Below, one piece after another: positions 1 through 36,276 of a DNA stretch of 36,276 bases. The notes beneath the pieces are model-generated. The model saw nothing but the letters and a program-made list of their open reading frames with translations. It had not been told where the DNA came from and ran no database searches. This DNA comes from Alphaproteobacteria bacterium. GTDB taxonomy: Bacteria > Pseudomonadota > Alphaproteobacteria > Thalassobaculales > Thalassobaculaceae. Position numbers and translations under genes: made by a program. Location of the stretch: NCBI GenBank assembly GCA_013203465.1, contig JABMNR010000001.1:1-36276 (forward strand), read 5' to 3'. Each line of letters opens with the position of its first letter. Within the stretch, counting starts at the first letter, position 1.

Positions 1-60
1 AGACCAAGACCGCCGAGACCAAGACCGCCGAGACCAAGACCGCCGAGACCAAGACCGCGG
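1..60 (+). repeat. Four tandem copies of a 15-bp coding repeat
   Basis: The unit agaccaagaccgccg occurs four times head to tail, and only the last copy differs, by one base (gcgg for gccg). The array begins at the window edge, so its true length is unknown. Because the unit is a multiple of three it preserves a reading frame and encodes the pentapeptide Glu-Thr-Lys-Thr-Ala. Near-identity of the copies suggests recent expansion or slippage. Confidence 0.95.
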
Positions 61-71
61 GTGCGGGGTGA
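1..71 (+). CDS. C-terminal end of an upstream protein with ETKTA repeats (partial)
   Basis: The frame with codons beginning at position 3 reads through the tandem array as repeated Glu-Thr-Lys-Thr-Ala and ends Ala-Gly-Ala-Gly followed by TGA at 69-71. The stop lies four bases before the ATG of the next gene, which suggests that the upstream gene is co-transcribed with it. The visible residues form a low-complexity, lysine- and alanine-rich, probably disordered tail. Such tails occur in phasins, histone-like proteins and translation factors, but nothing here identifies the protein. The reading frame is inferred from the absence of stops and the clean hand-over to the next gene. Confidence 0.55.
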   Translation, partial: TKTAETKTAETKTAETKTAGAG

Positions 72-75
72 TTGC

Positions 76-792
76 ATGGACGACCTGGATATCTTCGATG
101 AGCTTGATCCTTTAGCCGAGTTCTGGCCGCCGCGCTTTCCGCCCTTGCTCACCGGTCGGCAAGTGGCGGCCGGGATCGATCCGATGCCGACGGCGATCGC
201 GCGGATGCGAGCTGACGGTGATCCGGCGGAGGTGCTGTACACGCCCGATCGTGACCGGTTGCGTCTGGCGATCACGCTGGCGCCGGAGGTCGACCGGCTG
301 AGCGCGTTGCAAATGGGCCATGCGCTGATGCTGGCGCTGGGCGATGCGATCGGCGCGCTGGCGCCACCGGAGGTCGGTGTGCAGTACCGTTGGCCGACGA
401 CGATCCTGGTGAATGGCGGGGCGTGCGGCCGGCTGCGTCTGGCCCTCGCCGACGGTGCCGAGGACGCGGTGCCGGGCTGGATGGTGGTTGGACTGGATCT
501 GTGGCTGACACCGCGCGGCGAGCACGAGCCGGGCGACCGGCCGGAGGATACGGCGCTGTACGACGAGGGCACGGGGTCGATCCCGCTGGCCCGGCTGCTC
601 GAGTCCACCAGCCGACATTTCCTCTCATGGCTGCATCGCTGGGACATCGACGGGTTTGCTCCCTTGCGAGACGCCTGGAGCGCGCGCCAGGAAGCGGGCG
701 GTGCGACTTTGGACGACCGGGGACGGCGGGTCGCGAGCGATGCGGCGGGCCAGTCCGAGAGCCTGGAAGCGGCGGCGGAGACGATCGCATGA
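76..792 (+). CDS. Biotin/lipoate protein ligase-like protein, FDH-associated
   Basis: This 238-residue protein resembles the BPL_LplA_LipB_2 family, found near formate dehydrogenase genes in alphaproteobacteria. The ATG at 76 is preferred to the GTG at 61 because the upstream gene ends at 71. The stretch YRWPTTILVNG recalls the KWPND...V/I-x-G core of biotin ligases, but the lysine is replaced by arginine and the Asn-Asp pair is gone. No GRGRxG-type biotinyl-binding loop is visible. The ligase fold may therefore be kept without ligase activity, as an enzyme-assembly or binding role; that is inference. The stop overlaps the next start (ATGA), so translation is probably coupled. Family assignment is from memory of the family pattern, not from a search. 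Confidence 0.75.
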   Translation: MDDLDIFDELDPLAEFWPPRFPPLLTGRQVAAGIDPMPTAIARMRADGDPAEVLYTPDRDRLRLAITLAPEVDRLSALQMGHALMLALGDAIGALAPPEVGVQYRWPTTILVNGGACGRLRLALADGAEDAVPGWMVVGLDLWLTPRGEHEPGDRPEDTALYDEGTGSIPLARLLESTSRHFLSWLHRWDIDGFAPLRDAWSARQEAGGATLDDRGRRVASDAAGQSESLEAAAETIA

Positions 793-1280
793 AGCTGCTC
801 CGCACGATCCGGTTCGATGATTCCGACACCCGCGTCTTCGAGACAGGGGCCGAAGACGGCGAGTGGGCGGTGCCCGGCGGCTTCGAGTTCGCCGACGACA
901 CGGCGGAGACCTTGACCGGCAAGCGTCGTCAAGCCTTCGCCAATGGGTTTCTCGGGCTCGGCGGTTTCGGGCGGGCGACTTTCGTGGTTGTGGCCAGCAT
1001 CGACACCAACCAACGTGACGCGGCGGTCAAGGCGCTGGCCGCGCATTTTGTCGAGCGCTATGGCGCCCCCACGATGGAACTGGCCCGACCGGCGGCGGAG
1101 ACCGAGGTGGGGTTTGCCGCTGAGCTGGCGGGTGATTTCGAGGTCGGCACCGTGCTCGCCATCAGCCGTGAGTTGACCGACGGGGGGGTGAAGGAATCCT
1201 ATCGCCGTGTCGCCTCGGAGGAGCCGGGCGCGGCGCAATCGTTGTGGTCGATGTTTGGCGAGGATGGAAAACCCGCATGA
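789..1280 (+). CDS. DUF6505-like conserved protein of the FDH locus
   Basis: This 163-residue soluble protein begins at the ATG overlapping the preceding TGA and ends in the ATGA that starts the next gene. The N-terminus (MKLLRTIRFDDSDTRVFE) and the following EWAVPGGFEF stretch match my recollection of the DUF6505 family, which has no known function. No signal peptide, membrane segment or metal-binding cysteine cluster is seen; the protein contains no obvious catalytic motif. The central part, about residues 47-100, looks like an alpha/beta domain. The tight coupling to the ligase-like protein and the DUF6352-like protein suggests that the three act together, probably in maturation or use of formate dehydrogenase. 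Function is unknown. Confidence 0.75.
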   Translation: MKLLRTIRFDDSDTRVFETGAEDGEWAVPGGFEFADDTAETLTGKRRQAFANGFLGLGGFGRATFVVVASIDTNQRDAAVKALAAHFVERYGAPTMELARPAAETEVGFAAELAGDFEVGTVLAISRELTDGGVKESYRRVASEEPGAAQSLWSMFGEDGKPA

Positions 1281-2272
1281 CCGATTTCTGGCTCAGCTCC
1301 GGCTTCGAGCTTCTTGAGTGTGATGATACGGGGCGTCTGCGCTTCACCCCGGAGTACATGCGCGCCTATTGGCGGCGACCGGAAGTGGCGCCGATCGCGG
1401 AGTCCTGCGACGCCGAACGGACGCTGCACGCGACGTTGCTGCACGCGCCGCTGCGCCCGGTGGAGGACGCCGAGCTGACGGCGCTGGCCGATCCCGACGC
1501 GATCGAGAACTACCGCGCGGTTCTGCGGTTCCGCGCGTTCTTGCAGCGGTTCGAGACCGTGGAGGCGGCTTACCTTCACGTTGCCCGCCAAGGCGGGATC
1601 GATTTCCCGCCGGTGTTCGTCGACCATCTGGTGCACGCCATCCTGCGGGCGGCGCTGGGCGGTACCAACGACCCGTTCCGCGTCCGCGCGGGCGAGCTGT
1701 TCTTCCGCTCGCAGCGGGTGACCATCGAGAACGAACGGATCATGGTTGCCGACCAAGCCATGGTCGACATGCAGGCCCGGTCCGGCAAAACGGGCCTGTC
1801 GTCCAGTATTATTCCCGGCTCGGTCGACATCGAGGTGCTGACCGAGGACGTGAAGCAGGAATATTGGGGGCGCTCCGACAGTTTCGACACCGCCGTGGAC
1901 ATTGCCTACACCCAGCCGGGGCTGCATGGTTTGGCCCGCGCCATCGAGGCCTGGATTACCCACCTGCTGGGGCTGGCCGTGCGGGTTCAGCCGATGCGCA
2001 AGATCGAGGACGAGCGCTGGGTTTGGCATGTCGGCCTCGACCGCGACGCCAACGACATCCTGAACGATCTCTACAAGGGCAACCCGGTTGAGGAGGATCG
2101 GTTGCGGCAGATCGTGGCGCTGTTCCAGATGGAAATCGAGGATACCGCCACCGTGCTCGACCATGTGACAGGCCGGCCGATCTATCTCGGCCTGGCGATG
2201 GCGCCGGACGGGGTGGTGCGGATGAAGCCGCAGAACCTGATCGCCAACCTGCCGCTGAAGGCGGCGAGCTGA
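1277..2272 (+). CDS. DUF6352-like conserved protein of the FDH locus
   Basis: The ATG at 1277 overlaps the preceding stop and gives a 331-residue protein beginning MTDFWLSSGFELLECD, a start I associate with the DUF6352 family. The sequence is mixed alpha/beta without a signal peptide or membrane segment, so it is probably cytoplasmic. No cofactor motif is apparent. An N-terminal stretch rich in conserved aromatic and arginine residues (YMRAYWRRPEV, about 26-36) could be an interaction surface. It is the third of four closely packed genes running towards the polyferredoxin gene. In other alphaproteobacteria relatives of this family lie near formate dehydrogenase genes; that association is recalled, not checked here. 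The molecular role is unknown. Confidence 0.75.
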   Translation: MTDFWLSSGFELLECDDTGRLRFTPEYMRAYWRRPEVAPIAESCDAERTLHATLLHAPLRPVEDAELTALADPDAIENYRAVLRFRAFLQRFETVEAAYLHVARQGGIDFPPVFVDHLVHAILRAALGGTNDPFRVRAGELFFRSQRVTIENERIMVADQAMVDMQARSGKTGLSSSIIPGSVDIEVLTEDVKQEYWGRSDSFDTAVDIAYTQPGLHGLARAIEAWITHLLGLAVRVQPMRKIEDERWVWHVGLDRDANDILNDLYKGNPVEEDRLRQIVALFQMEIEDTATVLDHVTGRPIYLGLAMAPDGVVRMKPQNLIANLPLKAAS

Positions 2273-2273
2273 A

Positions 2274-2558
2274 ATGGCGCGGGGCCGGAGCATCCTCGAC
2301 ACCATGCGCGCGCGCATCGCGGCGTTGGGCATCGCGCTGTTGGCGTTGGCCGCGCTTGCTTTCATCCATCGCGCCGACATCGCGGCGATAGTCGCCGGGC
2401 CGGTGGCAGCGGCCGACGACCCACTGTCCCACTGCATTGCCGAACGTCACGCCACCATCGACAAGGGGGTCGCCGAGGGGGTGTTCGGCGCCGATCAGGC
2501 GGCACTGTTCAAGCAGCGCGCAACCGCGCTGTGCCAGGCGACGGTGAAGACGGAGTAG
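2274..2558 (+). CDS. Small membrane-anchored or exported hypothetical protein
   Basis: This 94-residue protein starts one base after the stop of the DUF6352-like gene and ends the run. Residues about 14-31 (RIAALGIALLALAALAFI) are hydrophobic after a basic N-terminus, so it has either an N-terminal membrane anchor or an uncleaved signal. The rest, about 45 residues carrying two cysteines (SHCIAERH and ALCQATVK), would face the periplasm and could form a disulphide between two helices. I do not recognise a family. Its position suggests a role linked to the periplasmic formate dehydrogenase, but this is only context. Confidence 0.7.
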   Translation: MARGRSILDTMRARIAALGIALLALAALAFIHRADIAAIVAGPVAAADDPLSHCIAERHATIDKGVAEGVFGADQAALFKQRATALCQATVKTE

Positions 2559-2581
2559 GCGGGCAGGGTGGCCCCTCGCAT

Positions 2582-2601
2582 CCCCGGCCGAAGAGCCGGG
2601 G
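2582..2601. terminator. Hairpin between convergent genes
   Basis: A perfect 7-bp GC-rich stem, ccccggc/gccgggg, with a six-base loop, lies 23 bases after the small membrane-protein gene, between convergent transcription units. There is no T-run, so it may be a partial terminator or a palindromic repeat. Confidence 0.5.
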
Positions 2602-2623
2602 CCTAGAATGCGGCCAGACTGGA

Positions 2624-2647
2624 TCCCGGATGGCTTCGCCTCCGGGA
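2624..2647. repeat. Palindromic element (REP-like) serving as a possible bidirectional terminator
   Basis: The sequence tcccgga-t-ggc-ttc-gcc-tccggga folds into a 10-bp stem with one bulged T and a three-base loop. The flanking words (ctggatcccgga) resemble the short palindromic intergenic repeats common in alphaproteobacterial genomes. It lies 42 bases past the stop of the minus-strand polyferredoxin gene and could end transcription from both sides. Confidence 0.5.
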
Positions 2648-2688
2648 ATGCGGTGAGGCAACAGCTACTCCATGCATCGATCCTGAGC

Positions 2689-4728
2689 CTACTCGTCGTC
2701 CAGTTCCTCGCCGCGCTCTCGGGCATCCTGGTAATCCTCGGTGGTGCGCGGCAGGGGACGCGGTTTGGAGGCGAAGGGGTTGTCCTTGCTGTGGAACTGG
2801 GCCTCGATCCGGCAATCCTCGCACATCTCGATCAGCCGGGATCGATCGTCGGATTCGAACATCCAGTGCTTGCCGGCGAGGCGGCTCTTGATCGTCTGGA
2901 TCGAGCGTGTGGTGCCGAACGTCTTGCCGCAGGACACACAGGCGAATGGCTCGTCCTCCATCACCAATTGGGCGGAGAGGGCGGAGTCGGCGAGGCCGTA
3001 GCGTGGCTCCAGAGTGATAACCTTTTCCGGGCAGGTGGCGACGCACAGCCCGCACTGCACACAGGCGTCCTCTTGGAACAGCAGCTGCGGTTGGTCGGGA
3101 TTGTCCTGCAACGCGGACGCTGGGCAGGCGCCGACGCAGGCCAGACACAGGGTGCAACCCTCGGTGTCGATCACCACCCGGCCATAAGGTGCCCCCTTGG
3201 GCAGGGGCAGCGCGTCGGCGGTTGAGCCCAGCGCCGCCGCCAGACCCTTCACCGCCAGCCGGGTCACCGCCTTCTTGCGGCCGAGGGGCGCGAACGGCGC
3301 CGCCGGCAGGGCGGTGTCGGGGGCGGTGCCATAGAGCGCGGTACCTAGCGCATCCGGGTCGGTCTCGGCCAGCACCCTTACCCGGTTTCCGGCATCCCCT
3401 AGGCCAGAAAGGATCGCGTCGGTCACCGCGATCTGGTGGTCAAGGCCGGCATGGTCGTCCGGCTTGCGCGGGTCGACCACCAAGTAGATGGCTTGGAACC
3501 CTTGGGCGAACGCGGTCAACAGGGTGTCGTGGCCGATTTGCCCCACCGCATTGACCTCAAGCGGAATGACGTCGGCCGGCAGGCCGCGGCCATAGCGGGC
3601 CAGGGCCTCGATCAGCGCGGCTCCATGCCTTGGGTCGTGGAGCAACAGCCGCGGCGCCTTATCACCCGCCGCCCGGTACCCTCCGGCGAGCGCGGTGATC
3701 TGGCGCAGTGTGGCCGCGGCGTCGGGATAGGCGTAGGTGATCGCGCTGGTCGGGCAGGCGCCGGCGCATAGCCCGCAGCCGGCGCAAAGCCCCGGATCAA
3801 CCGCCACCACGTCACCGGCCGAGGTGATGGCACCGGCCGGACACAGGTCGAGACAACGGGTACAGCCGGTGAGCTTATTGCGCGAATGGGCGCACAAGGT
3901 GTCGTTGACGGTGACATAGAGCGGCTTCTCGAACTCGCCGATCATCGCCATCGCATCGACCACCACCGACAGCACCGCCGCCGGGTCGCGGGGATCGGCG
4001 CGGAAATAGCCGTCACGCTTTTCCGCCGCGGGGACCAGAGGCGGCTCACCCGACAGGTCGACGATCACGTCGGTTTCCGAACGGGCGCCGTCGACTGGCG
4101 GCTCGAACCCCAGGCCGGCGCGGACCGACGGGCTCCGCTCGGCGAACCGGTCGACCGTCAGCTCGAAAGCGCCCAACCGCCCGGTAAGTCCCGCCACCCA
4201 CCCCGTCACAACGGGCAGCTCGGCGACCGTCGGCGGCAGGGCATCCTCGGCGTCGATCAGCATGACCGTGACCGACAGCGTGTCGGCGAGCCGTCGCGCG
4301 GCGTCCAATGCCACCTGTCCTCGGCCGTAGACCAGACAGCGCCCCTCGCTCTGAATGCTCAGGCTTCGGGCCGGGGGTACGGGTACGTCGGCGGCGGCGA
4401 TCAGCGCGGCGATCTTGGCGGTTGCCTGGTTGCCTTCGTTGGACCAGCCGGCGGCCTCGCGGATGTTGATGAACGATACCCGGCCGTCCGCTCCGTGATC
4501 CTCGGCCACCTCGGCGAAGGTCGGTGCCTCCTGGGTGCAGGCGACAACAACCGTCCCGCCCGTGGCCAGGGTATCGACGAACCGGCTCATCTGGCGGCGA
4601 CACAGCGCGGTCGCGATCTCGGCCGGGCCATCGGCGCCACAAGCCTTGCCAATGGCGGCACCGTCCAGGGTCATCGTGCCACCGCAGTCACAAATCAAAA
4701 TGGAACGATCGCCGCGCCGCATCGCCAT
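2689..4728 (-). CDS. Polyferredoxin with HdrA/MvhD-like features (4Fe-4S protein)
   Basis: This 679-residue cytoplasmic protein has no signal peptide. It has an N-terminal region with Cys13-x-Cys15 (LICDCGG), a Rossmann-like stretch near 130-160 (CLVYGRGQVALDAARRLA), and a first ferredoxin pair with Cys289, 292, 296 and Cys315, 318, 321, 325. A segment near 387-420 (NAVGQIGHDTLLTAFAQG) recalls the MvhD/FlpD iron-sulphur domain of Hdr complexes. A second pair has Cys525, 528, 531, 535 and Cys556, 559, 562, 566. A C-terminal two-pair cysteine site (597/600 and 636/639) looks like a zinc ribbon. The role is probably electron transfer between formate metabolism and a soluble carrier, or Fe-S delivery; this is inference. 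It is divergent from the DUF3305 gene, and aggggat lies upstream of its ATG. Confidence 0.85.
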   Translation of the reverse strand: MAMRRGDRSILICDCGGTMTLDGAAIGKACGADGPAEIATALCRRQMSRFVDTLATGGTVVVACTQEAPTFAEVAEDHGADGRVSFINIREAAGWSNEGNQATAKIAALIAAADVPVPPARSLSIQSEGRCLVYGRGQVALDAARRLADTLSVTVMLIDAEDALPPTVAELPVVTGWVAGLTGRLGAFELTVDRFAERSPSVRAGLGFEPPVDGARSETDVIVDLSGEPPLVPAAEKRDGYFRADPRDPAAVLSVVVDAMAMIGEFEKPLYVTVNDTLCAHSRNKLTGCTRCLDLCPAGAITSAGDVVAVDPGLCAGCGLCAGACPTSAITYAYPDAAATLRQITALAGGYRAAGDKAPRLLLHDPRHGAALIEALARYGRGLPADVIPLEVNAVGQIGHDTLLTAFAQGFQAIYLVVDPRKPDDHAGLDHQIAVTDAILSGLGDAGNRVRVLAETDPDALGTALYGTAPDTALPAAPFAPLGRKKAVTRLAVKGLAAALGSTADALPLPKGAPYGRVVIDTEGCTLCLACVGACPASALQDNPDQPQLLFQEDACVQCGLCVATCPEKVITLEPRYGLADSALSAQLVMEDEPFACVSCGKTFGTTRSIQTIKSRLAGKHWMFESDDRSRLIEMCEDCRIEAQFHSKDNPFASKPRPLPRTTEDYQDARERGEELDDE

Positions 4729-4854
4729 ATCTTATATCCCCTGAGGTGTTTGCGTGATCGAGCGGTCTCTTGCGGCGGACCTTAAAGTGTGTCCAATTCG
4801 TTGCCTAGTACGGCGACAGCCGGGGTCGGCACCTAGCAGCGAGGCCGAACGAAG

Positions 4855-5412
4855 ATGGACAAACATGTCGTGATGCCGGTGGGCGTCATCGTGCAGAAGC
4901 GGCGCATCGACCATCCCTGGAAAGAGTGGACGTGGGAACCGGTGGGCGTGCTGCCGTGGGCTCCCGAGGGCATATCGTGGCAGGTGCTGGTGGAGGACGC
5001 CGGTCGGGTTCAGTATCACGCGGCAACCCTGCCACTAGAACTATTCCGCGCCGATACCGAGGCTTATGTCGACAATCTGAATTCCTCGGCGCCGGCGATC
5101 TATGTCGTGGTCCGGCCGGGCGACGAGGAAAATGACGAGGCCGACATCGTGCCGTGCCTTGTCACGGTCTCCCCCTACGAAGCACAGGATTATCTCGACA
5201 GCGGTGAGGAAATCGTCGAGCGCCTGGGTCTGCCTGACATCCTGCGTGAGTGGATGGAGGCCTTCGTCGCGGAGCATCACGAAGAAGAAGCGTTTATCAA
5301 ACGCAAGCGTGATCGGGTGCGTGTCGACCGGACGGAAGACGGTAAGGGCGACCCGCGCGTCCGGCAGTTGAGCGACGTCTACCGGGCGCCAACCAGTCGG
5401 AAGATTCATTGA
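4855..5412 (+). CDS. DUF3305 domain protein
   Basis: This 185-residue protein opens MDKHVVMPVGVIVQKRRIDHPWKEWTWEPV across its first thirty residues, which is the typical beginning of DUF3305, a family found almost always next to formate dehydrogenase genes. The core (about 1-140) is a soluble alpha/beta domain with conserved tryptophans at WKEW and PWAPEGISWQ. The last 40 residues are basic and charged, with several Lys/Arg pairs. No signal or membrane segment is present. The biochemical role is unknown; its partners suggest formate dehydrogenase assembly or respiratory coupling. The stop overlaps the TTG start of the DUF3306 gene, so the two are translationally coupled. It is read divergently from the polyferredoxin across a 126-bp gap that should hold both promoters. 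Confidence 0.9.
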   Translation: MDKHVVMPVGVIVQKRRIDHPWKEWTWEPVGVLPWAPEGISWQVLVEDAGRVQYHAATLPLELFRADTEAYVDNLNSSAPAIYVVVRPGDEENDEADIVPCLVTVSPYEAQDYLDSGEEIVERLGLPDILREWMEAFVAEHHEEEAFIKRKRDRVRVDRTEDGKGDPRVRQLSDVYRAPTSRKIH

Positions 5413-6110
5413 GCGACGATCGAGGACAATCTGGCGCGCGGAGCGGTGAGGGCGGCTTCCTCGGACGCTGGTCGAAGCGTAAGGCGGCGGTGCGTCAAGG
5501 TGTTGTGCCCGACGAGCCGGCATTGGCCGAGCCGGATCTGGCGGCATCGGACCCGGCCGTTGACGAAAGCCTAGCGGAGCCTTCCGAGGACGAGACCCTG
5601 CCGGTCGAGGAACTGGCGGCCAAATACGATCTGCCGAACCCGGAAACCCTGGAGACCGAGGATCAGGTGGCGCCGTTTCTCGGAGACGGCGTGCCGGAGC
5701 GGCTGAAGCGCCTGGCGCTGCGCCGAGTGTGGCGTTTGAACCCGGTGTTCGCCAACGTCGACGGTTTGGTGGATTACGGCGAGGATTACACCGACGCCGC
5801 CACGGTGGTGGCCAATCTCGCCACCGTGTTCAGGGTCGGCAAGGGAGCCGCTCCGGATATCGATGAGACGGAGCCGGAAGCCATCGAGCCAACGGACGAG
5901 GCCGAGCCCGATGCCGCTCAAGCGTCTATTGATTCCATTGATAGTGAGGCGGCAGCCCCAGAGGTGCAGCCCACCCCTGAAGCGCCGGTATCGGAGCGGC
6001 CCGACGAGGCCCCCCATGATCGGGTGGCGCACACATCCTCCGAGCCGCCGCCGCCGCGTCCCCGGCGCATGGTGTTCAGGCGTCCCGCCCCGTCAAACGA
6101 CGGCGATTAA
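5409..6110 (+). CDS. DUF3306 domain protein
   Basis: This protein of 233 residues starts at a TTG that overlaps the stop of the DUF3305 gene; no ATG lies near. The early motif GGFLGRWSKRKAAVR (about 14-28) is the hallmark of DUF3306. A conserved core near 66-138 (LPNPETLETEDQVAPFLGDG, then a basic RLKRLALRRVWRLNP helix) is followed by a long acidic and proline-rich tail that is probably disordered. It is a cytoplasmic partner of DUF3305 in formate dehydrogenase loci, with unknown function. The N-terminal basic helix and conserved core could bind a client protein. The 129-bp gap after it separates this pair from the chaperone gene. Confidence 0.88.
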   Translation: MSDDRGQSGARSGEGGFLGRWSKRKAAVRQGVVPDEPALAEPDLAASDPAVDESLAEPSEDETLPVEELAAKYDLPNPETLETEDQVAPFLGDGVPERLKRLALRRVWRLNPVFANVDGLVDYGEDYTDAATVVANLATVFRVGKGAAPDIDETEPEAIEPTDEAEPDAAQASIDSIDSEAAAPEVQPTPEAPVSERPDEAPHDRVAHTSSEPPPPRPRRMVFRRPAPSNDGD

Positions 6111-6239
6111 GCCGGTTACGACGATGTGAACGATTAGGGCTGGCACATATAAGGAAACGCGCTACACTTTGTATGCAATCCACCTGCGACGGCCTTCATG
6201 ATCGTAGGAAAAGCGATAGATATCTAAGGGAGAAGACGG

Positions 6240-6860
6240 TTGTCCGCCGTCACAAAACAGATAGATGATATCGACTCCGGCATCCTGGAAGAAGACCGGT
6301 TGCGTGCCGATGTTTATGATTTGCTGGCGTCGACACTGCGGCGCGAGCCGGATCGTCTGTTGCTGGCCGGCCTAGCACGGTTGCAGGGTGACGACAGTGA
6401 CCTGGGCCGGGCATTCTCCGCTCTCGCAGCCAAGGCCGGGACCATCGATCCCGAGGCCGCCCGGCACGAATACCTTGATTTGTTCATTGGGTTGGGACGG
6501 GGTGAATTGGTGCCGTTCGCGTCCTATTACATCACCGGATTCCTGAACGAAAAGCCGCTGGCGACCCTGCGCGACGACATGGAGCGCCTGGGCATCGCGC
6601 GTTCGGACGAGGTGAGCGAGCCCGAGGATAGCATCGCCGCGCTGTGCGAGATGATGGCGGGGCTGATTCGTGGCCGCTTCCTGGAAGTGGCGCCAGTCAA
6701 GCTTCAGCGTGCGTTTTTCGACCGACACCTCGCCCCGTGGGCGGGACCGTTTTTCTCCGATCTCGAAGCGGCTAAATCAGCCGATCTCTATGCGCCTGTC
6801 GGCACACTTGGCCGGCTGTTCATGGCGATCGAGCGAGCCGCGTTCGATATGGAGGAATGA
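6240..6860 (+). CDS. TorD-family chaperone for the formate dehydrogenase
   Basis: The 206-residue all-helical protein matches the TorD/DmsD family, which binds Tat signal peptides of molybdoenzymes and guides cofactor insertion before export. The motif EYLDLFIGLGRGELVPFASYY (split here at about residues 77-97) is the typical central signature (E-Y-x-x-L-F-x-G). The predicted start is a TTG preceded by aagggag nine bases upstream, and no ATG is available within the first 60 residues. It overlaps the next open frame by the ATGA arrangement. Its client is most likely the 956-residue catalytic subunit downstream. No metal site is visible. Confidence 0.9.
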   Translation: MSAVTKQIDDIDSGILEEDRLRADVYDLLASTLRREPDRLLLAGLARLQGDDSDLGRAFSALAAKAGTIDPEAARHEYLDLFIGLGRGELVPFASYYITGFLNEKPLATLRDDMERLGIARSDEVSEPEDSIAALCEMMAGLIRGRFLEVAPVKLQRAFFDRHLAPWAGPFFSDLEAAKSADLYAPVGTLGRLFMAIERAAFDMEE

Positions 6861-6910
6861 GCCGGTTGGGTGCCCTTTGGAGGCATCTGGCCATGATGAG
6901 GAGAAGAGTG

Positions 6911-7105
6911 ATGACGGACCAAAAGGACCAGTCGACGGTCTCCGGTCGCCGAAGTTTCCTGAAGCTGTCCACGCTTGGCGTGGCGGCGGCGGGCGCGGCG
7001 GCGGTTGTCTCGACGCCGGGCGCGGCCGAGGCGAAGGAGCCGGAAGGGACGGGCTACCGCGAGACGGCGCACGTCAAAACCTATTACGAAACGGCCCGGT
7101 TCTGA
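6911..7105 (+). CDS. Small Tat-signal protein of the formate dehydrogenase region
   Basis: This 64-residue protein carries a twin-arginine signal (GRRSFLKLSTLGVAAAG, about 12-28) followed by a short mature region ending GYRETAHVKTYYETARF. This matches the TIGR02811 type, 'formate dehydrogenase region TAT target'. The ATG at 6911 is chosen because gaggag lies eight bases upstream and because the Tat motif then falls near the N-terminus; an upstream ATG at 6857 overlaps the TorD stop and would add 18 residues. After cleavage at about Ala-Glu-Ala only about 23 residues remain, so it may act as a small periplasmic subunit or assembly factor. Role unknown. Confidence 0.88.
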   Translation: MTDQKDQSTVSGRRSFLKLSTLGVAAAGAAAVVSTPGAAEAKEPEGTGYRETAHVKTYYETARF

Positions 7106-7185
7106 TCCCCGTTGGAATCATCCGGGATAACGCCACGCTCGACCGGCGGATGTGTCCGACCGGCGACGGCGCAGGGAGGTAAGAG

Positions 7186-10056
7186 ATGCTGAGGAAGAAG
7201 ACGAACGGGGTCGCGCGAGGCCCACGTCTGTCGTCCTTCGCCGCGCAAGCTGCCGAAAAGACGTTGGATCGTCGAGGGTTTCTAAGAAACTCGGGCTTGG
7301 CCGTGGGTGGCCTGGCCGCCGCGACCGCGTTTTCCGGTGGATCGGTCCGCAAGGCCGACGCGGCGACGGCGGGCGACGGGGCCGTTCAGATGATCAAGTC
7401 AGTCTGTACTCACTGCTCGGTCGGTTGCACGGTGATAGCGGAAGTTCAAAAGGGCGTCTGGATCGGCCAAGAGCCCGGTTGGGACAGTCCCTTCAACCTG
7501 GGAGCCCATTGCGCCAAGGGTGCGGCGGTACGCGAGCACGCGCATGGCGAACGGCGCTTGAAGTACCCGATGAAGATGGTCGGCGGGAAGTGGGAGCGCG
7601 TCTCCTGGGAGACCGCGATCGGCGAGATCGGCGACAAGATGTTGGATATCCGGGCGAAATCCGGTCCCGACTCGGTCTATTGGCTCGGCTCGGCCAAACA
7701 CAACAACGAGCAGGCCTATCTGGTGCGCAAATTCGCCGCCTATTGGGGGTCGAACAACGTCGATCACCAGGCGCGTATCTGCCACTCGACCACCGTCGCG
7801 GGCGTGGCCAATACCTGGGGCTACGGCGCGATGACCAACTCCTACAACGACATCCACAATTCCCAAGCGATCTTCCTGATCGGCGGCAATCCGGCCGAGG
7901 CGCACCCCGTTTCGCTCCTGCACCTGTTGAAGGCCAAGGAGCAGAACAACGCGCCGTTGATCGTTTGCGACCCGCGGTTCACTCGGACCGCCGCGCACGC
8001 GGATGAGTATGTCCGGTTCCGTCCGGGCACCGATGTCGCCCTGGTCTGGGGTCTTCTCTGGCACATCTTCGAGAACGGCTGGGAGGACAAGGAATTTATC
8101 CGCCAGCGTGTCTGGGGCATGGATCAGATCAGATCTGAAGTCGCGAAGTGGACGCCGGAGGAGACCGAGCGGGTCACCGGCGTGCCGGGCTCGCAGCTCA
8201 AGCGGGTGGCGCGGCTGATGGCCAACAACCGTCCGGGCACCGTGATCTGGTGCATGGGCGGTACCCAGCACACCAACGGCAACAACAACACCCGGGCTTA
8301 CTGCGTGTTGCAGTTGGCGCTCGGCAACATGGGCAAGGCCGGCGGTGGCACAAACATCTTCCGCGGCCACGACAACGTGCAGGGGGCAACCGACCTTGGC
8401 GTGCTGTCGCACACCCTGCCGGGATACTATGGCCTGGCGGCCGGCTCGTGGAAGCACTGGGCCCGGGTCTGGGAAGAGGACTATGAGTGGCTGAAGGGGC
8501 GGTTCGCCTCCGAGAAGCTGATGCAGTCGGCAGGCATTCCGGTATCGCGCTGGTTTGATGGTGTGCTGGAGGCCAAGGACAACATGGATCAGCCGGACAA
8601 CATCCGGGCCATGGTGTTCTGGGGTCACGCGCCGAACTCGCAGACCCGTATGAAGGATATGAAGGTTGCCATGGAGAAATTGGATCTCCTGGTGATCATC
8701 GATCCGTATCCGACGGTGTCGGCGGTGCTGCACGACCGCAAGGACGGGGTGTACCTGCTTCCGGCGGCGACGCAGTTCGAGACCTACGGGTCGGTCACAG
8801 CGTCCAACCGCTCGCTGCAGTGGCGCGACAAGGTGGTCGAGCCGTTGTTCGAGTCGAAGCCGGACCACACCATCGCCTATCTTCTGGCGAAGAAGTTGGG
8901 CTTCGAGAAAGAGCTGTTCCGCAACATCGAGATCAAGGGCGAGGAGCCGTTGATCGAGGACATCACGCGGGAGTTCAACCGCGGCATGTGGACCATCGGC
9001 TACACCGGGCAAAGCCCGGAGCGGCTGAGGGCTCACATGCAACATCAAGCGACCTTCGACAGGACGACGTTGCAGGCGATCGGTGGTCCGTTGGACGGCG
9101 AATTCTATGGCTTGCCCTGGCCGAGCTGGGGTACGCCGGAGATGGGCCATCCCGGCACGCCGATCCTATACGACCCGTCGCGGCCGGTGGCCGAAGGCGG
9201 GTTGTGCTTCCGTGCGCGCTTCGGCGTGGAACGGGACGGCGCCAACCTGCTGGCGGAGGCCAGCTATCCGGCGGGCTCGGAAATCAAGGACGGCTATCCC
9301 GAGTTCACCATGGCGATGCTCAAGACGCTCGGTTGGGATGGTGACCTGACCGCCGATGAGCGGACGGCCATCGAGGCGGTCGCCGGCGACAAGACCAACT
9401 GGAAGACCGACCTGTCGGGCGGCATCCAGCGGGTCGCGATCAAGCACGGTGCGGCGCCGTTCGGTAACGCCAAGGCCCGGTGCGTGGTGTGGAACTTCCC
9501 GGATCCGGTGCCGTTGCACCGCGAGCCGCTCTACACCCCGCGGCGTGACTTGGTGGCGGATTACCCGACCTACGAGGACCGCAAGTTCTACCGCCTGCCG
9601 ACCATGTACGCGTCGATCCAGGCACAGGACTACTCGAAGGACTTTCCGATCATCCTCACGTCCGGCCGGTTGGTCGAGTACGAGGGCGGCGGCGACGAAA
9701 GCCGGTCGAATCCGTGGCTGGCCGAGTTGCAACAGGAAATGTTCGTCGAGATCAACATCCGCGATGCCAACAATCTCGGCATCCGTGATGGCGAGCAGGT
9801 CTGGCTCTACGGACCCGAGGGCGGAAACGTCAAGGTGGCCGCCATGGTGACCGAACGTGTCGGCGCCGGTGTGGCCTTCATGCCCTTCCACTTTGGCGGG
9901 CACTTCATGGGCAAGGATCTCCGGGAGAAATATCCCAAGGGGGCCGATCCCTATGTGCTGGGTGAATCGAGCAACACCGCACAAACCTATGGCTACGACT
10001 CCGTGACGCAAATGCAGGAGACGAAAGCCACCCTGTGTCGAATTGAACGAGCGTAA
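7186..10056 (+). CDS. fdhA: Formate dehydrogenase catalytic subunit, periplasmic Mo-bisMGD type
   Basis: This 956-residue protein oxidises formate to CO2 at a molybdenum bis-pterin centre. A Tat motif (DRRGFLRNSG, Arg29-Arg30) precedes a hydrophobic stretch, so it is folded in the cytoplasm and exported. Cys74, Cys77, Cys81 and Cys109 bind the proximal 4Fe-4S cluster. Cys199-His200 in ARICHSTTVAG align with the Sec/Cys-His pair of formate dehydrogenases, so this enzyme uses cysteine rather than selenocysteine. The C-terminal molybdopterin-dinucleotide domain begins near 810 (IILTSGRLVEYEGGGDE). Start ATG is preceded by gggagg. The Fe-S subunit gene follows after 11 bases. Membership of the FDH3 group (Tat target, TorD, DUF3305/3306 neighbours) is by context. 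It belongs to the DMSO reductase family. Confidence 0.96.
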   Translation: MLRKKTNGVARGPRLSSFAAQAAEKTLDRRGFLRNSGLAVGGLAAATAFSGGSVRKADAATAGDGAVQMIKSVCTHCSVGCTVIAEVQKGVWIGQEPGWDSPFNLGAHCAKGAAVREHAHGERRLKYPMKMVGGKWERVSWETAIGEIGDKMLDIRAKSGPDSVYWLGSAKHNNEQAYLVRKFAAYWGSNNVDHQARICHSTTVAGVANTWGYGAMTNSYNDIHNSQAIFLIGGNPAEAHPVSLLHLLKAKEQNNAPLIVCDPRFTRTAAHADEYVRFRPGTDVALVWGLLWHIFENGWEDKEFIRQRVWGMDQIRSEVAKWTPEETERVTGVPGSQLKRVARLMANNRPGTVIWCMGGTQHTNGNNNTRAYCVLQLALGNMGKAGGGTNIFRGHDNVQGATDLGVLSHTLPGYYGLAAGSWKHWARVWEEDYEWLKGRFASEKLMQSAGIPVSRWFDGVLEAKDNMDQPDNIRAMVFWGHAPNSQTRMKDMKVAMEKLDLLVIIDPYPTVSAVLHDRKDGVYLLPAATQFETYGSVTASNRSLQWRDKVVEPLFESKPDHTIAYLLAKKLGFEKELFRNIEIKGEEPLIEDITREFNRGMWTIGYTGQSPERLRAHMQHQATFDRTTLQAIGGPLDGEFYGLPWPSWGTPEMGHPGTPILYDPSRPVAEGGLCFRARFGVERDGANLLAEASYPAGSEIKDGYPEFTMAMLKTLGWDGDLTADERTAIEAVAGDKTNWKTDLSGGIQRVAIKHGAAPFGNAKARCVVWNFPDPVPLHREPLYTPRRDLVADYPTYEDRKFYRLPTMYASIQAQDYSKDFPIILTSGRLVEYEGGGDESRSNPWLAELQQEMFVEINIRDANNLGIRDGEQVWLYGPEGGNVKVAAMVTERVGAGVAFMPFHFGGHFMGKDLREKYPKGADPYVLGESSNTAQTYGYDSVTQMQETKATLCRIERA

Positions 10057-10067
10057 GGAGACGCGAC

Positions 10068-10661
10068 ATGGCACGCATGAAATTCCTGTGTGATGCCGAG
10101 CGTTGCATCGAATGCAATGCTTGCGTCACCGCCTGTAAGAACGAGCACGAGGTTCCGTGGGGCGTTAACCGTCGTCGTGTCGTCACGATCAGCGACGGCA
10201 AACCCGGCGAGCGGTCGATCTCGGTGGCCTGCATGCACTGCTCGGACGCGCCGTGCATGGCGGTTTGCCCGGTGGATTGCTTCTATCAGACCGACGAGGG
10301 CGTGGTTCTGCATTCCAAGGATCTGTGCATTGGATGCGGTTACTGCTTCTACGCCTGCCCCTTCGGGGCACCGCAGTTTCCCCAGGCGGGCAACTACGGT
10401 TCGCGCGGTAAAATGGATAAGTGCACCTTCTGTGCTGGTGGCCCGGAAGCGGACAACTCCGCCGCCGAGTTCCAGAAATACGGCCGTAACCGTTTGGCCG
10501 AGGGCAAGTTGCCGCTGTGCGCGGAGATGTGCTCGACCAAGGCGCTTCTCGCCGGTGACGGTGACACGGTCTCGAACATCTTCCGGGAACGTGTGGTGGC
10601 GCGTGGCTTCGGGTCGGGTGCTTGGGGCTGGGGTACGGCCTACGGGCTGAAGGGCTCCTAA
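10068..10661 (+). CDS. fdhB: Formate dehydrogenase FDH3-type 4Fe-4S beta subunit
   Basis: The 197-residue electron-transfer subunit contains sixteen cluster cysteines in the four-cluster DMSO-reductase beta pattern: CIECNACVTACKNEHEV (13-23), CMHCSDAPCMAVCPVDC (55-71), CIGCGYCFYACP (87-97), and CTFC (119/122) with CAEMC (151/155). It has no signal peptide, as expected for a partner carried across the membrane with the Tat-bearing subunit. Unlike E. coli FdnH there is no C-terminal membrane helix, so anchoring must rest on the cytochrome b subunit alone. It begins 11 bases after the catalytic gene with aaggaga upstream. A strong hairpin follows it. Confidence 0.95.
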   Translation: MARMKFLCDAERCIECNACVTACKNEHEVPWGVNRRRVVTISDGKPGERSISVACMHCSDAPCMAVCPVDCFYQTDEGVVLHSKDLCIGCGYCFYACPFGAPQFPQAGNYGSRGKMDKCTFCAGGPEADNSAAEFQKYGRNRLAEGKLPLCAEMCSTKALLAGDGDTVSNIFRERVVARGFGSGAWGWGTAYGLKGS

Positions 10662-10669
10662 ATGGACCT

Positions 10670-10699
10670 AAACGGGGCGCGTTTCGGCGCGCCCCGTTT
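10670..10699 (+). terminator. Strong stem-loop after the 4Fe-4S subunit gene
   Basis: A perfect 11-bp inverted repeat, aaacggggcgc and gcgccccgttt, can extend by one G-C pair and closes a six-base loop, starting eight bases after the stop. It ends in TTT, followed by GCTG, so it resembles an intrinsic terminator with a short T-tract. It lies inside the formate dehydrogenase gene set and may lower expression of the genes behind it or stabilise the upstream mRNA. Confidence 0.7.
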
Positions 10700-10803
10700 G
10701 CTGATATCATTATCCTATGCAATCGCCGACCGCGACTTCGTGGGGCGGTGCGGTGTGTGCCGCGCCAGGGAGAGTGGGTCGGGTCACCGTCAGGGATGAG
10801 ACG

Positions 10804-11031
10804 ATGGTCGCTGCCGCCTCCAGACCGTTCAAAAAACCCAGAGTATCCGTCATGCGTGCTGGAGCGGTCGTCCTGATCGCGGCCATCGCGCTGGTTGGAT
10901 GCCGGACGGAAGAGCAAGGACGTCCAGTCGCCTACGACAAAGGTGTCTATCAGGGGCAACCCGATACCGCCTTGCCGGAAGCCAGATTGAACGATTTGCG
11001 CGATCGCGCCCGTCGTCAGCATTTCTTCTGA
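10804..11031 (+). CDS. Small lipoprotein between FDH beta and gamma genes
   Basis: The C-terminal 59 residues start with a clear lipoprotein signal: basic residue, hydrophobic AGAVVLIAAIALVGC and a lipobox cysteine. After the cysteine only about 42 residues remain, including the phrase AYDKGVYQGQPD and a basic helix LNDLRDRARRQHFF. The ATG at 10804 has agggatgag upstream and gives 75 residues with lipid-modified Cys33; an in-frame ATG at 10852 gives 59 residues with a more usual signal length but weaker ribosome site. I recall similar small lipoproteins in the same place in other alphaproteobacterial formate dehydrogenase loci, but no function. It would sit on the periplasmic face of a membrane, near the enzyme. 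Confidence 0.7.
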   Translation: MVAAASRPFKKPRVSVMRAGAVVLIAAIALVGCRTEEQGRPVAYDKGVYQGQPDTALPEARLNDLRDRARRQHFF

Positions 11032-11083
11032 GTTCGAGCGGCGCGGCCTTTACCGATCGCGCCCGTCCAATCCGGGGGTCACC

Positions 11084-12148
11084 ATGTTCCTTCGTCACTC
11101 GCTTCGATCTCTGGCCGTGGTCTTTCTTCTCGTGGCGTTGGTATCGGTGCTGTACACGCCGGCTATCGCCCAGGTCGCAGGTCAAGTGCCGGGCGACAGT
11201 TTAGGCGCCACGTCGGACTCCGAGTTCTGGCGCGGCATACGCCAGGGAAATGCTGGCCAAGTGTCTATTCCGAATGCCCAGGCCGGCATCCTGATCCAAT
11301 CCGAAGGCGACAATTGGCGGGCGGTGCGTAATGGTCCGTTGTCGGCCTACGGCGCCGTGGCGCTTCTCGGCATGGTTATCGTGGTGGCGTTGTTCTTCGC
11401 GGCTCGGGGACGCATTCGTGTCGAGGCGGGCTTGTCCAACCTGACGATCGAACGGTTCAGCGGGATCGAACGGTTCGCCCATTGGCTGATGGCCGGATCG
11501 TTCATTGTCCTGGCGCTGACGGGCCTCAACCTGCTGTATGGCCGCTATCTGTTGATACCGGTCCTGGGGCCGGAGGTGTTCGCGGCGATCACCGAATTGG
11601 GCAAGTACACCCATAATTATCTTGGCTTCGCGTTCATGGTCGGGCTCGCGTTGTCGTTTGTGTTGTGGGTGGTTCATAACATTCCGAACCGACACGATGC
11701 CGTCTGGCTGCTGCGCGGCGGCGTTCTGATCTGGGGCGGCCATCCGCCGGCGAAGAAGTTCAACGCCGGTCAGAAAATCCTGTTCTGGCTGGTCATGCTC
11801 GGCGGCTTGTCGGTCAGCTTGTCGGGGATCGCGTTGATCTTCCCGTTCCAGACCAGTTTCTTCGCCGACACGTTCGCGCTGCTGAACGGTTTCGGCCTGC
11901 CGCTGCCGACCCAGATCACCCCGATGGAGGAGCAGCAGCTCAATCAAGTCTGGCATACCGCGATGTCGCTGGTGCTCGTGGTGATCATTATCGCTCACAT
12001 CTATATCGGCTCGGTCGGTATGGAGGGGGCGTTCGACGCCATGGGTAACGGCGAGGTCGACTTGAACTGGGCCAAGGAACACCACCCTCTATGGGTCGAG
12101 GAGATCGAGGAGAAGGAAGCCGCGCAAAGGCATAGCCCTGCCGAGTGA
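11084..12148 (+). CDS. fdhC: Formate dehydrogenase gamma subunit, cytochrome b556 type
   Basis: This 354-residue integral membrane subunit takes electrons from the Fe-S subunit and reduces quinone. A signal-like hydrophobic segment (about 8-29, ending PAIAQ) precedes a periplasmic region of about 55 residues. Membrane helices follow near 88-107, 131-152, 180-200, 232-254 and 290-311. Histidines suited to bind two haems lie in FAHWLMAG (133), KYTHNYLG (177), WVVHNIPNR (198), VWHTAMSL (291) and IAHIYIG (305). The C-terminal GNGEVDLNWAKEHHPLWVEE is typical of the FdnI/FdoI-like family. The N-terminal extension with signal peptide is common in FDH3 loci. It follows the lipoprotein gene by 52 bases. 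Confidence 0.93.
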   Translation: MFLRHSLRSLAVVFLLVALVSVLYTPAIAQVAGQVPGDSLGATSDSEFWRGIRQGNAGQVSIPNAQAGILIQSEGDNWRAVRNGPLSAYGAVALLGMVIVVALFFAARGRIRVEAGLSNLTIERFSGIERFAHWLMAGSFIVLALTGLNLLYGRYLLIPVLGPEVFAAITELGKYTHNYLGFAFMVGLALSFVLWVVHNIPNRHDAVWLLRGGVLIWGGHPPAKKFNAGQKILFWLVMLGGLSVSLSGIALIFPFQTSFFADTFALLNGFGLPLPTQITPMEEQQLNQVWHTAMSLVLVVIIIAHIYIGSVGMEGAFDAMGNGEVDLNWAKEHHPLWVEEIEEKEAAQRHSPAE

Positions 12149-12172
12149 CCCGGGACCGATGAGGCTGGACCC

Positions 12173-13513
12173 ATGAACCTGCTTCGGCCGCTTGGTATCG
12201 GGGCTGTTACGGCTCTTTGCCTGGTGACGGTGACGGGCGAGATGCGCCGCGCCAACGCGGCCGATGTTTGGCCGGCACGTCTGGAAGGGCACGGCGGTCC
12301 GGTTAAGGGTATCGCCGTCGCGCCCTCGGGCCGTTCGGTGACCACGGCGAGTTTCGACTACAGCGTGATTCTGCGCTCCTGGCCGGAGGGGCGGGAAAAA
12401 GCGATTTTTTATGGTCACGACGCCGCCGCCAACGCCGCGATCTTCACACCCGATGGTGCGCGGGTCGTCACGGCCGGCGACGATGGCAAGGTGCTTGTGT
12501 GGTCGGTCGACGGCCCATCGGAACGGCACGCGGTCGAGGTCGAACTCGGCCGGCATCAGGGCAAGGTCTTGCACCTTGCCATATCTCCGGATGGCCGAAC
12601 CGTGGCGAGCGCCAGTTGGGATGGACGGGTTGGCCTCTGGTCTCTCGATCCATCCGGCGCAATCGGCTTTCTTGACGGTCACGACGGCCCGGTGAATGAC
12701 GTGGCGTTCGGCGCTGATGGCACGCGGCTCTATTCCGCTGGCTATGACGGCACGATACGCCTGTGGTCGGTGAGTGAACGGCGCGAACTTCATAAGGTGG
12801 TCCGTCACGGCTTCGGTGTGAACGTTCTGGCGGTCGACGAGGCGGCGGGCCGTTTGGCGTATGGCGCCTTGGATGGCGGCATCCGGATCGTCGGCCTTGA
12901 CGACGGCGTGGTCCAGGCGACCATAGAACACGACCGTACGCCGATCCTGGCCGTGGCGGCGGCGGCCGATGGACAGCGCTTCGCCTTCGGCGACGGGAGC
13001 GGCGTGGTCACGATCGTGGACGCGGCGCTAGGTCGGGTGACCCAGGACTTCCCGGCGGCCCGTGGCCCGATCTGGGCACTCGCCTTCGGACCCGGCGACA
13101 CGACGTTGTTGGTCGGCGGGCTTGATTCCTCGGTCGCGGTCTGGCCGCTTGACCCGCTGCGGCGGCCCGACGGCGACAATGGTTATACAAAGGCGTCCGA
13201 GCCGCGTTCCAACGGCGAGCGGCAGTTCATGCGGAAATGCCAGATATGCCACACACTTACCCCGGACACCGCGCGACGGGCGGGGCCGACGCTGCATGGG
13301 CTGTTTGGCCGGCCGGCCGGCACCGTTCCCGGCTATCCTTATTCCCAAACGCTCACCTCCCTGGGGATCGTTTGGGACGAGCACACCATCGACGCTTTGT
13401 TTGCCGAAGGGCCCGACCATTACATTCCCGGCTCCAAGATGCCGTTACAGAAGATGGCCAACGGACGTGACCGAGCCGATCTGATCGAGTATTTGAAAGA
13501 GGCGACCCGGTAG
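12173..13513 (+). CDS. WD40 propeller-cytochrome c fusion, periplasmic
   Basis: The 446-residue protein begins with a signal peptide (hydrophobic stretch ending near the Ala-Asn-Ala-Ala residues before position 30). Seven WD40-like repeats follow, each with a GH or H near the start and a W or V-D-x close, for example DGHDGPVNDVAF...GYDGTIRLWSV. A C-terminal class I cytochrome c domain carries Cys356-Gln-Ile-Cys359-His360 for the haem and PGSKMP with the likely axial methionine. It is placed 24 bases after the cytochrome b gene, so it may accept electrons from the formate dehydrogenase or dock it to a terminal oxidase pathway. The propeller may mediate protein contacts. Electron acceptor role is inference; domain calls are clear. 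Confidence 0.9.
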   Translation: MNLLRPLGIGAVTALCLVTVTGEMRRANAADVWPARLEGHGGPVKGIAVAPSGRSVTTASFDYSVILRSWPEGREKAIFYGHDAAANAAIFTPDGARVVTAGDDGKVLVWSVDGPSERHAVEVELGRHQGKVLHLAISPDGRTVASASWDGRVGLWSLDPSGAIGFLDGHDGPVNDVAFGADGTRLYSAGYDGTIRLWSVSERRELHKVVRHGFGVNVLAVDEAAGRLAYGALDGGIRIVGLDDGVVQATIEHDRTPILAVAAAADGQRFAFGDGSGVVTIVDAALGRVTQDFPAARGPIWALAFGPGDTTLLVGGLDSSVAVWPLDPLRRPDGDNGYTKASEPRSNGERQFMRKCQICHTLTPDTARRAGPTLHGLFGRPAGTVPGYPYSQTLTSLGIVWDEHTIDALFAEGPDHYIPGSKMPLQKMANGRDRADLIEYLKEATR

Positions 13514-13543
13514 CTAACGCCGGTAGCCGAGAAGGAGGAGACG

Positions 13544-13675
13544 ATGAAGGCTTTCCTGTCCGCGTGCGTGGCGATGTTTGTGATCGGCGTGGTGGCCTGG
13601 GCGGCTCTTGAGGGTCTTGGTACGTCCAGCAAGGTCGCCAATACGTCGACCAGCGGCAGCGTCCGCCTCGATTAG
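13544..13675 (+). CDS. 43-residue single-pass membrane peptide
   Basis: A short gene with an excellent ribosome site (aaggagg, five bases before the ATG) encodes MKAFLSACVAMFVIGVVAWA followed by about 23 polar residues ending SVRLD. One hydrophobic helix spans about residues 4-22. It sits between the WD40-cytochrome c gene and the regulator, in the same direction, 30 and 19 bases from its neighbours. The likely topology is N-in with a short periplasmic tail. It could be a small subunit of the enzyme complex, like the accessory peptides of other respiratory enzymes, but no homologue is claimed. Confidence 0.7.
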   Translation: MKAFLSACVAMFVIGVVAWAALEGLGTSSKVANTSTSGSVRLD

Positions 13676-13694
13676 CGCGGAAGGGGCCGGGCGC

Positions 13695-14588
13695 ATGCGG
13701 CGGCGCGGGTCCGACCCTTTGTTCCTGACGACCCGCGAGGTCGCCGCCCTGCTGCGGATCAAGGAACGCAAGGTTTACGATCTGGTGGCCGACAAGGCGA
13801 TCCCGGTCAGCCGGGCCACGGGAAAGCTGTTGTTCCCGCGTGACATGATCGACGCCTGGGTCCGCCGGCACGTGGTGTATCGCGGAAACTCCGAGGCATT
13901 GGTACCGCGTCCGGTGGTGTTCGCCGGCAGCCACGACCCGCTGCTCGATTGGGCGCTACGCGAGTCGGGATCCGAAATCGCTACGTTCTTTGACGGCAGC
14001 CGCGACGGGTTGGATCGGCTTGTCGCCGGCCGGGCGATTGGCGCCGGGATCCATCTGATTGGCGAGGAGGACGAGGACTGGAACATCGGTCACGTCCAGC
14101 AACGCCTGCCGGGCGCGCCGGTGGTGGTGATGGAATGGGCGCGCCGCCGACAGGGGCTGGTGCTGCCGTCTGGAAACCCGCTTGGCATCCAGCGGGTCGC
14201 CGATCTGGCTGGAAGACGGGTGGCCGGCCGGCAGGAGGGGGCGGGCGCCCGCGTGCTGTTGGATCGCTGGCTGTCGGGTGACGATGGTGTGGAGGTGGAG
14301 CGCTTGGACCCACCGGCCCGAAGCGAGGCCGATGTCGCGGTCGCCGTGCTGGACGGCAAGGCCGACGCTGGCGTGGCCATCGAGGGCGTGGCGCGGCAGT
14401 ACCGGCTCGACTTCGTGCCGTTGGTGGAAGAGCGCTACGATCTCGTGCTATGGCGCCAGGCGATCTTCGAGCCACCGATTCAGGCGCTGCTAGCCTTCGC
14501 ACAGACCGCTGCCTTCGCGACGCGGGCCCGGGAGCTCGGCGGCTATGACCTCTCCGGGCACGGTCGGGTACACCATAACGGGCCCTGA
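13695..14588 (+). CDS. Transcription regulator: excisionase-type HTH plus periplasmic-binding-protein-like domain
   Basis: This 297-residue protein has an N-terminal helix-turn-helix of the MerR/excisionase kind (about 11-55: LTTREVAALLRIKERKVYDL, then a wing with GKLLFPRDMIDAWV). A C-terminal domain of about 210 residues follows the PBP-like (PF12727) pattern, with IHLIGEED, LVLPSGNPLGIQ and a DVAVAVLDGKADAGVAIEGV stretch. This combination is known from regulators beside molybdoenzyme genes, where the binding domain is thought to sense an oxyanion or cofactor-related ligand. It is the last gene of the formate dehydrogenase set, 19 bases after the membrane peptide, so it probably controls this locus. 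The ATG at 13695 is chosen; an upstream GTG would overlap the peptide gene. Confidence 0.85.
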   Translation: MRRRGSDPLFLTTREVAALLRIKERKVYDLVADKAIPVSRATGKLLFPRDMIDAWVRRHVVYRGNSEALVPRPVVFAGSHDPLLDWALRESGSEIATFFDGSRDGLDRLVAGRAIGAGIHLIGEEDEDWNIGHVQQRLPGAPVVVMEWARRRQGLVLPSGNPLGIQRVADLAGRRVAGRQEGAGARVLLDRWLSGDDGVEVERLDPPARSEADVAVAVLDGKADAGVAIEGVARQYRLDFVPLVEERYDLVLWRQAIFEPPIQALLAFAQTAAFATRARELGGYDLSGHGRVHHNGP

Positions 14589-14677
14589 AAATCCATATTT
14601 TGATTGGTGGATGGGCTTGGCGGGATAGTTTCACGCGGGCAGACTGCGGACCGACGGTGTATAGACCGGGGAGAGGC

Positions 14678-14695
14678 CCGCGGGGATAACCGCGG
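14678..14695 (+). promoter_or_regulatory. Hairpin in the leader of the ABC binding-protein gene
   Basis: A perfect 6-bp palindromic stem, ccgcgg/ccgcgg, with loop ggataa lies 20 bases before the ATG at 14716. It sits in the 127-bp gap that should hold the promoter of the transporter operon. It could be a leader structure or an operator; nothing distinguishes these. Confidence 0.3.
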
Positions 14696-14715
14696 CGCGA
14701 CGAACAGGGAGAACG

Positions 14716-15885
14716 ATGATGCGTAAGGTTTTGACGGCTGCCGCCGTGGCCGCCGTGGCGATGATCGCGGGCGCGGCGATCGCGGCCGAGCCGATGAAGA
14801 TCGGCATGATGGTAACGCTATCGGGACCGCCAGCGGTGTTGGGCAAGCACATTCGTGACGGCTTCCAGCTTTATCTGGACCAGAAGGGTGGCAAGCTGGG
14901 CGGCCGCGATGTTGAATTGATCGTAGTCGATGACGAGCTGAAACCCGACGTCGCGCTGACCAAGGTCAAGGGTCTGTTGGAACGCGACAAGGTCGACATG
15001 GTCACCGGCATTGTGTTCTCGAATATCCTGCAGGCGGTGTTCCGTCCGGTGACCGAGAGCGAGACCTTTCTGATCGGCGCCAACGCCGGCACCTCGACCT
15101 TCGCCGGGCGCGGCTGCAATCCGTATTTCTTCTCGACCTCCTGGCAGAATGACCAGATCCACGAGGTGATGGGCAAATACGCGCAGGAAAAAGGCTTCAA
15201 GAAGGTCTTCCTGATGGCGCCGAACTATCAGGCCGGGCGTGACAGCGTCAGCGGCTTCAAGCGGTATTATAAGGGCGAGATCGCCGACGAGGTTTATACC
15301 AAGCTCGGCAACCTCGACTTCTCGGCCGAGTTGGCGAAGATCGCGGCGTCGGGCTCGGACGCGCTGTTCACCTTCATGCCGGGCGGCATGGGCGTGAACC
15401 TAGTCAAGCAATTCCGCCAGTCTGGCCTGGACAAGAAGGTCACCTTCCTGTCGGCTTTCACCGTCGACGAGACCACGGTGCCGGCGACCAAGGATGCCGC
15501 GCTTGGCCTGTTCTCGGCCTCGCAGTGGACGCCGGATACGGACAACGCCGCCAATAAGGCATTCGTGCCGGCCTTCGAGGCGAAATACGGCTACATCCCC
15601 TCGCTCTATGCCAGCCAGGGCTACGACGCGGCTCAGCTGATCGACAGCGCGGTCGGCAAGACCGGCGGTAACACCAGCGACAAGGCAGCGTTGCGCAAGG
15701 CGTTCGAGGCGGCGGACTTCACCTCGGTACGCGGCGATTTTCGCTACAACACCAACCACTTTCCGATCCAAGACTTCTATCTGGTGAAGGCGGTGAAGCG
15801 CGGTGACGGCAAGTATCACACCGCCATTGTCGAAAAGGTGTTCGATGATTATGGCGACGTCTACGCCGCCCAGTGCAAAATGTAG
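14716..15885 (+). CDS. ABC transporter substrate-binding protein, branched-chain amino acid type
   Basis: The 389-residue protein has a Sec signal (MMRKVLTAAAVAAVAMIAGA, cleaved near AIAA-EP). The mature part follows the type I Leu/Ile/Val-binding fold, with the entry strand MKIGMMVTLSGPPAVLG and later VDMVTGIVFSNILQAV, IGANAGTSTFAGRGCNPYFF and ALFTFMPGGMGVN. It captures a ligand in the periplasm for the permeases encoded downstream. The ligand cannot be read from sequence; relatives in this AmiC-like branch take amino acids, amides, urea or aromatic acids. The start has agggag upstream. Two cysteines, one in GRGCNPYF and one at the extreme C-terminus (QCKM), might form a disulphide. It heads a five-gene importer operon. 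Confidence 0.92.
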   Translation: MMRKVLTAAAVAAVAMIAGAAIAAEPMKIGMMVTLSGPPAVLGKHIRDGFQLYLDQKGGKLGGRDVELIVVDDELKPDVALTKVKGLLERDKVDMVTGIVFSNILQAVFRPVTESETFLIGANAGTSTFAGRGCNPYFFSTSWQNDQIHEVMGKYAQEKGFKKVFLMAPNYQAGRDSVSGFKRYYKGEIADEVYTKLGNLDFSAELAKIAASGSDALFTFMPGGMGVNLVKQFRQSGLDKKVTFLSAFTVDETTVPATKDAALGLFSASQWTPDTDNAANKAFVPAFEAKYGYIPSLYASQGYDAAQLIDSAVGKTGGNTSDKAALRKAFEAADFTSVRGDFRYNTNHFPIQDFYLVKAVKRGDGKYHTAIVEKVFDDYGDVYAAQCKM

Positions 15886-15907
15886 GATACCGTTGACCGG
15901 AAGGACG

Positions 15908-15935
15908 CGGGCGGGGCCTTGGCCTCGCCCGTTTT
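15908..15935 (+). terminator. Stem-loop with T-run after the binding-protein gene
   Basis: The inverted repeat cgggcgggg/cctcgcccg has nine base pairs (one G-U) with loop ccttgg and is followed directly by TTTT, 22 bases after the stop. It is a good intrinsic terminator candidate. Placed between the binding protein and the permeases it would allow partial read-through, giving more binding protein than membrane components, as in many ABC importers. Confidence 0.7.
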
Positions 15936-15983
15936 CCGTTGCGATGGGCGGGTTCACGCGATGACGCGGCTGCGGAGGGGATC

Positions 15984-16907
15984 ATGACGGCGACCCTGCT
16001 GGCGGTGCAGGTGTTGAACGGCCTGCAGTTGGGGGTGCTGCTGTTCCTGGTGGCGGCCGGGCTGACCCTGGTGTTCGGCGTGATGGATTTCATCAACCTG
16101 GCCCATGGGGTCCAGTACATGCTGGGCGCCTATCTGGCGGTGACGTTCCATCAACTCACCGGGAGCTTCTTCCTGGCGGTGCCGTTGGCTCTCGCGGCGG
16201 CGCTGGTGCTCGGGCTTCTGCTTGAGTTCCTGGTATTCCGCCACCTCTACGACCGCGATCATCTGGATCAGGTGTTGGCCACCTTCGGGGTGATCCTGTT
16301 TTTGAACGAAGGCGTGCAGATCGTCTGGGGGTCGGCGCCGTTGAGCTATCCGATCCCGGCGTTGTTGGAGGGGGTTATTCCGGTCATGGACGGCTTCGGC
16401 TATCCGATTTATCGGGTGGCGCTGATCCTGGTCGGGTTGGCGACGGCGGTCGGGTTGTGGCTGGTCGTCACCCGCACGCGGGTCGGCATGCTGGTGCGCG
16501 CCGGCGCGACCAACGCCCGCATGGTCTCGGCCTTGGGCGTCGATATCCGGCGGTTGTTCATGATCGTGTTCGGCTTCGGCGCCATGCTGGCGGGGTTCGC
16601 CGGGATCATGGCGGGGCCGATCCTGTCGGTTGAGCCGAACATGGGGGACGGCGTGCTGATCCTGGCCTTCGTGGTGATCGTGATCGGCGGCATCGGCTCG
16701 ATCCGGGGGGCGTTCGTCGCGGCGCTTCTGGTCGGTCTGGTCGACACCCTCGGCCGGTCCTTCATGACCGATATCTTCAGGACCGTCCTCGATCCGTCCG
16801 CCGCTAATCAGGTGGGGCCGGCGCTGGCGTCGATGCTGATTTATGTGCTGATGGCGGCGGTGTTGTTCTTCCGGCCCAGCGGCTTGTTCCCGGCGGTGGG
16901 ACGGTGA
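15984..16907 (+). CDS. Branched-chain-type ABC transporter permease (LivH family)
   Basis: This is the first of two membrane permeases, 307 residues long. It has about eight hydrophobic helices; the N-terminal GLQLGVLLFLVAAGLTLVFG and NLAHGVQYMLGAY are typical LivH features. The cytoplasmic loop TRVGMLVRAGATNARMVSALGVD is the ATPase-contact region. The ATG at 15984 follows ggagggg; a frame extension to an upstream TTG lacks a ribosome site. It overlaps the next permease gene by four bases. It forms the channel with the LivM-type partner for the ligand captured by the upstream binding protein. Confidence 0.92.
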   Translation: MTATLLAVQVLNGLQLGVLLFLVAAGLTLVFGVMDFINLAHGVQYMLGAYLAVTFHQLTGSFFLAVPLALAAALVLGLLLEFLVFRHLYDRDHLDQVLATFGVILFLNEGVQIVWGSAPLSYPIPALLEGVIPVMDGFGYPIYRVALILVGLATAVGLWLVVTRTRVGMLVRAGATNARMVSALGVDIRRLFMIVFGFGAMLAGFAGIMAGPILSVEPNMGDGVLILAFVVIVIGGIGSIRGAFVAALLVGLVDTLGRSFMTDIFRTVLDPSAANQVGPALASMLIYVLMAAVLFFRPSGLFPAVGR

Positions 16908-17860
16908 TCCGCGCCGTGCCGTCCCGATCACCGATTCCGTTGATGCTGCTGATCGCGTTTCTGGCGGTGCCCGCCATCGCCGGTGCGTCGGATACCAGCT
17001 TTCTGATCGTGATGGCGACAAGGGTGATGATTTTCGCGATCGCCGCTCTCAGCCTCGATCTCATTCTCGGCTATGGGGCCATGGTGAGTTTTGGGCATGC
17101 GGTCTTCATCGGTATCGGGGCCTATGCCGTTGGGATCGGTGCCGCGCATGAGATTTACGACGGGCTCATTACCTTTCCGATCGCGATCCTGGCCGCCGGG
17201 CTGTTCGCGCTGATCACCGGGGCGATCTGTCTGCGGACCCGGGGTGTCTATTTCATCATGATCACCCTCGCGTTCGGCCAGATGGCGTATTTCACCGCGA
17301 GTTCGCTATCGGCTTATGGCGGCGACGATGGCCTGACCATGTGGGGGCGCAGCGAGTTCTTCGGCGTGGCCGTACTGAACGACCCGACGGTGTTCTACGT
17401 CGTCGTGCTGGGGTGCCTGGTGGCGTGTTGGGGATTTGCGCGGGCGTTGGTCTCCTCGCGCTTCGGCCGGGTGATCCGGGGGGTGCGGGAAAATCGGGTG
17501 CGGATGCAGGCGGTCGGCTACGATCCCTATCGCTATCAGCTGGTGGCCTATGGGATCGCCGGGATGATGGCCGGCCTGTCGGGTGCCTTGCTGGCCAACC
17601 ACGCCGAGTTCGTCAGCCCTGCCTACATGTCGTGGCAGCGCTCGGGCGAGTTGATCATCATGGTGGTGCTGGGTGGCATGGGCTCGCTGCACGGCGCGGT
17701 TCTGGGCGCGGTCGCTTATCTGGTCACCGAGGAAGTGCTGTCGCACTACACCGAACACTGGCGGGTGATCTTCGGGCCAATGCTGATCTTGATCGTAATT
17801 TACGCGCGGGGCGGTTTGAGTCGCCTCTTGGATCGGACCGGGAGTGGCGCCGATGGCTGA
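16904..17860 (+). CDS. Branched-chain-type ABC transporter permease (LivM family)
   Basis: The second permease has 318 residues and starts with GTG in a GTGA overlap with the preceding stop. It carries a short basic N-terminus and eight or more helices, with SLDLILGYGAMVSFGHAVFIG and RTRGVYFIMITLAFGQM as family markers. The ATPase-contact loop FGRVIRGVRENRVRMQAVG (about 187-205) is clear. Its end overlaps the LivG-type ATPase gene by eight bases. It pairs with the LivH-type protein to build the transmembrane path. Confidence 0.92.
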   Translation: MIRAVPSRSPIPLMLLIAFLAVPAIAGASDTSFLIVMATRVMIFAIAALSLDLILGYGAMVSFGHAVFIGIGAYAVGIGAAHEIYDGLITFPIAILAAGLFALITGAICLRTRGVYFIMITLAFGQMAYFTASSLSAYGGDDGLTMWGRSEFFGVAVLNDPTVFYVVVLGCLVACWGFARALVSSRFGRVIRGVRENRVRMQAVGYDPYRYQLVAYGIAGMMAGLSGALLANHAEFVSPAYMSWQRSGELIIMVVLGGMGSLHGAVLGAVAYLVTEEVLSHYTEHWRVIFGPMLILIVIYARGGLSRLLDRTGSGADG

Positions 17861-18608
17861 GCCGATCTTGGCGCTGGAGGGGGTGTGCAAGGCCTATGGC
17901 GCGCTAGCCGTCAGCGATGATCTCTCGATGGCGGTGGCGCGTGGAACGATCCATGCGCTGATCGGCCCCAATGGCGCGGGAAAGACCACCCTGGTCGGAC
18001 AGATCGCCGGACAGATCGCGCCCGATGCCGGGACGGTCTGGTTCGACGGCCGGGATATCACGCGCGTTCCGGTGCACGCGCGATCGCATTTGGGGCTCGC
18101 CCGGACCTTCCAGATCACCAGTGTGCTGCCGGGGTTCACGGTGCTGGAGAATGTGGCGGTAGCGGCCCAGGCGCACGCCGGACACAGCTTTCGCTTCCTG
18201 AGGCCGGTCGCGGGCGAGCGGGCGTTGAACGACCGGGCCATGCAGGCGTTGGAGACCGTGGGATTGACGGCGCGCGCGCCGATGCCTGCGGGTGCGCTGA
18301 GCCACGGCGAGAAGCGCCAGCTTGAGATCGCCATCGCCCTGGCCACCGGGCCAAAGCTGCTGCTGCTGGATGAGCCGATGGCCGGGACCGGCCGGGAGGA
18401 AACCGAACGCTTGGTTGCCACCCTGCAAGCACTACGCGGCAGCGTGACGATCCTGTTGGTCGAGCACGATATGCAGGCGGTGTTCGCGCTGGCCGACCGG
18501 ATTTCAGTGCTGGACTATGGCCGGGTGATCGCCGAGGGCACGCCGGACGCCATCCGCGGCAACCCCGAGGTGCGCGCCGCCTATCTGGGTGAGGAGGACG
18601 CGGCGTGA
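17853..18608 (+). CDS. ABC transporter ATP-binding protein (LivG type)
   Basis: The first ATPase has 251 residues with Walker A GPNGAGKTTL, signature LSHGEKRQLEIA, Walker B LLLLDEPMAG and a switch histidine in LLVEHDMQAVF. The helical insert after the Q-loop (FQITSVLPGFTVLENVAVAAQ) fits the LivG group. The ATG at 17853 is chosen over the GTG at 17844 because gggag lies eight bases upstream. The signature has LSHGE rather than LSGGE, a known variant. It drives import by the operon's permeases. Confidence 0.93.
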   Translation: MAEPILALEGVCKAYGALAVSDDLSMAVARGTIHALIGPNGAGKTTLVGQIAGQIAPDAGTVWFDGRDITRVPVHARSHLGLARTFQITSVLPGFTVLENVAVAAQAHAGHSFRFLRPVAGERALNDRAMQALETVGLTARAPMPAGALSHGEKRQLEIAIALATGPKLLLLDEPMAGTGREETERLVATLQALRGSVTILLVEHDMQAVFALADRISVLDYGRVIAEGTPDAIRGNPEVRAAYLGEEDAA

Positions 18609-19318
18609 GCGCGCCGATGCTGCGGGTCGAGCACCTGACCTCCGGCTATGACGGCAGTCAGGTGCTGTTCGGCATGACGCTGGAGGCTGGAGCGGGGGAA
18701 GTGGTGACGCTCATGGGCCGCAACGGCATGGGCAAGACCACCACCGTGCATACGATCATGGGGTTGGTCCGGCCGACCGGCGGGCGGGTACTGATCGAGG
18801 GGGCGGCGATGCAGGGTCAGCCGCCGTACCGCATCGCCCAGCGCGGTTTGGGCCTGGTGCCCGAGGGCCGGCAGATCTTCCCGACCCTCACCGTCGAGGA
18901 GAATCTGCTGGCGACGGCGGCGGCGCGACATGGCACCCCGCCCCGTTGGACACTGGACAGCGTGATCGCGCTGTTCCCGCGCCTGGGTGAGCGGCGGCGG
19001 CATCTGGGTGGTCAGCTATCCGGTGGCGAACAGCAAATGCTGTCGATCGGCCGGGCGTTGATGACCAACCCGCGCCTGCTGATCCTGGACGAAGCGACGG
19101 AAGGCTTGGCGCCGATCATTCGCGCCGAAATTTGGCGCTGCCTCGCGACGTTGAAAGCAGACGGCGAGGCGATCCTGGTCATCGATAAGAGCGTCTCGGC
19201 GCTGCTTGATCTCGCCGACCGGCACTACATCGTCGAGAAGGGTCGCGTGGTTTGGCAGGGCGACACGGCGGCGTTCCGGGCCGAACGGGCGGCGGTCGAC
19301 CGGTACTTGCATGTTTGA
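18605..19318 (+). CDS. ABC transporter ATP-binding protein (LivF type)
   Basis: The second ATPase has 237 residues with Walker A GRNGMGKTTT, signature LSGGEQQML and Walker B LLILDEATEG. The GLGLVPEGRQIFPTLTVEENL stretch (taken in parts) is typical of LivF. The usual switch histidine position reads LVIDKSVSALLDLADR, with lysine instead of the common E-x-x/H arrangement; LivF-type proteins often show D-Q-N here, so altered hydrolysis control is possible. The GTG start overlaps the previous TGA; an ATG at 18617 is a possible alternative. It closes the importer operon and converges on the DMT-exporter gene 43 bases away. Confidence 0.92.
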   Translation: MSAPMLRVEHLTSGYDGSQVLFGMTLEAGAGEVVTLMGRNGMGKTTTVHTIMGLVRPTGGRVLIEGAAMQGQPPYRIAQRGLGLVPEGRQIFPTLTVEENLLATAAARHGTPPRWTLDSVIALFPRLGERRRHLGGQLSGGEQQMLSIGRALMTNPRLLILDEATEGLAPIIRAEIWRCLATLKADGEAILVIDKSVSALLDLADRHYIVEKGRVVWQGDTAAFRAERAAVDRYLHV

Positions 19319-19361
19319 GAAATGGAAGAATCCGCGAAACGCCTAAGATCAACGAAACAAT

Positions 19362-20243
19362 CTAGGCCGCTGGCAAGGCCGCCGGGCGGCGAACGACCAG
19401 GGCGACACCGATAACGGCAACGGCGAAACCGACAAGGCCCAACAGGTCGAGCCGTTCGCCGAAGAACATCCACGCCAGCAAGGCGGCCGTTGGTGGTGTC
19501 AGGTAGAACAAGCTCGCCACCTTGACCGCCTCGCCACGCCGGATCATCACCATCAGCAGTGAAAAGGCGCCCAGCGACACGACGAGTGACAGCCAGAGCC
19601 AGGAGAGAGTGAATTCCAACGACCAGGTGATGCGGAAGCTTTCGAACAGCCAGGCGCCGATCCCGGTGAGCGCGCAGGCGGTGATCGCTTGGATGGCGCT
19701 GCCGGTTATAAGGTTCATGTCGGTGCAGAAGCGTTTTTGATGAACGGTGCCGGCACTGATGGCGATCAGCGAGACCACGCAGGATCCGATGGCGACCGGA
19801 TCCATAATCCCGGCCCGCGCGTGGTCGTGGACGACCAGCGCCACCCCGGCCAAGCCGAGTGCCAAACCGAACCACTGCCGGGAGCCGAGTTGTTCGCCAA
19901 GCAGGCGTCCGGCGAGAAAAGCGGTCAAGATCGGCTGCAAACCTACGATCAGCGCCGCCAATCCCGCCGGCAGACCGCGTGAGATCGCGATGAAAACGCC
20001 GGACAGATAGACTGCATGGACCAAGGTCCCGACCGTCGCGATGTGCATGGTCTCGGTCCAGGTGACCGGCCACGGCGCGTTGCGTATCCACGCAAGGCCG
20101 ACAAAGACCGCCGCCACCAGCACGAAGCGAACGAACATGAAGCTCAGGGGTTCGGCGTCGGGCAGACCGAACTTGGCGCCGACGAAGGCCGAACTCCACA
20201 GCACGACGAACAACGGCGGCGCCAGGCGGGACAGATCGGGCAT
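19362..20243 (-). CDS. EamA/DMT-family transporter
   Basis: This 293-residue inner-membrane protein has about ten hydrophobic helices in two similar halves, the layout of the drug/metabolite transporter superfamily. Each half has the EamA feel: LFVVLWSSAFVGAKFGLPDA in the first, and GTVHQKRFCTDMNLITGSAIQ with LTPPTAALLAWMFFGERL in the second. Members export amino acids, metabolites or purines; the substrate here cannot be told. It is a single gene facing the ABC operon and divergent from the following small gene. A longer open frame on the same strand in another phase is only a shadow. Confidence 0.9.
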   Translation of the reverse strand: MPDLSRLAPPLFVVLWSSAFVGAKFGLPDAEPLSFMFVRFVLVAAVFVGLAWIRNAPWPVTWTETMHIATVGTLVHAVYLSGVFIAISRGLPAGLAALIVGLQPILTAFLAGRLLGEQLGSRQWFGLALGLAGVALVVHDHARAGIMDPVAIGSCVVSLIAISAGTVHQKRFCTDMNLITGSAIQAITACALTGIGAWLFESFRITWSLEFTLSWLWLSLVVSLGAFSLLMVMIRRGEAVKVASLFYLTPPTAALLAWMFFGERLDLLGLVGFAVAVIGVALVVRRPAALPAA

Positions 20244-20391
20244 GGGAACTCGCGGCTGAATGGTGGTTCAGCATAACGGTTTGTGTCGAGGGGGATAGCT
20301 GGGTTAGCTCAACCTACTCACAAACTCGGGATTTGGTGCATCCGGCCGGTTGTGGTCCAATGATGCGGGGAGTGGTCGAGGAGCTGGGTCA

Positions 20392-20592
20392 ATGCCCGTT
20401 TATGTCGCGATGTACGACGTGTGCCACATCGTCGCCCCGCTGCACCCGGTCAGCCAGCAGTTTCTGGAGTCGTTTCTGCGCGGCGATATGAGCGCCCACT
20501 TGTTTCAATGGTTCTTCTCGCTGCCGAACTCGGACTACATCCCACTTGCCGAGTGCATCCTGCACACGATCATGCCGCCGACCGTTGGTTAA
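20392..20592 (+). CDS. 66-residue hypothetical protein
   Basis: An ATG with gaggag eight bases upstream opens a short frame, MPVYVAMYDVCHIVAPLHPV and onward, ending PPTVG. It is rich in hydrophobic and aromatic residues (HLFQWFFSLPNSDYIPLAE), with two cysteines and several histidines, but has no clear signal or membrane helix. No family is recognised. It lies alone between a divergent transporter gene and the metalloprotease-like gene, with 126 bases behind it. The ribosome site and base composition support it as real, but it remains unproven. Confidence 0.5.
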   Translation: MPVYVAMYDVCHIVAPLHPVSQQFLESFLRGDMSAHLFQWFFSLPNSDYIPLAECILHTIMPPTVG

Positions 20593-20718
20593 CGGTGTCG
20601 CCGGCTTGTTAACACTTGGCGGGTCGATTCGTGCTACATTCCTCATGAGAGAGGGTGACGTGCCCCGACCTACACAGGGCCCGTGGAGTTACCACATGTC
20701 ACGGAGAATGCGGTCAGA

Positions 20719-21858
20719 ATGACCACCGTCGCGCCGTTCATAGCCCCCGTCGTGGGTCCGCCATCGACGATCGGTGGCCCTTCCGCTGACCGTGGCGATG
20801 GCGCGTTACGTGGGGTGTCGGCGCGTGGTGCGGTTGGTCGCGAGGATGCCCGAAATACGGTGTTTCCTGGCCGGGCCGAGGACGTAGTTCCCGGGCAGGA
20901 CCCAACGGAAAACGCTAGCGACACTCCCACTCCGACCCTTCCGGGCGGTGAACCACTGCGGCTTATTGGTCAGGAATTGGCGGTTGATGCCGGTCGCGCT
21001 CCACCGGGTCCACTGATCCGGGGCGGTGCCTTCACGCTCGCCCTCGCGCTTCATCTGGCGGCTGAGCAAAGTGGTGAGCCGGTGCCGCCGGGTGACCAAC
21101 CCGCGGTCGACGGGCTGAATCCAAACACCCAACAAGGCGGCGGCGAAGAGGGTGAGGGGCCGAACGGGCTGACCGAGGAAGAACAGCAGGCTGTGAGCGA
21201 GCTGCAAGCCCGCGACGCCGAGGTTCGGCGGCACGAGGCGGCACACGCGGCCACGGGCGGTCAATACGCCGGCTCGCCGAGCTACACCTTTCAGCGGGGT
21301 CCCGACGGCCGGCAATACGCCGTTGGCGGCTCCGTGCCGATCGATGTGTCGGCGATCGACGGAGATCCGCAGGCCACGTTGCAGAAGGCGCAGCAGGTTC
21401 GTAGCGCGGCGTTGGCGCCGGGTGATCCGTCGGCGGCCGATCGGGCGATTGCTGTCGCGGCCGACGCGCTGGCCAGCCAAGCTCGGGCGGAGATCGCCGC
21501 ACAGCGCCGTGAGGAAACGTCGGAAGTGGCGGACGGCGGCGGCGGGACCCAAGAAACCTCTGAGAGCGTTGAGGAAGGGGCGGCTCCGGATACGCTGTCA
21601 CAGGCCTCGAACGGCCCGGAAAATCCGTTTGCGAACGGCGCTGACGAAGAAGACGATCCCTTCGCGCTGGGAACCACTCGTTTAGGTGAGGGACCATCCG
21701 GCGCCGTCCAAGGCGCAACCGACGGTAACGCGTCGCCCTTCCCCGCGGTGTCTCGCGATGAGGGGATACAAGGTTTTGGACCATCGAACGGTTCGCGTGG
21801 TCTTGGCGGCGCCGTGGCTCCGCCGCCGCCGCCGCAATTCCTGTCGATCGCGGTGTAA
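20719..21858 (+). CDS. Putative metalloprotease, CJM1_0395 (SprA-related) type
   Basis: The 379-residue protein has a conserved core at about 155-265 containing Arg-Arg-His172-Glu-Ala-Ala-His176-Ala-Ala, an HExxH zinc-protease motif. It is followed by GGQYAGSPSYTFQRGPDGRQ and YAVGGSVPIDVSAIDGDP, the stretch that marks the SprA-related/CJM1_0395 family. Both flanks are long, proline-, glycine- and acid-rich and probably disordered. No Sec signal is visible. The ATG at 20719 is preferred; a GTG at 20683 would add 12 residues without a better ribosome site. Protease activity is not established for this family, and the neighbours give no clear clue. Confidence 0.8.
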   Translation: MTTVAPFIAPVVGPPSTIGGPSADRGDGALRGVSARGAVGREDARNTVFPGRAEDVVPGQDPTENASDTPTPTLPGGEPLRLIGQELAVDAGRAPPGPLIRGGAFTLALALHLAAEQSGEPVPPGDQPAVDGLNPNTQQGGGEEGEGPNGLTEEEQQAVSELQARDAEVRRHEAAHAATGGQYAGSPSYTFQRGPDGRQYAVGGSVPIDVSAIDGDPQATLQKAQQVRSAALAPGDPSAADRAIAVAADALASQARAEIAAQRREETSEVADGGGGTQETSESVEEGAAPDTLSQASNGPENPFANGADEEDDPFALGTTRLGEGPSGAVQGATDGNASPFPAVSRDEGIQGFGPSNGSRGLGGAVAPPPPPQFLSIAV

Positions 21859-21911
21859 TCCACCCGCCACAGAGCAAGCGGCCGTCGGCGTGATCCGGCA
21901 TACCGTGGGGA

Positions 21912-22754
21912 TCAGGCGCCCGGGCGGGGCGGGGGTTTACCTTCGTCCTTCTTGCCGGCCTCGTCATCTCCGTCCTTGGCCTTGGGCTTGGCGTGTTTGG
22001 TCGGGTCGAAGTCCAAACACGCCATTAGGCTTTCGGCGGTTTGATCCGCGGTTTCAGCGCAACGCGAGAAGATTTGCCGGCAATTGGTGTAGTCGGTGTC
22101 ATTGCTGGTAAACCGCATGTCTTCGCATAGCTCCAGGAACCGCTTTGCGACGAGCGAGAAGGTTTGGGTCGGCTGTTCGACCGAGTCGGTGTCGGGGTTC
22201 AAAGGGCGCACACGGAGGAATTGGGCGATGGCCTCGTTGGCGCGGTTTAGCGTGATCTCGGCCTCGTTGCTTTCACCCAGAATGGTGAAGTAGGTAATCC
22301 GTAGCGATTTACCCAACATCATTTGCCGCAACACCGGCGGAATGAAACCCTTGCGGGCATCGCCCCATAAGATGAACTGAATGGAGCGGCCTTCGATTTT
22401 ATAGAGCGTGGGCTCCGAGCCGGATTCCAACTCTTTGAGTAGTTCGAGGTCGGTCGGATCATGATCGTCGACCCGGTAGACGGGCAACTGGTCGGACGTC
22501 AATGTCGCTTGGCTGGAGCGTGGCAACGTGAACTGGCCCCAGATCGAGTTGTCCGTGCGCCGCCGCAACTGGAAGCGATAGCCCTCACGGGTCAGAATGT
22601 GGGCCTCAAGCAGCGGCCGTTGGCTGATCGGGTCGGTCACAACCTCGACGAACCACTGAATACGCTGGGCGCTCGCCGGCGCGGCGTCCAGCATAATGGT
22701 GAGCAATGCTGGGGCGATCAGGGCAAGCAGGGTGAGGCAGCGGCGCATCGGCAT
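21912..22754 (-). CDS. Secreted hypothetical protein
   Basis: From the ATG at 22754 the gene encodes 280 residues with a clean Sec signal (MPMRRCLTLLALIAPALLTI, cleavage near PASAQ). An upstream frame to 22889 would place the signal internally and overlap the divergent hydrolase gene, so it is not used. The mature part has a beta-rich region (EVVTDPISQRPLLEAHILT, RFQLRRRTDNSIWGQFTLP) like the invasion-associated-locus-B fold, followed by helices with four cysteines (LCEDM, NCRQ, SRCAE, ACLDF). The last 30 residues are Lys/Asp/Pro-rich. It is periplasmic or secreted. No family is named with confidence. Confidence 0.75.
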   Translation of the reverse strand: MPMRRCLTLLALIAPALLTIMLDAAPASAQRIQWFVEVVTDPISQRPLLEAHILTREGYRFQLRRRTDNSIWGQFTLPRSSQATLTSDQLPVYRVDDHDPTDLELLKELESGSEPTLYKIEGRSIQFILWGDARKGFIPPVLRQMMLGKSLRITYFTILGESNEAEITLNRANEAIAQFLRVRPLNPDTDSVEQPTQTFSLVAKRFLELCEDMRFTSNDTDYTNCRQIFSRCAETADQTAESLMACLDFDPTKHAKPKAKDGDDEAGKKDEGKPPPRPGA

Positions 22755-22818
22755 CCGAGAGGTTGCGTATGATGTGAATATAGGCGATCCAACGAAGGTC
22801 AGATAGGGTCCGGCTGCG

Positions 22819-23643
22819 ATGTATCTGGTGATCACACTGGGCGCGAGCGCGCTGACTCTATACGGCTTGATGGTCATGGCGCTGTACACGTTTCAGCGCC
22901 GGATTTTGTTCGTGCCGGACAAACGGCGTCCAGACCCGGCCGAGGGTGCGGCCGCCGGCATGACGCGTGTCGAGGCCGAGACCGCCGATGGCCTGGTCCT
23001 GGAAGGATGGTGGCATCCACCGCCATATAACCGGCCCACCGTGCTTTATTTTCAGGGCAATGGCGGCAATATCGGCATGCGTGACACCAAGGCGCGCCGC
23101 TTTATCGAGCACGGCTATGGCGTGCTGCTGGCCGGTTATCGCGGGTATGGCGGCAACCCGGGTAGCCCAAGCGAGACCGGTTTTCTAGCCGACGGGCGTG
23201 CCTGGCTCGACGCGCTGGACACACTGGGCGTGCTTACCGAGAAGACCTTGGTGTATGGCGAATCCCTGGGGACCGGCGTTGCGGTCGCGCTGGGCGCCGA
23301 ACGTGAAGATCTTGGCGCGGTGGTGTTGGAAGCACCGTTTACGTCGATCCGAGACATCGCGGCGGCGCGGTATCCGTTCATCCCGGTCCGGTGGTTGATC
23401 CTCGATCCCTTCGACAGCCTCAAACGGGTTCCCCGCGTGGTCGTACCGCTGCTGATCCTGCATGGCGATCAGGATACGCTCATCCCAATCGACCATGGCG
23501 AGCGGTTGTTCGCGGCGGCGGCGCAACCCAAGCGGATTGAGCGGATTGCCGGTGGCGGCCACACGGACCTGTACGATCACGGCGCCTTGGCCGCGGTCGA
23601 CCATTTTCTGGCGGTTCACGGACTTGTGGAGGCACGAGGGTAG
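22819..23643 (+). CDS. Membrane-anchored alpha/beta hydrolase (BEM46-like)
   Basis: This 274-residue protein has an N-terminal membrane helix (about 2-26) and then an alpha/beta hydrolase domain. The oxyanion region is YFQGNGGNIGMR and the nucleophile elbow is YGESLGTG. The acid lies in LHGDQDTLIPIDHGE and the histidine in AGGGHTDLYDHG, so the catalytic triad is complete. It matches the BEM46/serine-aminopeptidase-like group, whose substrates in bacteria are poorly known. It is divergent from the secreted hypothetical gene across 64 bases and precedes the rod-like protein gene by 55 bases. Confidence 0.88.
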   Translation: MYLVITLGASALTLYGLMVMALYTFQRRILFVPDKRRPDPAEGAAAGMTRVEAETADGLVLEGWWHPPPYNRPTVLYFQGNGGNIGMRDTKARRFIEHGYGVLLAGYRGYGGNPGSPSETGFLADGRAWLDALDTLGVLTEKTLVYGESLGTGVAVALGAEREDLGAVVLEAPFTSIRDIAAARYPFIPVRWLILDPFDSLKRVPRVVVPLLILHGDQDTLIPIDHGERLFAAAAQPKRIERIAGGGHTDLYDHGALAAVDHFLAVHGLVEARG

Positions 23644-23698
23644 CGAAAACCGGCAAAAGACGCTATTTTAAAGCGGAACGTGATTTTGGGTATTTGGC

Positions 23699-24115
23699 AT
23701 GGCGATCACCAACGGTCTCAACATCGGGTTAAGCGGTTTGCAAGCGGCGCAGGAGCGTTTCCGCACCTCGGCGGACAACGTTGCCAACGTACGCAGCGTC
23801 GCCGCGCCGTCGGTCGATGGGCCGACGACGGATGCGGACGGCAACCCGCTGTTCCAGCCGTCGCGCGCGGTCGATCAGTCGGTTCAAGGCGGCGGTGTCC
23901 GCTCGACACAACAACTCGTCGACCCCTCGGCGGTGCAACAGTTCGATCCCGATGCGCCGGATGCCGGCGAGAATGGCCTCGTCAACCGTGCGAATGTCGA
24001 GTTGGATCGCGAGGTGGCGGAGCAAATCACCGCTCAGCGTCAGTTCGAGGCTAATTTGGCGACGATCCGCGCTGCCGATGAGCTTGCCGAAAGCACTCTC
24101 GACATTCTCAGTTGA
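23699..24115 (+). CDS. Flagellar basal-body rod-like protein (FlgC-like, short)
   Basis: The 138-residue protein has the N-terminal rod signature (GLNIGLSGLQAAQERFRTSADNVANV in parts, residues 6-31, with the ADNVAN core) and a C-terminal Flg_bbr_C-like helix (NVELDREVAEQITAQRQFEANLATI, about 99-123). These heptad-rich ends are shared by rod, hook and hook-associated proteins. The length fits FlgC or FlgB. No other flagellar gene is in the window, so it is an orphan copy, possibly not part of the main flagellum. It converges exactly with the scaffold gene, stop to stop, with no gap. Confidence 0.82.
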   Translation: MAITNGLNIGLSGLQAAQERFRTSADNVANVRSVAAPSVDGPTTDADGNPLFQPSRAVDQSVQGGGVRSTQQLVDPSAVQQFDPDAPDAGENGLVNRANVELDREVAEQITAQRQFEANLATIRAADELAESTLDILS

Positions 24116-24538
24116 TCAGGCTGTTTGTTTTTCTCGCAAGGCTTTGGCCGCCGCCTTGAACGGCAACAGAACGCAATCCCTACGTGATTTCATCGGCCGT
24201 ACCGGCGCGAAGACACCAAGCTGTGCCCACGGCAGCTCGTCGCTGTCTCCGGCCAGATAGGCGCTCATCGCCGCCGCAACCGTCTCCAACGCCGCCGCCG
24301 GTTTACCGACCGCCGCCTCGGCGATCACCGCCGCCGCCGCTTGGCACAGCGCGCATCCCTGAACCTTCGCACCCACCGCCACCACGGTGTCGCCTTTCAG
24401 CGCCAGATCGATGGTCACCCGGTCGCCGCAAACCGGATTATCGATCCGGGCGCTGACCGTCGGGTTTTCCAGACGGCTGACCGCGCGACTTTGCTTGGCC
24501 AACACCAAGATCGCGTCCTGATACAGCGCCGCGGTCAA
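24116..24538 (-). CDS. NifU/SufU-like iron-sulphur scaffold protein
   Basis: This 140-residue protein has the scaffold cysteine pattern: Cys37 in NPVCGDR, Cys62 and Cys65 in GCALCQAA, and Cys122 in RRDCVLLPF. These match the NifU N-terminal/SufU family, which assembles or transfers Fe-S clusters or, in SufU, relays sulphur. Its start overlaps the stop of the molybdenum-cofactor gene by four bases, so it is the last gene of the maturation operon. It may serve the Fe-S subunit of the same molybdenum hydroxylase; that is inference. It replaces the separate, isc-type context usually seen for such scaffolds. Confidence 0.88.
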   Translation of the reverse strand: MTAALYQDAILVLAKQSRAVSRLENPTVSARIDNPVCGDRVTIDLALKGDTVVAVGAKVQGCALCQAAAAVIAEAAVGKPAAALETVAAAMSAYLAGDSDELPWAQLGVFAPVRPMKSRRDCVLLPFKAAAKALREKQTA

Positions 24539-26199
24539 GCGCCGTCTCCCGAGGCGTTTTCGTCGATGAGAGCCTTGAGCGCGGCCGGCGTGTCGACATC
24601 CAGCAGAACCGCGTCGTCGTCCACCTCGATCTCCACCACCACGTCGTCATGGTCGCCGATCAAGTGTCGTGCCCCCGTGTCACCCGAAACCCGGCCCATG
24701 TCCTCGAAGAAGCGTTTGGCGAACAGCACCGGATTGCCGCGTTTGCCACGCCGCGTCGGCACCACGATCGCCCGACCTTCGATCGGATCGAAGGCGGCGA
24801 TCATGCGATCGATCACGTCGGCCGAGATCTTGGGCATATCCCCGAGGCAGATCACCACGCCGTCGATGTCGGTCGGCAGTGTCGCCAATCCAGTTCGCAG
24901 GGTGGTCGACAGGCCATCGGCGTAATCGGGGTTTTCGGCGAAGATCACCGGGCAGCCGCCAAGCGCGGCGCGCACCCGATCCGCCTCATGCCCGATGGCG
25001 AGGACCACCGGATCGGCCTTGGACGACAACACGTTGTCGACCACACGACGGATCATCGGGGTGCCGTCGATCTCCGCCAGCAGCTTGTTGACGGCGCCCA
25101 TGCGGCGCGATTGTCCGCCGGCCAGCACCAAGGCCGCGATGCGGGGCGCCCGGGCCGGCACTTTTCCGGTTCCCCCGGAGTCGACCAGGGCAGACACGCG
25201 CGATCGTGGCATCGGGCGGCTTGGTATGTCCTTAAGCAATCCGCCCACCCCCATGCGCATGACCTCGTCAGGGCCGACCGGTAGACGCGCGATGGTGCGG
25301 CCCAGCACCCAATCGAAGCCGTTCAGTTTGGGCGAGCGGGCACAGCCCGGCAGGCCGATCACGGTGACATCGCCGATACGCCCGATCAACATCAGGTTGC
25401 CGGGGTCCACCGGCATGCCGAAATGTTCGATTACGCCGCCGGCCTTCTCGATCGCGGCGGGCACCACATCGCGGCGGTCGACAACGGCGGAGGCGCCCGA
25501 CACCAGCACCAACTGAGCGCCATTGCGCAGGGTTTCGTCGATCGCCTTGGTTATGGCGTCCGTGGTGTGGTCACACCGCACCTGATGGCAAATCTCGCTG
25601 TTCATCGGGTGCAAACGGGATCGCGTCACCTCAAAGGTGGAATTGAGGACGCTTTCCTTGGTGCCCGGCAATCGTGACTGCACCAACCCGACCCGTGTCG
25701 TATGAAACGGGACCACCCGAACCAGAGGTTTATCCCGGCCAGCGATCGCCTCGGCCAACAGTACGGTGTCGCCGGGGACCGCAAAGGCGATAACCTTCAG
25801 AGTGCCGATCATTTGCCCGGATTCAACGGCTTGGAACGGCGGTACCAGGGCGAGGGTCACCGCCTCGTCGATCAGATTGAAGGCGTTGAGACGCTCCGGA
25901 TTGTAGTCGACGATGCCGGCGCTTTCGGCGAACAGGTTGGCACGGCCGGTGAACGCCGCACTGGCGGTCACGGCGTCGCCACGCGCGGATCCGGCCAAAC
26001 GGTTGGCGGCCTCGTCTTCGGCGATATCCTCCTCGTCAAGACGGGCGGCGACCACGCTGTCGTACCCCGCCTCGCGCAGCACGGCGATCGCGCCGGCGTC
26101 CAGCACGGTTCCCTTCTTGAAGGTCTTGACCTTCAAACGCAGGGAATGGGCAAGGATCGCACCCTCAGCCTCGTCCAGTGGGGTTTCGCCGAACCGCAT
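24535..26199 (-). CDS. Molybdopterin-binding domain fused to MobA/MocA-like nucleotidyltransferase
   Basis: The 554-residue protein combines two Moco steps. Residues about 1-345 are a MoeA/MogA-like molybdopterin-binding region with MIGTLKVIAFAVPG, VLVSGASAVVDRRDVVPAAI and GDVTVIGLPGCARSP. Residues about 354-546 are an NTP transferase with the LAGGQSRRMG loop (359-368), Lys372 and the metal site CLGDMP (Asp454), like MocA, which makes molybdopterin cytosine dinucleotide for xanthine-dehydrogenase-family enzymes. The C-terminal domain matches the MocA branch rather than MobA by context with XdhC and CoxE. The start lies 21 bases after the XdhC C-terminal gene. The fusion type is common in alphaproteobacterial Cox clusters. 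Confidence 0.9.
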   Translation of the reverse strand: MRFGETPLDEAEGAILAHSLRLKVKTFKKGTVLDAGAIAVLREAGYDSVVAARLDEEDIAEDEAANRLAGSARGDAVTASAAFTGRANLFAESAGIVDYNPERLNAFNLIDEAVTLALVPPFQAVESGQMIGTLKVIAFAVPGDTVLLAEAIAGRDKPLVRVVPFHTTRVGLVQSRLPGTKESVLNSTFEVTRSRLHPMNSEICHQVRCDHTTDAITKAIDETLRNGAQLVLVSGASAVVDRRDVVPAAIEKAGGVIEHFGMPVDPGNLMLIGRIGDVTVIGLPGCARSPKLNGFDWVLGRTIARLPVGPDEVMRMGVGGLLKDIPSRPMPRSRVSALVDSGGTGKVPARAPRIAALVLAGGQSRRMGAVNKLLAEIDGTPMIRRVVDNVLSSKADPVVLAIGHEADRVRAALGGCPVIFAENPDYADGLSTTLRTGLATLPTDIDGVVICLGDMPKISADVIDRMIAAFDPIEGRAIVVPTRRGKRGNPVLFAKRFFEDMGRVSGDTGARHLIGDHDDVVVEIEVDDDAVLLDVDTPAALKALIDENASGDGA

Positions 26200-26220
26200 G
26201 TCAGACGCGCCTCTCCACCG

Positions 26221-26931
26221 TCAGGCGGCTACCGCAAGAGGCCCCGCCTCGTGCAGTACCGAGGTCAACTCCGCCATGATGGCGATCGCGATCTCGGCGG
26301 GAGATACCGCGCCGATCGGCAGACCGGCGGGGCCGTGGATGCGGTTCAGCGTCGCTTCGTCGAAGCCAAGCGCGCGCAGGCGGTCCAACCGTCGGGCGTG
26401 AGTTCGTCGCGAGCCGAGGCAGGCGATGTAGAAGGCTTCGGAGTTGAGCGCGACCTCCAACGCCGGGTCGTCGAGCTTGGGGTCGTGGGTCAACGTGATG
26501 ACGGCGGTGCGGGCGTCGGGTGCCAACTCGACCATCGCGTCGTCCGGCCACTCATCAAGCAGATGTACGTTCGGGAACCGCTCCGGCGTGGCGAAGCTGG
26601 CGCGCGGGTCGACCACGATGACCTCGTAGCCGGCGATCGCCGCCATCGGCGCCAGGGTTTGCGTGATATGAACGGCGCCCACGACGATGACGCGCAGGGG
26701 CGCGTTATGGCAGTCGATGAACCAGTGGGTGCCGCCGATCTCCATCACACCGGTCTTGTCGTCGCGCAACCGGGTGCGGGCCTCGGCGATCACCGCCTCC
26801 GGTAGGCTACTATCGACGCGGTCGGCGTAGACCAACGCCTCGGAGCCATCGCCATCGATGCCGATGACCAGCGCCACCGGGGTTTTCGACCGTCGCGCGG
26901 TTTGCAGCGCGCCGAAGGTATCCGCTTTCAT
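26221..26931 (-). CDS. XdhC family protein, Rossmann (C-terminal) part
   Basis: The 236-residue protein starts at an ATG two bases after the stop of the small XdhC N-terminal gene. It has a short first part (residues 1-70) and then the XdhC_C Rossmann domain with VIVVGAVHITQTLAPMAA and VIVVDPRASFATPERFPN. A conserved tail follows, with ALNSEAFYIACLGSRRTH and IHGPAGLPIGAVSPAEIAIAI. XdhC proteins bind Moco, protect it and help insert the sulphurated cofactor into xanthine-dehydrogenase-type enzymes; CoxF of the CO dehydrogenase system is a relative. A longer open frame ignoring this start is not supported. Confidence 0.9.
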   Translation of the reverse strand: MKADTFGALQTARRSKTPVALVIGIDGDGSEALVYADRVDSSLPEAVIAEARTRLRDDKTGVMEIGGTHWFIDCHNAPLRVIVVGAVHITQTLAPMAAIAGYEVIVVDPRASFATPERFPNVHLLDEWPDDAMVELAPDARTAVITLTHDPKLDDPALEVALNSEAFYIACLGSRRTHARRLDRLRALGFDEATLNRIHGPAGLPIGAVSPAEIAIAIMAELTSVLHEAGPLAVAA

Positions 26932-26933
26932 GT

Positions 26934-27290
26934 CTAGCCCTCCAACCGCTCGACCCAGACCTGAACCTGCCCGCCGCAAGCGAGGCCGACATCCCAAGCC
27001 TGTTCGTCGGAGACACCGAAATCCAGCAGATGGGCGGCGGCGCCATCCATGACCTCGAATGCCTCCTTGATCACGGCCCCCTCGATGCAACCGCCCGAGA
27101 CCGAGCCGACCATGGCGCCGTCGGCATCGACCACCAGACGGGAGCCGACCGGGCGGGGCGAACTGCCCCAGGTCTTGACGACGGTGGCGAGCGCCACCTT
27201 GCGCCCCTCCTGCAACCACGCCTCAGCGGTGCCGAGAACGTCGTCGCGTGAGGCAAAGGCGCTCGCGTCGATGCTCATGTTGTCGGTCAT
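26934..27290 (-). CDS. XdhC/CoxI-type small protein, N-terminal domain only
   Basis: This 118-residue protein contains only the XdhC_CoxI N-terminal domain, with KVALATVVKTWGSSPRPVGS and the cysteine motif SVSGGCIEGAV. The fold is normally joined to the Rossmann part that here is encoded by the next gene. The start overlaps the stop of the CoxE-like gene by four bases, so translation is coupled. Split forms (CoxF and CoxI types) occur in CO dehydrogenase loci, so this is likely a working pair rather than a broken gene. A later ATG (residue 5) is an alternative start. Confidence 0.88.
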   Translation of the reverse strand: MTDNMSIDASAFASRDDVLGTAEAWLQEGRKVALATVVKTWGSSPRPVGSRLVVDADGAMVGSVSGGCIEGAVIKEAFEVMDGAAAHLLDFGVSDEQAWDVGLACGGQVQVWVERLEG

Positions 27291-28600
27291 GCGGTTGCTC
27301 CCTCGGTTTGTCGCGCTTCATCTTCAACCTGACGAAGCGCCGTCATCCAGTCGTCCATACCCTGGCGCCTACGATGCGCCGGACGGCCAATGGCGTCGGC
27401 CAACTCCTGCAGGCTGTCGAGCGAATGGATCGGCCGGAAATCATCGACATGCGGCAGGATCGCCCGCACGCCCTGGGATTTGGGGGCGAAGCCATCGAAA
27501 CGCAACAAGGGATTGAGCCAGACCAGCCGTCGACACGATTTGTGCAAACGCTCCATCTCCTCGGCAAGACCATCACCGGCCTCGCGATCCAGGCCGTCGG
27601 TGATCAGCAGTACCACCGCGCCCTGGGTCAGCACGCGGCGCCCCCAGGTCTTGTTGAAATCGTGCAGGCAGTGGCCGATGCGGGTGCCACCGGACCAGTC
27701 GTCGACCGCGCCACCAACCTTGGCCAGCGCCTCGTCAACGTCGCGCGATCGCAGATAGCGCGTGACGTTGGTCAGCCGCGTGCCGAACAGGAAGGTATGC
27801 ACCCGGTCACGGTCGTTGGTGATGGCGTGCATGAAATGCAGCATCATCCGGGAATAGCGGCTCATCGAGCCCGAGATATCACACAGAATAACCAGCGGCG
27901 GATGACGGGTGCGGTGCTTGCTGCGTTCCAACGCGATCTCGTCGCCGCCGGCGCGCAGGCTGGAGGCGAGGGTGCGGCGCAGATCGATCCGCCGGCCATG
28001 AGGCGCCGGAGTGAACCGCCGCGTCTTCACCTCCATGATCGGCAACCGCATGTCGCGGATCACCTGCTTGGCCTTGGCGACCTCGGCCGCCGTCATCTTC
28101 TCGAAATCCATATGGCGCAGCAGCTCGCGATCGGACCAGGTCATGGCCGCGTCGAACTCGATCTCCTCTTCCTGCTCGTCGCCCGGCGTCTCACGCGGAG
28201 CCTTGGGCGGGTGCAACGCCTCGGCCACCCGGCGGTTCATCTCCTGGCGCTCGTCCTCGGTCGACACATCGGCGCGAAACTCCGGCAGCACCATTTGCAG
28301 CATGCGCTCCAACAGCCGCGGGTTGCGCCAGAACACGTGGAAGGCCTGATCGAACACCTCGCGTTGATCCCGTCGGTTCACCAACACCGCGTGCAGGGTC
28401 CAATAGAAGTCCCGGCGGTTGGTGATGCCGTTCACCTCGACGGCACGAATAGCATCCAGCACCTTGCCCGGCCCGACCGGCAGGCCGGCGGCGCGCAGGG
28501 CACGGCCGAAATGCATGATATTGTCGACCAGCTTGCCCGATCCCTCGCCGGCGGGGTCCGGTAGCGTGCGGGGGTCGTTGGGGGGAGCGGCGTCGTTCAC
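27287..28600 (-). CDS. CoxE-like VWA domain protein
   Basis: The 437-residue protein begins at a GTG preceded by ggagg; an ATG further upstream would lie inside the preceding intergenic stretch with no ribosome site. The C-terminal half is a von Willebrand A domain with the metal-ion site Asp-Ile-Ser-Gly-Ser (about 241-245, CDISGSMS), followed by the GGTRIGHCLHDF threonine region and ITDGLDREAG. The N-terminal half is the CoxE-type helical domain. CoxE works with the CoxD ATPase in assembly of the copper-sulphur-molybdenum centre of aerobic CO dehydrogenase, or of related hydroxylases. It overlaps the XdhC N-terminal gene and follows the MoxR-type gene by 43 bases. Confidence 0.9.
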   Translation of the reverse strand: MNDAAPPNDPRTLPDPAGEGSGKLVDNIMHFGRALRAAGLPVGPGKVLDAIRAVEVNGITNRRDFYWTLHAVLVNRRDQREVFDQAFHVFWRNPRLLERMLQMVLPEFRADVSTEDERQEMNRRVAEALHPPKAPRETPGDEQEEEIEFDAAMTWSDRELLRHMDFEKMTAAEVAKAKQVIRDMRLPIMEVKTRRFTPAPHGRRIDLRRTLASSLRAGGDEIALERSKHRTRHPPLVILCDISGSMSRYSRMMLHFMHAITNDRDRVHTFLFGTRLTNVTRYLRSRDVDEALAKVGGAVDDWSGGTRIGHCLHDFNKTWGRRVLTQGAVVLLITDGLDREAGDGLAEEMERLHKSCRRLVWLNPLLRFDGFAPKSQGVRAILPHVDDFRPIHSLDSLQELADAIGRPAHRRRQGMDDWMTALRQVEDEARQTEGATA

Positions 28601-28643
28601 GCGGCCTCCAAACGGGTGTCCATGGGGGTCGACACGGTGATGA

Positions 28644-29570
<927 letters not shown>

Positions 29571-29664
29571 GACGGCTCCGATCAGGATGATGTCGAACGG
29601 TGGGTGTTTCCTGGGGACATAGCACGCGCTCCCACAAGCGTCCAAGCACGCAGGGCGTCGGACA

Positions 29665-30129
29665 TCACAGCCAGTATCGCCCGGTGGCGCCGGCCACGAT
29701 GGTCACCCAACCAAGGCCGAGATTGATCGCAACGATCCGGCGAATGCTCACCAGTTTGGCCGCCGCCGTGGTGAAATCATCGGCATCGACCGCGCGGCGG
29801 AACTTTGGCCACACCCCGAACCGCAGATGGCCATAGACCAGGAACATCAGCAGACCGGTCGCGTTCATGACATGGATGTGGATGCCGGCCGCGGAAAAGC
29901 CGCCGAACACCAGGAAGATCATGGCGTAACCGGTGGCCAGGAGCACCAGCACGCTGATCGATACCCAGAGGAAGAACCGCTCGAACACCCGGCGCCACAG
30001 CCGTGGCCGCTCGGCCGGCGGCTCGATCTCGCCGATCGATGGGCGCAGGACCACATAGGCGAAGAACATGCCGCCGACCCATATGGTGGCGGTGATCACG
30101 TGCAGGGTCAGCAGGATTGTCATCAGCAT
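29665..30129 (-). CDS. CopD-like small integral membrane protein
   Basis: This 154-residue protein has four hydrophobic helices, beginning with ILLTLHVITATIWVGGMFFA, the N-terminal signature (H-x-x-x-A-x-x-W-x-G) of the CopD family. Later histidines in GIHIHVMNATG and VYGHLRFGVW could bind haem or copper. Several related families (CopD, DUF2269-like) share this shape, so copper handling is not proven. The ATG at 30129 is chosen because the upstream extension is basic and lacks a ribosome site. It could supply copper to a Cox-type enzyme, but that link is only its position beside the maturation genes. Confidence 0.8.
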   Translation of the reverse strand: MLMTILLTLHVITATIWVGGMFFAYVVLRPSIGEIEPPAERPRLWRRVFERFFLWVSISVLVLLATGYAMIFLVFGGFSAAGIHIHVMNATGLLMFLVYGHLRFGVWPKFRRAVDADDFTTAAAKLVSIRRIVAINLGLGWVTIVAGATGRYWL

Positions 30130-30284
30130 GGGGTGGCCTTTCGGCGTGCGAACGGGGATACGCACTCCGTGATATAGGACGCGGCACGGTCTTCACAGCC
30201 CCGATGAGCGCTGATGTCCCGGTTGAACTCGTGGGCGAACCGCCGGACACTATGACCTGATCGAAGACTGTCGCGAGAACGGAT

Positions 30285-31172
30285 ATGCGCCCGAATCCAG
30301 GTAGCTTTCCCTATACCGATCACAACGGCACCGTTTGGCTCGCCTTCATCGATTTCGGCACGCGGTCGCGCGAGCGAGCGGTGATGTGCGTGCATGGCTT
30401 GACCCGCAACGGCCGTGACTTCGACCGTCTTGCGACCGCCATGGCCAAGGATTTCCGCGTCATCGAAGTTGATATCGCGGGACGCGGGCGTTCCGGTTGG
30501 CTGGCCGACAAGGGCGCCTATGGGCTCGAAACCTACCTCAAGCACATGGACGCGCTGCTCGACTATCGCGGGTTGGAGCAGGTCGATTGGATCGGCACCT
30601 CCATGGGCGGGCTGATCGGCATGATGTTGGCGGCGCGGGAGGAATCGCCGATCCGCCGCCTGGTGCTGAACGATGTCGGCCCCTTTATCCCCAAGGCGGC
30701 GTTGGCGCGCATCGGCTCCTTTGTCGGTGCCGACCCGCGTTTCGCCACGCTGCTCGAAGCCTCGGAGTATCTGCAAAAGATCCATGCCGATTTCGGTGTG
30801 CCGGACGAGGCGGGATGGTCGGAACTGACCCTGCACTCGACCACCCGACAGGAGGATGGCACCTACGCCCTGCATTACGATCCGGCGATCGGCGACGCCT
30901 TCAAGGAACCATATGAAGACGTCGATCTCTGGGAATTGTGGGATCGGATCGAGTGCCCGACGCTGGTGCTGCGTGGTGCCAATTCCGACCTGTTGACGCG
31001 CGAGACGGCGAAAGAGATGACCCGGCGCGGCCCCCTGGCCGAGTTGATCGAGTTCGAGGGTTGCGGCCACGCGCCGGCACTGATGAGCGAGGACCAGATC
31101 GCCGTGGTGCACGACTGGCTGAAGTCGTTCTACGTGGAGGAGGACGGTGAGGGCCGCGAAGATGGTGGCTGA
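30285..31172 (+). CDS. Alpha/beta hydrolase
   Basis: The 295-residue cytoplasmic protein is a classical alpha/beta hydrolase: oxyanion region VHGLTRNGRDFDRLA, nucleophile elbow IGTSMGG (Ser), acid in LVLRGANSDLLT and histidine in FEGCGHAPALM. A cap of about 60 residues follows the nucleophile. Substrates of such proteins range over esters, epoxides and C-C bonds and cannot be told. The gene overlaps the next hydrolase gene by 11 bases (31162-31172), so the two are co-translated. The promoter would be in the 155-bp gap shared with the CopD-like gene. Confidence 0.9.
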   Translation: MRPNPGSFPYTDHNGTVWLAFIDFGTRSRERAVMCVHGLTRNGRDFDRLATAMAKDFRVIEVDIAGRGRSGWLADKGAYGLETYLKHMDALLDYRGLEQVDWIGTSMGGLIGMMLAAREESPIRRLVLNDVGPFIPKAALARIGSFVGADPRFATLLEASEYLQKIHADFGVPDEAGWSELTLHSTTRQEDGTYALHYDPAIGDAFKEPYEDVDLWELWDRIECPTLVLRGANSDLLTRETAKEMTRRGPLAELIEFEGCGHAPALMSEDQIAVVHDWLKSFYVEEDGEGREDGG

Positions 31173-32142
31173 AGTGGCGTTCGCGCCGTTCCAACCACGA
31201 TGGCCGTGGATCGGCGCCGATTCTCAGACCATCCGCGACGCCATCATGCGCCCGGCGGTGGCGTTGCCGACCATTTCGACCGAGCGGCTGGATGTCCCGA
31301 TGTCCGATGGGACCGGGGACACACTGGTCGGGTTTCTGGATCGCCCCCGTCAAACGCGGTCTGGCAGACCGCTGGCCATCCTGATCCATGGCTTGACCGG
31401 TTGCTCCGACAGTATTTACACGCGACGAACCACCGCGCGGTTGCTGATGGCCGGGTATCCGGTGCTGCGGCTCAACCTGCGCGGAGCGGGACCGTCGCGC
31501 GATCTCTGCCGGTTTCAGTACCATTCCGGCCGGTCGGAGGATCTGCGCGCGGTGCTGGAGCAGCTTCCCGCCGCGTTGATGGCCGACGGTGTGGTGCTGA
31601 TCGGCTGGTCGCTTGGCGGCAACATGCTGCTGAAGGCTTTGGCTGAGTTCGGTGGTGCCTTCCCGATCCGCGCGGCGGCGGTGGTCTCGGCGCCGATCGA
31701 TTTGATGGCCTCGGCTCGACGGTTCGGTGATGCGCGCAACGCGCTCTATCAACGTTGGCTGCTGGCCCGCATGCGGGAGGAGGCGACCGCCGGTCGGGCC
31801 GAAATCTCGGTCGAGGAACGGGCGGCGATCGCCAAGGCGCGTGACGTGATCGCCTTCGACGATGTGTTCACCGCGCCGCGCAACGGCTTTCGCGATGCCG
31901 TCGACTATTACGCGTGCAATTCAGCGATAGGGTTCATGGCGGACATCGCTGTGCCGACCTTGGTCATCCATGCGCTGGACGATCCGTGGATTCCGGCGCG
32001 GGCGTATCGCGCATTCGAATGGGATGCGACACCGTCGCTCACACCGTTGCTGCCGCACTACGGTGGCCATGTGGGGTTTCACGGGCCCGGAGGCCGGTCC
32101 TGGACGGATGACTGCATGTTGACGTATTTCGAGAGCCGGTAA
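31162..32142 (+). CDS. YheT-like alpha/beta hydrolase
   Basis: This 326-residue protein resembles the YheT/COG0429 family: LIHGLTGCSDSIYTRRTTAR, LRLNLRGAGPS, the nucleophile in LIGWSLGGNML, the acid in HALDDPWIP and the histidine in YGGHVGFHG. The ATG at 31162 sits before the stop of the first hydrolase, with gaggg upstream; a GTG at 31147 is equally possible and adds five residues. YheT-type proteins are thought to be lipases or esterases of unknown substrate. It converges on hemB, with three bases between the two stops. Confidence 0.85.
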   Translation: MVAEVAFAPFQPRWPWIGADSQTIRDAIMRPAVALPTISTERLDVPMSDGTGDTLVGFLDRPRQTRSGRPLAILIHGLTGCSDSIYTRRTTARLLMAGYPVLRLNLRGAGPSRDLCRFQYHSGRSEDLRAVLEQLPAALMADGVVLIGWSLGGNMLLKALAEFGGAFPIRAAAVVSAPIDLMASARRFGDARNALYQRWLLARMREEATAGRAEISVEERAAIAKARDVIAFDDVFTAPRNGFRDAVDYYACNSAIGFMADIAVPTLVIHALDDPWIPARAYRAFEWDATPSLTPLLPHYGGHVGFHGPGGRSWTDDCMLTYFESR

Positions 32143-32145
32143 CGC

Positions 32146-33189
32146 TTACCCGGCCTCGCGCAGGCGCTTGGCGGCCTCGACCGCGAAATAGGTCAGCACC
32201 CCGTCGGCGCCGGCCCGCTTGAAGGCCAGCAGGCTTTCCATCATCGCTCGGTCACCGTCGATCCAGCCGCGCTCGGCCGCCGCCTTGATCATCGAATACT
32301 CGCCCGAGACCTGATAGGCGAAGGTCGGCACGCCAAAGGTGCTTTTCACCCGGTAGACGATGTCGAGATAGGGCATCCCCGGCTTGACCATCACCATGTC
32401 GGCACCCTCGGCGATGTCGAGGGCGATTTCGCGCAACGCCTCGTCGGTGTTGGCCGAGTCCATCTGATAGCTCGATTTCGAGGCGGTGCCCAAGGTGGCG
32501 GCGGAGCCAACCGCCTCACGAAATGGGGCGTAGAATCCCGAGGCGTATTTGGCGGCGTAGGACATGATCTGCACATGGTCGTATCCGGCGGAATCGAGCG
32601 CCGCGCGGATCGCGCCGACGCGCCCATCCATCATGTCCGAGGGTGAAATCACATCGCAGCCGGCCGCCGCCTGGATCAGTGACTGACGCACCAGAACCTC
32701 GACGGTGGCATCGTTGACGATCTCCCCATCCTCCAGCAGCCCGTCATGGCCGTGACTGGTGAACGGGTCGAGGGCGGCGTCGCACATCACGCCGATATCC
32801 GGGACGGCGGTTTTCACTGCGTCGACCGCCTGACAGATCACATTGCCGGGTTTCACCGCATAAGACCCTTCCGGGTCCTTAAGACCGCCGTCGACGTAAG
32901 GGAAAACCCCGATCAGCGGGATTCCCAGATCGCGCGCTTCTTTTGCCGCGTCGACGAGCGCCGCCACGGAGTGACGTACCACACCTGGCATGGTGTCGAC
33001 TGGAATGCGCGGCGTGTCGCCCGCGTGCACGAACACCGGCCAGATCAGATCGTCCACCGTGACACGGTTCTCCGACACCAGACGGCGCGACCAGTCGGTG
33101 CGCCGGTTGCGGCGCATCCGGGTGGTCGGAAATCCCGGCGAGGGGACCGTGATACCGTTGTCTGGTTTCTCTCGGCCATTGAACGGCAT
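32146..33189 (-). CDS. hemB: Delta-aminolevulinic acid dehydratase (porphobilinogen synthase)
   Basis: The 347-residue enzyme joins two 5-aminolevulinate molecules into porphobilinogen for haem and chlorophyll synthesis. Schiff-base lysines are Lys214 (SYAAKYASGFY) and Lys269 (VMVKPGMPYLD). The metal region reads VMCDAALDPFTSHGHDG, where the zinc cysteines of other forms are replaced by Ala and Asp, so it belongs to the magnesium-type group of alphaproteobacteria. It stands alone, divergent from the valine-pathway genes, and converges with the YheT-like gene. The start is an ATG; the N-terminus MPFNGREKPDNG is longer than in some relatives. Confidence 0.95.
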   Translation of the reverse strand: MPFNGREKPDNGITVPSPGFPTTRMRRNRRTDWSRRLVSENRVTVDDLIWPVFVHAGDTPRIPVDTMPGVVRHSVAALVDAAKEARDLGIPLIGVFPYVDGGLKDPEGSYAVKPGNVICQAVDAVKTAVPDIGVMCDAALDPFTSHGHDGLLEDGEIVNDATVEVLVRQSLIQAAAGCDVISPSDMMDGRVGAIRAALDSAGYDHVQIMSYAAKYASGFYAPFREAVGSAATLGTASKSSYQMDSANTDEALREIALDIAEGADMVMVKPGMPYLDIVYRVKSTFGVPTFAYQVSGEYSMIKAAAERGWIDGDRAMMESLLAFKRAGADGVLTYFAVEAAKRLREAG

Positions 33190-33305
33190 GATGCTCTCCG
33201 GTGCCGGCAGCCCGGCGTCGTTTGGTCACAGCGCAATCATAGTGTGGGTGGCTGGAACTGCCAACGCGCGCCAATCGTAGGTGGTCAATTGACGTTAGGG
33301 CATCG

Positions 33306-33334
33306 TTGACGCCACAACCTGTGATTCCGATGAT
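33306..33334 (+). promoter_or_regulatory. Possible sigma-70 promoter of the acyl-CoA dehydrogenase gene
   Basis: TTGACG at 33306-33311 is followed after 17 bases by GATGAT at 33329-33334, a fair match to -35 and -10 boxes. A second TTGACG lies at 33289-33294, in direct repeat 17 bases apart, and could be an operator or alternative -35. The ATG is 33 bases past the -10 box. Confidence 0.35.
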
Positions 33335-33367
33335 CCCGGCCACGCGAGCCGGAGGCGGGAGGACACC

Positions 33368-34510
33368 ATGGACTTCACGCTCAGTGACGAGCAACAAGCG
33401 ATCCAGGACATGGCGCGAAGCTTCGCGCGCGACAAGCTCGCGCCGAACGCCGCCGCGTGGGATGAGGACGAGGTGTTTCCGGTAGATGTGTTGCGCGAGG
33501 CGGCGGCGTTGGGCCTTGCCGGGATCTATGTCCGCGACGACGTCGGCGGCTCGAACCTGGGACGCTTGGAGGCGGCGCTGGTGTTCGAGGAGTTGTCGGC
33601 GGGGTGTGTGTCGACGGCGGCTTTTCTGTCGATCCACAACATGGTGTCCTGGATGATCGACCGTTTCGGATCATCCGACGTTCGGGAACGGTTCCTGCCG
33701 GCGCTTACATCGATGGAATCGATCGCGAGCTACTGCCTGACCGAGCCGGGTTCCGGCTCCGACGCGGCGGCGCTGAAAACCCGCGCCGAGAAGGTTGGGA
33801 ATTCCCACTACGTTCTGAACGGTGGCAAGGCGTTCATTTCCGGCGGCGGCGAAAGCGACGTGTATGCCGTCATGTGTCGCACCGGCGATCATGGCTCGCA
33901 CGGTATTTCCTGCATTCTGGTCGAAAAGGACACCCCCGGTCTCGGTTTCGGCAAGAAGGAGCGCAAGCTCGGTTGGAACAGTCAGCCGACGACCATGGTG
34001 ACCTTCGAGGATTGCAAGGTGCCGGCCGAGAACCTGGTCGGAAACGAGGGCGAAGGCTTCAAGATCGCCATGCGGGGGCTGGATGGTGGGCGCATCAACA
34101 TCGCCGCCTGCTCGCTCGGCGGTGCCCGAACGGCGCTGGAGGCCAGCCTCGGCTATGTCAAGGAGCGCAAGCAGTTCGGCAAGCCGATCGCCGATTTCCA
34201 GGCGACCCAGTTCCGTCTGGCGGACATGGCGACCGAACTGGACGCCGCCCGGCTTATGGTGCATCGGGCCGCCGCCAGCCTCGACGCCAAAAAACCGATC
34301 GCCACCCAGCACGCGGCCATGGCCAAGCGTTTCGCCACCGACATCGGGTATCGGGTCGTCGACGAGGCACTGCAACTGCATGGGGGGTATGGCTATCTGA
34401 AGGACTTCCCGATCGAGCGGTTGCTGCGCGATTTGCGCGTGCACCGGATTCTTGAGGGAACCAACGAGATCATGCGGGTGATCATCGCGCGCAGCCTGTT
34501 GGCCGATTAG
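33368..34510 (+). CDS. Acyl-CoA dehydrogenase, isobutyryl-CoA dehydrogenase type
   Basis: The 380-residue flavoenzyme starts MDFTLSDEQQAIQDMARSFA and has the family motifs YCLTEPGSGSDAAALKT (FAD and substrate contact) and QLHGGYGYLKDFPIERLLRD. Glu363 in LEGTNEIMR is the likely catalytic base. It is most like the isobutyryl-CoA/short-branched-chain group that oxidises valine-derived isobutyryl-CoA to methacrylyl-CoA, passing electrons to ETF. The downstream gene for the next step but one in the valine pathway supports this. Start ATG has ggagg-type sites upstream. Exact chain preference is inference. Confidence 0.9.
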   Translation: MDFTLSDEQQAIQDMARSFARDKLAPNAAAWDEDEVFPVDVLREAAALGLAGIYVRDDVGGSNLGRLEAALVFEELSAGCVSTAAFLSIHNMVSWMIDRFGSSDVRERFLPALTSMESIASYCLTEPGSGSDAAALKTRAEKVGNSHYVLNGGKAFISGGGESDVYAVMCRTGDHGSHGISCILVEKDTPGLGFGKKERKLGWNSQPTTMVTFEDCKVPAENLVGNEGEGFKIAMRGLDGGRINIAACSLGGARTALEASLGYVKERKQFGKPIADFQATQFRLADMATELDAARLMVHRAAASLDAKKPIATQHAAMAKRFATDIGYRVVDEALQLHGGYGYLKDFPIERLLRDLRVHRILEGTNEIMRVIIARSLLAD

Positions 34511-34550
34511 ACGGTCGATATCAGCCATTTTCGAGAATGAGGAGACAAGG

Positions 34551-35639
34551 GTGCCCGAGGACATCCATTTTTCGGCCGAGCATGGGCTCGCCACCATCGA
34601 GTTGGATCGCCCCAAGGCGCTGAACGCCCTGACCCTGGACATGATCCGCGCGATGCATCCCATGCTGGACGCCTGGGACCATGACGACACCGTCAAGGCG
34701 GTCCTGATCAAGGGTGCGGGCGGGAAGGCGTTCTGCGCCGGTGGCGACGTACGCGCGGTCTATCGCTCGATCGTTGACGATCTGGATGGCAAGGGGCCGT
34801 CCGCGCTGTCCAGGGTGTTCTTTTTCGAGGAGTATCAGCTCAATCATGCGATCCACGCGTTCTCCAAACCGTTCGTGGCGCTGTTGGACGGCGTGACCAT
34901 GGGCGGCGGTGTCGGGGTGTCGATCCATGGTTCGCACCGGATCGCCACGGAGCGGCTGATGTTCGCGATGCCGGAGACCGGGATCGGCTTGTTCCCCGAT
35001 GTCGGCGGCGGGTGGTTCCTGCCTCGGCTGCCGGGAGAGACGGGCCTGTATCTGGCGCTGACCGGTGCGCGGTTGGACGCAGCCGGGGTCTGTGCGCTTG
35101 GATTGGCGAGCCATTTCGTTCCATCCAGTCGGATTGAGGGGCTGGAAGCCGCGTTTGCGACCACGCTTGCGACGACCGAGAGTGGTCGGGCGGCGATCAA
35201 CGACGTGCTCGACCGGATGTCGGAAAAACCCGGTCCCGATCCCCTGGCGCCGCATCGGGAGATGATCGATCGGTGTTTCGCGCGGAACTCGGTGGCGGCA
35301 ATCCTGGACGCCCTGAGCCGCGAGGCCGAGGCCGGCTCCGACTTCGCCCGCGAGACGCGCGAGACGCTGCTGGGGAAATGCCCGACCAGTCTGGTGATCA
35401 GCTTCGAACAACTGCGCCGGGGCCGGGCGCTATCCAGCTTGGCTGAGGCACTGACGATGGAATACCGGATGTCGCAGGCCTGCATGGCCGGAACTGAATT
35501 CTTCGAGGGAATACGCGCGGCGTTGATCGACAAGGATCACGCGCCGCGCTGGCGCCCGAGTTCGTTGGCGGAGGTAACCCCCGAGTTGGTCGAACGCCAT
35601 TTCGCGGCAACCGGCGACCTGGAATTCACCCCGGCTTGA
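34551..35639 (+). CDS. 3-Hydroxyisobutyryl-CoA hydrolase / enoyl-CoA hydratase family
   Basis: This 362-residue crotonase-fold protein starts with GTG after gaggag. The N-terminal LATIELDRPKALNALTLDMI, the GGKAFCAGGDVRAVYR stretch, MGGGVGVSIHGS and the ETGIGLFPDVGGGWFLPRLP signature fit the HIBCH group, with a longer C-terminal part than hydratases. It hydrolyses 3-hydroxyisobutyryl-CoA in valine breakdown. The gene follows the isobutyryl-CoA dehydrogenase-like gene by 40 bases. The expected next member, 3-hydroxyisobutyrate dehydrogenase, is not seen; instead an IS remnant follows within 270 bases. Confidence 0.92.
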   Translation: MPEDIHFSAEHGLATIELDRPKALNALTLDMIRAMHPMLDAWDHDDTVKAVLIKGAGGKAFCAGGDVRAVYRSIVDDLDGKGPSALSRVFFFEEYQLNHAIHAFSKPFVALLDGVTMGGGVGVSIHGSHRIATERLMFAMPETGIGLFPDVGGGWFLPRLPGETGLYLALTGARLDAAGVCALGLASHFVPSSRIEGLEAAFATTLATTESGRAAINDVLDRMSEKPGPDPLAPHREMIDRCFARNSVAAILDALSREAEAGSDFARETRETLLGKCPTSLVISFEQLRRGRALSSLAEALTMEYRMSQACMAGTEFFEGIRAALIDKDHAPRWRPSSLAEVTPELVERHFAATGDLEFTPA

Positions 35640-35640
35640 C

Positions 35641-35655
35641 CGGACCTCGGGTCCG
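35641..35655 (+). terminator. Short hairpin after the hydrolase gene
   Basis: A six-base-pair stem, cggacc/ggtccg, with a three-base loop lies one base after the stop. There is no T-run. It may be a weak terminator. The remaining sequence to 35755 holds no gene that I can support. Confidence 0.35.
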
Positions 35656-35755
35656 ATAACGTGATAGGGCGTTGATCCTTTGGGTTCCATCAAGGCCCGC
35701 GACACGACCCGTCGCACCGCAAGGCCGGATACAGAACTGCACGCTCCAAACCCAT

Positions 35756-35911
35756 TCAGGTCAACGCAAAACCCTTGCACCGCGGCGGTGTCGATACACG
35801 GCAACCCCAGTCTTCGACTTGACGGAGTGACAGCGGATACCGGACGTGCATCATCCCCGCCAGGCGGATGATCTCCGGTGAGCAGTTGAAATAGCGGAAG
35901 GGATTTTGCAC
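35756..35911 (-). pseudogene. IS6-family transposase fragment (N-terminus only)
   Basis: On the minus strand the frame from a GTG at 35911 reads MQNPFRYFNCSPEIIRLAGM and continues MHVRYPLSLRQVED, which is the beginning of IS6-family transposases of the alphaproteobacterial kind (usual form FRYFxSSPExIRL...YVRxPLSLRxVEDLL). Similarity stops at the Val-Glu-Asp near 35810. The frame then runs into unrelated codons and a TGA at 35756-35758. The rest of the transposase, including the DDE catalytic residues, is absent. It is a decayed or truncated copy and cannot move by itself. Confidence 0.8.
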
Positions 35912-35944
35912 CCCGCCAAGCTACGGATATCGACTTCCGGGCTC

Positions 35945-35969
35945 AAGCCGATTTGCTCTGATAGTGCCC
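35945..35969 (-). mobile_element. Possible terminal end of the IS6 remnant
   Basis: Read on the minus strand, the sequence gggcactatcagagcaaat lies about 40 to 58 bases before the transposase start, where the terminal inverted repeat of an IS6 element would be (IS6 ends begin GGC/GGG and are close to the gene). The other end was not found in the window, so no target duplication can be checked. Confidence 0.35.
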
Positions 35970-36145
35970 GCCAGCCCGCTCTGAGCCGATACCGCCTATC
36001 GCTCGCGCCGCAACGAGACGCTGCTGGCGCGCCAAGGCAAGCTCTCCCGGTTCCATTTCCGCAAGCCACCCGGCAAGCCGGATGCCCGCGCCCCGTCGGG
36101 TGGGCGGAGCGCGCGGGTGTTCGGGCCGGCGGGTTTCTCCGCGGC

Positions 36146-36276
36146 GTGACACTGACGGGCAACAACCTCCTGGTGTCCGGCGGCAACACCATCGCCGTCG
36201 GAGTCCAGGTTGCCGGCCAGGTGACGTTCACGTTCGCTAACAACGGCACGATCCCGACAACCGCGTTGACCAACAC
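36146..36276 (+). CDS. Possible partial gene running off the right edge
   Basis: From a GTG at 36146 the frame stays open to the window edge and reads VTLTGNNLLVSGGNTIAVGV, then QVAGQVTFTFANNGTIPTTALTN. The alternating hydrophobic and Asn/Gly/Thr residues look like beta-strand-rich surface or structural proteins. No good ribosome site is present, and the minus strand is also open here. The stretch 35971-36145 before it contains no supported gene. It may be a real gene end or chance. Confidence 0.3.
   Translation, partial: MTLTGNNLLVSGGNTIAVGVQVAGQVTFTFANNGTIPTTALTN

Follow-up and report, generated by a model that had tools for sequence, protein, structure and literature searches.

The 36,276-nucleotide stretch of alphaproteobacterial DNA analysed here (the window) carries, on its minus strand, a gene for a 679-residue polyferredoxin that is probably a dedicated cytoplasmic maturation factor for the adjacent FDH3-type formate dehydrogenase (FDH), acting before that enzyme is exported by the Tat system. 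How Fe-S clusters and the active cofactor are delivered to exported metal-dependent formate dehydrogenases is poorly known, and this limits the use of such enzymes for CO2 reduction. Present almost exactly where FDH3 is present and otherwise absent, the gene makes a strong candidate, both as a missing assembly factor and for co-expression.

The gene and its locus

An uninterrupted reading frame with an ATG start spans exactly 2689-4728. Homologues with 43-51% identity, all full-length except one, were found in 28 further alphaproteobacterial genomes from the class sample described below, and gene order is kept around two closer relatives (~70% identity); judged by these homologues and the kept order, the reading frame is a genuine gene. 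Premature stops were considered for some homologues and rejected, as the re-extracted proteins run to one terminal stop; these proteins gave no evidence of selenocysteine or of pseudogene status, and no relatives were found in viral contigs. Plasmid-borne relatives carry only the generic annotation '4Fe-4S binding protein', and one of them adjoins a 'formate dehydrogenase FDH3 subunit beta'. Neither a signal peptide nor a credible membrane segment was seen in the 679-residue protein, whose sole hydrophobic window falls within a ferredoxin site, suggesting that the protein is cytoplasmic.

The locus is arranged as follows.

61-792, plus strand: BPL_LplA_LipB_2 protein, wider locus
789-1229, plus strand: DUF6505 (PF20115), wider locus, range of the match
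1244-2272, plus strand: DUF6352 (PF19879), wider locus
2689-4728, minus strand: cytoplasmic polyferredoxin of 679 residues, the gene under study (reading frame, homologues, alignment)
4855-5412, plus strand: DUF3305 (PF11749), a near-perfect co-occurrence partner (domain search)
5409-6110, plus strand: DUF3306 (PF11748; domain search)
6240-6860, plus strand: NarJ/TorD-family chaperone (PF02613; domain search)
6857-7105, plus strand: formate-dehydrogenase-region Tat protein (TIGR02811, over the NCBIfam cut-off)
7186-10056, plus strand: FDH3-type catalytic (alpha) subunit, with Tat signal DRRGFLR and a catalytic RICHS motif with a Cys ligand
10068-10661, plus strand: FDH3 beta subunit, ferredoxin-type (domain search; fdh3B in a relative)
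11084-12148, plus strand: FDH gamma subunit, membrane cytochrome b (TIGR01583)

The FDH operon occupies 6240-12148, and the polyferredoxin gene is transcribed divergently from DUF3305, DUF3306 and the FDH genes, the location that had been given for it in the initial annotation. A signal peptide of its own was looked for in the FDH3 beta subunit and none was seen. A fusion of DUF3305 to MobA is known from the name of NCBIfam NF011058, which points to the cofactor side.

Several other genes were observed around this core. The three genes at 61-2272 (BPL_LplA_LipB_2, DUF6505 and DUF6352) turn up together near FDH3 loci repeatedly; in the class sample, 17 genomes have a strong DUF6505 match (E <1e-30), and every one of them has the window gene. 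Directly after the gamma subunit, at 12173-13513, lies a gene, recurrent in many FDH3 loci, whose product combines WD40 repeats with a cytochrome c domain at the C-terminus. The locus ends with an HTH and PBP-like regulator (13608-14588), homologues of which adjoin the polyferredoxin gene in three genomes where it is unlinked from FDH3 (G023, G072, G168). Separate from the FDH3 locus, a minus-strand set at 24535-29645 encodes a CoxE-like VWA protein, an AAA ATPase and a MoCF_biosynth/MobA-like fusion, and resembles the accessory clusters of molybdenum hydroxylases.

Co-occurrence with FDH3

The distribution of the gene was followed in a class sample of 192 alphaproteobacterial genomes (completeness at least 90%) and in a second sample of 219 Pseudomonadota, some genomes being common to both. 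The gene is present in 29 of the 192 alphaproteobacteria, and DUF3305 in exactly those 29. The window-type FDH3 alpha subunit (E <1e-150) was found in 28 of these 29 genomes and nowhere else among the 192. The formate_TAT protein (TIGR02811, E ≤1e-6) was likewise found in 28 of the 29; at looser E-values this model matches many Tat signals, and only matches at ≤1e-6 in FDH3 genomes were counted. Among the 219 Pseudomonadota, the gene was found in 37 genomes, DUF3305 in 36 and FDH3 alpha in 36, these being the same genomes except one. The tie to FDH3 that the initial annotation had drawn from a single locus is thus nearly perfect across genomes. At least nine families contain both presence and absence, a lower bound based on the listed family labels, and the genes vary together in 9/9. 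Fisher tests on the co-occurrence ignore kinship and were not relied on.

Of the 192 genomes, 112 have alpha subunits at the level of TIGR01591 (E <1e-120), and the gene is missing from 84 of these 112; it therefore tracks the FDH3 type specifically, not formate dehydrogenases in general. The accessory module of FDH3 (DUF3305, DUF3306, TorD and the Tat protein) was found in the same genomes as FDH3 itself. In four genomes (G023, G072, G168 and G089) linkage is lost, the gene and the FDH3 locus lying apart or on different contigs, and both are retained.

Two genomes depart from the pattern. G107 (loci L058 and L093) keeps the gene, DUF3305 and DUF3306; FDH3 alpha was not found in the genome, nor any FDH3 subunit in the stretches fetched from it, which may reflect loss of FDH3 alpha or an assembly gap. 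G360 encodes a 511-residue homologue and has neither DUF3305 nor FDH3. Here the gene (L089:9797-11332, plus strand) lies directly downstream of a NarJ-family chaperone gene (L089:8846-9784, plus strand), in a cluster that also encodes an NrfD membrane subunit and a molybdoenzyme that bears a Tat signal and is closest to ArrA/PhsA. This locus suggests that the wider role of the family may be service to exported molybdoenzymes.

Domain architecture and cysteine conservation

The protein was dissected using an alignment of 57 homologues, 52 of them long (with the N-terminal domain). Its domains, all on the minus strand, are listed from the N-terminus.

4384-4728: HdrA-type N-terminal domain, residues 1-115 (profile against PDB, alignment)
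3919-4347: shortened Rossmann remnant, residues 128-270 (alignment, profile)
3730-3918: first ferredoxin pair, residues 271-333 (domain search, alignment)
3328-3663: MvhD/FlpD-fold domain, residues 356-467 (predicted fold, weak sequence match)
3001-3183: second ferredoxin pair, residues 516-576 (domain search, alignment)
2794-2949: C-terminal CxxC...CxxC ribbon, residues 594-645 (alignment)

Each part that the initial annotation had read from the letters could be placed: the Rossmann-like stretch at residues ~128-160, with HdrA as best match; the two ferredoxin pairs as eight-Cys sets at 279-325 and 525-566; the MvhD-like segment at ~356-467, where the predicted fold matches MvhD chains; and the C-terminal zinc-ribbon-like site at Cys 597/600/636/639, invariant in 57/57 members.

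Cysteines are conserved along most of the protein. Cys13/15/43/64 of the N-terminal domain are invariant in 52/52 long members; the domain itself is missing in five sequences, four from outside the Alphaproteobacteria (L084, L085, L087, L088) and one alphaproteobacterial (G060). The first ferredoxin pair is ligated by Cys 279/289/292/296 and 315/318/321/325. Its first site has the non-canonical spacing C279-x9-C289-x2-C292-x3-C296 and includes a histidine, His281, that is invariant in a 40-sequence alignment. The second pair consists of two canonical CxxCxxCxxxC sites (Cys 525/528/531/535 and 556/559/562/566). All ferredoxin-site cysteines are kept in all 57 members except Cys318, which is absent from four short forms. 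A profile of the ribbon matched only C2H2 zinc fingers, through a 'CxxCGKxF' knuckle in common, and was uninformative. The G360 chaperone has a C-terminal CxxC...CxxC segment that, judged by eye, is like this ribbon.

Members from five genomes (G364, G206, G368, G378 and G350; L080-L083 and L086) carry an additional ferredoxin-type stretch within the Rossmann remnant. It sits where HdrA has its inserted ferredoxin, which is absent from most members. One such member used as a lone query matched only polyferredoxins, so the equivalence of the extra stretch with the HdrA insert is based on position. The short-form (non-alphaproteobacterial) and extra-ferredoxin groups are perhaps gamma- and betaproteobacterial.

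Ancestry in HdrA and MvhD

The 679-residue protein is built from eroded parts of the methanogen electron-bifurcating proteins HdrA and MvhD. Parts of the protein were searched separately, as a guard against ferredoxin bias. With residues 1-283 as profile, the PDB returned only three HdrA sequences (E 1.2e-5 to 7.9e-5), the next match having an E-value of 0.26. Aligned residues take in the 'PTF...NIRE..W' region and the beginning of the Rossmann domain; a second, weak segment covers the 'GxxGxF' stretch, located in HdrA ahead of the ferredoxin inserted in that protein. The likeness to HdrA (PDB 5odc_A, 8rvu_a) thus comprises the N-terminal domain, the Rossmann start, 'GxxGxF' and the ferredoxin pair, in the same order. 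Unlike in HdrA, the Rossmann/FAD part is only ~140 residues long and its dinucleotide motif is degraded, the second Gly of the GxGxxG-like site being Asp in 26/57 members and Gly in only 10/57; a complete FAD domain is not recognizable from the sequence. The NCBIfam HdrA2 score is 70.8 bits, far under the cut-off of 1100.

For the middle segment, sequence comparison gave weak matches. Pfam FlpD scored 12.9 bits (E 0.11), under its gathering cut-off of 22.3, and matched 3/40 family members at all (best E 0.014); against the PDB, MvhD ranked second (E 0.32). The fold was then predicted by AlphaFold2 for residues 330-503, with pLDDT mostly 73-88 over model residues 11-139; a whole-protein model from three sequences had a pLDDT of 36 and was not used. 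Foldseek placed four MvhD chains at the top (E 4e-6 to 8e-5; next 0.017), and VIA-align 2 gave MvhD chains Z scores of 12.4-12.7 (next chain 8.0). Residues 356-467 superpose with an rmsd of 1.8-2.2 over 112-114 residues on the MvhD chains 5odc_D, 5odh_D, 8rvu_F and 7bkb_F, the last of these from the formate dehydrogenase-Hdr complex. Profile searches (E ~1e-5 for HdrA) and structure prediction therefore both uphold the HdrA and MvhD likeness that had been proposed. Unlike MvhD and FlpD, the domain lacks conserved cysteines that could hold a [2Fe-2S] cluster: no Cys column is common to at least five of the 57 members, and 35 members are wholly Cys-free there. With the dinucleotide motif degraded and no conserved Cys in the MvhD-fold region, the redox chemistry inherited from either parent seems to have decayed.

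This erosion bears on the idea, put forward in the initial annotation, of a cytoplasmic hub working by Hdr-type chemistry, which would take up the electrons of formate oxidation and distribute or bifurcate them. Such a role would agree with the Hdr-type ancestry, the many clusters and the strict link to FDH3. However, the sites for FAD and [2Fe-2S] are eroded, and the twin-arginine signal of FdhA together with its membrane cytochrome b partner place mature FDH3 at the outer face; moreover, Pfam and NCBIfam scans of window genes in 61-14588 revealed none of the HdrB/HdrC type. We consider a hub very unlikely, and the proposal found no support.

Gene neighbourhoods and an Fe-S carrier ATPase

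Neighbourhoods were surveyed at 62 loci, in stretches of up to 20 kb, some of which end at contig ends. FDH3 alpha lies within the same stretch in 52/62 loci, and DUF3305 or DUF3306 in 57/62. In many genomes the gene is inside the fdh operon, and in genomes outside the Alphaproteobacteria where the protein is of the short or extra-ferredoxin form, this operon is co-directional, in the order DUF3305-DUF3306-gene-TorD-FdhABC.

A further neighbour is an Mrp/NBP35-type ATPase, which occurs in the stretch at 17/62 loci from at least seven families and, in five loci, is found 11-102 bp downstream of the match. For a housekeeping gene present once or twice per genome, we estimate that ~1% of 20-kb stretches would contain it. 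At 45/62 loci, some truncated at a contig end, the ATPase was not found. It matches Pfam PF10609, 'NUBPL iron-transfer P-loop NTPase', and the three longer sequences tested match FeS_assembly_P as well. The FDH3-linked paralogue is often accompanied by DUF6494 (L102:13965-15225; L077, L096, L109 and others). The window's own genome has two Mrp genes. One of them (C8:54064-55053) shares 82% identity with the Mrp encoded at the FDH locus of Thalassobaculum; it is separated from the end of contig C8 by 152 bases and is oriented as it would be if C8 preceded the window; we infer that this gene is adjacent to the window. Supply of Fe-S clusters, which the initial annotation had offered as its weaker suggestion, thereby gains independent support from a neighbouring Fe-S carrier ATPase.

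A probable maturation factor for FDH3

In periplasmic Mo enzymes generally, clusters and cofactor are inserted in the cytoplasm, before Tat export (PMC10609526), and the FDH alpha and beta subunits must acquire theirs there too. FdhA has a Tat signal and the 679-residue protein has neither signal nor membrane segment, consistent with a maturation role. The protein would have descended from an HdrA-MvhD electron-transfer module and lost the bifurcating chemistry. Before Tat export it would attach to the still immature alpha and beta subunits, probably through its Cys-free MvhD-fold domain, a plausible docking element given that one MvhD match comes from the formate dehydrogenase-Hdr complex (7bkb). 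From its chain of ~5 [4Fe-4S] clusters, FDH3 would then receive clusters, electrons or both; its partners in this would be a NarJ/TorD-type chaperone, DUF3305/DUF3306 and, at many loci, the Mrp/NBP35 Fe-S carrier. Cluster supply seems to us somewhat likelier than electron supply, and the two may also go together. Several points weigh against maturation: ferredoxin-type chains usually carry electrons and do not donate clusters, E. coli HydN and YsaA stimulate FDH-H as interaction partners and not as proven assembly factors (PMC6004506), G107 keeps the gene without FDH3 alpha, and 45/62 loci showed no Mrp neighbour.

The protein could instead be a redox partner and not a cluster donor, exchanging electrons in either direction with FDH that is still unexported in the cytoplasm. 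It might reduce the Mo/W centre or the clusters at cofactor insertion or sulfuration, or test turnover before export. In the FDH-Hdr complex of methanogens, FdhAB passes electrons to MvhD and HdrA, and the ancestry of the protein, its MvhD fold and the match to 7bkb_F are in keeping with such an exchange, as is the near-invariance of the cluster ligands across the family, which a wire needs. In E. coli, the ferredoxin-like proteins HydN and YsaA bind FDH-H and raise its dye-linked activity (PMC6004506). However, an MvhD-fold domain lacking conserved Cys and a degraded flavin motif leave no known electron entry point, and the Mrp/NBP35 neighbour suggests cluster traffic. We regard a redox partner as possible but doubtful, and maturation as the preferred reading.

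A tentative evolutionary scenario would be that an HdrA-MvhD unit, of the type docking on FDH in methanogens, was recruited by Pseudomonadota and lost its flavin and [2Fe-2S] sites, and that it now serves as a dedicated platform for assembly and redox checking of an exported molybdoenzyme, with the MvhD part as docking surface. If the HdrA/MvhD origin is true, a module for electron bifurcation has been reused for protein maturation in aerobic bacteria; if the docking platform is also true, a part of that machinery has been converted into a maturation chaperone.

Comparison with known systems

The gene is widespread and generically annotated. Neither functional work on the protein nor a report of its HdrA/MvhD origin or strict FDH3 link was found in the open-access papers searched. 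Two earlier sightings are, from locus context alone, probable orthologues: Shewanella oneidensis SO_4506, an 'iron-sulfur cluster-binding protein' beside FdhT, FdhA and FdhB (PMC5826389), and the 'fer4' listed with DUF3305 and DUF3306 for FDH operons in an operon figure legend of a NarJ survey (PMC4464133). The parts of these two papers that concern the loci describe no HdrA/MvhD architecture or function (PMC5826389, PMC4464133).

SO_4506 changes along with fdhT and fdhAB in a RyhB data set (PMC5826389), as might a redox, iron or oxygen sensor that gates FDH3 expression or assembly. A sensor could also have Fe-S clusters and a 4-Cys ribbon. However, any operon member would show this co-regulation, a domain search found no DNA-binding domain in the 679-residue protein, and the locus already has a separate HTH/PBP-like regulator (13608-14588); we hold a sensor to be even less probable than an electron hub.

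As ferredoxin-like proteins that partner an FDH, HydN and YsaA resemble the window protein; unlike it, they are small and serve a cytoplasmic FDH. Neither is known to contain parts of HdrA or MvhD. They act as interaction partners, an assembly-factor role being unproven (PMC6004506).

NapF, which is cytoplasmic and carries four clusters, takes part in Fe-S assembly of the exported NapA (PMC10609526). Like NapF, the window protein would be a cytoplasmic multi-cluster protein serving a Tat-exported molybdoenzyme, and in its second ferredoxin pair it matches NapF below the threshold (NCBIfam napF, 44.2 against a cut-off of 102.2 bits; 679 residues against a 149-position model). Unlike NapF, it is linked to FDH3, is 4-5 times longer, and possesses a 4-Cys ribbon in addition to domains derived from HdrA and MvhD. 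An assembly or redox role for FDH3, like that of NapF for NapA, would suit a multi-cluster cytoplasmic protein that is retained only with this enzyme and encoded in its operon.
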